DNA of 64,000 bases, taken from assembly GCF_949628265.1 (NCBI RefSeq), contig NC_088787.1, forward strand, positions 1,664,501 to 1,728,500. Reading direction: 5' to 3'. The notes under the pieces are model-generated. The model searched no databases. It was not told where the DNA came from and saw only the letters and a list, made by a program, of their open reading frames with translations. Both the position numbers and the translations under genes were made by a program. The DNA is from Cloeon dipterum (Eukaryota > Arthropoda > Insecta > Ephemeroptera > Baetidae). Positions 1-64,000 of the stretch are shown one piece after another (the first letter of the stretch is position 1; every line of letters begins with the position of its first letter).

Positions 1-200
1 ATTTTTTTAACGAAACCAGAAGTTGCCCTGCGGTTGCAAAGTGTTTTCTTGTAACTCGCAGACCAGTGCGCAGAAGAGTGAACTTGGCTCCTAATTTTTA
101 CCCGGAAAGAGTGACGTCACAACGATCACTTAACTCATCTTGCTGATTGGCATCTCCGCACGATAATACAATCCATGACTAAAACGAATAATGCTTGACG
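1..200. repeat. Dispersed repeat fragment, also at about 3745-3870 and 59290-59480
   Basis: The stretch shares ordered blocks with two other places in the window: an 'aaaccag...cctgcggttgc' block, then 'gtgacgtcac...cgatcac...actc' and then 'aatacaatcc.atgac'. The same order is seen near 3745-3870 and 59290-59480. No coding frame is evident. It lies downstream of the first yellow gene. It could be a non-autonomous transposon or an old duplicated intergenic segment. Confidence 0.55.
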
Positions 201-359
201 TTTTCATCCAAATTTTCTTGTTCAGTGGTACTCGGTAAATTGACATTAAATAAAAATCAATCTATGTATAGTTGTTGTAGTATTGATGCGTTTATTTATT
301 TTAAATAGATAGTAAAATTGCATAACATGTAACTATGGGAATATATTTTTTTAACAAAG

Positions 360-470
360 CTAGCGGCGGATTTTGCCGCCAGTAATTTGGATATTGAGAT
401 AAATTTCTGAGCCATTTGGCGATGGATTAATTGACTTCCTTGTTGAGTCATAATAAGGCCTGGCGCTAAT
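360..470 (-). pseudogene. Decayed distal cytoplasmic tail of the upstream membrane-anchored yellow gene
   Basis: Directly after the TGA that ends the 471-2336 gene, the same frame stays open for 36 codons to a TAG at 360-362. The peptide aligns with the distal tail of the paralogue at 55946-57994: RPYY, then a PSP-G-SEIYLN block. The middle motif, IYDEV in the paralogue, has changed to RKSIN. The segment is therefore homologous tail sequence now behind a stop codon, not random DNA. Readthrough is possible but nothing in the sequence demands it. Confidence 0.7.
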
Positions 471-2336
471 TCAGAAGCGTGACGCGGTGGCGATTGAGGG
501 GCCGACGTCGTCGTAAATATCCTCGTCCAACTGCTCGTGCTGGACTTCGTAATACGAGGTTGCGGGCTCCGAAGGAAAACCAGACATTTCCTGGTTGTCC
601 TTCTTGGTCCGGTTGATCGTTTTCTTCAGTCCTTTCACCCAGAGTGCCAACCACAGAATAATGTAAAAGAAAATCAGATTGAGAAGGATGAAGCAGATCA
701 AAGCGAGGATCAAGTGAGATTTTTCGATGGGATCTACGTCAAAAAGGCCCCACAACAAGGAAGGCGTCTGGAAAAGGAAAGAGTTGAGTTGAAATCCTCG
801 TTAATAAAAAAGGAATTTTCATTACTTCTTCCTTAGGTTGCGGTTTTTCAGTCGGAATAACTTGAACGGCCGTTGATTGAATTAACACTTTGACAGTTGT
901 AGAAGTTTGTGGCCTCCTTGTAGGCTTGACAGTGGTCAGTTCGTATTTTTGTGTGAGATAACTCGGGTAGCTCGGGGGATTCCTTCCGCACCCTGTAAAA
1001 AAATATAATTTTTAAAGATTAAATTAAAAATTTCCAGGATTTTACCTTTGGGAGTGATGCAGTCATAATATAAATATGACTTCGCGCCGACTGCAGCGCG
1101 AAGGAGCCGAATACGTGTCGATTCATTCAACCTTCTGGTCAGTATCCAAAGATTATTGCACGCGTCAAAGGCGAAACTGAACTTGAAGCGGTAAAAAGAA
1201 TGAATAGTCGGTCGCTCATCCTAAAACAAAGCAAAATACGAATTATTAAAGACAGAATTTTAATAAATTACCATCCTAGAGAATAATAATTCTGTGATTG
1301 CCAAAAACTATACCTTGTAGAATATTTCCTCCTTGAAGGGAGCAGTGGTGTCCCAAGAGCCGACGTAGTTCAACGATTCGAGGTCAAAATACAATTTTCC
1401 TTTGTTGTCCATGAGCATTCTAAAGGATCTGGCTGTCTTATTGCTAATAACCTGAGAAGGGGTCAAAGAAGTACTACTTCTTCCTCTCCTTAAATCCGAA
1501 AGAGGAACAGAAAATAATTTGGATTCTTTCCAAGATCCCAGGTAGATCAATTGCTTGCCCTTTATTGGCGAAAGGGCAATTGAACTAATGTTGATACCCT
1601 TAATTTCGATAGCCCACGATACATTCTTCTTCAGGCTAAACACGATTATTTTTTTCGACGTATAGTCAGGAATGTACGCTAAAGTGTCGATCGGTTTCTC
1701 GTCAAGGACCAGGGACTTCAGATTCCGGTATTTATAAGCATGATTGACGGTATCATTGGTGAATTGATGGACCAGGCTGACCGAATCGCCTTCCGTTAGG
1801 TCAAAGATCCAGAGCTTAGCTGGACAAATCGAATTTCCGTTATCAACGGCCCAAAGTCGACCACAAACGTCAACCACCATGCCCGTGATTTGCTGCATGG
1901 TCCTGCAGTTTCCTTTTTCCTGTAACAAATTAATTGCAAAACCATTCTCAAGTATAATTAAATGTTTTCTTATTTGTTAATTTAGAGAAAAATAATCATT
2001 ACAACTTTAAAATGTTCTTACATGATATATCCATGAAGGAAAGGGTTTCAGTTTTGGAGCCTTTGAAGATTCAGTCAATGGCAGCCAGGTCAGGGTAAAA
2101 GGGCTGGGGTGTTTGCTCGTATTATACAAGCTGATGAACACCCTCTCCCCGTAAATGACATGCTCGTTTGGTAAAATTTTGTCGCGATTGTAGTTTCCAT
2201 TTCTCTCAGCTTCTTTCTTAAAATCTTCTGAGGGCCACACAAAGTCAAAAGACGTCCATTCAAAAACGGTAGTGAAGTTGATCGAGGCCGCGGACAGACC
2301 GAGCAGTAAAGTCAGTAGAAGGAGGAACCAACTCAT
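471..2336 (-). CDS. Yellow/MRJP-family protein with transmembrane helix and tyrosine-motif tail (519 aa)
   Basis: Coding exons are 2336-2022, 1919-1314, 1220-1046, 992-826 and 767-471, all GT-AG with consistent phases. The start is the first ATG and is followed by a signal peptide (MSWFLLLLTLLLGLSAAS). Residues 19 to about 365 carry yellow/MRJP features: TTVFEW near the N-terminus, PFPSW at the end of exon 1, GNC...GRLWAVDNG and PAKLWIFDL in exon 2, and FAFDACNNLWIL in exon 3. This family forms a secreted six-bladed propeller in known members. Exon 4 is a Thr-rich stalk. Exon 5 has a hydrophobic helix at about 438-463, basic residues (KGLKK), then a tail with YYEV and YDDV. The tail stops early compared with the paralogue at 55946-57994, with which it shares exon structure. 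Function of the tail is unproven. Confidence 0.87.
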
Positions 2337-2352
2337 TGTTCAAGAAATGCTT

Positions 2353-2545
2353 CTGGGAATTAATAAAAAAATTAAATAAAATTAAAAAACCTGTGGTTAT
2401 GATCATTTAACTATTTCTAACCCCAGCAAACGTGCGTATATGAACACTAACCTTTGGTTGACTGTGAGCAGATCAAGTCTTGTCGCGTTCATTACTTGGA
2501 AGAAATGAATTTCCAGCCAATTAGTTTTTCCTTTTTAAGCAGTCA
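2353..2545 (-). promoter_or_regulatory. 5' UTR intron and core promoter of the first yellow gene
   Basis: A donor (AAAG/GTTAGT, intron from 2451) and an acceptor (CCCAG, exon restart at 2352) place an untranslated first exon at about 2452-2510. A TATA-like TTAAAAA lies at about 2532-2538. The same arrangement, with near-identical sequence, lies upstream of the paralogue at 55946-57994 (about 58090-58190), which supports the model. Confidence 0.5.
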
Positions 2546-2874
2546 GTACAAGGAAGTTTTGTTAAACCGCTAAAAAAAAAACAAAAATAGCAGCCGGATT
2601 TCCAGAAGTTAATATGGCGCAATCTCTAAACACAGTATAAAGTCACATAAATAATTAAGTTGGGACCCTGAAATTGCAAAAAGGGAAACCACACTTTCAG
2701 TCCCAAACATTAAGATCACCTATATAATAACTGAGACATTTCTATAGTGCTTCATCATTTTATATTCCGTTGTTTTGATTGACAAAATCTTCATAACGTT
2801 TCAAAAAGTATATTTCTGTATAATTTCCGCTGAAACTAATCCCTCACTCCAAATCAGCACACGCGCGGCATGTT

Positions 2875-4110
2875 TCCGCAACCAAAAGAGGAAAAGTTTC
2901 AATCTAAATGTGGTGATTGGTCTGTTTATTTTATCGCAGTGACGGCGCGAAAGGGCGAGGGGTCAAGTTTACAGCGTCAGCTCAGAGTTATCAATTTCAG
3001 AGCCAAATCGTTGCTCCCATTTAAACTTGTTATTCGCGTTTTTTGTCATTTGGTTGTACAATTTCCTCTGCGGACGGCTGCAGATGACCCTTTTAATCGT
3101 AGGCAACGGAATGATCACTACAGAAATGTTGATCAGGGTAAAAATGAGGCACGCCAACTTCACTCCAATCAGATGACTCATCTGCGCCGCACGAACAATT
3201 CCTGGTTTCAAATTAAAATTAAAATTAATTTTAAATCAATTTTCGACAGCCACACATACGCATGCTTAACATCTGGCTTTGACGCAAATCTGATTCCAAC
3301 AGGAAATTAATTTAAAATTAAAGTGGCCTGAAAAATGGCTTTTTTTACTAAAAATTAACAAATAATTAAATTGTTAAAGCATTCCCAGGTGTGTCGAGGG
3401 AATGGGAAGTATTTGAGCAGTTCAGGGATCTAATTCTGGTCACCTAATGTCAGAAATGGCAAAAACTGGTTAATTTAGTGACACAAAATTATCAAATAGC
3501 TCAACGGACAGGGACTCGCACCTTTCCAGTGGGTTCAGGTACAAAAATATCTGGTATTTTAATGTAACGATGAGGAATTGTTAATTTGGAGACTAAATTG
3601 TTGGTCTTGTAGGCCACAATTTAATTTTAATTTAATTTCCTGTTGGAATCGGGTTTGCGTCAAAGCCAGATGTGTATAATGTGTGTGTGGTTGTGATTTC
3701 GAAAGTAAATTTAATTACTTAAATTAATCAATTTTTTCAAAAAACCAGGAATTGTTCGTGCGGCTGCGTTGACAGTTGACTCGTGCTGAGAACCTCATTT
3801 TTACGTGGATAGAAGTGACGTCACACCGATCACGTGACTCGTCTTGAGGAATTTTAAAATATTCGCTAGAAGAAAAAATAAAAGCGTCTTTCTCTGAACA
3901 TCTCTGTTATTATCAGTCTCGTTTGCCTACTTAAAATGCAGCCTAAATTATTCAATCTGTGATAAAACGAATTAAATGAGTTTCATCGGGAGCAACGATT
4001 TGCCCTTGAAATTGATAACTCTTGAGATGACGCTGTAAACTTGAGCCCTTGCCCTTACTGCGATAAAAGAGACAGACCAATCACCACATTTAGTTTAAAT
4101 CTTTTCCTCT
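2875..4110. repeat. Large imperfect inverted repeat upstream of the yellow pseudogene
   Basis: The reverse complement of about 2880-3320 matches about 3610-4110 in several ordered blocks: GGGAGCAACGATTTG, a GACGCTGTAAACTTGA block, an AGACCAATCACCACATTTA block, TTTCCTGTTGGAATC, TTTGCGTCAAAGCCAGATG and CCAGGAATTGTTCGTGCGGC. The right arm runs into the promoter of the 4729-5819 pseudogene. Parts recur at 59160-59540. ORFs inside it look like chance frames. Confidence 0.7.
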
Positions 4111-4180
4111 TGCTGCAAAGAAGTTTCTTTTTGCTTCTTTCCCTTTCTCTTTGCATCCTCTCGCCGCGTGACTGCTGCCG

Positions 4181-4188
4181 TATAAAAG
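4181..4188 (+). promoter_or_regulatory. TATA box of the plus-strand yellow pseudogene
   Basis: TATAAAAG lies about 25-30 nt upstream of a plausible start site. An untranslated exon follows, with a GTGAGT donor near 4248 and an acceptor (TTTCACAG) just before the ATG at 4729. The promoter therefore appears intact although the coding region is broken. Confidence 0.6.
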
Positions 4189-4328
4189 GCTGCGAGTTGA
4201 ATCTTGTCGCCACACAATCACAAAAGCTGCGGATCTCTCGAGCAGAGTGAGTTCATTATTATTTTTCCAATTATTCACCCGCTGACATCATAGCAATCAC
4301 ACATAATTTTTTTTTCCATTTTAAAACA

Positions 4329-4685
4329 GACTTTGACGAAGTTCCTGAGCCCACCAATCGATTCCTGAGGGTCGAATTAGGTAAAATGGATATTTTCCTA
4401 CCAAAACGTCCTGCGCGACTTGGTGAACTGTATTTCCCGCCAAAACAATTTGAATGCGAGAACTGCGCATGCGTCAGAGATGGCTGGATGTGACAAAGAA
4501 GTCAGTCGTACGCAGGCAGTGCTCAAACCAGCTGGGATGCGTGCGCACTTCTCGCATTCACATTGTTTTGGCGGGAAATAAAGTTCGCACGTTGCGCTGC
4601 ACTTTTTTAACGGAAAAAACATCAATTTTACCTAATTCGACCCTCAGGAATCGATTGGTGGGCTCAGAAACTTCATCAAAGACGG
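4329..4685. mobile_element. Foldback (MITE-like) element, full copy 1
   Basis: The two ends are inverted copies over about 60 nt (left: GACTTTGACGAAGTTCCTGA; right end is its near reverse complement), and the inner part also pairs through TTTCCCGCCAAAACAAT...GAATGCGAGAA, giving arms of about 150 nt. There is no coding capacity. It lies in the 5' UTR intron of the 4729-5819 pseudogene. Related copies are at 22725-22871 (half) and 23852-24184. Confidence 0.75.
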
Positions 4686-4728
4686 TCTTTTATGAATTTC
4701 AATTATTTTTTCAAAATTTCACAGAGCC

Positions 4729-5819
4729 ATGAATACTTTTCCCCTTGTCGTCGTATTGCTTTGCCTCTCCGTCAGCTTCACTACCGTCTACGATTGGCCG
4801 TTGAAGAATATGGACTACGAGTGGCCGTCCGTGGCGAACAGAACGCAGGCCTTGAGAGATGGAACTTTCAAACCAGAGAATATTGAACCTAGTTACATTG
4901 CGGTATTTGGGGACAGGCTTTTCCTCAGCCTGGCAAAAGCTGTTGGCATTCCCGTCACTCTGGTGACAATTCCGACCAGCAGCGTGTCTCGTCCAAACCT
5001 TGCTCCATTTCCGTCCTGGGAGATGCATGTAAGTTTGAGGATTACGAATGATTATTTTCTTGTCTGTTCATGACGACTTATAAACACAGATTTCGGAAGG
5101 CTGCAGTGCTGGAAGTGGACGCCGTCGGCCGGCTTTGGGTTCTGGACGGGGGCAGCAAGAATTGTTCAGCCAAACTGTGGATTTTCGACCTGAACAACAA
5201 CGATAAACTCGAACTGGTGCATCAGTTGCCGGTTTCCTGGCCCCTGCATGACCTGGCGCTGGTCGAGACGTCCGAAGAAAGGTTCGCCTACATCACACAT
5301 CGTCGTGTTCAGCTTGAAGACCAAGCAATCGTGGACAGTAGACACGCCTGGAATTCGGAGCTTCTCGATTGCCATTTCCCCTGCTCGTCAGGAGGAACCG
5401 AGACAGCTCTATTTAAGCGAATTCTACCCTCCTAGGTTGTATTCCATATCTGCAGCCGCGCTAGGAAACGGATCTCGAACTGCCTATCCTAAAAATATTG
5501 GAACTTGGTCTAAAAAACCATATAGAACGTTGGTCGACAGCAACGGGACCATGTATGCCGCCTTTTTGGACGTGGGCTTCATGTCCACTTGGAATACTTC
5601 CCAGCCATTTCACGAGCAGCGTTTCTATGAGGTAGAAGCCAAATATTTTAATTTGTATTGAACTGATCTGATCATTTTTAGATTAAAAATGTGCAAAGAT
5701 TGAGGCCGGTTACTTTCGCCGTGGACTCGTCCAATAATGCATTCTGGATGATGGAAATTTGGAAAGAATCATGGAGAACTTGGAGGCGCAGACTTCTCAA
5801 AGCTCCAGGTTCTAACTAA
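4729..5819 (+). pseudogene. Yellow/MRJP-family pseudogene (two small deletions in exon 2)
   Basis: Exons are 4729-5028, 5090-5631 and 5682-5819, with good splice sites. Exon 1 encodes a signal peptide (MNTFPLVVVLLCLSVS), TTVYDW, VFGDRLFLSL and PFPSW. Exon 2 starts with EGCS, then the frame shifts before VLEVDAVGRLWVLDGGS, as if several codons of the usual GNC..LQ.V segment were lost. A second shift occurs after ERFAYIT, where the frame moves to HIVVFSLKTKQSW and the usual 6-8 residues between them are missing. Exon 3 is open to a TAA and ends RLLKAPGSN, with no membrane helix. Exon 2 length (542 nt) is not a multiple of three, unlike paralogues. An assembly error could mimic one shift but hardly two with missing conserved residues. 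Confidence 0.75.
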
Positions 5820-5969
5820 GAAAAGAAAACACAAATAAATTTAATTTAATTTTCAAACTGTATAGAAAATGGGTAGAATATCACTGTCTGTTTAAAATTA
5901 TAAATCATTGAAAGAGGTTATAAATAAAAATATTATGTAATACATATAATTTGAAGGAATATATTATTT

Positions 5970-6077
5970 TTATTTTAATAAGTTGCCCTCGACAGCTGAA
6001 CAAAGATAATCCTGTGGGCCGCAGAGAAACGCAATCCGGTCTACACCAGAGTCTAGCAGGTTGCATATCAAATCGGT
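5970..6077 (-). other. Orphan 3' coding exon of unknown family (CNLL exon)
   Basis: After an AG acceptor at 6078-6079, the minus strand is open for 35 codons to TAA. The peptide begins TDLICNLLDSGVDRIAFLCG. Related frames with CNLL occur at 6347-6499, near 19200-19280 and near 22300-22400. No upstream exon was identified, so this is either the last exon of an unrecognised gene or a gene fragment. Confidence 0.35.
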
Positions 6078-6346
6078 CTTATATTCAAAATTTAGGCTTA
6101 TGTTTCTTTTCTATCCAGAGGTAAGTTTTGAGATAATATTTGACTTGGAGTCGAGCGTTGGCTGGTGTCAAACTAAATTTTCACGGACAAGAATGACATA
6201 ATTTTTGAAACGAAATTTGAATTATAATTTAAACAAAAATTCACCTTTAATTTATCATAAAAATATCTAATGATTGCTTCTGTTTCCTTACAAAAATTAT
6301 TTAAAAGAAGATGAGATATTCTTCAAAGACGCAATTCAATTCTCCA

Positions 6347-6499
6347 TCAATTCCAGTGTTGTCCCGTGATTTTCACTGCCAAGTGGGCGTAATAAGCTTC
6401 CATGAAATCCTCACAGCAAAAATTCTGCCTCGCAAATCACCAGAGTTGTTCGAAAATGTTTGCAACCGGCTCGACACAAGAAGCGAGCAGGTTGCATAA
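6347..6499 (-). pseudogene. Degenerate copy of the CNLL exon
   Basis: The frame reads LCNLLASCVEPVANIFEQLW, then an in-frame TGA, then continues open to a second TGA at 6347-6349. The first 15 residues align with the exon at 5970-6077 (CNLL, then S, V, A at matching positions). No splice partner was found. Confidence 0.3.
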
Positions 6500-7141
6500 C
6501 CAGAGAAAATATTCAGCGCCTTTTATTTCAAGCTTGACCATCAATATTACAATAATTTGGTTAACAAATTGAAATTTAAAATTAAGAAAGATTTTGTCCA
6601 ACTCACAGCAGTGTGCTAAATTTTTAAATTAAAACGTAATGCACGCAGGAAATTATATTGATTATTAAAGGAAAACAAAATAGCCCCTATGTTAATTAAA
6701 AATGATTTTGCCAGCAGTCTTGTGGATTTTAAGATTGTTCTTTTCTTTTTAACTATTTTACTAAGAATGATGCAGAATGCAGAACGCTCCAGAAATTATT
6801 GCTAAAGTTTTAATAGAACATTATGTTATTGAGAAGGATAATTTAACATATTTGGCCATCATCTCTAGACTTATAAATGGAATAAATAGGAAAACAAACA
6901 GTTTAGTTAAGGAATATGTTTTTATTTACCTTAAAACTTCTGACAAATAAACGATTATTCCATTAAAAATGACAAAAAAACATAACGTTACGTTCACCTT
7001 TAATTTATGTTTAAATAACTATTGATTAAAATGCAACACATGATATTTTATATTAGTCTCAGTTTACAACAGATTGCTGAGAGAGTTTTGTGCTTAATGA
7101 GAAAACAAAATAATAATAATAATTGACCAATAAAGCTGAGT

Positions 7142-10100
7142 TTAGCCACTTTTCGGTAACACCTCAAGATACTGCACCGACTCTGTTGGCTTACGTCCCG
7201 AGTTTTCGTTCCAAGCCGGTCCAGAAGAAGGTCGTGGTCCGACGTCATCGTAAATATTTTCCTGCTCCGTTTTACCAACTTCGTCATACACCGGTTCCGA
7301 TGGAATTCCCGCGTTGGTGTTTACCAGATGCAAAGGTACCTCGTAGGGCTCAGGAGAAGGGTTCCTCGCAATGACGTAATCGTAGTCAGCCGAGGTCAAA
7401 GGCTCAGGGTGAACTTCTGCGTACAGCGATTCATCAGGATTCTCAGGTCCAGCCGATTCGGAATTTTCAGGCGCGACGTCATCGTACACCGGGTCGTCCG
7501 GGAAAACGGAAATTTCAGCACGATTGTCCATCGAAATCTGCCTCATTCTTCTCATTCTCAGGGTCAGCCACGCGATGGCAGTGCAGCTCAAGACCAAGCA
7601 ACTGAAGCAACACACGAGCAACCAAATCAGAATTTTGTTCAAAGACTGACTTTGGACAAGAGCAGCACAACCACCGCTTGTTTCGTTAGAATTCAGAGCC
7701 GATTCGGGAGTCCCAGTCTTGCTTTTCGGCGTTTGCATGCTTTTCACGGCATCTGAAGTAGTAGTCTCTTTATTCACGTTAGTCGTAGACAAGGTTGTGA
7801 GGGGAAGGGCAGGCGAGTGCTGGGTAGGAGCTCTGGTAAAAATCCGAAAAATTTGCCGATTTGAGTCTTCTGTAGGAATTCTCATCGAGGTCTTTGAAAC
7901 AGGAATCCAAGAAGACGTGGTTACTGATTTTATTCTTCCAGGGCGATATCTTCGAATGGGCTTCAAATCTGTAATCAATGCAGTTGAACATACGTTAAGA
8001 TCAAGTGTTGAAAATCGGAAGATAAATTTATTTTAGAAAAATTATGCTAATAGTTAAAATTTCAATAATTTTAGACGAAATAACTTAATTAAAACTAATA
8101 TATCGTGGCAAAATAATATTTTACAGAAATAATGACCAAATTAACTTATGTCTGACAGGTGTTGATCATATCATACACCAGAATATGGTTTATTTAATAA
8201 AGCATAATTTTATTCTTTTCTAAAATTGGTAATATAATTTGGTGAGTTTTTATCCAGCAAAGTTCTAATGAAGATTCCTAAATTAAGGAAGAACTCAGAA
8301 TATTTGACAAAAACCTTTTGAATTTTAAGGGCGGGAAAAGTGTTTGAATATTGGAGTTTAAAGGACTGAATTAAATGAAATCATGGCTTAACTATAGGAT
8401 TCTTTTCCTCTCTGAATAAAAATATTCTTTAAAAAAGTATTAAATTTTTAGAATCAAACAAGTCTATTGTATATTTTTCGCACTTGAATCAAAATGTAAC
8501 AATAATTTAGGACTAAAAATCAGAATTTTATATCTGAAAGTCTACATTTAAATAAAATATATGCGGTAAAACACAACATTATATCGTATTATCCTTGCAA
8601 CGGAAAGTGTACTTGGATTTTATTTACCTGTGGACGTGCTGAATAAATACGGTTCTGCGCCGACTGCAGTTTTGAGTAGTTTATACCTATTCTTACTCCA
8701 AGTTTCATTTCTCTGCGTCATCCATAAGATCCCGTGTGCGTCCAAGGCAAAAGAATATGGCCGTATAATAGACAAGTTTCCGACCTAAAAGGGTGCAGAG
8801 ATTTGATGTTGTTTTCCTGACAAAGCATAAATTTTTTGGGAATATTTAATATACTTTCAAAATTTAATTGTAAATTTCCACACGATCATATTTATACGAA
8901 AATTTTTACAGTAGATCTCGATAGTTGAATTTCAACAAACAGGGTTCGTCAATTGTAGCAATGCGTAGAAAAAGCTATCGTTATGAACAAAATATTACGT
9001 GATTTGAATTTAACATCATAATAAAAACTTAATTGAACTCTTATCGACCATATACTGCATTAATCTCATGATAATGTGTACACAACTGTATTAAATTATG
9101 CTGCCTTTGTGCAGCTATGTATAAGCACCAGCCGTTAATTCTTCGGAATTAGCTGGACTTCCAAAGATAACAAATAAATATTCTTCTTTAAAAAAAAAAT
9201 TTCTTTATTTTGCAAAATTTCAACAGTTTTTGGGGACAGTTAAAATTTTGATATTTTTAGGAAAATATTACCCCATGAAATCGCTGCTCACGAAATGGCT
9301 CCGAAACATTCCATTTGGAGAGATAATTCCGGTAGTGAAATGCAGCATACAAGACATTGGCACTGTCGATTAACATTCTGTAAGGCTCTCCAGTCCATTT
9401 TCCAATGAATTTCACAGCAGCAACACTTTGGCCTCCATTTTCCAGCTCAGACACAGAAACTGAATAGAGTTCTTTGGTCTCATATCTATCAAGGTACAAC
9501 TGTCTCGATTCGCTGTTAGCAGAGAGGGCCAACGAATGCCAACGCTTCCCTGGTGTTTTAACTGACCAGGATTGGTCCATTTTTCGGTTGTAAACTATGA
9601 TGTGCTCAGAATAATACTCCGTGATGTACGCAAGGTAATCGTCTGGAGTTTTGTCCAGCACCATATCACGCAGCTCCTTTCTATAATAAGAGACGACTGT
9701 GCTCGGGAACTGGTGAACGCGCTCGGTTTTGTCGTTCTTGAGCAGGTCCAATATCCAAATTTTTCCCGGACACAAGCCGCTACCATCATCAAGCACCCAC
9801 AACCGCCCATCAGGGTCCGTTTCCAAACCGCAGGCCCTCTGAATAGTCGTGCAGATGCCTTTTTGCTGGCAAGAGAAATGAAAATCGAAATATATTGAAG
9901 CAGAATATTCAATGGATCTTGTTCAAATATCGGGAATAAATTATAAAAGCAGAAATTAACTAACTATTCTTTTAATATTTTCAAATGAAAATCCATTTTT
10001 TTTTGCTGAATAATCTTTGGCTTTTGTCTCGTTCATACAAGGGAGAAGCAGATAAGCTTTATTACAATCGAAATCCTTCATAGAACATGACCAATATAAA

Positions 10101-10685
10101 TATAGAAAATTGGGGAGAAGATGCATTTTTCTAAAAAAAATTATTCTATTTTTAATCACTCATTGTCAGAGCAATAAAGGTTACGAGTATTGTGATTGCC
10201 TAAGAAATAATTTGCGTGTATTCTAAAAAAATGTGGTAATTTGATCAAATTCTAGAGTTTTTTTTAAGGCGTCAGTCTTGGAATTTGCATTTCATAAATA
10301 AGGTGATTGGAAGTCAAATTTTCCCAATTTATGCTAATAGAAGCTCAAAGTAGTATTTCATTCAGAGACTTACTTGTAAATGCCACGATGGAAAAGGATC
10401 AAGCTTTGGAGGTGCAGACGACGTGCCGCTCGTTGGAAGACTCACCAGAGTTGCGGGAATTCCGTCATTCAAATTAAGGCTAAGAAACAGCCTTTCTCCA
10501 AAAACAGCAACGTATTCAACAAAAACTTTCCGTGGGTTAAAATTTTGTTTCATCCGTTCATTCGAAGTGTCCGCTTCTGGTGGCCAGATGAAATCGAATT
10601 CATCCCAATCGTAGATGGTTTTGAAGTTAGTGGCGTTTGCCAGGCACAGGCCAAGCAAAAAGATGGCGGCAACAAACGGAGACAT
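7142..10685 (-). CDS. Yellow/MRJP-family receptor-like protein with multi-tyrosine cytoplasmic tail (629 aa)
   Basis: Coding exons are 10685-10374, 9865-9272, 8784-8628 and 7968-7142; phases 0,0,1 match the paralogues. The signal peptide is MSPFVAAIFLLGLCLANA. Residues 19 to about 354 are the MRJP domain (FKTIYDW, FGERLFLSL, PFPSW, GRLWVLDDGSG, KIWILDL, FALDAHGILWM). Residues 355-465 form a Ser/Thr/Pro-rich stalk. A hydrophobic helix spans about 466-491 and is followed by RMRRMRQ. The tail has eight tyrosines, six as Y-x-x-V: YDDV (516), YAEV (537), YDYV (550), YDEV (582), YDDV (594), YLEV (621), plus YEVP (563). These resemble SH2-docking sites, and SLYAEV and VQYLEV fit the ITIM-type pattern. 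A type I receptor-like role is inferred. The single 827-nt last exon encodes stalk, helix and tail together, unlike the two-exon version in the other membrane forms. Confidence 0.9.
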
Positions 10686-11784
10686 TGTGCTCCAGCTGAA
10701 AGAAAAAAAAACATCATTAACTCATTTTACTTAGTACCGATATATGTGCGGTCTTTAGTAAAAATTATATCACTAGCCGACGACTGTGTCCCAACCCTTT
10801 CGTAGTTTCAACACGACATGATGCTAAAAAGTTTTTTTTCTTTTGGGCCAAGCATCGAGTAAATCGTTTTCCAATCTTCCCGTAAAAAATATCACTCAAA
10901 ACGCAGGATCAACCCGGTAAATCGATGCGGGGCGTTACCAAAACGAAATGTCAGACATTTCGAACTAGAGTGCTTTAGGAGAGTGTGCGGTGGACGCTGA
11001 CCAATGCGCCTGTGGCCTGCGCACTGCAGCTTTCCCTATCTCTTCCCATGTTAAAAAGAGCGCACGCGGTTGGCGCTACAGCTAAATTTATGAAGCCACC
11101 CTCGGAGTTCTTGGTGTCAATCGAACGTGCACGAGTAGTTTCATGACATAACTCGGAACCGAGCCCGAAAACAAAAGTGCATTCGAGAATTCCGCGGCGG
11201 AAATCTGCCTATAGCAATGCACGCTCCGACAGCGACGATCCTGAAGTCAGGGTTTGAGATACTCAGGGGGAAAGTTAAAGATTTTAAATCCTGTTTAGCC
11301 CTTATTGTTAGGTTGTATTTCGAAAGCAACAAATTTTCGATAATGTCAACATCCACTCAATAAATAGTAGGATTTTTTTCAACACATGAAATGGAACCGA
11401 GTTTCAAGTCGCTTCAACCAATTGACAAAAATACAAAAATGTCAGAATTTGACATTTGGAAAAATTAAAATGAAAATTTGAACTAAAAACACGTAAAATA
11501 TGAAAGTACAAGTGGCATAGCTCTAGGAACTCTCGCTACTTGCTGGTTTGCACCTTTCCAGCACGCGTGATTTGGCTTCACGGGACGAATGTCTAGCGTT
11601 TCAAAAAAAGTCCTCGGTGCGGATGCAGTGTCCCTTGAGTGGGCTGGGTCCCTGTGCGGCCTGGTGCGCCCATTCAATCCGTTCGCAGTAATATTGGCAC
11701 TCGGAATTCAGCATTCGTGCTAGAGTGCAGTGCGCGCCCTTCCCGCTCCGAGGATAGGGACAAAAAACTTTAACGCAAAGACCT

Positions 11785-12072
11785 TTCAATCGGGCAAAAT
11801 AGTAACAAAGCACAAAAGCGCGTGCGGCACGATTGTCTCTACGGTCAGACGCCCAGAGGACCGTAAAAACCGAACGGACCCATTGGTGCACGCAGCGAGC
11901 GAAAAAAAATTAAAAAAAATAACGAAAAAAACAAAAAAGTATGCATTTACCTTTCGAGGAACAGCTGGAGCGAACGAGAGCAAAGGCGCACAGTGGAATG
12001 CTAAATGGCTTTTCCTGCCTTAACTCGAGCCTTTTTAATCAGCAAACGCGGAATTTTTTCTCGATTTTTATA
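11785..12072. repeat. Duplicated segment A, copy 1
   Basis: It shares with 12787-13105 the blocks GACCTTTC..TCGG, GATTGTCTC, CTTTCGA.GAACAGC.GGAGC, and ATGGCTTTTCCTGC..GAAC or TTAACTCGAGCCTTTTTAATCAGC, in the same order and orientation. Reverse frames in both encode similar low-complexity Phe-rich peptides, which reflects poly-A/T tracts and not a protein. Confidence 0.65.
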
Positions 12073-12544
12073 AAAATTTCGATAAGGGAATTACACATGC
12101 AAAACCACTAAAAACACATGGCCCCTGGTCAGCCTCGAGGGGAGCACGTGCAAGGAACAAAATTCAACCACAATACAAACTCACGATTGATAAAAAAAAC
12201 CGTAGCTGTTCACCACCTGCACAATTCTCTGCGCGCTCAAAAATTAGAATTTTTTCCAATGTGGAAATATATTTGATATAAAACATCCCCAACCTCTTCT
12301 ATAATTGACGAATAATGAACTGAAACCTGGTTTGAGAATTTTCCTGCCCTTAGGTGCATTATTGTGATTTTTTTTTTAAATAATTTGCTTTCGTCCGGCA
12401 CCAACCATGCAGCAGCGTAAATAGGTACATGGGCACCGCCGACCTCCTGGGCAATTTCTGTCCGTTTTTGCTATTGAATCACACCGGGACAGTTAAAAGA
12501 AACTCTGATCTCGAGCTTAGTCTCTGAGATTTGATAAAATGAAA

Positions 12545-12775
12545 TTTTCCGGAGAGCAGAAAGGTACACCAATTTTATTCTCCGCCGACATCCTGTGCGG
12601 CGTGACGACACGGTCCACTCTTATCACACGCGCTCTTACAGCCGGCCATGTTATGTTTTCGTCTTAAAAAAGTTTCTGGGCTTTTCCTCCCCGTGGAAAA
12701 TTGAAAATAATTTTAAAAGATTTTTGGTTTTCTGACGTGTAATGCTCACTTGCGAAAATGGTTTTATATGAGTAA
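12545..12775. repeat. Dispersed repeat B, copy 1
   Basis: Matches 17985-18235 through TTTTCCGGAGAGC, TCTTATCAC...CGCTCTTAC, CGGCC.TGTTATGTTT and TTTTGGTTTTC.GACGTGTAA in the same order. No coding frame is shared. Confidence 0.6.
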
Positions 12776-12786
12776 AAATTTCACGA

Positions 12787-13105
12787 GACCTTTCTATCGG
12801 CCAAAATTACAGTAGCAAAGGATAAACGCGTGCCGCGTGATTGTCTCGAGGGACTGAAAGTCCGATTGGGCGCAAAAGAAGCTGGACGCGGAGGGCCCGT
12901 CGGCGAGCGATTGATAAAAGACTGAGCGGATAGAAAAATATAAAAAATACTAGAAAAAATACAAAAGAGTGTGCACTTACCTTTCGATGAACAGCCGGAG
13001 CGAACGAGAGCATTGGCGCAGATCGAAATGCTGAATGGCTTTTCCTGCTTGAACTCGAGCCTTTTTAATCAGCCAACGCGGAGCTTTATCTCGACTTTGA
13101 TAAAT
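12787..13105. repeat. Duplicated segment A, copy 2
   Basis: This is the second copy of the segment at 11785-12072, about 1 kb away, in direct orientation. The most conserved part surrounds the minus-strand GTAAGT donor at 12980. Confidence 0.65.
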
Positions 13106-13488
13106 CGCGCAACGCACTGATTCGAACTCCTGCACTGCAATACGGCTAAACCGAAAAATATCAGTAAAGTTGGTCCGTAATCTACGCTGGTCGGGGCGGG
13201 ACCAGCTCGCCAGCATCGTCATCGCTCTCCTTAAAGACTGTCACGACACGCACCAACAGGAAATATTTTTCTAGAAATCATTAAAATTAATGGTGAAGAT
13301 ATCGTGAATCGTGCCGTAAAATAATTATTATCAATCTCATTAAAGATTTGAATCCACCTCTACATTTTTTTTTAAACGAGATGTGCTTGTTTTAGAAAAT
13401 ACAATTTATCGCTGCACTTTCCCCCAAATTGTTGGTACTTAAAGGCTAAAATTGGACAGACATTATAGCTTTCACCTGTGTCTCGATT

Positions 13489-13828
13489 GTGATCTGTTTT
13501 GATTTCCGCCGGTCAGAAGTCAATATATGACGTCGAAATAATGGAGGCCAGTCAGCAGACATAACTTATTTTTAATTAAATCAGTCAGCTTGAAAAATGC
13601 ACCTATTTTGAAGCTGCGCAGTAGACTTGTGCGCATATTAATCATGCGCAGTATCGTCACATCGCTTTTAAATCTCACAGGGAGGCTTCAACTCATTACT
13701 GCGCATGCGTGACCCAAATTGAAACCTTCTGCGCAGTTCGGAGAGCTGAGTTGCGATCTGTGTCGGTTCCCGCCAGTCAGAGGTCAATATGGCGTCGAAA
13801 TAATGGTGACCAATCAGGAGACAGTCCA
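13489..13828. repeat. Short direct duplication (about 75 nt) with NRF1-like sites between
   Basis: GATCTGT.T.G.TTCCCGCC.GTCAGA.GTCAATAT and GACGTCGAAATAATGG or GGCGTCGAAATAATGG recur at 13489-13562 and 13747-13828. Between them are GCGCATA, ATGCGCA and the palindrome-like TGCGCATGCG (13700-13709), which resembles NRF-1/Erect-wing sites. No gene start was found nearby. Confidence 0.5.
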
Positions 13829-16800
13829 GCGGACAATAAGAAGCGTCGAAAAAGGGGCGTGCCGATCTAATAATTTCATTCCCGCGTATTTTGTTACATT
13901 TCCATCACCTTCAAGTGCCATCTAACGGTCGATTCGCCAATTACCGGGATAATCAGCTGTTAGCAAAGATTATCATTTTGCTGAAGCTATTTTCATGATA
14001 ATTTTTTGAAACTTTCCCGCCGCACCGCCATCATATCTGTGCGTGGCGTGCAAGATGAGATAAATTTGAATGAAGCAGCTTTTCCAGTCCTATTTTCTGG
14101 AATATTCGTTCACTTTTCCTGCGGAGATTATGTTTCTGCGACTTAATACAAAAAAAGAGGATGAGCGTCTGTTCAGGAAAGGTCCCCTTTGGTAATTTCC
14201 GTCGGCACGCGAAGAGAGCGATTAAAATAAGTTAAGTGATCATTCTACAATTATCTCTTATTGAAGTCATGTAATTTAAAAAAAAAATAATATTTTTGCA
14301 TCGCCCAGGGTGTAGCAGAAAGAAAGGAGAATTGCGTTACATTTTTGCTCCAGAAACTCGCACAAGGAAAAGTTGCTATCGATAAATGTTATCAAGCGCC
14401 GATATCGACAGCCAGCTGCAAACCGCAAAAACAGTAAAAAAGCCAGCCAAACTGCACACAGAAACTTCTAATATTGGCTGAGAAGTCCAGAAGGGCCTTT
14501 TGCGGCCTTCGTGAATAAAAATAAGATGCTGCGATGACTTTAAAGATAAAGGAAGTATTTTATATTTAATTTTGCATTGAAGCCGGCACTTTTTATTAAT
14601 AGCGAGCGTAGAAACTTGGGAGAAAAGTGGCTCAACCACGCCCAGGTGGGATGACCTGAGGCCTGAGGAAGGTCGGTGCAGAGCGAGGCTGAAAAATCAA
14701 CGCCGAGTCTATTGAAACTTCAGAAAAAGCAAAAAAAATGCGCTGCGGACGCAATATCAGGTCGGGGTACCCTGAAAAAGGTTGCCAGGTTATTGCCCTT
14801 TAAATCCATCCAGAATACCTATCTGATGAGAGGTCGTGGTCAAAGATCGGGCGAGTGGTCGAATTGTAATAAAAATAAAACTATTTTCGGTTGCGCACTT
14901 GTCGAGTCGGGCGGCCAAAAAACCCGGAAAAAACGAATTTTAATTTTTCTATGGGCTCAAAAAATCTCAAAATCGGTTTGCAGGCGTGCGTTGGTCCTCC
15001 GCGTATGGTAGAACAGTTGGGAACCCACTGTCATTCTGCGTTTTAAAATAAATTGCAAATTCTCGATTTCCCATGTTGATTTTACGGTTTTTAAAGGGAA
15101 AATAAAAAATCACGTTTTTTAAACTTCACGGATTTCCCGAGCTGATCTCCAACATAACTTTTGGAAGCGAAAGGTGCCCCCTGCGAGTGGGTAAAAAGCG
15201 CTGAACTAAAAGAAAAGAAAGGAAATTTTTTTAGAGCCAAAAGTGTTGGCAATCAGCGAAAATCTATTGCGTTTCACTTTGAAGCCGGATATTTGATTTC
15301 GATAAGGGGCTGACGTACGTAAAGCCGCAGCCTGCCTCTCGGAGTGAGTGCGTACAAGGAAAAAATTGGACCAAAATCCAATCTCAAAATCGATAAAAAA
15401 AAACCTTAGCTGTGTGTGTGCCTAGCGCGTTTGCCGGGCCGGCTATTTTTTTGGTAGCCGAAAATGCTCGGGTTAGCCCCCGCTACCTAGGTAATTTATT
15501 TTTACCTCGGGCTGAGTTCGGGTTTAGTCTACCAAGTGTGGGTTTAAAAATGAAAACGATCACCCTTCAACCAAATAAAAACTCAAACCTCATTTTCATA
15601 CGCTCTCAAAACAAATTCCAATGCATTGCAAATTTTTGTTCGAACAGAGAGAAAAAAGGGCTGAGTGGGGAAAAACCCCGCATTTAAAAAAAAGCAGTGA
15701 AATGCGTTTTTTTTTCAATTTTAACCATTCTTGCAGGCATGTTTGCACCTCAGTTTTCAATAATTTTTAATTATTAAGTTTAGTCATAACCTCGACTCCG
15801 AAAAAATTTGGAACGCACTTCAGAGGAAATTTGCGGTCGGAGTGGTAAATATTTCCTCAACAGTGCTGATTTTCACCTTTTTTGCAGAATATGTTAATTT
15901 TAAAATGCGAATAAAATACTGCTAGCATTAAAATGCATTGAAATTAAAAGAAACTTTTAATTAATATTTTTGGGCGGGCGCACTCGGGCCCTGAATATCG
16001 GGTCCAGTTTCCAGTCGGGCTCAAGCAACGAGATGAGCTAAAAAATCGGGTACGAGCGGGTCCGGGTTGCGTCCCTAAGGGAACAATCGTGCCCGGGCAA
16101 CAAACATTTGGCCCGGTGAACGCACTCTGTGCACCAGCTGCACGCAGTTCTCTGCGCGCTCAAAATTTCAAGTTTTATCCAAAATGGAAGTAAATTTAAT
16201 TTAAATCAGCTAATAACACAACGCTCTTTTAAAACTTCTTCCCTTTTATTCCTTGGTGTCAGCGATGATTTTCACGCTATTTCTCTGCTGGCTTTTTTTC
16301 TCAATTTTTGTTTACTCGATTTTGCTTAAAGAACGAAAAGGAAAAAATCGCCGCTGTGGGACGATAAGTCGCTCGATTGGTACGTCCTGTTCGCGTTATC
16401 GCTCCGGCACATGTTTCTCCTGGTTGCTCAGTCAAATGCCTCCAACATTTTTAATACAAACTCGGTACAGAATTTTGCGCAGCAGCAGAATTATATAAAA
16501 AATAAAACAAAAACGGCATTTTTGGAATATTATTGAGAGGGTTGGAATTGAGGGGGGCAGACAGGGTTGACAAGGGTGCCTAATAAATGCATAATTTTAT
16601 CGCGGGTCTGACACTGCATGACAAATAGGTGCTATGATTTTTTAGTGGCTTAAAAACGCGGTTTGGACATTAATTATTTTTTGTTCGCGGGCCTCTCGCG
16701 GCGTCGGGGCGCTATTTGCTCTCAAATGAGAAAATACTCAATATTCTACGACTGCATTGATTTTTGTTAATTGTTAGCGTATATAGCGCCTCAGACAATC

Positions 16801-17984
16801 AGGTTCGGAAGGGAAAAAACGGGAAAAATCGAAATTAACTCTTCCGCCATTGCTTTGAGTGACGAAGGGCGATTTTTCAAAGTTCAAACTAACCCATTTT
16901 AAATTCTCGCGGGTCCCGCGCGGGGGCCCTGTGGGCCCTTGGGCCTTGAAACTCTGAGGTTAGTATTTTACTCGCCAAGACAAAGCTAACGGTGTGCGGA
17001 AATTAAAAAATCGGGCCCATAGGGCCAGAGTTGTTAAGGTTGCAAATGCATCACCCTGAGCACCCTGGACCAAAACTGGAAAAAATGCCGTCATAATCGA
17101 TGCGGAATTTATCTGGGAACATTTTGAGACCAAATTCGAGCCGATAGATCAAAATCCTAGGACGAGAGAGATTTGGCGCGCGGACCGGAATCGCCATTTA
17201 GTTCCTCTCATAAGGATTACATGGGAACTGATCATTTTTGAATTAATTAGTTATTAAATTAATTTGGCCACGATTACTAGCCTATCCTCTTCCAATTGAT
17301 GAACAATGACGGGAAACCGAGTTTAGGAATTTTCCGGCCCATAGGCGAATTACGGCGAATTTTTAAAAATTGGCTTTTGCATTGACGGCAATGCTGTTGA
17401 CCAGCGCAAATTTTTTATTTTTTTTAATTCACCCGTTTGTTCTAAAGTAAACCTCGACCCCTCATTCGATAGGTATTTTTTTCGACTTGAACTTGGCTTG
17501 CTAAAACGACCTTTTTTCAGGGTTCTCCAACCTGAGATCCTTTCCCGAGACGAATTTTAATTATCTTTCTGTGATTTTTAGCATATTTATTGACGTATTT
17601 TAACACTCTACAGTTGCCAGCCCTCCTCAGGTCGCACAACCTGACGACTGCTTTAACGCGGATTTTCCAAAGTCGTATCTTTTTTCCTATTTCTATTTTC
17701 TCAATGCGGATTTTGCACTCACGGATAGCACGGATAGGGCGTCTTAATAACCTTTTTTAAATTTCGCGGGTTATTCAGAACCGCTTTGTTGTACGTGGAA
17801 CCACAAAATAAACAATTAATTTTTCACGTCACGATTTACGTCTCGGCCAGAACGCTGAGAGTGCAGCACAGTTTTTATTTTCTAAAAATTCGACGAGTTG
17901 GTGGATTTAAAGTCCCTATGGCTCATTCGCCCAGGGGAGTGGAAAGAAACGCAAATCTCGATTTTCATCATTGGCAATTTGCTA

Positions 17985-18235
17985 AAATGAATTTTTCCGG
18001 AGAGCTACAACGTGCACGCGGCGCGCAAGCTCACCGCTTTTTTTATTTCCGCCGCCGGCCTGCAGCGGCGTGAAGGCACGGCAACAACTCTTATCACGCG
18101 CTCTTACGGTCGGCCGTGTTATGTTTGCCTCTTAAAAAAAATGCATGGCTTTCTCATGCCCCTGGAATATTAAAAATTCATTTTTAAAGATTTTTTGGTT
18201 TTCCGACGTGTAAAGCACACTCGCGGAAATGGTTT
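17985..18235. repeat. Dispersed repeat B, copy 2
   Basis: Second copy of the 12545-12775 repeat in direct orientation, with a different GC-rich insert near 18020-18060. Confidence 0.6.
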
Positions 18236-19128
18236 TTTTTTTGTTAAAATTCGGCTGTTAGTCCGATCATCGACCACGACCCCTCATCATTCAAGTCTCA
18301 GTCTTCGCTTCGACCTGGGGAACCCTGATGACCTTTCTTTTTCAGGGAACCCCACCCTGAGATCAGTCCCAGAGCCTTTTATCGCGATTTTTACAACATG
18401 ATTTAAGAGAAATTACACAAACGCGAGCAGCCAGGTGCTTGTGAATACATGAATAATATTAAAAGAGAACAATAATTGTTGCCACAGAATTTTGCCTTTT
18501 TGATCCGGAAATTCAACCACCTTGCTCAGCTTTTCACGATTTAATAGACAATTTATTTAAATTTTGTTTAATCGGTAATTTAAAATAAAGGTGAGAGGAA
18601 AAAAGCTTACTTCATGGTTTACTGAAATCAATTTAGAAATTTTAGACAGAGTGGTTAAAAAAATGCGCAGCAACATTTTACTTTCCTCCAGAAATTGTTC
18701 GCAAACACGTCAAAGCAAATCAGGAAATTAATTTTCGATAAGGGATTGACGTCTGTAAAACCGCAGCATTCGTACAACCTGACGAGCGTGCGAAGTGACC
18801 TTTTGGGCACACTAATCTTATCACAGGTCACATAAAGATAAAAATTAAAAATATTCAATAAATACATATCAGCAGTTAAAAAAAAATTGGTTGAGAGGCC
18901 AGAAAATCATATTCCATCGATGTCAGATGTCGGGAAGCATTTGAATTTGTTCGAAACGATCAAAATATCAATATAGATTTTTAATGGGGGCGAATTGCGT
19001 TTAATTTGAAGGAGCGAATGGCAAATAAACAACACGTCACGCCAGCCTTGACCTCAAATCTGCTGAAAAATCACTCGTTTCCGGGCGAAATTAACACATT
19101 GACACTCTGAAATGTCTAAAATTAATTG

Positions 19129-19332
19129 TTAGAAGTTTAGGAGCTGTAGAAACGGATTAAAATATTCGTGCCCAATGCACGCAATAATTTGCAGTTTCTT
19201 TGCTGAGTCAAGAGCACTGTAATCCGTCAATCTGCACGACTCCGGCGTCCAGCAGGTTGCATACCCGACTAAAAACATTGATATCAGCATAATGATAAGA
19301 ATAGGGTTTAGATTTAAAGTGATTTTTCCCAT
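19129..19332 (-). CDS. Possible small secreted peptide, or a CNLL-family terminal exon in another frame
   Basis: A 67-codon frame starts with an ATG and a hydrophobic leader (NPILIIMLISMFLVGYATC) followed by a short polar region with two further cysteines. However, the segment from TTTAG at about 19270 downward is repeated at 22264-22405, and that repeat begins exactly at a splice-acceptor-like TTTAG and excludes the leader. In the alternative frame it reads CNLLDAGVVQIDGLQCS then TGA, matching the exon at 5970-6077. The alternative, a terminal exon fragment, is therefore at least as likely. Confidence 0.25.
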   Translation of the reverse strand: MGKITLNLNPILIIMLISMFLVGYATCWTPESCRLTDYSALDSAKKLQIIACIGHEYFNPFLQLLNF

Positions 19333-19796
19333 GCACTCGATTGTTTCCTTTCCAGCCTCATTTAATAAAAATTAAATCAAGCAGTTCAATCAAATCAGTA
19401 TAGAAATTTTGGTTTTTATGTCCTGCAAGAATCCCAAAAGTTAGGGAATCGATACATTTCTTGGAATTAAATTACGATTTTTAATATTACTCTTATTCAG
19501 TCTGCCTAAAATTTGAATTTGTTTCATTCTCTCTCCATTCCGATCGTTCGCAAGCTACGCATAATGACGGTTGCTCCACTTTTTTGCCAGTTTCTTAACC
19601 TTCACCCAAAAGGAGTTCGACAGAAGAAAAATCCTGCAAGTTCTTGGGATCTCTGAATGAGGAAATACCAAATAAGACATGGAAGTAGCAGTGCGCATGA
19701 GCAGAAAAGGTGGAAGGGGGTCCCCACCTAAATGACCTGAGGTAGGAGCCACTTCACCGAACTCTGCTTCATTGCTTTCAAAGTTGTCTTTCGGAA

Positions 19797-21413
19797 ATGT
19801 CGTCCGCGAAGCCACTCTGCGTTTTGTGCGAGCGTCCGACGGCGGACGGTGCTGTCCAGGCTGTCCAATTGGACAAGGAGAGGCTGCAGGCTTGGTTAAT
19901 CGATGTCTGTGGAAACGAATTTGCCGAAGAAATCGAGGATCACGACCTGATTTGCAACTTTTGCGTCTGGCACTCAGAGTGAGTCGATTTTAATAACCTG
20001 TTAAAAGTTTTATAAATATTATTAAATTAGGTTTCTGGAAAAACACGACTCGGAATCTGAAGCTAATTGCTGGTGGCCTCAGGATGAGCAATATTTGGAC
20101 GACGCGGCTAAAGAATTGCGCAATTATTACTTTGGTAAATTTATCCAAATATCATAAAGATGATTTTTTCTGATGATTTTACTCCGATAGATGGAATGGT
20201 GGAGCAGTGCTGGGTTCAGTTGGAGAAAATTGAAGAGTCAGAAGCTGAAAATGAAGCTGAATCAACAACCAAAACTGAGATGAAAAGGAAAAAATGTCCA
20301 TTTTGTGATAAATTATACAACCACTTGGCAAAACACGTGAAGTACGCGCACAAAAATGCGATCAGGTGTGAAAATAAAAATTGTGCCACCTACTTCCACA
20401 CAATTGAGGAGAAAGCAGAGCACAACAAGAATTTCCACGAGATACCGAGAGAAAGAAAGATTATTCAGTGCCCATTTTGTGAAAAGGAGTTCCAGGGAAA
20501 TGATAACTACCGCCAGCATGTTCGAAATCTCCACACTGAATATCCGGTGAAATGTTTTTTCCGTGGTTGCATTGATTATTTCAAATCTGAAACTGAAATG
20601 AAGACTCACTTTGATTTGACTCACAAGGAGGAAGACCAGGCCAAAGTCCGAGAATGCGAGTATTGCGGATTCAGAGCAAAGAAGATCGAAACATTAGAAA
20701 GTCACGTTGCTGCGAAGCATTTGCCGAAATCAATCAAGTGTGACAAGTGCGACAAATGGTTTTCGACGGTAAGACTCCTACAGAGGCATGACTTGCAAGA
20801 TCATAAATTCAAAAAATGTTCGATTTGTGATGCCAAAGTTACTGCACATGATTTCAGACGACACTTATCTAATCAGAAATGCCAACGCTGCAAAAACAGA
20901 TTTGACTGCGCAGGTTTACTGCAAACTCACAGGAAAACTTGCAAAGAAACTCTATTGAAATGCAGCAAGTGCCAAATGACATTCGCAATCATTTCAGCGT
21001 TAAACTACCACGAGAATAGAAATCACGGAATCAACTCTTGGCGTGGTTTGAAAAACAAAAATCTCGGGTTCAAATGCCAGCCGTGCAAGAAGTACTTCAA
21101 AAGTGCAATATACTTAAAGAGTCATTTGAACAATTTGCACAGTGATGCCAATTTGAAGTACTGTGCACATTGTACCAAAAGCTTTCATTATGTCTATTCG
21201 TTCAAAAACCACATGGCGATGAGGCACAATTTGATTGAGAAACCCTTTGAATGTGATTTTTGCAAGAGAAAATATTACCAGAAATCTGAACTCTCAAGAC
21301 ATATTGAAAAATTTCACTTGGAAGGTATCCGTGAAAAGTGTGCAATTTGCGGCAAGGAAATGACCGCTTTGTGGATGAAATCACACCTTCTCAACGTTCA
21401 TAACAAATGCTGA
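19797..21413 (+). CDS. ZAD-C2H2 zinc-finger transcription factor (502 aa)
   Basis: Exons are 19797-19978, 20031-20134 and 20191-21413 with GT-AG sites, giving a frame of exactly 503 codons. Residues 1-100 form a ZAD (zinc-finger-associated domain), with CVLC near residue 8, CNFC near 54, and a spacer ending in LDDAAKELRNYYF. ZADs mediate dimerisation and are typical of arthropod C2H2 families. An acidic linker follows. The rest is a run of 12-13 C2H2-type fingers, including C-x2-C (KKCPFCDKLY, IQCPFCEKEF) and C-x4-C forms (ENKNCATYF); one finger ends in H-x-C (RRHLSNQKC). A DNA-binding nuclear role is expected from the family; the target is unknown. The start chosen is the first ATG before CVLC. 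It is not closely related in layout to the ZAD-like genes at 31-45 kb. Confidence 0.92.
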
Positions 21414-22263
21414 ATTTAAGCAGTTGAAATTGAAAGTGGGTGAATATTATGGTATGAGCGAAAAAGCTTTTTGTCGAATACATAAATGAAATCGTAAATT
21501 TGATTAAATTATTTGATTATTAGAGAAATTGTTGCCTTAAATTAACGATCTTTGTTTTCTTTTTCAATTAATTTCTTCAATGTGCATATGGGTTGATAAA
21601 AAAGCAAATTGTGAAATAAATATCCAAATTGTTTCGAAAACCAGCTTCTGTTTTCTTCGAGTGTGATTGAAGAGTGCTGATTAAGGTCTAAACAACTAAG
21701 GAGATATTAAAAAATTTACGTGAAAGGGTATTAACAGGGCAAACAGAGATTTCGGCTGTGCAGTAGAGTCCGCGAATTACAAGACAGATAAAATTAAAAT
21801 TAAATTGTGACGGCAGCTAGCAAACATATAATAGCTTATTCCCAAAATTTTCTCACAATTTTCGCATCCGCGCGACTTTCGTTAGCTTACCAGCCTTTCC
21901 CTTTCACCTCAGTTTTAAATTTCCCAAAATATTTTCAATATCCATTTGAACTTATAAAACAGACTAAATTTCTGAACATATGGGGAATAATTTTTGTATT
22001 TTTAATATACAGCGACAGATTCAATTGTATATCAAGGAAAACATCGGTAAGCATTTTCCCCGCAGCTACATCACAAACATTCCCTGAATTTTAACAGGTT
22101 AAAAATTTCTACCACCACATCCTTCACGCAATTGTGAGAGCAGCTGCGCATTTCTTGTTGAGTTCAATATTGAATTCCCCCTTCTCTTTAACACAATCTG
22201 TCTAAATTAACATACTGACTTTCTAAAACTCCAATTTATAAGGAGATTAGGCCCTAAAAGTCC
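21414..22263. other. Intergenic region
   Basis: AT-rich sequence after the zinc-finger gene. Short open frames here have no family motif or splice support. No other structure was seen. Confidence 0.5.
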
Positions 22264-22405
22264 GTCATATGAACGGATTTAAATATTCGTGCCCAAACCA
22301 CGTGATAACTTGCAGTCTTGGTTGGTTAAAAAATGTCAAGTGCACTGAAATCCGTCAACCTGCACGACTCCAGCGTCCAGCAGGTTGCATACCCGACTAA
22401 ATTTA
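22264..22405 (-). pseudogene. Duplicate of the 19.2-kb CNLL exon segment
   Basis: Over about 135 nt it matches 19140-19275, starting at the acceptor-like TTTAG. In the CNLL frame it reads CNLLDAGVVQVDGFQCT then TGA, the same stop position as in the 19-kb copy. The leader-encoding part of the 19-kb ORF is absent. Confidence 0.45.
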
Positions 22406-22439
22406 TGGTTTCCCTGCTTCTCCCGCCAAAAGATTTCAA

Positions 22440-22470
22440 ATCCCCCGCCGCCATCTTCCGACCTGCCATC
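22440..22470 (+). promoter_or_regulatory. Possible ETS/YY1-like promoter motif before the first LRR-like gene
   Basis: CCGCCGCCATCTTCCG lies about 140 nt upstream of the ATG at 22590. It matches the known YY1 (Pho) core on the opposite strand, AAGATGGCGGC, next to an ETS-like GGAA. Function is inferred from the motif alone. Confidence 0.25.
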
Positions 22471-22589
22471 TGTCAGGTAAAAGTGATGACTACGCCACAA
22501 ATCAGCTGTGGTGAGACGTTACTGCGTGAGGAAAGTCGAAGAGGCGCACGCACGAAGTTTTAATTCGAGGAAAATTCGGGTTTAGAGAA

Positions 22590-25099
22590 ATGGAAACCAA
22601 GGAACTATTCAGATGGAGGAAAAAAGCGAAGTTTATCGACTCTCCCGTGGAAAGAGTCGCGAGTCTGGCCGATTTTTCAAGGCGGTATTTCAGCTTACAA
22701 GAAGTTTGGGATTTGCGTGAGTAGCTCTGACCATATTTCTCGCACTCATGTAGTTTTGGTGGGGAAAATAGTTTGCGCGTCGCGCTGCACTTCTTCAAAA
22801 AATGTCTACTTTACTTTATTTCGACCATCAAGAATCAATTGGTGGGCTCAGAAACTGCGTCAAAGACGGTCTTTATATGAATAACTCGGCTATGTAACAA
22901 CTATAGCTTTCTAAAAGAATTTAAAAATATAATTTAATTATTTAAATAGGTTTTCTCAGGATCTTGCAGTATTAATCCTTTTTAATGCTCTGAATTGGAA
23001 CTTTCAGCGCAAAAACACCGATCTTTGTTGTTTTTCTGCTTGATGGGGGTCAGGTGTTTGAAACCGATGAGGAACACCGAGGAATTCCAAACACTCATGC
23101 TGCCAGCGTTCGAACAGGTGCTGCACACAAACATAACAGTTCTCGACCTGACTGGATTCGTGTCATTTTTCCCTAAATTGCAGAGTGTCGCACTCACCAG
23201 AGCGGTAACTTTTTACTAGTTATTTGTTTAGTTCTTTAATTTAACTAATAAATTTTAGACCATCTTCCGGATTTCCAACTTCTTACCAAACCTCGAGAAG
23301 CTAATGATAAAGCGGGACAGAGCCCTGAGAGAAGAGCCAAACGACAATTATCAGAGTTCAGACGAAGAGGTCTTGGATGCGCTGTGCCAGTTGAAAAAGC
23401 TGATCGTGCTGCAAATGGAGGTGCTGGCCTTCGACCTGCAAGACTTATTTACTTTGGGAAAAAAGCTGCCAAGGTTGAAATACCTGAGCACCAACCTTAC
23501 CAAAAATTTAAAAATGAACTCCGTCCAAGAGCTGCAGATGAGCTTTACGCAACTCAAAGTCTTTCTTTTCTGCTCGAATGCGGACTGGGAAGAACGCCAG
23601 TTATTAAGGCGACTCTTCATCGAAAACCTGAAAAAGATACAAGTCGTTGAGGATTTTTCCAGTCAATTGTGTGCAACGAACGATTGTTTCATTTTACCTG
23701 CACTAGGTACTCCTGGAAAGTCAAATTTGCGTCATTTAACCCTCGACTACGACCTTGGACCTGAGCCTGCTGACCTTCACTTGAAGTATCCTCGAGTTAC
23801 ACACCTCAAGGTGAATTTTTAGACGTCTCAGCCAGCCACCGCCTTGAAGAACGTCTTTGACGAAGTTTCTGAGCACACCAAAAGATTCCTGAGGGTCAAA
23901 TTAGGTAAAGATGACATTTTTTCCGACCACAACTTCTAGAACCTTTTCCCGCCAAAACAACATGAATGCAAGAAGGGCGCAGGGCTGGCTGGATCCGGCA
24001 AAGAAGTCATTCGTATAGGTGGTCTCTCAGCAAGTGCTCAAACCAGCTATGACGGATGCGCACTTCTCGCATTCATATTGTTTTGGCGGGAAAAAAGTTC
24101 GCACTTCGCGCTGGACTTTTTGGTTAGAAAAATATTCACTTTACCTTATTCGACCCTCAGGAATCGATTGGTGCTGTCAGAAATTAAATATATTAATTAT
24201 TTTTTTAATGACTTCTAAATTTTAGATTGACTGGTCGGAATTTGGGAATTACGAGAACAATAAGCTTCAACTAACCTCTTTATTGAAATTCTCGAATATT
24301 CAAAGTCTGGAATTGACGTACGGAGTGCCTACTGCATTTGTTTACAAACTTATCACGAAATACGGGCCGAATCTACTCGCTCTCTACGTGGCTGACGGTT
24401 GCCCTCAAATAGACCTGACATACAATGACATATTTAACTTTTGCCCAAAGCTGGAGAAACTATGTCTTGATGGGAAAGGCACGGAGGAGCAAATTGACTC
24501 GTTTGCTCAACTGAAAGAACTCAAGCTGTGTCTACATTTCAACTGGTGAGATTTCGTTTATTCATTACTGCAATTATACAAAATAAATGTATGACGAAAA
24601 GTTAAAAAAGCATACCTATCAATCTATTGTTTTATATAACAGCTTTGGAAAACATTCTCCGACCTTATTCAATCTCCTGTCTGCAACGGACCTGAAAAAA
24701 TTGGAGCTGTTTGGGCGATTCGAGGACCAGGATGACCTGAGAATGCTTACATCCATGGTTAAATTCGGTCAAATCTTGCTCAATCTTGAAAATTTGGTCG
24801 TCAATTTGAACTGGTTCACCTTGATGAAAATAACAGAAAAGAAGGAAATTTATTTCAAACAGACGGTTGAGTTTCTCTTCGTTGCGATGAATTATTTGGG
24901 AAGAAGGCTGACCAAGGTTACATTCTCCCTGAACGATTGCATCGAGTACACGCAGCTGGCCAGATGCCTCAGGGAAAACGCTACGGAAAAGGAAATGGTA
25001 AGAACTAGCCCCCTTTTCCGAGGTGCAAACAGCAAGAATCTTGGATGGATTGTAGACGAAGACCTAATCGCCATGCTTGAACAGCGCAGGGTGGACTGA
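22590..25099 (+). CDS. LRR-like (RNI-type) protein, divergent paralogue A (550 aa)
   Basis: Exons are 22590-22716, 23008-23204, 23259-23810, 24226-24545 and 24643-25099. Exon phases (1,0,0,2) equal those of the three paralogues at 26101-28161, 28615-30706 and 46014-48090. The protein has leucine-rich stretches with irregular spacing (ITVLDLTGFVSFFPKLQSV, NLEKLMIKR, LKKLIVLQM, IQSLELTYG, LEKLCLDGK, LKKLELFGR), like F-box-associated LRR proteins, but no clear F-box was recognised. It shares the FxYKLITKYGPNLLALYV/VNKFIRxYGPKLETL element with the paralogues. It is much more diverged from them than they are from one another. Intron 1 contains half, and intron 3 all, of a foldback element. Function unknown. 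Confidence 0.85.
22725..22871. mobile_element. Foldback element, half copy 2
   Basis: Only the right arm is present: TTTCTCGCACTCATG, a TTTTGGTGGGGAAAATAGTTTGCGCG block, then CTTTATTTCGACC..CAAGAATC.ATTGGTGGGCTCAGAAACT to CAAAGACGGTC. It lies in intron 1 of the LRR-like gene A, starting close to the donor site. Confidence 0.65.
23852..24184. mobile_element. Foldback element, full copy 3
   Basis: Arms GTCTTTGACGAAGTTTCTGA...GATTCCTGAGGGTC and CGACCCTCAGGAATCGATTGGTG are inverted, with the inner CCCGCCAAAACAACATGAATGC/GCATTCATATTGTTTTGGCGGG pair. It fills most of intron 3 of LRR-like gene A. Confidence 0.72.
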
Positions 25100-25713
25100 T
25101 TATATAGATTTTGAGCATCGTGATAGTGGAAAAATAATGTATAAATTTACGCTTAAGGTTTTACTATTAGCATAAAATTACAGCTTTTCTCCAACATAAA
25201 CTAACGCTTTTTGTGAAATTTTAATAAACAATAAGCGATGAATGAAAAAATAAACGGTTCTTTTATTTATATTTATGTCCTCTCCTTGGGAAAGAAAATT
25301 TAAATTAATGACATGATGCTAGGATTAAATTTGAATTGTTTTTATTAATCAAAATAAAGCTTTAGTCTCCACTATTTGATCACGTGGCAGCAATTTCGGC
25401 GCCAACAATATTCTGATGACGAGGCAGCACCTGATTGGTTCATGACACATAGAACAAGGGTTTGGGAAAGGAGTTGTATGCAATAGCCAAGTATTTATCG
25501 ATATTCAGCGCAACAAATTTATCTAATCAAGCTTTTTAGCGTATTTTTTTAGTAAAAACCCATTTTTAAACTCAATTAAACATTTTAACTCTGTTTGGAG
25601 AAAAGAATTTTACGTTCCACGTTTACTCCGTTTCTCACCTCCACCAGGCGAGATATGATCATGATCGATTCAGCGTTTGAGCCCGATCTCCGTTAAATTT
25701 TCACTGATCTGTC

Positions 25714-25869
25714 ATGATACCTGCTAAGTTTTTGGTTCTGGACACTCCGGACAGTACGAAAATGAACGTGTACGGGAACATGGACTTGCTGAAGAATTGT
25801 TCCTCAACGTCGGAAGTGCGGACACGCGTGAGAGGCGTATTTTCCTTCTGGTTATGCCTGACTGAGTGA
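25714..25869 (+). other. Short ORF or possible orphan first exon (51 codons)
   Basis: An ATG opens a frame that begins MIPAKFLVLDTPDSTKMNVY and holds a GTGAGA donor after SEVRTR. No partner exon or family match was recognised. It lies between two LRR-like genes in otherwise empty sequence (25100-26100). Confidence 0.2.
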
Positions 25870-26100
25870 GGCGTTAATACATTGTTATCATTTTAAGCAT
25901 ATGCATGTTCTTCTTTTTTTGGCTTTTTTGTTTCGTAGGGATATAAGTATCAAATTGTTTTATTAGTTAAAATCGATGAGAAAAGGATACATTGGGATTT
26001 AATTCTGTATTTCAGCAAAGTCAGATATTTGATTGTAATAAAGCTTTAATGATTTAACAGCCTGAAGACAGAAACAATGCATCATAAAATCCCCTTCTAA

Positions 26101-28161
26101 TTAATTAGAAAAATAATTTTTCTCAATAGGAATGAGGAAATCTACAAGATTCGCATCTAAGAGCATTAGCGCGGCTGCATAGTACTTATTGATAAATATG
26201 AAATCAGAGTCAAACGGTTGCAATTCTTTGCAGTAAACTTCCAAGTCTAGATCAAAGTTGATTAAATGCGGGAGAAATGCTGAAGCATTTTTGATCATTT
26301 CACTAAGTGCATTAAAGGTGGCTATAAAATTTTGGTGCTCCATTAGATTGTACAGTTCAACAATATGATAGTTTCTCGCGCACAGGGATTGAAGTTTCCC
26401 GAGGATTGTCTTCTTGGCAATCATGTCCGAAACCTTCTTCAGGTCATCCACGTCGAAGTTCTCGAATTGGAATTTTACTACTCGTAAATCCGGTGCTTGG
26501 ATTACGTTGGACAGGCAGACAGGTCGCCCCCTAAAAGGTGAGAATTTTTGATAAGCGAGATTTAATATGGATTCATTAAACTTCGCACCAACTAGGGTAC
26601 CAAAAGAGCTCCTTTAGTCTCGAGAAGAAATGCAAGGGTTCACCATCGTCAACCATGTCGAGATTAATCAATGCCAGCGTTTCTAGCCGTGGACAGGACT
26701 TGAAGAGGCTCTTGAACTTCAGCCGTATGTCATTAGTTTCAGAAGCTACCAATATGAGCGTCTCCAGCTTTGGACCGTATCTTCTGATGAATTTATTTAC
26801 TGTTTCCAATGACGTAACTTCCAGCAGGACCAAGCTTTTTATATTTTGGAACTGAAGTATTGTTTCAATTTGAGAATTGCTCTCATCGTCGTCAAAATAT
26901 ATCTAAAACAAAATAAATTTTCAATAATTTTTGTAAAAATCTAAGTTTTCTTCTACCTTGAGATGGGTAATGTTCGGGAAAGCCCTGTGCAGCTCAACTG
27001 TGCCTGGCATTGCGCTCAAATGTCGCAGAGAAGAGACTTCCGAGGGGATTTGAGAAATAAATCGGTCTTCAATGTTCAGTTGAGATTCACCTTGAGGAAT
27101 CTTTTCCACAGCAATGAGATTTGGCAAGTGTTTGATGCACTTTTTCCACAGATTTTTACTATGTTTCTTAGGAGAAACACTTTCATCCTTTGAGAATGAA
27201 TCAAAGAGGAAATATTGTAGGTTGGAAAAGCTTTCTTTAAAGTCTTCAACATCCTCGAAGTTGGTATCAGAGTCGAAATTCAAACTGACGTCAAGGTACT
27301 GCAGATTCTTCAGCTCATTTCTGCACATTTCCTTCACTTGCTTGTAATCAACCATGCTTGATCTCAACACCAGCTTTCTAAGCTTTCGCAGTTTTCCTAT
27401 TTCCGTGATGGACACCGGAAACTTGTAGGGTTTCGGAAAATCATTGTACGGACGCTCTGGCTGGACAATGGTCAGAGAGATTAGATTCGGTGCACTTGTC
27501 GTGATAATTTTCAAAATCTGTAAAATTCAGAACATAATGCAAAAATTTTAGATGTGTCGATGGCAAAATTAGGTGCCAAGGTCAATTTTAATATTAAAAA
27601 CTGGAATTTCAGTTGAAAGTTTTTAACCTTGATAAGTTTCTTAGTAATTTTATTTAAGAAAATATATTTATATTTACTAAATTCAAATTTAGTTTAGGAA
27701 GAAGAAACGTGCAGTTTGTATGTTGACAGTGATTTTGGAATATTTAGAAACAATTGATAAATATTCGAATTACCTTATCGAATCTGCCAGGACCAACGGC
27801 CAACAATCCCTTAATTTTAATATCTTTAATTTGAGCACAGAGCAAAAGTTCAAAGGCATTGATGCGTGAGAACATTTCTTTCTCTTCCTCATCGATATGC
27901 ACAAACTTCTGGCAAGTCACCTTGTCCAACAGTTTTTTCCTCAAAAGAGAAGCTGAAAATTTTCAATATTTATTTTGTTGGAAGAGAATCAAATTATATC
28001 TACTTACGTAATTTTGTTAATTTCTCTTTGTGGTCCGAGTCGTTGAGGAACCATTTGATGTTTTTCACTATTTTCCGCGTTGAAAGTTCAAGCAAACTCT
28101 TATCCCGACCAAGATTAAGCAATCTTCTTTGGGCCACAAGAAGTTTCGTTCCATCGTCCAT
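26101..28161 (-). CDS. LRR-like protein, paralogue B (545 aa)
   Basis: Exons are 28161-28008, 27952-27774, 27517-26957, 26902-26589 and 26530-26101, with phases 1,0,0,2. The N-terminus (MDDGTKLLVAQRRLLNL) is charged and helical; exon 2 carries VTCQKFVHIDEEEKEM. Exons 3-5 contain degenerate leucine-rich repeats: PNLISLTIVQ, LRKLRKLVLRSS, LKNLQYLDVSLN, LSNLQYFLF-like, FPNITHLKV, LETLILVA, PRLETLALINLD. No F-box, signal peptide or membrane helix was seen, so a cytosolic or nuclear protein is likely. The neighbouring paralogue C has the same orientation and nearly the same exon lengths, indicating tandem duplication. The function is not known; LRR surfaces usually bind proteins. Confidence 0.88.
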
Positions 28162-28614
28162 GGTGGAATAATAGGAAATGAGACACAACGTGCCGCTCAG
28201 TTGCTTATATTTTTATTGAAATGTTCATGCTGTTTATTGTTCTGAGAGTTGGAATAGACAAAAATAAAAATTTAAACACAATATTATTTCACAACTTGTT
28301 ATTTTGATCTTCAATTTTGATACTATGTTAATTTGAGACCTTTTATGAGTTAACTTTGAAATATAACAAAATATTATGCTGTTGTGTTTTACCTGGCCTT
28401 AATAAATTTGTTTTTGAAATAACTCCGATGCCGAAACAATATACAGGCTCTCAATCTGCAGCGAACATTTCCTTGTGAAAGACACAATTAACGACTCTCG
28501 TGATGCACTAAGCATTTATATTTATTAATTAGATACATTCATTAAAAATAAGAACAGTTGATTACATAATTTATTAAATGAATTACACTGCTTACAATGA
28601 AACCTCAGTCCTCT

Positions 28615-30706
28615 CTAATTAACATAAAAATATTTATTAGTAGGAATGAGGAAATCGATGAGATTCGAATCTAATATTCTGATAGTGGCTGCAAAGTCCT
28701 TACTGATAAACCTGCAATCGCAGTCAAGCGGTTGTCCGTTTAAATCAAAGTTTTTGAAGTCAACTCTCAAGTCAAGATCAATATCAATTAAATCTGGGAG
28801 AAAAGCTGAAGCATTTTTCATCATCGCACTAAGAACATTAAAAGAGGCCACAAAATCTTGGTTCTCCATTGGATTCTTCATGCAAATAATGTTATAGTTA
28901 ATCGCGCACAGAGATTGAAGTTTTGTGAGGATTGTCTTCTTGGCAATCAGGTCCGAAACCTTCCTCAGGTCATCCACGTTAAAGCTCTCGAATTGGAATT
29001 CTACAACTTGTAGATCAGGAGCTTGGATTACGTTGGACAGGCAGAGTTTTCTCCCCCTAAGAGTTCATATTTTTCAATAAGTAGGATATATTAAGCTAGT
29101 CTTAAAAATTCGTACCATCTGGGGTACCAAATGAGCTCCTTTAGTTTTGAGAAGAATTTCAAGGGTTCTCCATCGTCAACCACATCGACATTATTCATTG
29201 CTAGCGTTTCGAGCCGTGGGCAGGACTTGAAGAGGCTCTTGAACTTCAGCCGTATGTCATAATGTTTAGAAACTGACAAATAGAGAGTCTCCAGCTTTGG
29301 ACCGTAACATCTGATGAATTTATTCACAGTTTCCAATGACTTAACATTCAGTAGAAACAAGCTTTTTATATTTTGGAACTGAAGCAATGTGTTTATTTTT
29401 AAATCACGCTCATCGCCGTCAAAATATATCTAAAAACATAAGAAATCGTCAATATATCCTTCATAAATCATTTATTTCTAATACCTTGAGATGGTTAATG
29501 TGTGGGAAAGCCCTGTGTATCTCAATTATAAATGGCATCACGCTCAAATATCGCAGGGCAGAGACTTCCGATGGAACTTCAGTGATATATCTGTCTTCAA
29601 TGCCAAATTGCAGTTCATCTTTTTCAATCGTTTCCACACCAATGAGATTTGGCAAGTGTTTGATACACATTTTCCAAAGCATTTTACCGTATTTCCTGGG
29701 AGAAAAACTTGCATCCCGTGAGTATGAATCAAAGAGGAAATATTGTAAGTTGCCAAAGCTTTCTTTAAAGTCTTCAACATCCTCGAAGCTTGTCTCAGAG
29801 TCAAAATTCAAACTGAAGTCAAGGTATCGCAGATTCCTCAGCTCATTCCTGCACATTTCCTTCACTTGCATGTAATCAACCATGCTTGACCTCAACACCA
29901 GCTTTCTAAGCTTTCCAAGCTTTCCTATTTCTTTGATGGACACCGGATATTCGTAGGGTTTCGGAAAATCTTTGTACGAACGCTCTGGCTGGACAATGGT
30001 CAGAGAGATAAGATTCGGTGCACGTGTCGTGATTATTTCCAAAATCTGTGAAATTAATTCACATGTTAATATATTTTTTGGATAAACGTGTAATTTTAGG
30101 AATGTCGATAAAAATGATAAATTTCAAGATTCAAATATACCATACACATAACCTCAGGGTTTGAGTTTTTAGTTTTTTCTGATAAGCTGGTAGTGTATAG
30201 CATCTTATTTTACTAAATAGAATATTGTCAATTTAATTAAGTTTAGGAAAAAAATAAGGGTGGGTTTCTTGTCACTGATTTTTTAATATTGAGAAACAAT
30301 AAATAAACAATCGATTTACCTTATCAAATCTGCCAGGACCAACGGCCATCAATCCCTTTATTTTGATTTCTTTAATTTGAGGACAGAGCAAAAGTTCAAA
30401 AGCATTAAAGCGTGAGAACATGTCTTTCTCTTCGTCATCGATATGCACAAACTTCTGGCAAGTCACCTTTTCTAACAGTTTTTTCTTCAAAAGAGAAGCT
30501 GAAAATTTTCAATATTTATTTTGTTGCAAGAAAATAAAAAAATTGTACTAACGTAATTTTGTTAATTTCTCTTGATGGTCCGAGTCCTTGATGAACCATT
30601 TAATGTTTTGCACAATTTTCTGTGTTGAAAGATCAAGCAAACTCTTACTGCGACAAAGATTGAGTAATCTTCTTTGGGCCACAAGAAGTTTCGTTCCATC
30701 GTCCAT
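28615..30706 (-). CDS. LRR-like protein, paralogue C (549 aa)
   Basis: Exons are 30706-30553, 30498-30320, 30045-29485, 29429-29116 and 29056-28615. The first four have exactly the same lengths as in paralogue B (154, 179, 561 and 314 nt). The protein shares MDDGTKLLVAQRRLLNL and the repeats LGKLRKLVLRSSMVDY, LRNLRYLDFSLNFDS and LETLYLSVS. Upstream, the 45 nt before the ATG (GTTTGTCTCATTGCCTATTA) resemble those of paralogues B and D, with an AT-rich TATA-like run about 50 nt from the ATG. The last exon is 12 nt longer than in B and ends IPTNKYFYVN. All frames are intact, so it is probably functional. The cellular role is unknown. Confidence 0.88.
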
Positions 30707-30756
30707 GGTGGAATAATAGGCAATGAGACAAACCGAGCCGTTTAGTTGCTTGTATT

Positions 30757-31310
30757 TTTATATCGAGGTGCATGCTGTTTATAAACATGCGTATTTTTAT
30801 GGACAAAAATTGGTAGTTGAAATCGATGCTACTCTAAATATTTAATTATTTTGATATTCAATTTTAATATCATGTTTATTATTTGATACCTTTGAGCCGA
30901 GTTGAAAATATTATCATAGCCTTAACCAATTTGTTTTTTAAATTATTCTTCATCTGTTTCATTATTCGCAGCGCTAAAATCTCAATAATATCAAAAGCTG
31001 TTGATTTAAATATTTCAATATCAATAAGGACGATATTAAAGTAATCAAAATATAGTTTAAAGTCACTTCTTAACGGATTTAAAAAATCAGCTTCATAATC
31101 TTTCTTCTGTTTCATATAAAATTTTGAAAAATATTTTTACCGCTGAATAATGAGATATCCTATACATTTCACTGACTTTGGAAAAAATCATGTTTTTTAT
31201 ACAATATGTATATGGGATTGTTAAAACACATCAGAATTTAAAAACATACGGCTTTAAACTTAAATTTAAACCTAAAAATCTACAATGAATCAGACGAACT
31301 AAAACCATCG
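30757..31310. other. Intergenic region between LRR-like gene C and a zinc-gene remnant
   Basis: AT-rich. One 78-codon minus-strand frame (30879-31115) has no supportable homology, though its acidic and isoleucine-rich content vaguely recalls the last LRR-like exon. Confidence 0.4.
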
Positions 31311-31319
31311 CCGACTTCG

Positions 31320-31560
31320 CAAACAATCAACTGTTTTTAGAAGATTTGCAGCATTTGATTGTGATTTGGTGGCGAAGCCATCTGGAAAAGATAATTAATA
31401 TCAAATCTAAATAAATAAATTATATATCTCTTGCAAAATATCGCAATTTTTCAGACGTCTTAAAATTTAAAAATTTTCTGGGTTCATTTTAACGCTTTTG
31501 CTCGTTCCAGCAATCGCTCCAGTTTCCAACGACTGCATGAGATGTAAATAGTTTCAAAAT
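31320..31560 (-). pseudogene. 5' remnant of a fourth ZAD-like/C2H2 gene copy
   Basis: Minus-strand sequence matches exon 2 (TCGTTGGAAACTGGAGCGAT..CTGGAACGAGCAAA) and the beginning of exon 3 (ATGGCTTCGCCACCAAATCA, reading DGFATKSQSNAANLLKTVDC) of the genes at 31975-33554 and 34369-36611, including the acceptor. The frame then breaks and the rest of the gene is missing. Confidence 0.55.
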
Positions 31561-31974
31561 CTGTGTTATGCGTCCACGAAAATTTCATTTTTTAGGTGGA
31601 GAAATTTAATGAATGTCGATTAAAAATTATACTCCTAGTAAGTTTGACAATATACAACCAGACTTTGAGTTTTTCCTTAGGACTTCGCTCCAGGAATTTT
31701 AATTTAAGTATTTTTAATAAAAATCCTCCAATTTTTACGAAAGAATCTAAATTTTATTGATCTTGCTTACAGTGAAACATTCAAGAGGTGATTTTTCTTT
31801 TCAGGTAAGACGACTGTCTAGAAAGGCTACACGGTTCTATTTTAGTGAAAGTGTACATCTTCTAAAATTACTTGGTCGTAAGCGATTTGAATTCATTTTA
31901 GGAAAGTAATAATACAGAAATTTGCTGTGTCACTGCATGTCCTAGAAATTTATATCTTTGATCTGCACGCAAAT

Positions 31975-33554
31975 TTACAAATCATTCATAATTGATGAAT
32001 CTGGTAGCGATTGAAGTTCTTGCATGTTCAAATAATGATCAGATCTCGGAATCAATTTCCAAAAGTAGTTTGACGTTGCCAGATGATCAATCAGCAAATT
32101 GTCCTCCTTGCACTTGAAAAAGCATCCTGGGGCTGGGCAAATGAAGACTTGTTTAACGCATTTTCCGTCAGCGGCAATCTCAGAATGGTTCATTTTGTAG
32201 TGGAGACTGTGTTTGGGAAACCATTTACGACAGTCAGCACAATATAAGCCGCATGTCGACATGTGTCTATAAAGTTCATTTCCTCTCCCTATGATACCCT
32301 CACAGCATCTAGAACATTCGAGAAGCATCAAATTCTCAGAGTTTGAACGATGCGTCTGAAAGTGCTGATCCATCGTCTCATACATTTTCAGGTGCATCTG
32401 ACAGATGTTGCATTTGCGTCTTTTGTACACGAACCCCAAGACACCGCCAGGATTCATCCCATCCAAGTCTGAATGTTGGGGAGCTGTAGCATTCCAAATA
32501 CCGTAATTGATTTTCAGCATTGTTTGCATGAAGAATCTGAAATGTTCAGACATTGTCCACTCGTGGCAGTTCAGCACATCAGTCATGTTTTCATCCGTCA
32601 ACCTGTAGAAAAAAATATTGAAGTGACTTAAAGAAATATTCGTGATCTTACTTGGTTTTCTCAGCGCAAAGTGTGCAAATGAAAATCGGTTTCCCCTCGA
32701 ATTCTTTCGGGTTGGACACTTCGATTGCGTCAGATATCAAGACCAGAGCGTCGCAAAACTCGCAGTTTGTTTGCACACATCGTAACGGTATAGTTCCTAA
32801 AATTTGTGTTAATAATTATTCAAATTGGAAAGATTTATAGTATAGCTTTAAATTAGGAAAATAATCATTTAAAGACTAAATACGAATCGTACCTTGAGGA
32901 GTGTAAGATGCAATAAAAAAAAAACACCTATCCGAATTAAAACATATGGAAGCATAAAACTGAGCATAGGCCACTGAATTGAAATACATAGAATAAAAAT
33001 AAGGAATAGTATATACCACATGGTGAATTCTTCCAATTCAGGGAATTCATCCTCGCAAGAAAGTCCTTCGGAGAGAGCCTAATTTAAATGTATTTATATA
33101 AATCATATTTTTGATGAGTTTGGTATATTTTACCTTGTTTTTTCTACGCAAACGAAGCATATTAGCTCGACTTGTTGTGGATTTTTGAGCGGTCTCACTC
33201 TGATTGTAGCGTAAATTGAAACTCTAGTCTCACAAAATGCACACTGAACTGTTTCTTCAAGATTTAGAGCTTTTGATTGCGATTTCTTTCCGAAACCATC
33301 TTGAAAAGTAACATAATACAAAATATCCAAATTATAAATCTATTGCAAAATCCCATTATTTTCAGATAGATGGGTAAATTTTTAAATGATTTTTGGTTGC
33401 ATTACCATCTATATCGCTCTTGCTCGTACCAGAAATCGCTCCAATTTCTAACGACTGACGATGAGTTGCGTTGCTTTCTCCTAAAAAATTCAAACAAAAG
33501 ATGAATGATCGAAATTCAAAATTCTAAAGTTAATTTACCTGTTTGAGGATTCAT
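31975..33554 (-). CDS. Shortened ZAD-like/C2H2 paralogue E (about 352-363 aa)
   Basis: Modelled exons are 33554-33539, 33480-33406, 33299-33134, 33078-33017, 32796-32652 and 32602-31975. The last carries a 33-nt in-frame segment (32501-32469) that corresponds to an intron in the paralogues but is probably too short to splice. Two ZAD-like C-x2-C pairs are present (CAFC...CFVC and CEFC...CTLC), then C2H2-like fingers (CNICQMHLKMYETMDQH, FICPAPGCFFKC). Compared with paralogues F and G, the exon encoding the first C2H2 block is missing, and the ZAD exon before it is cut after NSPC at a GTATAT donor that preserves phase. Skipping to the next ZAD exon keeps the frame. Whether this is a functional short form or a decaying gene is unclear. 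Confidence 0.6.
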
Positions 33555-33589
33555 TTTTCAAATCTAAAAGAGGATGATCAGGCTGTGGA

Positions 33590-33830
33590 AATGATCAGCC
33601 ACGAAGTAAATCGTGAAACGATCGGATCTGCCAGCTAATAATTCCTCAAGGACTGGAAAGAACGTGCGCTCACTATTACATTTGATAAGCGAATGGCCAC
33701 AATGCGTGCAGCTAAACAGGGTATGAGAAAAAACAGCTGTTTCCCGCCTGAAGCCTGAACATTCTCCTCTGCCACCTTCAGGCGAGTTTAGGAAGTGCGG
33801 CCGGGCGTGAAGTGATCGAACAGCTGTTTA
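33590..33830 (-). promoter_or_regulatory. Conserved upstream module of ZAD-like gene E
   Basis: Shares with the upstream regions of genes F (36630-36890) and G (40970-41220) the ordered blocks CTCTGCCACCTTCAGGCGAG, AACAGCTGTTTCCC (a CAGCTG E-box) and GATC.GATC-like sequence near ATCGTGAAACGAT. Conservation in non-coding sequence suggests a duplicated promoter. Confidence 0.45.
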
Positions 33831-33839
33831 GTGTAGGAA

Positions 33840-34368
33840 AGAATAAAATCTATCATTTCTTCCTGATTAAATTTGGCTTTTCTATTCAATATACATATTT
33901 GCGATAATATTGTATGAATAAAAATACAAATCATTTTTCAAGTATGCAAACTGCAAACAGTCCGTTTTATTTTTAACTGTCTCCGTTCACGAAACGACTA
34001 TCGTGAAAAATAGATATAACAAAGCTGCAAAAAAATGAAATGAAAATTACTTATTTGCGAAGTTATCATTAAGTTTTTTCTGGAAAGTAACGTGTCGTAA
34101 TGAATCGAAGCAATTTTCCTTATTATAAATGACTGACTTTAATTTTCTGTGTTTGAAATAAAAAACATTCCATTTTTACTAAAGAACCTGAATTTTATTT
34201 AGTTCGTTTCGTTTTGCATCCCCAAATGATCAGATAAGAAGATTCTCAAGAGAGGCTTTAAATGGTTCTATTTTTAGTAAAAAAAAACTATCATCATAAA
34301 TTACTAGGTGGTAAAAGATTTGATATCGCTACAGAAATTTGCAGTGAGGGGTACTGCATGATCATGAC
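33840..34368. other. Intergenic region and 3' flank of ZAD-like gene F
   Basis: AT-rich. The part next to the F stop codon (about 34180-34368) resembles the 3' flanks of genes E (31740-31970) and G (43300-43420), with shared ACAGAAATTTGC and CACTGCATG blocks. This shows that flanks were duplicated with the genes. No gene seen. Confidence 0.45.
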
Positions 34369-36611
34369 CTAGAAAATTGTATCATTGATAAACACATCCA
34401 AATCCGCATTCATATTCGGTATGTTTTGTATAAATTGAACTTCTAGTTCGTTCAAATACTGATCAGATTTTGGCATCAATTTCCAAAAGTGGTTTGAAGC
34501 TTCCAGATGACGAATCAGCGAACTGTCGTCCTTGTCGCTGTAAAAGCACCCTGGGGCAGGGCAAACGAAAACTTGATCGACGCATTTTCCGTCAGCTCCG
34601 ATCTCAAAATGGTAATTTTTGTAGTGGAGACTGTGTTTGGGAAACTGTTGTGAACAGTCATCACAGTAAAGGCCACACCTCAAATGATGACGATACATTT
34701 CATTTCCTCTCGCTATGATACTCTCAGAGCACAAGGAACATTTGAGAAGTATCAAATTCTCAGAGTTTGGATGGTGCGTCTGAGAGTGCTGATCCATCGT
34801 CTCATACATTTTCAGGTGCACCTGACAGATGTTGCACTCGCGTCTTTTGTACACGAATCCCAAGACAGCGCCAGGATTCACCCCATCCAGGTCTGAATAA
34901 TGGAGATTATTAGAATTCTTAGAAAATAGAATTTGTTTCACATACCATAGTTGATTCTCAGTGAGTGAATGAAGAATCTGAACTTTTCGGACATTGTCCA
35001 CTCGTGGCAGTTGAGCACATCAGCCATATTTTCAACCGTCAACCTGTGGACAAAAGAGCTAAATGTCTTCCAAGAGAAATAAGAGAATCTTATACTTGGT
35101 CTTCTCAGCGCAGCCTGTGCAAATCCAAATCGGTTTTCCATCAAATACATTGTTGTTGGATACTTCGACTGTGTCTGATATGAAGACCAGAGCGTCGCAA
35201 AACTCGCAGTTTGTTTGCACACATCGTAGCGGTATAGTTCCTAAAGTTTGTGTTAGTAATGATTTTAATTGTGTCATAATCAGATTTAAGAAGGATTACA
35301 CGTTAGCTGAAAATTAGGAAAATAATAATCATTCAAAGACCAAATACGAATCGTACCTTGTGGAGTGTAGGATGGGCAGACGCCGTTCGTTTGTTCTCTC
35401 TGTATCACTTTTAAAGCATCTTCTACGCGGAGAAAAAAACATGCATCCCAATTTTAGAACATTTAATTAATACAACATATATATCCATATTTAAATTAAG
35501 ACTGAGCATATTAGTAATATAAAATAAAAAAGGGAAATTTACCAATGAGAGGAATCCATAAGTGGTCAGAACCATTTAAATGAAGCAAAAGTTTTTCATC
35601 TGTCGTACAAAATCTTCGGCAGTCTTTGATGGGGCACGAAAAAGATTGTTGAATGATTTTCCCGTCAGCGTCTAATATACGAAGCCATTGTGAGTTCTGC
35701 TCTGCATGGCGTATTTCCTTGTGCGCTTGACATTGTCTTTCATGCTCCTCTAATACAAATTGATTTAATACAAGTTGTCCGTTTGGAGCTATTGCTATTT
35801 CTCCTTGAATAAATCGTTCACAGCAGTTGTGGCAGTAAAGGAAGAAAATTGATCCGTGGAATTTTTGGATGTGATCATACTCCGACTCCAACAGGGGAAT
35901 GTGCATTGGAGGTTTGCAAAATTTGCATATTTTCTTTCTATGCAAAAAGCCAATGATTGGATCAAGAGGGGAAGCTGTCAAAGAAAATTTGTTTTAATCA
36001 GATCAAACTGTTTGGTAGTGAATTACCTCGACAAAAGGTGTAAGTTGCGATTCTTGCTCTAAATTCAGGGGATTTGCTCCAAATTTGGGAATTCATCTTC
36101 GCAAGAAAGTTGTTCACCGTGAGCCTAATGAGAATTTATTTTTATAATCATAATTAAGATAAGTGTTAAATATTTTACATTGTAAACTCAGCGCAAACAA
36201 TGCATATTGGCTCAACGTGTTGTGGAATTAATGGCTTGTTCTTGAGCAATGTCACTTTGATTGAAGCGTGAGTTGGTACTCTGATCTCACAAAACGAACA
36301 CACAACTGATTCTTCAAGATTTTCAGAATTTGATTGTGATTTCACGCTGAAACCATCTAGAAAAGATAAATATTTTCAAAACCATAATAAATACAGTATT
36401 TCTCTGTTGTATATACACACGGGAATCAAATTTTAAATGATTTCTGTATATTTATTTACCTTCTTTAACGCTCTCGTTCATTCCTTCGATCGTTCCGAAT
36501 TCCAACAACTCACGTAGAATGGCGTTGCTTGGTTCTAAAAGAAAAGCAAACAAAAGTAGACTGAAGCTCAAAATTAAAAAAAAAATATTATATACCAGTT
36601 TGAGGATTCAT
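34369..36611 (-). CDS. ZAD-like/C2H2 protein F with two repeated modules (543 aa)
   Basis: Nine exons: 36611-36596, 36534-36460, 36356-36179, 36124-36027, 35974-35543, 35422-35357, 35240-35096, 35043-34946 and 34892-34369; the sum is exactly 544 codons. Module 1 has a ZAD-like domain (CSFCEIRV...CIVCAEF, then LTVNNFLAKMNSQIW) and a C2H2-type block (IIGFLHRKKICKFC, CHNCCERF, SCPIKDC...LLLHLNGSDHLW). Module 2 repeats this (CEFCDALVF...CTGCAEKTKLTVENMADVL, then AVLGFVYKRRECNIC, CPAPGCFYSDKD, LIRHLEASNHFW). Exon phases also repeat (1-2, 2-1, 1-). The protein is thus an internal duplication. Zinc binding is expected from the cysteine/histidine spacing; a DNA- or protein-binding nuclear role is inferred. 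The paralogues are E and G. Confidence 0.86.
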
Positions 36612-36629
36612 TCTTGCAAATCTGAATGA

Positions 36630-36890
36630 GGATAATCAGGCTCTGGAAACGATCAGCCGCGGAGTAAATCGTGAAACGATAGGATCTGCCAGAAAATGAT
36701 TTCGCAAGCGCTGGGAAGAGCTTCCACCTCCACGCACTATCACGGCTGCTAAGCGAATGGACTCAATACGTTCAGCAAAGAGGATATGAAATAAACAGCT
36801 GTTTCCCTCCTGAACCTTCTCCTCTGCCACCTTCAGGCGAGTGTATGAAGGTCGGGCGTAAAGTGAACAGCTGCGAAGTGTCAGCTGCTT
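36630..36890 (-). promoter_or_regulatory. Conserved upstream module of ZAD-like gene F
   Basis: Contains AACAGCTGTTTCCC and CTCTGCCACCTTCAGGCGAG in the same order as in E and G, ending about 20 nt before the ATG. Confidence 0.45.
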
Positions 36891-36899
36891 ATCCAAAAA

Positions 36900-37640
36900 C
36901 TTTTACTAACAATAAGTATAGGACTGGCGTACACCGACATATTTACAGGCGGGAATATTTAAAAGGGACTCGTCCAATGACTTAATGTGACGTTTTTCTG
37001 GCAGTCTCTGACGTCATTGGAGAAAGGGCTAAAATGTGCCTGGCTGTAAATATTTCGATCTCCACCAGGCGTAGTTATACCGTCCTTAATAGATATCTGT
37101 ACAAAATTAATACTAGCGGTAATTATAGGAATAAAAACGCATATTTTTTTTAAAGCATGCAAACAGTCTGTTTTATTTTTAATTGTGTGCTGATGCTGAA
37201 GAAATACAAGGCTTTTTTAATCTGCAGCGAGCATTTCCGTCTGCTCGCGACACAGTTATCTATCTCTCTCGTGACGCACCAAGAAGAGAAAAAGCATGCG
37301 ATAGGCCAGCTGATTTCGTTATTCTATAAGAGCTATTTATCTTAAAGCATGGGTAATAATTTGTCTATTTTATTTTATGAAAATGATCGGAAATTCATGG
37401 TTTTGACTTCAATCACAGTCAATGGTAACCAATATAACTGCAAAGCCCCTAGTCCTTTTTTAGAGAAGGTGAAGGGATTGACTGCGCGTTCGACTTGACA
37501 GATGAGCTTCTGGTCTTTATCGCGACTCCAGAATCTAATAAGCAGGTGGTTTCTTGAGGTAGCTTTCAACCCGATTGAAGGTTGCTAGCAAATAACTTCT
37601 CACTCGGAGGCACAAGAACAAAATGATGAAAAGCAGAATC
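36900..37640. other. Intergenic region
   Basis: A short inverted repeat (CCAATGAC...TGACGTCATTGG, about 36973-37020) contains a CRE-like TGACGTCA. No coding model was supported; small frames here lack motifs. Confidence 0.4.
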
Positions 37641-37647
37641 CAAACTT

Positions 37648-39101
37648 TTAGTCCAGAACAGATTTACAATCCGATTCTTTCGTCTCACACTGCTTCGTCT
37701 TCAACGTCTGATTTTGAAGGGGATTGTCTGGAAACTTCAGGGATATTTGAAAGGAAAAATAACCAGTCCTCGCGGTTTCTGCGCAAACGATGCACAACTA
37801 TTGTTTATTGCACTTTTATTTAGGTAATAACAAGAGAAGTGCACTAATTGATCTGAAAATTTAAATGTTTCCTTCCCTCGAACGGGAGTTTTCGGATCAA
37901 CTAGTGCGCTTCCCTTGTCCTAAATTATATTACCTGTCATTTCCAAAGAGAAAACGTTCATTCTGACCAGTCTGAAGCTTGTTCTGTTTTCAGTATTTCT
38001 AGTAAGCAGCCATAATTGATCGTTGAGGTCCAGGCAAAACTTCGGCTCCGATTCGTTAAGTTCTCCCTGGATCAAATAAAAAAAACTGTAATAAGTCATT
38101 GACAATTTCAGGACTTGAAATTTACCAAATAGTAGAATTCCTCCTCAAATGGCAAGCTAGTATTCCATGTTCGAATGAGTGTCTTATTCAAAACGTCGAA
38201 GTAAAACATGTTCTTGCTGTCCATAGCAATATTGAAGGAACCTGATGTCTTGTTGCCAACGTGAAAAGGAGCCACAGATCCGGCTTTTCCATCCCTGAGA
38301 TCGAAAACTAGAATGGCATACACTCCTGATTTCCATCTCGAGCTGAATAAAAGATATTTCGTGTCTATTGCAGATGAGATAGCTATACTGTCGAAGTTCT
38401 CGTCCATTACTATATATGTATTTCTTGAAATTCTCGTCCTTAGGCTGAACACGATCACAGTTCCGTAGTAATGCTCCGAAATGTAGGCAAAAGTATCGGT
38501 CATCCTTTCGTCCACGACCATGTCGAATAAACTTAGTTCGTGATAATCATAAGACAAAATTTCTTTGGGAAAATCGTAAACAAGCTTTATAGAATCGTTA
38601 TTTTTGAGGTCGAAAATCCAGAGCTTGGCTGGACAAATTTTGCTTCCGAAATCTACAGCCCAGAGGCTGCCGACGCTATCCACTTGCATGGCTTTTACCC
38701 ACTGGATCTTGCTGCAACTCCCTTTTTCCTTGAAAATGAAACAAGGTTTTTTAAATGTTAAAATTAACATTGAGAACATTACGCACTTGCAATTCCTTCG
38801 AAGGAAACGGATTTAGTTTTGGAAAATATTTCTTTGAGCTGTCAATTGGCAGCCAGGCCAGGGTCCAAGGAACTCCTCCAGAACTCGTGGAAAATCTGAG
38901 AAAGATCCTATTTTCAAATATCACTAGGTCATCCGGAATCACGTTTTCAGGCTTGTAGTCTCCGTCCTGAAGGGCCCTTTGCCTGGCCTCCTCTGAAGGC
39001 CACTCGTAGTCAAACTCACCCCAATCGTATACACGTTTGACAACGATTGCAGCCACGGAAAGGCCAAAGAAAAGTGTCAGAAGAAGAAAATCGAACTTCA
39101 T
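37648..39101 (-). CDS. Yellow/MRJP-family secreted protein (393 aa)
   Basis: Exons are 39101-38787, 38728-38126, 38066-37934 and 37778-37648, with phases 0,0,1. The signal peptide is MKFDFLLLTLFFGLSVAA. The MRJP features are VKRVYDWGEFDYEWPSEE, NPFPSKELQ, EKGSCSKIQ, GSLWAVDFGSKICPAKLW, DTFAYISEHYYGTVIVFSL, and DLNDQLWLLTRN. No membrane helix follows the domain; the last exon encodes a 43-residue Lys/Thr-rich end with two cysteines. The last exon is the least certain part because its sequence is not shared with paralogues. Family members are secreted and include pigmentation proteins and amine-binding salivary proteins, so ligand binding is possible. Intron 3 contains a strong hairpin. Confidence 0.78.
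37830..37918. ncRNA. Intronic hairpin, possible small-RNA precursor or tiny foldback repeat
   Basis: Arms 37830-37859 and 37889-37918 are reverse complements at 26 of 30 positions; two of the four differences become G-U pairs in the minus-strand RNA. The loop is about 29 nt. It lies in intron 3 of the yellow gene at 37648-39101. Stem length fits a pre-miRNA, but no seed family was recognised. Confidence 0.3.
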
Positions 39102-40025
39102 TTTAAATGCAAATCTGACTGTATAGCTTATGAAGTTTTGCAGACGGTAGTCTAGAAACGCACTGAGTTAAAGTAACCAACGAGACAGAATGTGTTGGTG
39201 GTAGAATTTATTGACCTATTTGTTTTGTTTGTGCCTTGGATCTTGTTTAGTTACAGACATCAATAAGTATATAATATGAAAATATATAGATTTAAATTAA
39301 ATATTGACAGGAAGGAAAATACAGAACTGCAAAAATTTTAACGAAGTAAACGTTTAGCCAATTTAGTACTTATAAAGCCTGGATAGTGGATGATAGTCAA
39401 AATGATGGGCAAAAAATAAGCTTTGCTTCTGCGCTCGTTGAATGTTCCAATTTAATTTCAACGTGAGAAGAAGTGGCTATGCAATTTTACAAACAATCAT
39501 GTTGCGCAGGTTGCGTTAATATTTCTTCAGGCTAAAAGCATGTTTTAACTATTAATCAGTGCCCATTTAAATACGCGCCCATCAATTTTTAAAACGTGAA
39601 ATTAGGTCAATCAATGTTTTCCCATGCGACGTATCGATAGTATCGAGATGCCTAAATACATTAAGAAATAAAGTTCTTCTTTCTTTGCTTAAAGGCATAA
39701 ATCTAACAAATACATATATACGGACTGCAATCAACTGAAATAAAAAACTCGGCAAGTGAAATATTTTTTAATAAATTTCAGCAGGAGTTAGACATTTTAT
39801 TGCAAAATAAAACTTCAACTGAAAAAATCCGTAAATGGTATCACTACAAGCTTGAATTTTAGTATTATTTGCAAGACTATAGATGCAAAAATTCAGACGA
39901 TTTTCATGATGAATATTTTCTTTTAAAAGTTAAACAATCAGGCTTATGTTGCTCGTGATACAAATCCTGCCATTATTCAACCACAAAATATCCAAGACCA
40001 AAACCTTGTAATCTTACACAAGGAT
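39102..40025. other. Intergenic region between a yellow gene and a yellow pseudogene
   Basis: AT-rich. The stretch near 39930-39960 (GTTAAACAATCAGG) resembles the 3' flanks of the tandem yellow genes at 48-55 kb, so it is the old 3' flank of the pseudogene. Confidence 0.45.
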
Positions 40026-40530
40026 TCAATAATCATTTTCATCTTTATTACTAACATCAAATTTTTGAACAGGTCCAGATGTAAGGAGTTTGAATCCTCC
40101 ATCGAATCTCATCAGCAACCACACTTTCCTGTCGTAGTCAGTTGTGAATCTTGAGTAATATCGCTCATTGTCAGCCAATTGTTGGTTTTCGTCCTTAAAA
40201 AGAACAAATTAAAATAGCACACTGACGCTAATTTTCTTTAATTTTTTGGGAAAATTAAACTTACTTGATAAATCGGTTCCTCTTTGAAAGAGTAGAACGA
40301 GTGCCATGTCTATCGAAAATGTGGATAATCCAAATCTTGGAAGGACACGATTTCCATTTTTTATCGACTACCCAGAGCTGGTCGTCGTGCTCCGCTAAGG
40401 CATTGGCATTTTGAATGTCGCCGCAGTTTCCTTCTACCTAAACTTTTGATTAATAAGCATTTAATAAAATTTAAGACGCACGACTCACATGGAAATCTAA
40501 GGACGGGAATGCCAAAAGTAGTATTTAGTA
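40026..40530 (-). pseudogene. Yellow/MRJP pseudogene remnant with most of exon 2 deleted
   Basis: The end of exon 1 (LLLAFPSLDFH plus a GTGAGTCG donor) lies near 40490-40525. The beginning of exon 2 (VEGNCGDIQNANALAEHDDQ, then LWVVDKKWKSC and KIWII) joins directly to its end (TWHSFYSFKEEPIYQ), so the central part is missing and the frame is shifted. Exon 3 (40193-40026) is intact and reads RYYSRFTTDYDRKVWLLMRF to a TGA. It is closest to the short yellow genes at 48.8-55.1 kb, from which it is now separated by the 41-48 kb block. Confidence 0.7.
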
Positions 40531-40969
40531 AATACATAAGTATTCGGCTTCTATGTGCTATGTAACCAGCTGGATTTCCAAAGAGATTTTTTTAACCTCA
40601 TCCTTGCACATGTTTTGGCCGAGTGTCTCTGTTTTTATATCTCGGTTAGATTGGATTTGATTTCAAACACAGATTAATTATCTGCTCTGAAGGTAGCCGC
40701 ATTTATTGAACAATTTTTTCACAATAAAATTTCCCAAAAACTTATTCCCACACCTATTATTCTGATCATCGAGAACCTCCGAAACGTCATCTTGAACCTG
40801 CAACGATAGAAGATATAACCAACATTTTGAATTACTTATCTTGAAGGGAGCGATAGACAAATTCTTAAAATTACCATTAATGTAAATTTTGTATAGCAAA
40901 ACTAAATACAATCGCAGAGAAAATGATAGATTTAATTCTCTCCTGCCAAAAGATATCGGATTAGCAGCT

Positions 40970-41220
40970 TACAGCTGTTCGATCACTCCACGCCCGACCT
41001 TCCTAAACTCGCCTGAAGGTGGCAGAGGAGAAGGTTCAGGAGGGAAACAGCTGTGTTTTCTTTTACCCTGTTTAACTGCACGTATTGAGTCCATTCGCTT
41101 TGCAACCGTGAGAGTGAGTGGAAGTTCTTTCCGCAGCCCTTGCGAAATAATTTGCTGGCTGATCCGATCGTTTCCCGATTAACCTCGCAGCTGAACATTT
41201 CCGGAGTCTAATTGATCCTT
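40970..41220 (+). promoter_or_regulatory. Conserved upstream module of ZAD-like gene G
   Basis: Reverse-orientation counterpart of the modules before E and F: CTCGCCTGAAGGTGGCAGAG, then GGGAAACAGCTGTG, then a GATC-rich stretch, ending 16 nt before the ATG. Confidence 0.45.
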
Positions 41221-41235
41221 TTTAGATTGGCAAAT

Positions 41236-43290
41236 ATGAATCCTCAACCGGGTACAGCAACTTTTGAATTTGTAACTTCGGTGTTTCATAATTTCTTTGC
41301 TCTTTTTTAGGGCCAAGCTACGCACCTTCTCAGTCGTTGGGAACTAGTTCGATTGCAGGAAATTGTGGTAATGAAACCAAAAATCATTTGAAATTTTAGC
41401 CATGTGATTTTGCAACGATCTAATAATTTATTTTGTATTTTGAATTATTTAGCTCCATACTATTTTGAAGACGAAGAAGTTGAGTGTTGGTTTTGTGAGA
41501 CCAGAGTTTCAACTGATGCTACAATCCAAGTGACATTACTCAAGAATAAGGAATTAATTCCACCACAAGCTGAGCGAATATGCTTTGCTTGCGCTGAGTT
41601 TACAAAGTAAAATAACAAACACTTATCTTAATTACGATTCTATAAACATATTCAAAATAGGCTCACGGTGAAAAACTTTGTTGCGAAGATGAAATGCCAC
41701 GATTGGAAGAAATCACCTGAATTTAGAGCTAAAATTGCTACTCTAACCTTTGGACGAGGTAATTCACTTAAAACCAACAGTTTGATCTGATTAAAACAAA
41801 TTTTCTTTGACAGCTTCCCCTCCCGATACAATCATTGGTTTTTTGCATAGAGAGAAAATATGCAAATTTTGCGTACCTCCAAGTCACATTCCCCTGATGA
41901 AGACGGAGCAAGATCACATCCAAACATTCCACGAATCAATTTCCTTCATATTCTGCCACAGATGCTGTGAACGGTTCATTCGAGGAAAGTCGAGATCAAA
42001 CGGTCAACCTGTATTCAATCCAATTGAATTAGTGAATCATGAATCACGTTGTATAGCATTCAATAATATACGCCTGGCAATGAACGAGTGGCCAAAGTAT
42101 CGTTTATTTGACGCTGACGGGAAAATCAGTCAACAATCTTTTTTGTGCCCCATCAAAGACTGCCGCAAATTTTGTCTGACTGATGAAAAACTGTTGCTTC
42201 ATTTTAATGACTCTGACCACTTCTGGATTCCTTTCAAAGGTAAATTCTCCATATTTCTAACTTAATATTTCGATACGTTTTAATTGGAAATATTTTTTTT
42301 CTCTGCACATAGAAGACACTAGATGGGTGTTTCCAACAGCACAAGACGTCTGCCCATTCTACGCTCCACAAGGTACATTTCGTTTGTGGATTTTCCTAAA
42401 TATTAGCTGACCTACATTCCTTTAAAATTAACACACATTTCTTCAGGTTATATTTCGCAACAATTTGTGCTAACAAACTGCGAGTTTTGCGACGCTCTGG
42501 TGTTGATGTCAGACACAATCGAAGTGTCCAACCCGAAAGAATTCGAGGGAAACCCGATTTTCATATGCACACTTTGCGCTGATAAGACCAAGTAGAAGAT
42601 CTCTATTATTTCTCTTGAAGCCATTGATCTATTTTTTCACAGATTGACGGTTGAAAACATGGCTGATAAGCTCAACTGCCGAGGGTGGACAATATCTGAA
42701 AAGGTCAGATTCTTCATTCACTCACTGAGAATCGACTATGGTATGTGAAACGAATTCTATTTTCTAAGAATGCTAAATATCTCCATTATTCAGACCTGGA
42801 TGGGGTGAATCCTGGCGCCGTCTTGGGATTCGTGTACAAAAGACGCAAATGCAACATCTGTCAGATGCACCTGACACTACATGAGACGGTGGAACAGCAC
42901 TCTCAGAAACATCACTTGAGCGATGAGAAAATGATATTTGTCGTATGTCCCAAAGGCTGTGAGATGATCATACAGACAGGGAATGACCTGATTGTACATA
43001 ATGCGACGTGCGGCTTTTATTGTGAGTCCTGTCGCCAATATTTTCCCAAAGACAGTCTCCACCACAAAGACCACTATTGTCAGATGATAAACGCTGACGG
43101 AAAATATATCGATCAAGTCTTTGCTTGCCCAGCCCCAGGGTGCTTTTTCAAGTGCAAGGAGGAAAATTTGCTGCTTGATCATCTGCAAAAGTCCAAATAC
43201 TTTTGGAAATTGATGCCGAAATCTGATCAGTATGTGAACACACAAGAATTTCAATCTCTACCACATATATCGATTCTAAATTATTTGTGA
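41236..43290 (+). CDS. ZAD-like/C2H2 protein G with two repeated modules (516 aa)
   Basis: Exons are 41236-41251, 41311-41367, 41453-41606, 41661-41758, 41814-42239, 42313-42372, 42447-42591, 42643-42740 and 42794-43290, giving exactly 517 codons. Architecture equals that of gene F: ZAD-like CWFCETRV...CFACAEFTK, C2H2 block IIGFLHREKICKFC..SFLCPIKDC, ZAD-like CEFCDALVL...CTLCADKTK, and C2H2 block AVLGFVYKRRKCNIC..FACPAPGC. The first exon (MNPQPG) is 16 nt, as in E and F. The gene is on the opposite strand from E and F. Predicted to be a zinc-binding nuclear protein; no substrate or target can be named. Confidence 0.86.
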
Positions 43291-43299
43291 ATTTGCATG

Positions 43300-44142
43300 T
43301 GTATCAAACACTTCAATTTCTAGGACATGCAATGACTCTCACTGCAAATTTCTGTAGCATTGTCCTAGGATTGTCTTAGAATCGTTTACCACCAAGCAAT
43401 TTTAGAAGATAATTTTTTTACTAGATATACAACCATCGATCGACTCTCTTAAGAATCGTCTTACCAAACAAGTAAAATCACAACTTAAAGTTTTCATTGC
43501 CGTTCGTGAATGACTAAACAGGTTCAATAAAATTAAGGTTCTTTAGTAAAAATGAGTTTATTTTTATAACAAATACCAAATGCAGAAATTTTGTGCTTAA
43601 AATTTTGAATCTATAGTAGCCATTTGGAATTAAATCACAAAAAAATGATCTCGTTTTTTCTCGAAACGAAGAGGCGCGTTCATGGTTCATATATATCGGG
43701 AGTTTCCTCGCTTTTCCAAACGAACAAAAGCAGACTTTCCGTTATTTCATTGAAATCTAATTTTAATAAAACCTAAATAAAGAGATTTTTAAGTATTTAT
43801 TGTCAGTCAAAATTTAATACGTGTTTTTTTAACTCTCCCGGGGACACTACGAGGACGGAGAGGAATAAAAAATTATGTTTAAGACATTTTAAATGTTGTG
43901 GACTTTGTTCTGTTTGAATGTTTGTCTGAGTAAATATTTGGGATATTATCAAAGTTGACAAAAACCTGGAAAGGAATTTATCTGTATAAAGCAGGGATTC
44001 CCGATCGGTTAAAGATTTGGTGAATGCTAGGAGATTTTTTACTCATATGTGCACCTGGAGCCTTATATAGTAACTAGGAGTCATTCCAGGCAGCAGTTAA
44101 CGTATTCCTTTTCAAAATAAGATTTTGATCTGTATAATCGCG
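43300..44142. other. 3' flank of gene G and intergenic region
   Basis: The first 120 nt resemble 3' flanks of genes E and F. The rest is AT-rich with no supported feature. Confidence 0.45.
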
Positions 44143-45402
44143 ATGGACTCTGGCGCACGAAGAAACGCGTTTGTTTACTCGACATCCAACTTGCTAAGGT
44201 AGAAAACTCTACTTCTCTTAAACAAATTTAATTTATTTATGAATTATAAAGAGGTCCAGCTCCACAAAATCCAAGCTGCTGGCCAAATCATGAAGTTCAA
44301 GGTGAGATATAAATCATTTTCAGCTTTTAAATTATTAAATTTCGTATTTCCCAGACCCTCCTAGTTCCCTATTTCGATTCCAGGGCCAAGTGTCTCAAAA
44401 TCAATTTACTCAGGGTTTTTTTCAAGGTGGGTCTTCTAAATATCTTTAAGAATTTCAGCTTTTAAAACCTCTCGTTTTTAGCCGCACCTGGAATGTTGTT
44501 TATTCCTCGCTTTCCAATTGTTCCGCAGCCTGTTATTTTCTGCAGTAGGTAGAAATATTTGCTCCTCTTTTGAAAAATTAAAAGTTTACGTCTTTCAGCT
44601 TCTAAACAAATTCTTCTCGAGCTCTGCCTGCCTGTCGGACCTTTAGTCACACAGGCTAAAGAGACAAATATTTTAGGAATTGATAAAAACCATCTAGTAA
44701 ATGAGAATATTGACGAAAACAACAATTCTTCCGCCTCATTTTGCTCGTGGTGCAAATTGGCATTCGGGGCTCTCCGAAGGGCGAAAGTTTGCCTCAAGAA
44801 AGAAGCAGCGGAAATTTGTCAGTTGTGCCAGATGAGAACGAGGTAATTATTTTAAAAATATTCTGATTAAACCGTTCTGACCTGAAATTAACTTCCAGTG
44901 TAACAAGATCGAATATTCTTAGCGTCATCGGAAGCGATCCACGAGCTCAAAATTACGTGGCAGCGAATATTCTCGGGCAGTTCACAAGTATAATAATTCT
45001 CTTAAACCAAAAATTCTTCAATTAACTCCTTATTTAGGGAATGACGAGATTCTCGGATACCTGAAAGACGTGATCAAGTGCAGACTTTGCTGGAAAGAAA
45101 TTCCCAAGAGAGACATGGCCAGCCATTTAATCGAAGTTCACGAGTGGGAAACCTTTAGCATGTGTGCCCAGAATTGTAGCGAGTACATCAGATGTGAGGA
45201 AATGAAGTCTCACTATGCTGCTTGCCGAATCAAGTGCGAAATCTGTGCCGCGGATTCCATGCAGCCATTTTTCACCGACCACGTCCTCGACACTCACAGA
45301 GAACACGTGATTTGCAGCAGCGTCGATTGCCTCAGGGTTTTCACCGATTTGAAAGTCATGTTCGATCATTTTACTCAGGATCATCTTTGGAAAAAGTTTT
45401 AG
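44143..45402 (+). CDS. Single-module ZAD-like/C2H2 protein H (312 aa)
   Basis: Seven exons: 44143-44198, 44252-44301, 44355-44426, 44482-44544, 44599-44842, 44899-44987 and 45038-45402, totalling 313 codons. Four short Pro/Gln-rich exons precede one ZAD-like domain (CSWCKLAF...CQLCQMRTR) and one C2H2 block (EILGYLKDVIKCRLC, H-x4-H, CAQNCSEYI, CEICAAD..DHVLDTH, CSSVDCLRVF..HFTQDHLW). The order matches one module of F and G, including the ILGYL lead-in and the final HLW. It could represent the ancestral single-module form. The exon 4 donor (TGCA/GTAGGT) was chosen because it alone preserves phase. Confidence 0.75.
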
Positions 45403-46013
45403 TCCCCTGGAGAGATGAATTAGTTCGTCTGATTCTATAACTGAGAGATTTGTAGGGTTAAAATAGAGTTAAATTCATTAGTTTTAAGTTCTGAATTGTT
45501 TCGCTAACAAATTTTGTATAAAAATGTAAATGTTTCAAAATCAGTGCAATATAATGTCTAGGATAACTTGTTTCCACGGTAAAAAATGTTTCTAAAATTG
45601 TATATAAATCAGAAGAAAGATTATAAAGCTTACTTTATGCGTCCCTAACGAATGAATTTTTATTTTAATTTAATCCTTTCCTTGACCAAATTGGAAAATT
45701 TTAATCAACGGATGACGAATTAAATGTTTTTGATTGTTTGTAGCACAGCGAATGAACCAACAAGCGGAGAATTAGTTAAAAAACAAATTTATAATAGGTT
45801 ATGATAATATTTATATAAAATTTCCAAGTTGACTCAGAGGTAACAAATATAAACAATATTAAAATTGAAGATCCAAATAATAAGTTATAAAATAATATTG
45901 TATTCAACTAATAATTTTTGTCAATACGAACATGCGTATTCATAAACAGCATGCATATACACAAATATTAGCTACTGATCGGCTCGATTTGCGACATTAC
46001 CTATTATTCCATC
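45403..46013. other. Intergenic region
   Basis: AT-rich. The last 80 nt (AACATGCGTATTCATAAACA...CCTATTATTCC) resemble the 5' flanks of LRR-like genes B and C and probably hold the promoter of gene D. Confidence 0.45.
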
Positions 46014-48090
46014 ATGGACGACGGAACGAAACTTCTCGTGGCGGAAAAAAGATTGCTTAATCTTGGTCGGAACAAGATTTTGCTTGAACTTTCAACGCTG
46101 AAGATAGTGAAAAACATCAAATGGTTTCTCAAAGACTCGGTCCACAAAAAGAAATTAACAAAATTACGTAAGTAGAATTATTCTGATTTTCTAGCAACAA
46201 AAGAAACCTTGAATTTTTTTTAGCTTCTATTTTGAGGGAAAAACTGTTGGACAAGGTAACTGGCCAGAAGTTTGTGGACATCGATGAGGAAGAGAAAAAC
46301 CTACACTCACGCATCGAGGCTTTCGAACTTTTGCTTTGTCCCCAAATTAAAGAAATCAAACTTCAGGGATTGATGGCCGTTGATCCTAGCAGATTTGATA
46401 AGGTAAATTGATTGTTCATTGTTTCTAAAAATACCAAAATCAGTAACACCAGACCCACTACATTTTTGTTCATCCTGAACTTAATTTTAGTGAAACAAGA
46501 AACATAATATTTCATAAATAAGAGCACCAACCTTCCCAGCAGGTTAATGACTAAAAACAATGGTTGTTTATTTTGCAAAATTTACCAATATAGGAACCTA
46601 ATTTTCTATCAATATTCCTAACATTTCTTTGTACGAAGGTTAATTTTTGTGACACAATTTCACAGGTTTTGGGAATAATCACGACTCGTGCACCGAATCT
46701 AATCGCTTTGACATTTGCTCCGTTGAGGCGTACTTACAATAGTTTTCTCGAACTCTACAAATTTCCGGTGTCGATTACGGAAATAGGAAAACTGAGAAAG
46801 CTTAGAAAGCTGGTGTTGAGGTCAAGCATGGTTGATTACAAGCAAGTGAAGGAAATTTGCAGGAATGAGCTGAGGAATCTGCGGTACCTTCACGTCAGTT
46901 TGAATTTCGACTCTGATACCATCTTCGAGGATGTTGAAGACTTTAAAGAAAGCTTTTCCAACTTAAATTTTTTCCTCTTTGATTCATACTCACGGGATGA
47001 AAATGTTTCTCCCGAGGAATACAGTAAGATGCTATGGAAAATGTGCATCAATCACTTGCCAAATCTCATTGCTGTGGAAAAGATTGTACAAGATGAACTG
47101 AAAATGAAAATTGAATACCGATGTGTTTCTGAAATCCCCTCGGAAGTCTCTTCTTTGCGATATTTGAGCGTGATGCCAGGCCCAGTTGAGCTCCACAGGG
47201 CTTTCCCAAACATAACCCATCTCAAGGTATCAATCAATAATTAATATATAAAATATTGATAGTTTTTGTTTGTTTTTAGATATATTTTGACTACGATGAA
47301 AATGAAATAGAAACATTGCTTCCGTTCCAAAATATAAAAAGCTTGATCCTAGAGAACGTTATGTCATTGGAGACTGTAAATAAATTCATCAGAAAATACG
47401 GTCCAAAGCTAGAGACTCTCTTTGTGTCAGCTTCTGAAACTAATGACATACGGCTGAAGTTCAAGAGCCTCTTCAAGTCCTGCCCAAGGCTCGAAACGCT
47501 GGCATTGACAAATGTCGACATGGTTGACGATGGAGAACCCTTGCAATTCTTCTCAAAACTGAAGAACCTCTTTTGGTCCCCTGGTAGTTGGTACGGATTT
47601 TTAAGATTGCTTAATAAATCATAATTATTGAAAATTATGAACTCTTAGGGGGAGATCAATCTGCCTGTCCAACATAATCCGAGCTCCGGATTTACGAATG
47701 TTGAAATTCAAATATGATAGCTTCGACGTAGATGACCTGGGGAAGGTTTCGGACCTGATTGCCAAGAAGACAATCCTCAGGAAACTTCAATCCATGAGCG
47801 CGATTAACGTTGATGCTGTTGAACTGAAGAATCCAATGGAGGACCAAAGATATATGGCTTATTTTCATGCATTTTGTGAAATGATTAGAAATTCTTCCGC
47901 ATTTCTCCCTTATTTCATCGATATTTCTCTAAAGACGGAATTTATCATCTCAGATTGGAATTTAATCAAGCAACCGCATGACTACGATTGCAGCTTCATC
48001 GATAGGCACTTTGCAGCCGCTCTAAGAATATTAGATGCGAATATCGTAGATTTCCTCATAGCTATTAAGAGAAATTTGTTTGCTAATTAG
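46014..48090 (+). CDS. LRR-like protein, paralogue D (548 aa)
   Basis: Exons are 46014-46167, 46224-46402, 46666-47226, 47280-47590 and 47649-48090, with lengths 154, 179, 561, 311 and 442 nt, almost identical to B and C. The protein begins MDDGTKLLVAEKRLLNLGRN and shares LRKLVLRSSMVDYKQVKEI, LRNLRYLHVSLNFDSD, IKSLILENV and LETLALTNVDMVDDGEP. It lies on the opposite strand from B and C. The frame is intact throughout. Similarity to B and C is high enough that gene conversion or recent duplication is likely. Function unknown; expected cytosolic or nuclear. Confidence 0.88.
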
Positions 48091-48762
48091 AGGGGGCTGC
48101 TTTGAGGTTTCTATGTAAGTTTCTTACTTGTGCTAGCTTATATAATCAGCTATGTGTTCTTTTTAATAAATATAACGAATCATTAATTATAAATTGTGCA
48201 TCAAGTGAGATTCAATACTTGTGCATATGATTTATAAAGAAACGTCGTGGCGACCAGATGTCGATAAAATAACACAATAATGTAGCCGGAAGAGAATCAT
48301 TTCCTGTGTAAATGTGAAACCGTGAGAAAAGGTCAAAACGACAGTTTCTCGGAATCATCCCTTAAGAAAGGTCTTTGAGCGAAAGAGATAATTTTGCTGA
48401 GCAGGCGGTATACTGCTTTGATGCAAATTAAAATCTTATTGTATTGCTTCAGCAAAGTACACAACTGAAAAATTAGACGAGGAAAGTATAACAGAGCTTT
48501 ATTTGTTTTACAAATAAATAAATAAATGATAGCGATGTTATTATTCTTGTTTTATTTTGTTCAGTAAACATTTCATTAATTTCACCATAATTAGCAAGAG
48601 CTTCAATAAAAAAAATGCCAGACTATTTATATATCACTTAATTCGGAGACGGTTTTGAAGATTATTACATTCTTCTTTTAAAAGTTAAACAATCAGGATA
48701 TGCTGCTCATTTTTCCACCACAAAATACTCAAGACTAAAACGCTTTAACCTTTAACAACGGT
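48091..48762. other. Intergenic region between LRR-like gene D and the yellow array
   Basis: AT-rich; the part near 48680-48730 (GTTAAACAATCAGG) is the repeated 3' flank of the short yellow genes. No gene seen. Confidence 0.45.
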
Positions 48763-49989
48763 TCAATTATCTTCGGGCGCGTCATATTCGTCATATTCAT
48801 AACTACTTTCATATACATATTCTACTTCCGTAGGTGCAATAACAACTTCAGTTTTAAGAAGTTCGAACCCTCCATCGAATCTTATCAGAAACCAGACATC
48901 ATCGCGTTCGTCAACGGTGAATCTTGCGTACCATCGCACAGGTGACAGTTGTTTATCGTCCTGAAAAGGAAATTAAATTAGCACTGGAGTTTTTTTCCTA
49001 TAGATTTCTTTGAAAATATCACATACTCGAAAAGCCACTCCCTGCCAAAAGGAATAGTTGGTGTTCCATGAGCCAACTGCAGTGTCTCCTCTTAAGTCGA
49101 AGTACAAAATTCCCTTGCGGTCCATTACCAGTCTAAGCGAAACCGAAGTCTTGTTCGCAACTAGTGAGGGCGTGAGAACATTCTTCTTCCTTTCAATCAG
49201 ATCGGAAACCAGTATCGTGTACACTGCCGGTTCTGTTCTTCCCCTAGAGCTGAGATAGAGTAACTTATTCTCTCCTACCGACGAGACGGCCATTCCACTC
49301 AAGGGACTGCCTCCAATCATTCCTACGAACCACGTCTCTTTCGAATTTAAGCTGAACACAATTACACGTCTGTAGTTTTCTTCTAATATGAACGCGTAGA
49401 CATCGTTTTCTTCTTCATATAGTGCCAAGCTGCCCAAGTCCATTTTGAAATAAGGAGAAGAGTAGACGGGGATGTCGTGCACAAGCACATCCACGTCGTT
49501 GTCGTTCAGGTTGAAAATCCAAATCCTACTTGATCGACATTTCCCCCAATTTTGATCGACTACCCAAAGGTGGCCGCGGCTGTCCACTTCTATGTCCTTG
49601 ACATTTTGCAAGGTGGCGCAGTCTCCTTCTTTCTAAATTTTTAATTTTATAAATATAATATAATGAAAAAATTAAAGACTTACATGCATTTTCAGTGACG
49701 GGAATGGTTGAAGTGGTGGAGATTGTAACTCCGATTCATAGCGCAGCGAGGTGAGGGTCACTCGAATATTCGACGATTTTGGAAAACTGATGAAGAGCCG
49801 ATCTCTGTACACGGCAATGTCTCCCACGACCGCGTTTTCAGGGCTGTAGAATATCCCTCCCAGATCCCCATTACTTTTTTCCCCGCTGTGCGACGAAAGG
49901 TTAAACGCACGCCACGCAAAGAATGAAATAATGTTCACACGGGCCGTCGAAAGGCCAAAAATAATTGCAAGAAGAATGAAGTGCTTCAT
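48763..49989 (-). CDS. Short yellow/MRJP-family protein, array copy 1 (369 aa)
   Basis: Exons are 49989-49684, 49632-49027 and 48960-48763, phases 0,0. The signal peptide is MKHFILLAIIFGLSTA. MRJP features are GDIAVYRDRLFISF, QPFPSLKMH, GDCATLQNVKDIEVDSRGHL, RIWIFNLNDND, YAFILEENYRRVIVFSL and VDERDDVWFLIRFDGG. No membrane helix. The C-terminus after the domain is short, acidic and tyrosine-rich (EYVYESSYEYDEYDAPEDN), unlike its three tandem neighbours. Expected to be secreted. Relative to classical yellow proteins the last blade is abbreviated, since exon 3 encodes only 65 residues. Confidence 0.85.
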
Positions 49990-50403
49990 CGTTGAGCTGT
50001 CAAAACAAGACTATGCCTTAAAATACACTAAAAAGGTTTGTTCATATTGTACTTTGAGCTCTTCGAGGTTCGCAAATATATAAATATTTACTCGACACAT
50101 AGTCTTTTGGATTCTATAATGTGCTATGCAAGGAGCTGGGTTTTGGGTTTTTTAATCAAATGAACAAATTATAAATCGATGTTATTATATGCAAGTTTTA
50201 TTTTGAGCAAGAAATGACCCTTAAATTTTACAACAATTAGCTCTGGTTTTAATAATAATTGCAAGACTAGATGTAACACAACACAGATGTTTTTCAAACA
50301 GACGAAATATGTATTTCATATAAAAGTTGAACAATCAGGTTCACGTCACTTATTGTGATAAAAATCCTGCCCTTTTCGATCATAGAGTCAACCACAAAAC
50401 ACA

Positions 50404-51626
50404 CTACACTAAATCCATGATCAATTTTATCTCACGGTGATTGGGCACGAACTCGGCTTCATAAATATCAATTTTCCGATCAGCCAATTCAGCAACAACT
50501 CCAGATGTAAGGAGTTTGAAACCACCGTCGAATCTTATCAGCAACCAGACATCATCGAGTTCGTCAACAGTGAATCTTGAATACCACCTGTCAGGCGAAA
50601 GTTGTTCGTCCTTAAAAAGAAATTAAATTAGCACTGGAGCTTACTTCCTTTAAAATATTTAATACTTGATAAACCACTTCCTCTTCAAAAAGAGCACTCG
50701 TGTCCCGTGCGCAAAATACAGTCTTTTCTCTTATGTCGAAATACAGCATGCCTTTGCGGTCCAATATCAGTCTGTACGAGCCTGAAGTCTTGTTGCCGAT
50801 TAATGTGGGCGTGAGAGGATTGATCTTTCTCTCAACCAACTCGGAAATCAGTACGACATACAGTCCTGGTTGAGTCCTTAGCCAAGAGCTGAGGTAGAGT
50901 AATTTATTCTTTCCTACCGTCGAGAGGGCAATGCCACTCAAGGCAATACCCCCAATGTGTACAATCCGCGCCTCTTTCGAATGCAAGCTGAACACAACCA
51001 ATTTTCTGTAGTTACGTTCTACTATGAACGCGTAGGTATCGTTTTCTGCTTCATATATTGCCATGCAGCCCAAGTACATTCCGAGAGGATATGAAGAATA
51101 GATGTGATCGGGGAGGTCGTGCACAAAAACACTCACGTCGTTGTCGTTCAAGTTGAAAATCCAAATCCTTGATCGACATTCCCCCCAAGTTTGATCGACT
51201 GCCCAAAGGTGGCCGTGGCTGTCCACTTCTATGTCCTTGACATTTTGCAAGGTGGCGCAGTTTCCGTCTTCCTGAATTTTTAATTTCATTAATATTTTAA
51301 AAAAAATAAAAGACTCGACTCACGTGCATATTCAGTGACGGGAATGGATGAAGTGAAGTAAAATTTGAACCAAGGCTCCGCCAGGCGAGCGTCACAGGAA
51401 CACTATCCCTTTTTTCAAAACTGATGAATAGGCGGTCTCCATACACGGCAATGTCTTCCACAACCGCGTTGCGAGGCCTGTAGCGTATCCCTTTTAGTTC
51501 CTTATATTTAATTTTTCCATCGCCGGGCTTTGAAAAGTTAAACGCGGGCAACGTAAAGTAGGGAATAAAGTTGACAGAGGACGCCGAAAGGCCGGATACA
51601 GTCGCAAGAAGAATGAAGAGCTGCAT
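50404..51626 (-). CDS. Short yellow/MRJP-family protein, array copy 2 (371 aa)
   Basis: Exons are 51626-51324, 51271-50666 and 50610-50404. The signal peptide is MQLFILLATVSGLSASS. Typical blocks are EDIAVYGDRLFISF, HPFPSLNMH, DGNCATLQNVKDIEVDSHGH, RIWIFNLNDND, GSYRLILDRKGMLYFD and VDELDDVWLLIRFDGGFKLL. The C-terminal exon runs to 68 residues and ends with IKLIMDLV; it is the intact reference for the broken exons of the next two copies. No membrane helix. Secreted, possibly ligand-binding by family analogy. Confidence 0.86.
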
Positions 51627-52187
51627 CGTTGAGCTGTCAAATCATGACTGTGCCTTAGAATATATACAAACATAGAATTGTACTTTGAGCTCTGGAAAAC
51701 AAATATTTAGATAGTTGACACCATAGTATTTGGTCTCTGTGTGCTATGTAACCGGCTGGGTTTTTGGAAATATTTTATTTATTAATTTCCTTGAACACGT
51801 TTTGATCGAGAGTCTATATAGATTGGATTTGATTTCAACCATAACGTTAGGTCCTGCTCGAAAGTAAAATGAAGTTTATGGGTTTCTAATTAAATGAACA
51901 AATTAAATCGGTGTTATTATGCAAGTTTTTAAATTTTACAACAATTAGCTCTAGTTTTCATAATATTTGGAAGTCCATAGATGTCATACAATACAGATGT
52001 TTTTCAAACAGACGAAATATTTCATATAAAAGTTTAACAATCAGGTTCACGTCGCTAGTGATAAAAATCCCGCCTTTTTCGATCATAGATAGTCAACCAC
52101 AAAATACCCAACACTCTGTACACTTAAACAATGATCAATTCTCGTCTTCATAAATATCAAATTTCCGATCACCCGATTCACCTACAA

Positions 52188-53342
52188 CTATCTAGATGTA
52201 TGGAGTTTGAATCCTCCATAAAATCTTATCAGCAACCAGACATCATCGAATTCGTCAATGGTGAATCTTGAGTACCATCGTAAAGGTGATATTTGTTCTT
52301 TGTCCTTAAATAGAAATTTAATTAGCAATGGAAATTTATTCCTTTAATGCTTTTGAGAAGATATAACGTACTTGAAAAACCACTCTCTCTCTAAAAGGTA
52401 AGTTGGTGTCCCATGCGCAAAGTACAGTCCAATCTCTAACGTCGTAATACAGCATGCCCTTGCGGTCCAAGATCAGTCTATACGAGCCTGAAGTCTTGTT
52501 GCCAATTAATGTGGGCGTGAGAGAATTGATCTTCCTCTGAACCAAATCGGAAACCGGTACCGTATACAGTTCCGGTGTTGTTCCTTGCCAAGAGCTGAGG
52601 TAGAGTAATTTATTCACTCCTACCGGCGAGATCAGGGCCATGCCACTCAAGGATCTGCCCCCTTCAATGCGAACACTCCACGTCTCTTTTGTTTTCAAGC
52701 TCAACACATGCACTACTGATCTGTAGCTATTTTCCACCATGAACGCGTAGGTATCGTGCATTTCTTCATATAGTGCCAAGGTGACAATGGTATTTTCCAG
52801 ATATTGATATGGAAAGATGGAATAGGGAAGGTCGTGCAAAAACAAAACCTCATCGTTGTCGTTCAAATCAAAAATCCAAATCCTTGATCGACAGTCTTTC
52901 CAACTATGATCGATCACCCAGAGCTGGCCACGCATGTCCACTTTTATGGCTTTGACATTTTGCAAATTGGCGCAATTTCCTTCATCCTAAATTTCAAATT
53001 TTATTCATTTAATAACAAAAAATAAAAGACTCGACTCACATGCATATTCAGTGAATGAAATGGATGAAGTGAAGGAAAAAATAAACCAAGGTCCAGCCAG
53101 GTGAGGGTCGCTGGTATACCAGACATTTTTACAAAGCTGATGAATAGCCGGTCTTCATACACGGCAATGTCTTCGACGAACGCGTTGTGAGGGCTGTAGA
53201 TTATCCCTTCTATTCCCTCATAATTACTTTTTCCATCGCCGGGCTTTGAAAAGTTAAACGCGGGCAACCTTAAGTAAGGAATTAAGTTGATAGAGGCCGC
53301 CGAAAGGCTGGACACCATTGCAAGAAGAATGAAGAGCTTCAT
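52188..53342 (-). CDS. Short yellow/MRJP-family protein, array copy 3, C-terminus truncated (344 aa)
   Basis: Exons are 53342-53040, 52986-52372 and 52304-52188. The signal peptide is MKLFILLAMVSSLSAAS. The MRJP body is intact (DEGNCANLQNVKAIKVDMRG, RIWIFDLNDND, GSYRLILDRKGMLYYD, FTIDEFDDVWLLIRF). Exon 3 ends early at a TAG after KLHTSR. In copy 2 the homologous sequence continues VVAELADRKIDIYE; here two extra bases before that point shift the frame, and the shifted frame still encodes VVGESGDRKFDIYED. The core domain may still fold, so it is given as a CDS with a truncated end. Confidence 0.75.
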
Positions 53343-53984
53343 CGTTGAGCTGTCGAAACTAGACTATGCCTTAGAATATATGAAAAAGATCTATTATAAG
53401 TTTGTACTTTTAGCTCTGGAGATTCAAATGTGTGTAAATATTTAATAACTTGACACAGGCTTCGGCTTCTATATATGTGCTATGGAACCAGCTGGATTTT
53501 GGGATATATTTTTTTTAATTTCCTTGAACATGTGTCGTTCAAGAGTCTGTTTTTTAAAGCAGCCATAGATTAGATTTTGATTAAAACCACAACTTTATAG
53601 TTCCTGCTCGAAACGGAAATACAGTTTTTGGGTTTTCCAATTAAATGAACAAATTAAATCGAGGTTACTATGCAAGTTTTATTTTGAACAAGAAATAATC
53701 CTCAAATTAAACCATTAAATTGACTGTCACGTAATAAAGATGTTTTTCAAATAGACGAAACTTTTCTTTTCAAAGTTAAACAATCAGGTTTGTGTGTTGC
53801 TCATCGCTACAGGGCTCGTGATAAAATCCTACATTTATTCAACCATATAGAACCAACCAAAAAAAAACCCCAAGACTAAAACGCTGTTTACACCTAACCA
53901 TAACCACTAATCAAATGTTCCTCGACTTGCTTGGGCACGAAATCGTCGACATCTTCATTATTATCAAATTTCCGATCAACCAAT

Positions 53985-55143
53985 TCAGCAACAGCTCCAG
54001 ATGTAAAGAGTTTGAATCCTCGATCCATCGAATCTTGACAGCAACCAGACATCATCGAGTTCGTCAACGGTGAATCTCGAATCCCATCGTGTATCCGATA
54101 TTTGTTCTTCGTCCTTAAAAAGAAATTAAATTAGCACTATTTCTTTAAAATTGCTGTGAGAATAAAACATACTTCAAAAACCACTTCCTCTTTAAAAGGT
54201 AAGTTGTTGTCCCACGCGCAAAGTACATTCCTATCTCTAACGTCGTAATACAGCATGCCCTTGCGGTCCAATATCAGTCTATACGAGTTTGTAGACTTGT
54301 TGCCGATAAATGAGGGGATGAGCGAGTCTTTCTTCCTTCCAACCAAATCGGAAACCAGTACCGTATACAGTCCTGGTGTTGCTCTTTTCCAAGAGCTGAG
54401 GTAGAGTAATTTATTATTTCCTGTCGTTGAGAGGGCAATGCCACTCAAGAAAATGCCCCCTTCAATGCGTACACTCCACGTCTCTTTCGATTTCAAGCTG
54501 AACACATGCACTAGTGATTCGAAGTTAGTGTCCACTATGAACGCGAAGGTATCGTTTGCTTCTTCATTTACTGCCAAGCTGACCGTGGTCATTCCGAGAA
54601 TATTATTTGGAAATATGTAATTAGGGAGGTCGTGCACAAACACAACCACATCGTTGTCGTTCAAGTTAAAAATCCAAATCCTTGATCCGCAGTTTTCCCA
54701 AGTTTGATCGACTACCCAAAGGTGGCCGCGGCTGTCCACTTCAATGGCATTGACATTTTGCAAGGTTGCGCAGTTTCCGTCTTCCTGAATTTTTAAATTC
54801 ATAAATAACATACTTAAAAAAAGAAACGACCCACATGCATATTCAGTGAAGGAAATGGATGAAGTGAAGGAAAATGTGAACCAAGGTCCAGCCAGGTGAG
54901 GGTCACTGGAAAACCAAATATTTTTAGAAAACTGATGAATAGCCGGTCTCCATACACGGCAATGTCTTCCACGAACGCGTTGTGAGGGCTGTAGCTTATC
55001 CCTTCTATTCCTTCAAAATTACTTTTTCCCTCACTGGGCAATGAAAATTTAAATGCGCGCAACTTAAAGTAGGGAATAAAGTTGACAGAGGACGAGGACG
55101 CCGAAAGGCCGGACACAATTGTAAGAAGAGTGAAGAGCTTCAT
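53985..55143 (-). CDS. Short yellow/MRJP-family protein, array copy 4, frameshifted C-terminus (349 aa)
   Basis: Exons are 55143-54835, 54784-54173 and 54113-53985. The signal peptide is MKLFTLLTIVSGLSASSSS. Features are EDIAVYGDRLFISF, HPFPSLNMH, DGNCATLQNVNAIEVDSRGH, RIWIFNLNDND and VDELDDVWLLSRFDG. After FDG, four extra bases (within GATGGATCGAGGATTC, where copies 2 and 3 have GATGG.GG.TTC) shift the frame, ending in WSCC and TGA. The other frame continues with GFKLFTSGAVAELVDRKF, matching copy 2. The final blade is therefore damaged; function is doubtful. Confidence 0.72.
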
Positions 55144-55215
55144 CGTTGAGCTGTCGAAACTAGACTTTGCCTTAGAATATATGAAAAAGATCGGTTATAG
55201 GTTTGTACTTTGAGC
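55144..55215 (-). promoter_or_regulatory. Core promoter shared by the short yellow array copies
   Basis: Upstream of copies 2-4 a near-identical block (TATATTCTAAGGCA, then AGTC, then GACAGCTCAACG directly before ATG) is seen, for example at 55144-55190, 53343-53390 and 51627-51670. The TATATTC run is a plausible TATA element. Confidence 0.45.
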
Positions 55216-55945
55216 TCTGGAGATTCAAATGTGTGTAAATATTCAATAACTTGACACAGGCTTCGGATTCTATGTGCTATATAACCAGCTGGATATATTA
55301 GAGTTGTTTTTATTTATTATTTACTTCCTTGCACATGTTTTGATCGAAATTCTGTGTTTGAAGCTCCTGTATAGCCGTAATGGCATTCACATCCTCTACA
55401 TAACCTATCATTACTTAGTTGAGTCGCTCCAAGTTGATAAAAAGAAAGACAAGCAGAGATATAACTGGCTCATATCATTCAAGGACTAATTATTCAGAGA
55501 CTATTTAGTTTCAAAATTAAGTTTATTATGGGCTATTTACATATTGAACTACTTGAGTGTGTAGCATGTCTTGTAGATTCTAATTTTTATACTTGGATAT
55601 AGACAGAGAGACACTGCATTTCGTTGCTCAGGCAAATAAGTATCGCATCTAATTTTTAATGTCATTTACAGCGACCAAAACTAGGCTAAAATTTACTTAC
55701 TTCCTTGCACATGTTTTGACTGGAAAAGTCTGTTTTTGAAGTGGTCAGATTGGGTTTGATATCGACCACATGTGTCTGCAGTTCGTTAATTATAAAAATG
55801 CTTTAATTAAGCTGACGTTTTTATTGAATATTTCCTTGTTATAAGTTGTACATGTGGTACTAATTAGTTCTGATGAACATATTTATTTTCAATAGATATA
55901 ATGTATAATATATGGAATTATGGGAATATTATATTGTTAACAAAG
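55216..55945. other. Intergenic region with duplicated upstream flanks
   Basis: Contains the block TATGTGCTAT.TAACCAGCTGG found also upstream of other array copies (about 40555, 51740, 53470). No gene was supported. Confidence 0.4.
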
Positions 55946-57994
55946 CTAGCGGTAGGACTTTGCGCCGAGAGACTGGACATTAAGATAAATTTCTGATCCA
56001 GCAGGCGATGGAACGACTTCATCGTATATATCCGAGTTATAATAAGGCCTGGAGTTCCCGAAGCCGACTTGGCCTGACGTGGACGCGATTGGGGGACCAA
56101 CGTCGTCGTAAATTTCCTCCTCCAAATCGTCGCGTTCGACTACGTTCTCAACAGGAATAACAGACATTTCCTGGTTTTCCGTCTCCGTCCCTGTGACGAT
56201 TTTCCTCAATCCATTCCCCCATATGGCCAACCACAAAATAATGCAACAGGAAACCTTGCTGGAAACTACCAAGCAGATCAAAGCGATGATCAAGTGCGAT
56301 TTTTCGATGGGATTGACGTCAAAAAGGCCCCACAACAAGGAAGGCGTCTGTAAAAGGGAAGAATTGAGTTTAAATTTCGGCAATCGATATGGAATTTTTC
56401 TTACTTCTTGCTTAGGCTTGGGCTTTTCAGTTAAAATTACTTGAACGGCCGTTGTTTGAATTGACACTTTGACAGTTGTAGAAGTTTGTGGCATCTTGGT
56501 AGGTTTGACAGTGGTCAGTTCGTATTTTTTTGTGAGGTAACTCGGGGGAATTCTTCCGCACCCTGTAAACACAGAAAACATTGGTTGAGAATCTACCTGA
56601 CAGTTAAATAATTATTATTATATAGAATTAAGTATGTCCCCTTGATTTAATTATCTGTAAAACCCCCTTTCGGTTGGTGTTAATTAGAGTATTTCGCGTG
56701 CTTTACCTTTGGGAGGGATGAGGTCGTTGTATAAATAGGACTTGACGCCGACTTCAGCGCGAAGGAGCCGAAAATTCGTCGTTTTTGTATTATCTTTGGA
56801 CATTATCCAAAAATTATTGCACGTGTCAAAGGCGAAATTGAACTTAAAGTCGTAATGCGTCAGTCGCTCGTCCTACAACAATGCAAAATAGGAACCTTAA
56901 ATTACGAATTTAGATACCGTTTATGATTATTTAATATTACTCAGGCATTGAATTGCCCACAGTTAAAATTTTAACCAGGAAAAATACCTTGTAGAGTTCT
57001 TCTTCCTTGATTTGAGCATCTCTGTTGGTGTCCCAAGTTCCGACGTAGTTAAACGTTTCAAGGTCAAAGTACAATTTTCCTTTGTTGTCCATGAGCATTC
57101 TCGAGGAGCCGGCTTTCTGATCGCCAACCAGAGTGAGGGTCAAAGGAGTATTTGCTCCCCTCATCCTTAATTCCGAAAGAGGAACTGAATACAGTTCGGA
57201 TTCTTCCCGAGATCCCAGATAGACCACTTCTTTCCCCTTTATTGGTGAAAGGGCAATGCACCTAACGTGGATTTCCTGAATTTCGATGGTCCATGAAACG
57301 TTCTCCTTCAGGCTAAAACCGATCAGGTTTCCTGATTCATAGTCATGAATGTACGCCAAAGTGTCGTTCGGTCTCTCATCAAGGACCAGGGAATTGAGTT
57401 CCCTGCTGCTATAAGCATGATCCACGATTTCATTGGAGAATTGATGCACCAGGCTGACCGAATCTCCTTCCGTTAGGTCAAATATCCAGAGCTTAGCTGG
57501 ACAAGTCTCATTTCCGTTATCGACGGCCCAAAGCCGACCACAAACATCGACCACCATGCCCTTGATTTGCTGCATGGTCTTGCAGTTTCCTTTGATCTGT
57601 TAAAAACGGCAAAACCATTCTATAATTTCACCCCAGACTCTAAATAATATCATTACAAATTAAAAAAAAAAACACTTACTTGCAATTTCCATGAAGGATA
57701 GGGATTCAGTTTCGGAGACTTCGAAGACGCAGTGGATGGCAGCCAGGTCAGGGTGTACGGAAATGGGTGTGTTTTCGATTCGTAAATGCTGATAAACACT
57801 CTCTCCCCGTAAACGACATGCTCGTGCGGAACAATGGTTTTGTGATAGTAAATTCCCTTTTTCGAAGCTTCTTGCTTTTTTTCTTCTGAGGGCCACTCAT
57901 ATTCGAAAAAGTCCCACTCAAAGACGGTAGTGAAGTTGATGGAGGCCGCGGACAGACCGAGCGTTAAACCCAGTAGAAGGAGGAACGGACTCAT
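55946..57994 (-). CDS. Yellow/MRJP-family protein with transmembrane helix and full tyrosine-motif tail (549 aa)
   Basis: Exons are 57994-57680, 57596-56988, 56872-56707, 56562-56405 and 56347-55946, 550 codons in all. The signal peptide is MSPFLLLLGLTLGLSAAS. MRJP features are TTVFEWDFFEYEWPSEE, PYPSWKLQ, KGNCKTMQQIKGMVVDVCGR, PAKLWIFDL, DTLAYIHDY and FAFDTCNNFWIM. Exon 4 is a Thr-rich stalk (TTVKPTKMPQTSTTVK). A hydrophobic segment at about 434-459 is followed by GLRK. The tail has YDDV (496), RPYYNSD (518-519), YDEV (524), YLNV (537) and a terminal SYR. YLNV matches the Y-x-N pattern that Grb2/Drk SH2 domains bind. It is the closest relative of the gene at 471-2336 and keeps the tail which that gene lost. 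Signalling is inferred. Confidence 0.9.
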
Positions 57995-58089
57995 CGTTCA
58001 AGAACTGCGTCTGAGAATGATATGAAAAAAAATAAAAAATAAATGCAAAAAACCTGTGGCTCCAGAAAACATGTACGTGTGAAAACTAA

Positions 58090-58190
58090 CCTTTGGTTGA
58101 GTGTGAACAGCTCAAGTCTTGTCGCGTTCATTACTTGGAAGAAATGAATTTCAAGCCAATTAGTTTATCCTTTTTAAGCAGTCAGCACAA
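58090..58190 (-). promoter_or_regulatory. 5' UTR exon and core promoter of the 55946-57994 gene
   Basis: A donor (CCAAAG/GTTAGT) near 58090 and an acceptor (TTCTCAG) before ACGCAGTTCTTGAACG mark a 5' UTR intron. The sequence up to CCTTTTTAAGCAGTCAG matches that upstream of the first yellow gene (2452-2545). Confidence 0.5.
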
Positions 58191-58345
58191 GGAAGTTCTG
58201 GTTAACCGCTAAAAGAACCCAAAATAGCAGCGCCGGATATGACTGGTCTGCGATTTCCAGAAGCTAATATGGCGCAAAATCTCTAAACAAATAAGAAAGG
58301 AGAGGAAAGGGGCCCAATAAGAATTCGTGAGACCACGTGATCGCA

Positions 58346-58693
58346 TTAACTTTCGCTTTTACCCTCTTCCCGTTTGCCATGCCCCTCAAATCCTCCGATC
58401 CTATGCGCAACGCATGAATCATGATTAATCAGAATCACTCCTTGTACTTCTACTGCCTTTCCAAACACCCTATTACATTGCTGAACTAGATTCAAATAAA
58501 TGGCAGACGGGTGCGTAGGGAAGATTCCTCTGGCCACCGCGGATATGTGCAACTCTCTCACTTTTCCTCTCGATTCTGCCGAAACAAGTGTCGGGCTGGC
58601 ACATGACGTGTTTTTTGTTCTTGGCGTATTTTGGGTTACGGAGGAATTCGCGACCAGAACCGCCACCAGGATTACCAAGCAGGCGTACTGCAT
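58346..58693 (-). CDS. Possible small secreted protein, unrecognised (115 aa)
   Basis: A single-exon ATG frame begins with a hydrophobic leader (MQYACLVILVAVLVANS) and then a basic, polar chain with four further cysteines (TSCASP, QQCNRV, DSCVAH and others). No family match was recognised. Two overlapping frames on the other strand and in another frame are also open, so chance cannot be excluded. No poly-A signal was seen just downstream. Confidence 0.3.
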   Translation of the reverse strand: MQYACLVILVAVLVANSSVTQNTPRTKNTSCASPTLVSAESRGKVRELHISAVARGIFPTHPSAIYLNLVQQCNRVFGKAVEVQGVILINHDSCVAHRIGGFEGHGKREEGKSES

Positions 58694-58799
58694 TCGGGAA
58701 ATTCAGGAAATTCACGCAGCAACGATCGCAGAGAACTTTCAACTTCAAAATTCTCACGCAGACTGATTGTTTGAAATACTGCATTGTAAAGAGAATTTG

Positions 58800-59945
58800 A
58801 TTTTGTTAATTGTTGATTATGTATTCAAACGAAACAATTGAATTGGAATTAGACCAACAGACAGTTTTAAAATGTTTTTAACTGTCATTGTCAGCTAAAA
58901 TTGGTACTCATACTCATTGTAGCTCAATAATATTAAATTTCCCCCATTTTTTAATTTTATAAATGTATCGCAGGGACTCTCAATCAGGGCTTAAAATAAC
59001 TCGCAATTAAGAGTTGCGTAGCTTAGATATTTATTTTGAAGCTTTTTGTCTCGTTCAAAATAATTTATTATGTTACAATTCGTACCTCAATTTATTGCAA
59101 AGAAATAACACAGTAAATTATTAAAAAATCGTTTTTAAATTGAGCCAAAAAAGCGCTTCCTCTCAGGAGAATTTAATTTTAATCTAATTATTTGCTCTTG
59201 GAATCAGATTTGCGTCAATGCCAGATGTTCAGCATGCGTATGTGTGCATGGCTGTCGGAAATAAATTTAAAATTAATTAATTTTATACAGAAACCAGACG
59301 TTTTCCTGCGGTTGCGGCGGCACCAACGGGTTCTCTTTTTAAATAGATGTGTTTTGCGCGGACAAGTCATCTGATCGGAGTGTGGTTGGCTCGTGAAGTC
59401 ACATAGCGATCACGTGACTCGTCTTGCTTTTTGAAATCCCGGCAAGAAAATACAATCCGCCATGACAGAAACGAACAACGAGTCTGATAGACGACAACGG
59501 GAACGATGATTTGCCCCTGAAATTGAACAGCATATGCTTATTTTCGTGATTATTCGAAAACTGCACCTCATTTTTTACTAGATACCGATTTCTTTGGGGT
59601 CCCTCCTAACTTGTTTTTAAAAAAAAACCGCTGTTTTTCTGATTTTTCTTGCCTTGAGAATTTGAAGCGGTTTTAAGAAACACTGAATTAATTAATCTAT
59701 AGGCGAATACAGTGCGAACGTTTGTAGGTATAATCGTGTTCTTGTTATGTCAAACAAAAATCACAAATATTTTCAAGTGTATTTTTTCAGATTTCTTTGT
59801 GCAATAATACGTCGAATACTTAACCCACTGCGATTCACTCTTTCGTCCACCAGCTGACAGAGCGGACAAGAGAGGCGCACCCCAGTTTGCTGTGCACGCG
59901 TTTCATCAACTGAATTAACATCTTAAAACGCGAAACAAGAACAAA
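58800..59945. other. Intergenic region with a copy of the 3.6-4.1 kb repeat
   Basis: About 59160-59540 matches the right arm of the 2875-4110 inverted repeat (TTTGCGTCAATGCCAGATG, GCATGCGTATGTGTG, GATCACGTGACTCGTCTTG, GATTTGCCCCTGAAATTG), interrupted by differences. The rest is AT-rich with no supported gene. Confidence 0.55.
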
Positions 59946-60731
59946 ATGAGCGACCGACAGACTGAACTTTTCATTTACAAGTACACGGAAGGGTCTGAAA
60001 GCCGCAGAATATGTAAATTCAACAAATACGGGTTCCTCATGTTCATAGGTTGTATATATTTTTTTAATTTTGGTTCACTTAATCCGTTTCTGCCCGCAGC
60101 TTGTTCGGCTGTGAGCTTTTTAGGGTTGCTGGCGTTGGTCGGCTGCCCGCAATCGCAGATTCACCCATCCTACAACGGAGCCATCGGTGGAATTGTATTT
60201 TTCTACCTCATTTGGGCCCTGGTATCCCTGATCTGGGGCGTTAAATTCATCAGCTACGCCTGGATTTACTCAGTTGGGGCAATGCTTGGTGAGCAGTATT
60301 TTTATTCTTTAATTTGAGCCAGAAATGCCCCAATTATGTTGAAAACAATTTATTTGTGGTCTGTCAATATTAATAATCAAACTTAATTGAGAAATTGATT
60401 GGAGCAAGTTCCGAGGCGCTTTTACTCTTTTGAGTTATTTATTTGGTTGAGAAGATTGAACAGTATCATTTTTCCTTAGACTATACTCGGTTTTCTCTTC
60501 GATTTTGGCTTTTCTTGTCGAAGTACTGAAGAATTACGATCAAGACGACAGCCAGCACTGTCGCTTAATTGAGTTGATTGTCGCTTTGGCGCTACCGTCT
60601 CGATCTTAGACCAACCAGTGCTTTGTTCATTAATCAAACATTTTTTTTACTCAACAGTATCTGGACTCATCGCCGGATATTATTTTTCTCACAATCAGGA
60701 AACTTCAGACGATGATGTGTCAGAAGAGTAA
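59946..60731 (+). CDS. Small multi-pass membrane protein, unrecognised (121 aa)
   Basis: Exons are 59946-60048, 60100-60288 and 60658-60731. The first intron is 51 nt, has GT-AG ends with a TTTCTGCCCGCAG acceptor, and is itself in frame without a stop, so a retained form 17 residues longer is possible. The protein begins MSDRQTELFIYKYTEG and has three hydrophobic segments: about 29-50 (around SAVSFLGLLALVG), 60-82 (AIGGIVFFYLIWALVSLIWG) and 88-108 (AWIYSVGAMLVSGLIAGYYF), then an acidic tail ending DDDVSEE. A poly-A signal AATAAA is at 60860-60865. No family was recognised; location in an internal membrane is only a guess. Confidence 0.75.
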
Positions 60732-60859
60732 AATATTGAATTAGAAATAAGATTGATTGGCAAATAATTCAAATGTACGATCGCATTATATGATGCATAA
60801 AAAAACATTTTTCGTATCCGTCCCATGCAACAATATTATCAAATTTTCTAGGATGATTG

Positions 60860-60865
60860 AATAAA
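60860..60865 (+). terminator. Poly-A signal of the small membrane protein gene
   Basis: AATAAA 129 nt after the TAA stop codon, followed by AT-rich sequence. Confidence 0.5.
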
Positions 60866-61209
60866 GAAAATATACAATCTACAGTAAATATCGGTTTTAT
60901 TTTAATTGTCGATGAAACATAAAAAATGATGATTTTTTAATGATTTGCAAGTATCTCGCCTCTATTTAGCTGCCCTTATCAGCAACTCTCGCTGAATCAC
61001 GGCGCTTATTTATTTCTGTCTGCAGGCAGGGCACGCATTTTAGGCATATGTGACACTCGTAATCGAGTGCGTCGGGCGTCGGACGAGAGCAGATATCAGC
61101 AGCGGCCTTATCAAAATCGAACGAGCGATAAAAAACGAGGGAGCGGACCATTTTTTCACTTTGTCACGGCGAACGCAGGCAAGAGCAGCAGCAAAAACCA
61201 CTGACCACG

Positions 61210-62624
61210 ATGGCGCCCACGGTGAAAATGATCTACTTTCCTTTCCACGGCCTCGGCGAGCCGCTGCGCTTCCTCATGGCCTACACCGGCATCGAGTGGA
61301 CCGAGGAAATCATCTCTCTCGAGGAGTTTCCCGCCAAGAAACCGAGTAAGTGTTGAATTTTAATATTTTAAATTTTGGAAAGGGCGTAATTCATCTGGAT
61401 TCCTGGATATTCAGTTTTAGTCTGAAAGGGGTTGGCTTAGAAAAGGTCTGAGGGATAAATACAGTTGATTGGAGGTATTTTAATATTATAAATGTCGTTA
61501 TTAAATGGCTGAATTCATAAGAAAATTAAATTTAATGAGTTGTAGTTTATAAAATACTCCTTTTTGAGCGTAATAGATTTTATTTAATAATTTAAGAGTA
61601 TGAATTAAACTAAAAATCGTAGATTTTATAATTGATTCTCGCAAAAAATCTTATCTTTCAGCTGTTAAGTGCTTCAGTGACTTGCACAAATCCGTTAATT
61701 TAATATTACCATTAATTAAATAACCCGTAAAGTGATAAGTTTTGCTGTAAAACGCTTGAGTTGTAATAAGATTTACACAATTTTAAGGCATTTTCTGCCA
61801 AGTCGATTATTTCATCGCACTCTTTATCTACAACTCAGATAAGGAGCACGCTCTTCCGTTAAGTTTGTAATTTCTTATCTCTTGCGTAATCTGCTGCACC
61901 TAGCTGTCTCTGTTAATGAGAGCATGCACTTGAAAATATTCACTGTCATTGTCTTTCAAAAATTGTTGCAACCCTTTTATTATATTTTCATGCTCTCCTT
62001 TGAGGCTATCCCTTCGGGAGGTTGCCGGTGCTCGAAATGGACGGTTTGACGATGCACCAGTCGGCGGCCATCTTGCGCTACCTGGCGCGCAAGGCCGGCG
62101 GCTTGTACGGCAGAGATAAGGTCGACGCCCTGCACTGCGACGTCGCCTACGACACCATCTCCGACCTCAGGATCAGTAAGTCTATAATTTTAATTAAAAT
62201 ATGATACTAATTCTTCTCACGTGGCCTTTTATTATTATTTTGATTGTGATCGCAGTGATGCTCGGCTACTTCTACGAGCCAAATAAGGAGTCTTCGGACG
62301 AGAAGCGCAAGACGGTGCTTGAAGAGCTGGCGCCCATGTACATGCGGAACCTGGAGAAACTGGTCAACGAAAATGGCGGATACTTCGTCAATGGACAGGT
62401 ATGTCAGCAACCTTTGGACATAATTATAGACTGTTGGTGTTTGTTGCGTGTTGCAGTTGACCTGGGTGGACATCGCGTTCGCTCCGTTGATCGACTACAT
62501 GTCGCACATGGCCGGCAAGGACCTCGTCGCCGACAAACCGGCCTTGAAAGCCATCAGGGACCGCGTCTACGCCCTTCCTTCCATCGCCAAGTACGTCGAG
62601 ACGCGCGTCAAGTACGCCTACTGA
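61210..62624 (+). CDS. GstS1: Sigma-class glutathione S-transferase (205 aa)
   Basis: Exons are 61210-61345, 62005-62175, 62256-62398 and 62457-62624, 206 codons. The N-terminal thioredoxin-like domain starts MAPTVKMIYFPFHGLGEPLR, with the catalytic tyrosine in IYFPF, and has PFGRLPVLEMDG and the SNAIL/TRAIL-like MHQSAAILRYLARK that binds the glutathione gamma-glutamyl group. The C-terminal helical domain has GGYFVNGQ, LTWVDIAFAPLIDYM and ends KYVETRVKYAY. Length fits insect GSTS1 (about 200-210 residues). It conjugates glutathione to lipid peroxidation products in known members and is cytosolic. A TATA-like GATAAAAAA lies about 85 nt upstream of the ATG. The exonic codons are clearly more GC-rich than flanking DNA. 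The symbol is by family resemblance. Confidence 0.92.
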
Positions 62625-62646
62625 CCTGCCAAATTTGTTAAATTCA

Positions 62647-62652
62647 AATAAA
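62647..62652 (+). terminator. Poly-A signal of the GST gene
   Basis: AATAAA lies 23 nt after the TGA stop codon, close to the usual distance. Confidence 0.55.
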
Positions 62653-62699
62653 ATGAAGTAAAAACACGAGTCTCCTGATTCTTATTGTTGAAAATAAAC

Positions 62700-63340
62700 A
62701 AATTTTGAATAAATCTGATCCTCAAATGGTTTTAAAATATGCCACTCATTTTGATGGAGATGTAAATTTAAGATAAATTTAAAATTATAAACCCTTTCCA
62801 GTCTCTATGTAGTTGCGATTAAAAAAAATAACCGGAAATTTTTTGAATTCCACTGAAATTTAATTTGGAAACTTTAAAATAAAACATGTAAGCTGCTGAT
62901 ATAATGCAATTTCATTCATCCTCTCATTAAAATCATTGTTTTGGCAGCGTTAATCAAGGCCTGTTTCGTCCGTCTTTCTAATCTCCATTAATTACCGCTG
63001 ACGTCACGGTTCAGCAATCGAATCAATGAGAGTAGAGATAGGACTGGAATAAACTCATGCGGGCCTTTGATGGAAACAAATCAGCTGTTGGAGGTAGCAC
63101 CTCTGTTTTAAAGGTAAATTAATATAAAAATCTTTTCTAAATAGTCAGCTGATTGCTCCAGCCGATATTAAGACCCTCTGAGAAACTGATTTATCGCAGC
63201 GACCGTCCAGATCTATTTTAAGTTAAAATTTTGTCATGACTAATTTTTACCTAAATGATATTAATTTATTTTTACCTTTGTACAAAACTCAATACTGTTC
63301 AATTTGTCCACAGTAAAATAGAAACAAAATTAACTAACAA
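62700..63340. other. Intergenic region
   Basis: AT-rich, with a CAGCTG near 63083 and a TGACGTCA-like site near 63000. No gene was supported. Confidence 0.4.
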
Positions 63341-63986
63341 AAAAGCAAGGAGTGTGGCTGGTGCCGCCTCTGTGCAGACGACTGTGGAGAGAGCGAAACC
63401 GCTTAATTGTGACTCACTCTCAGCAAAAACGCCTTACTCGCGTCGCGCCAGCCGCACTTTGCACTCAAAAAGAGAAGCAGTGGCCGCGAGTGTGCACATC
63501 CGCGCAGTGAGTTGCTCTCTTTTATAGTTTTGTGAACTGTTTTTCATCAATTCTCTAACTGAAAGGGTGGCATCAATTACACGGTAAGTCATTTATATCT
63601 TTATAAAATTTAAAAAAACCTCTTTAAGACCCGCGGAGTTGTCAATTAAATTAAAATTATTAATATGGTTATTCTAGCAACGTTACAGTCAACAATAATT
63701 GCGTCTAAAATTTAACCGCATGTAGAGCTCGCGTAATGCAGTTTCCGTCTGCGATTAATAAAGAGCGCGAGCGAGCCAGCGGTTATCGCTCTTGTTATGC
63801 GCACTTGTTGCTCTTTCCTCTCGCGCCCATCCGCCGTCAAACCGCGGCAGTTCGACAGGCAGGCTATCCAGCATCCAGCAAAAAATAATTCAACTTTTTG
63901 GAATTATGCTTATTAGTTAAATGGTTGCCGTTTGTTTTATTCTATTATCGCGATTTTAACTCTCTTTATAATTTTTTTAAATCAAG
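63341..63986 (+). promoter_or_regulatory. Likely promoter and 5' UTR of a gene that continues beyond the window
   Basis: GAGAG-type elements (GGAGAGAGCG, near 63388), a GC-rich block, and a consensus donor CACG/GTAAGT near 63580 suggest an untranslated first exon. A second GC-rich block with GAGCGCGAGCGAGCC lies near 63765. An acceptor-like AATCAAG precedes an ATG at 63987. Confidence 0.35.
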
Positions 63987-64000
63987 ATGAAAGCTTCAAG
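63987..64000 (+). CDS. Possible start of a gene cut by the window edge
   Basis: ATG after a polypyrimidine-containing AG (TTTTTTTAAATCAAG), reading MKAS and then the edge. It fits an upstream 5' UTR exon with a GTAAGT donor. Too short to identify. Confidence 0.3.

Follow-up and report, generated by a model that had tools for sequence, protein, structure and literature searches.

Can a Yellow/MRJP propeller serve as the outer domain of a signaling receptor? A typical DCE/Yellow protein is described as a single MRJP domain behind a signal peptide, suggesting extracellular localization (PMC6678240). The gene considered here occupies minus-strand positions 10685-7142 of a 64,000-nucleotide stretch of the Cloeon dipterum genome (the window, to which all positions refer unless contig C1 or C2 is named). 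As predicted from the DNA, its four exons have GT/AG borders and join in frame without a break into 1,890 nt, encoding 629 amino acids and a stop, exactly as a first-pass annotation had placed them (Table 1). A CAG border immediately before the ATG hints at an additional 5' untranslated exon. MRJP is the sole domain to pass its Pfam cutoff (E = 8.7e-15; 55.3 bits against a cutoff of 19.8), with no immunoglobulin or C-type-lectin ectodomain recognized, and hydropathy rises above 1.6 only at the N terminus and in windows covering about residues 462-493. With both an N-terminal hydrophobic stretch and a helix at 466-491, followed directly by RMRRMRQ, the protein departs from the usual anchorless Yellow/MRJP form. 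Structure prediction, carried out on the paralog P0005 in place of the spliced focal protein, gave a six-bladed propeller like those of MRJP1 and LJM11, a helix at 413-455, and disorder in the part equivalent to the stalk. Translation, Pfam, and hydropathy thus bore out the signal peptide, MRJP domain, stalk, and helix with its basic flank that had been proposed earlier, and translation of exon 4 returned the same tail of 138 residues and eight tyrosines, six in YxxV and one in YxxP. By its predicted sequence, the product is a single-pass type I membrane protein composed of a Yellow/MRJP propeller, a membrane helix, and a tyrosine-rich tail, a build that the exon join, the paralogs, and hydropathy all support.

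Table 1. Features of the focal gene and its relatives in the window.
Feature	Positions	Strand	Basis
Family member: signal peptide, MRJP, helix, short tail with YYEV and IYDDV	471..2336	-	gene model
MRJP gene, exons 1-2; no recognizable tail exon downstream	4696..5661	+	ORFs, tail search
Exon 4: stalk, membrane helix, tail, stop	7142..7968	-	spliced translation
Predicted cytoplasmic tail, residues 492-629: YDDV, YAEV, YDYV, YEVP, YDEV, YDDV, YLEV	7145..7558	-	translation, motif count
Membrane helix, residues 466-491	7559..7636	-	hydropathy
Ser/Thr/Pro-rich stalk, residues 355-465	7637..7968	-	translation
Exon-3 splice donor GTAAATAAA; read-through gives G-K-stop, AATAAA overlaps donor	8619..8627	-	sequence
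Exon 3: final propeller strands, residues 303-354 plus one base	8628..8784	-	translation, paralog loci
Exon 2: main MRJP propeller, residues 105-302	9272..9865	-	translation, Pfam, paralog matches
Exon 1: ATG, signal peptide, first propeller strands, residues 1-104	10374..10685	-	spliced translation
Four tandem MRJP genes that look secreted; Pfam MRJP match tested on first	48973..55194	-	downstream frames
Family member: MRJP, helix, tail with IYDDV, IYDEV, IYLNV	55946..57994	-	gene model

A receptor reading depends on the tail exon belonging to the propeller gene. Among 20 paralog loci with tails that were fetched from the genome, exons 2, 3, and 4 lay in order on one strand in 19, and exon 1 was recognized in 18. 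The database proteins P0002-P0006, P0011, P0078, and P0091 likewise combine MRJP, a helix, and a multityrosine tail, and P0078, an isoform by its NCBI name, aligns at 94-98% identity with C2:35886017-35888424, where its four pieces repeat the exon pattern. Together, the 19 loci and the database proteins speak against the possibility, named in the first-pass annotation as one that would refute it, that the last exon is a separate gene. A search with the focal protein returned 101 proteins, none of them a record of the gene's own product; near-full-length relatives were 56-60% identical.

The focal gene has many relatives. When the genome was searched with exon 2, 150 of 371 candidates were scored and all 150 matched at E ≤ 4e-48; the union with the exon-2 rows of a second search gives at least 191 related places. 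Adding the MRJP-profile places among the matches listed, of 199, brings the number to at least 225, with 202 on C2 and 195 of these below 5.5 Mb; this count leaves out the Yellow cluster at 18.95 Mb on C1, the highest-ranking rows of canonical Yellow type, and a number of second-half rows. Two features escaped the first-pass annotation: the 191 or more related places, and the concentration of propeller variability on loops of a single face. Tail-exon searching produced 85 matches, of which 80 were used (58 reaching the tail and 22 mainly stalk and helix) after five that were pieces beside or near other rows had been dropped. An exon 2 was listed in the same orientation no more than 6 kb upstream for 40 of the 58 tail places and for all 22 stalk/helix places; the exon-2 listing is incomplete, since C2:1414766 (L058), among the 18 tail places lacking one, has an exon 2 when fetched, and at C2:4118803 (L055) the fetched stretch contained none. 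Fourteen of the 20 fetched loci gave models free of internal stops, two of these without a modeled exon 1, five (L046, L049, L051, L052, and L057) were interrupted by stops or breaks in the frame, and L055 could not be modeled. Within the window, a helix followed by a tyrosine tail is present in three modeled genes (the focal gene, 2336-471, and 57994-55946), and the four tandem genes look secreted because their downstream frames show no recognizable tail.

Protein searches place this predicted receptor family, so far, only in Cloeon dipterum. Of the 101 proteins found with the focal sequence, P0001-P0095 were from this species and the other six were distant Yellow/MRJP proteins with no such tail; a family-profile search returned 56 proteins, all from Cloeon, and no such tail elsewhere. 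Both searches scored the best ~8,000 candidates by shared words. Other mayflies may simply lack annotated proteins in the database searched.

What the tail might do is suggested by its tyrosines. Counting from R492, these are Y516 (YDDV), Y537 (YAEV), Y550 (YDYV), Y552 (YVIA), Y563 (YEVP), Y582 (YDEV), Y594 (YDDV), and Y621 (YLEV). Six YxxV motifs compare with a mean of 0.68 in 20,000 shuffles, none of which reached six, and four Y[DE]xV motifs compare with 0.14 by shuffling. YDxV occurs four times in the focal tail and one to four times in 21 of 22 modeled tails, the remaining one being the frame-broken L051. ITIMs follow the pattern [SIVL]xYxx[VIL]; the focal tail has two such motifs (SLYAEV and VQYLEV), and modeled tails have zero to three, with none in 8 of 22. 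Most tail tyrosines are kept in most paralog tails: across 17 tails (aligned without L046, L051, L057, and W1, and without L049, whose decayed tail has lost several tyrosines), tyrosine columns were on average 0.85 identical to the focal residue compared with 0.69 for other columns, ranging from 1.00 at Y516, Y594, and Y621 to 0.29 at Y550. The deeper P0078-type branch also has a C-terminal QYLxxLP and a YDDV-type motif.

Such a tail had been proposed as a docking site for SH2 proteins of the SHP or Src type. Its SH2-docking shape holds up; four of the tyrosines are YDxV rather than plain SHP or Src sites, matching the Nck SH2 consensus pYDxV(AYST)x(DEC) (PMC2661883), which YDDVAPE at Y516 fits in full. 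The genome has 37 SH2 exon matches. A Nck-type sequence lies at C1:18768281-18768992, the best of 16 matches, in two pieces 56 and 63% identical to human Nck SH2; the comparison covered the SH2 part. Borrowing of the tail from another protein was considered and rejected, since a search with residues 460-629 returned six proteins of 224 candidates, all Cloeon MRJP proteins; this search needs shared exact words, and distant tails could therefore be missed. Comparison of dN/dS across paralogs found no stronger purifying selection on the tail or its motif codons: median pairwise values were 0.61, 0.60, and 0.82 for exons 1 to 3 and 0.60 for the tail, and pooled tail values, with L049 again set aside, were 0.59 in motif and 0.59 in intermotif codons.

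Selection on the propeller is uneven. Variable positions cluster on the bc and da loops of one predicted face, faces having been assigned from the modeled strands of P0005 and general propeller topology rather than from coordinates. For 14 focal-clade genes, dN/dS was 1.04 (0.81-1.36) on these loops versus 0.48 (0.38-0.59) on other loops and strands; all such values come from sequence pairs sharing ancestry, uncorrected for gene conversion, and face variability was gauged within this family, apart from canonical Yellow proteins. At 35 sites chosen for being variable in the other clade, 27 of them on bc/da loops, focal-clade dN/dS was 1.90 (1.27-2.82), which 0 of 5,000 random site sets reached. 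Restricting the chosen sites to gap-free columns gave 2.32 (1.26-4.29), and restricting them to ten intact genes gave 1.69 (1.06-2.68); both restrictions together gave 1.94 with an interval that includes 1 (0.87-4.22), reached by 3 of 5,000 random sets. The 14 genes include L046, L049, and L051, in which exons 1-3 remain open, and the intact set drops these and L043. Taken whole, the bc/da loops were not above 1 (0.78-1.04 by data set; 0.78 under both restrictions). Three bottom loops likewise reached entropy 2.3-2.7 in the second clade. Because the independently chosen variable sites have dN/dS above 1, these data point to diversifying selection at part of a putative recognition face.

Family members also differ in how they end. 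A tree of the propeller part with 113 rows holds 26 long-tail, 22 short-tail, 3 GPI-like, and 62 helix-free forms; it is limited to rows of 340 to 660 amino acids and leaves out P0021, P0033, P0040, P0060, non-Cloeon rows, L043, L054, and L057. Form labels need 36 changes on this weakly resolved tree, against a minimum possible of 3, and its strongly supported inner branches (27 of 110) alone force at least 9 changes of the long-tail label; the forms are therefore interleaved. Some rows that appear secreted may be shortened predictions, and the C-terminal residues of P0061 are those of the frame-broken L051. At the end of exon 3, 10 of the 14 focal-clade genes (W2 and L039-L051) carry the donor GTAAATAAA, where reading through would reach a stop after two codons and an AATAAA overlaps the splice site. 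The first 15 intron bases there are more alike between paralogs than the bases that follow; intron 1 too is fairly well conserved where it begins, and the annotated protein P0041 ends in TGK. A membrane/secreted switch between splicing and polyadenylation at this donor is possible, and we offer it only as a lead.

With propellers that diverge fastest on a single face, this large family may represent a class of insect recognition receptor that has yet to be described. Our preferred reading, tentative and close to evenly balanced, is of a lineage-specific, diversifying family that is probably immune or phagocytic and would signal through phosphotyrosine and Dock to actin. Its computed basis is the architecture, the family size, the three sister forms, the face variability, the kept tail tyrosines, and the Nck-type SH2. 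The variable face would bind variable ligands, such as the surfaces of microbes and parasites or cells that are non-self; clustering would lead Src-type kinases to phosphorylate the tail; and the YDxV sites would then recruit Dock/Nck and through it N-WASP and actin, as nephrin does. YAEV and the C-terminal YLEV may recruit Csw/SHP-2 or similar as a possible brake, and secreted and short-tail sisters may serve as decoys, opsonins, or partners. The most likely setting would be blood cells or barrier epithelia engaged in recognizing and engulfing their targets. Counted against this reading are a tail no more constrained than the whole propeller, the whole-loop dN/dS and bottom-loop entropies given above, the chosen-site interval that includes 1, the 5 of 20 broken loci, and the absence of the ITIM-like pattern from 8 of 22 tails; we hold it with slightly less confidence because the tail lacks extra dN/dS constraint.

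The main competitor to an immune or phagocytic setting is a reproductive or adhesive one, in which the same receptors would serve reproduction, kin or allorecognition, or adhesion, with the face binding mayfly molecules and the YDxV tail again leading to actin. Diversifying selection on one face occurs in reproductive proteins too, the nephrin-like motifs and Nck-like SH2 would serve equally well, and a family found in Cloeon only, in the searches made, fits such a role. Interleaved secreted-looking, short-tail, and long-tail forms in huge copy number are nonetheless more like immune receptor clusters as we know them, and we consider this alternative unlikely. Scavenger or endocytic receptors that take up ligands from hemolymph or water are improbable. 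YxxV fits the loose YxxPhi sorting pattern, so that the motifs could be clathrin-adaptor signals with phosphorylation secondary, and a stalk with a single helix would be suitable, but acidic residues recur after tyrosine (YDDV and YDEV), as in the Nck consensus, and several spaced motifs would exceed the needs of sorting. Replacement of ligand-pocket residues also argues against uptake, and it bears on the earlier suggestion that the propeller binds amines. In LJM11, serotonin is hydrogen bonded by three residues that include Thr327 and Asn342 (PMC5094789). The family profile has Phe and Arg at the positions aligned with these two, the third, Phe344, falling outside the alignment, and we therefore find the amine-sensor proposal unsupported.

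An ordinary Yellow/MRJP function in cuticle, melanin, or egg shell, tethered to the membrane in mayflies by a tail used for anchoring or trafficking only, is also quite improbable: MRJP membership by sequence and fold, the many sisters that look secreted, and the lack of special dN/dS constraint on the tail would all suit it, but the number of YxxV motifs lies far over that of shuffles, and a conserved enzyme would not be expected to vary on one face, with dN/dS above 1 at sites chosen independently. Least credible is a gene-model artefact, with a tail exon taken from another gene or a focal pseudogene; the model was built from genomic sequence only and the best database identity is 69% over 57% of the query, but the reading frame is intact, and the same exon join in paralog loci and independently annotated proteins leads us to reject it.

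The recognition-receptor reading has a bolder and more doubtful extension, that the Yellow/MRJP propeller has been turned into a germ line-encoded, diversifying self/non-self system of some 200 or more genes, combining one hypervariable face, tails on many members directed to Dock/actin and phosphatases, matching short-tail and soluble counterparts, and possibly a switch between membrane and secreted products somewhat like that of immunoglobulin genes. If the family indeed serves as tyrosine-tailed receptors, it would provide a new receptor fold for phosphotyrosine signaling and a very large, diversifying receptor repertoire in an insect. Insect recognition repertoires are usually thought to be small. 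As Cloeon dipterum is an established model species (PMC6446309), the hypothesis is directly testable.

Relative to known Yellow/MRJP proteins, such as honeybee MRJP1, Aedes dopachrome conversion enzyme, and sand fly LJM11, the mayfly family adds a helix, a tyrosine tail, a huge size, and a diversifying face. Titles and abstracts on MRJP, royal jelly, or Yellow together with transmembrane, receptor, Cloeon, mayfly, or Ephemeroptera yielded no description of it, in line with the initial impression that no receptor of this design had been described. In its main text, the C. dipterum genome paper describes expanded sets of odorant-binding proteins and opsins, and neither "yellow" nor "royal jelly" appears there (PMC7250882); in two later Cloeon papers, "yellow" occurs only as a color. 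The parts (MRJP fold, tyrosine tails, and multigene receptor clusters) are known, and it is their combination and scale that we did not find described.

For the tail, the closest comparison is nephrin, which has three YDxV motifs in its tail (PMC11247170) below Ig-like domains (PMC12203975) and which, through three tail phosphotyrosines, forms clusters with Nck and N-WASP that assemble actin (PMC4238058). Several YDxV motifs in the tail of a membrane protein are thus common to both, four in the mayfly focal protein compared with three, with docking of Dock predicted here. The outer parts differ, Ig-like domains in one and an MRJP propeller from a multigene family in the other, and we know of no such multigene family for nephrin. 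For the family as a whole, the comparison is with KIR, LILR, and CEACAM, vertebrate multigene paired immune receptors with long-tail, short-tail, and secreted sisters. Fish NITRs are multigene immune receptors as well (PMC2442602). Judged from sequence alone, the mayfly genes resemble paired receptors in their clusters, type I proteins, variable outer domains, and long-tail, short-tail, and secreted-looking sisters, with ITIM-like motifs in some of the tails, but the outer domain that would do the recognizing is a propeller rather than an Ig or C-type-lectin fold.

Relatives of the focal protein lie outside the main royal-jelly/Yellow (MRJP) array on contig C2 of the Cloeon dipterum genome, where smaller groups of the same family occupy C1 at 36.8-42.2 Mb, C5 at 26.47-26.49 Mb, and a separate part of C2 at 35.6-36.6 Mb. 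In a Yellow-like cluster at C1 18.95-18.99 Mb, several matches recur at a constant offset of 10,367 bases; this stretch was either duplicated recently or repeated in the assembly. Within the window, one MRJP exon fragment carries in-frame stops and is probably a decayed copy.

Other genes share this neighborhood (see table). Repeated copies of a leucine-rich-repeat-like protein are interspersed with the MRJP genes and look like a further local expansion; two of the three frames tested gave weak, below-cut-off matches to LRR_14 in Pfam. Several Cys/His-rich reading frames resemble one another and make up a second small local family; the two frames tested had no Pfam match.

Features in the window
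Feature	Window positions	Strand
AATAAA and in-frame stop at focal exon-3 donor	8619-8627	
C2H2 zinc-finger protein, one open frame, 424 aa	20139-21413	
Leucine-rich-repeat-like copies	23259-30123; 46594-48090	both
Cys/His-rich frames	31975-35993; 41795-45402	both
Interrupted MRJP exon fragment	40297-40518	

The focal clade comprises 14 genes, namely the window gene and those at the fetched paralog loci L039-L051. In 10 of them the splice donor of exon 3 is overlapped both by AATAAA and by a stop codon in frame, an arrangement that could be a secreted/membrane switch. Four database relatives (P0065, P0073, P0077, and P0079) end in a stretch of small residues followed by a hydrophobic run, which looks like a GPI-anchor signal, and such proteins may represent an additional form of the MRJP family.
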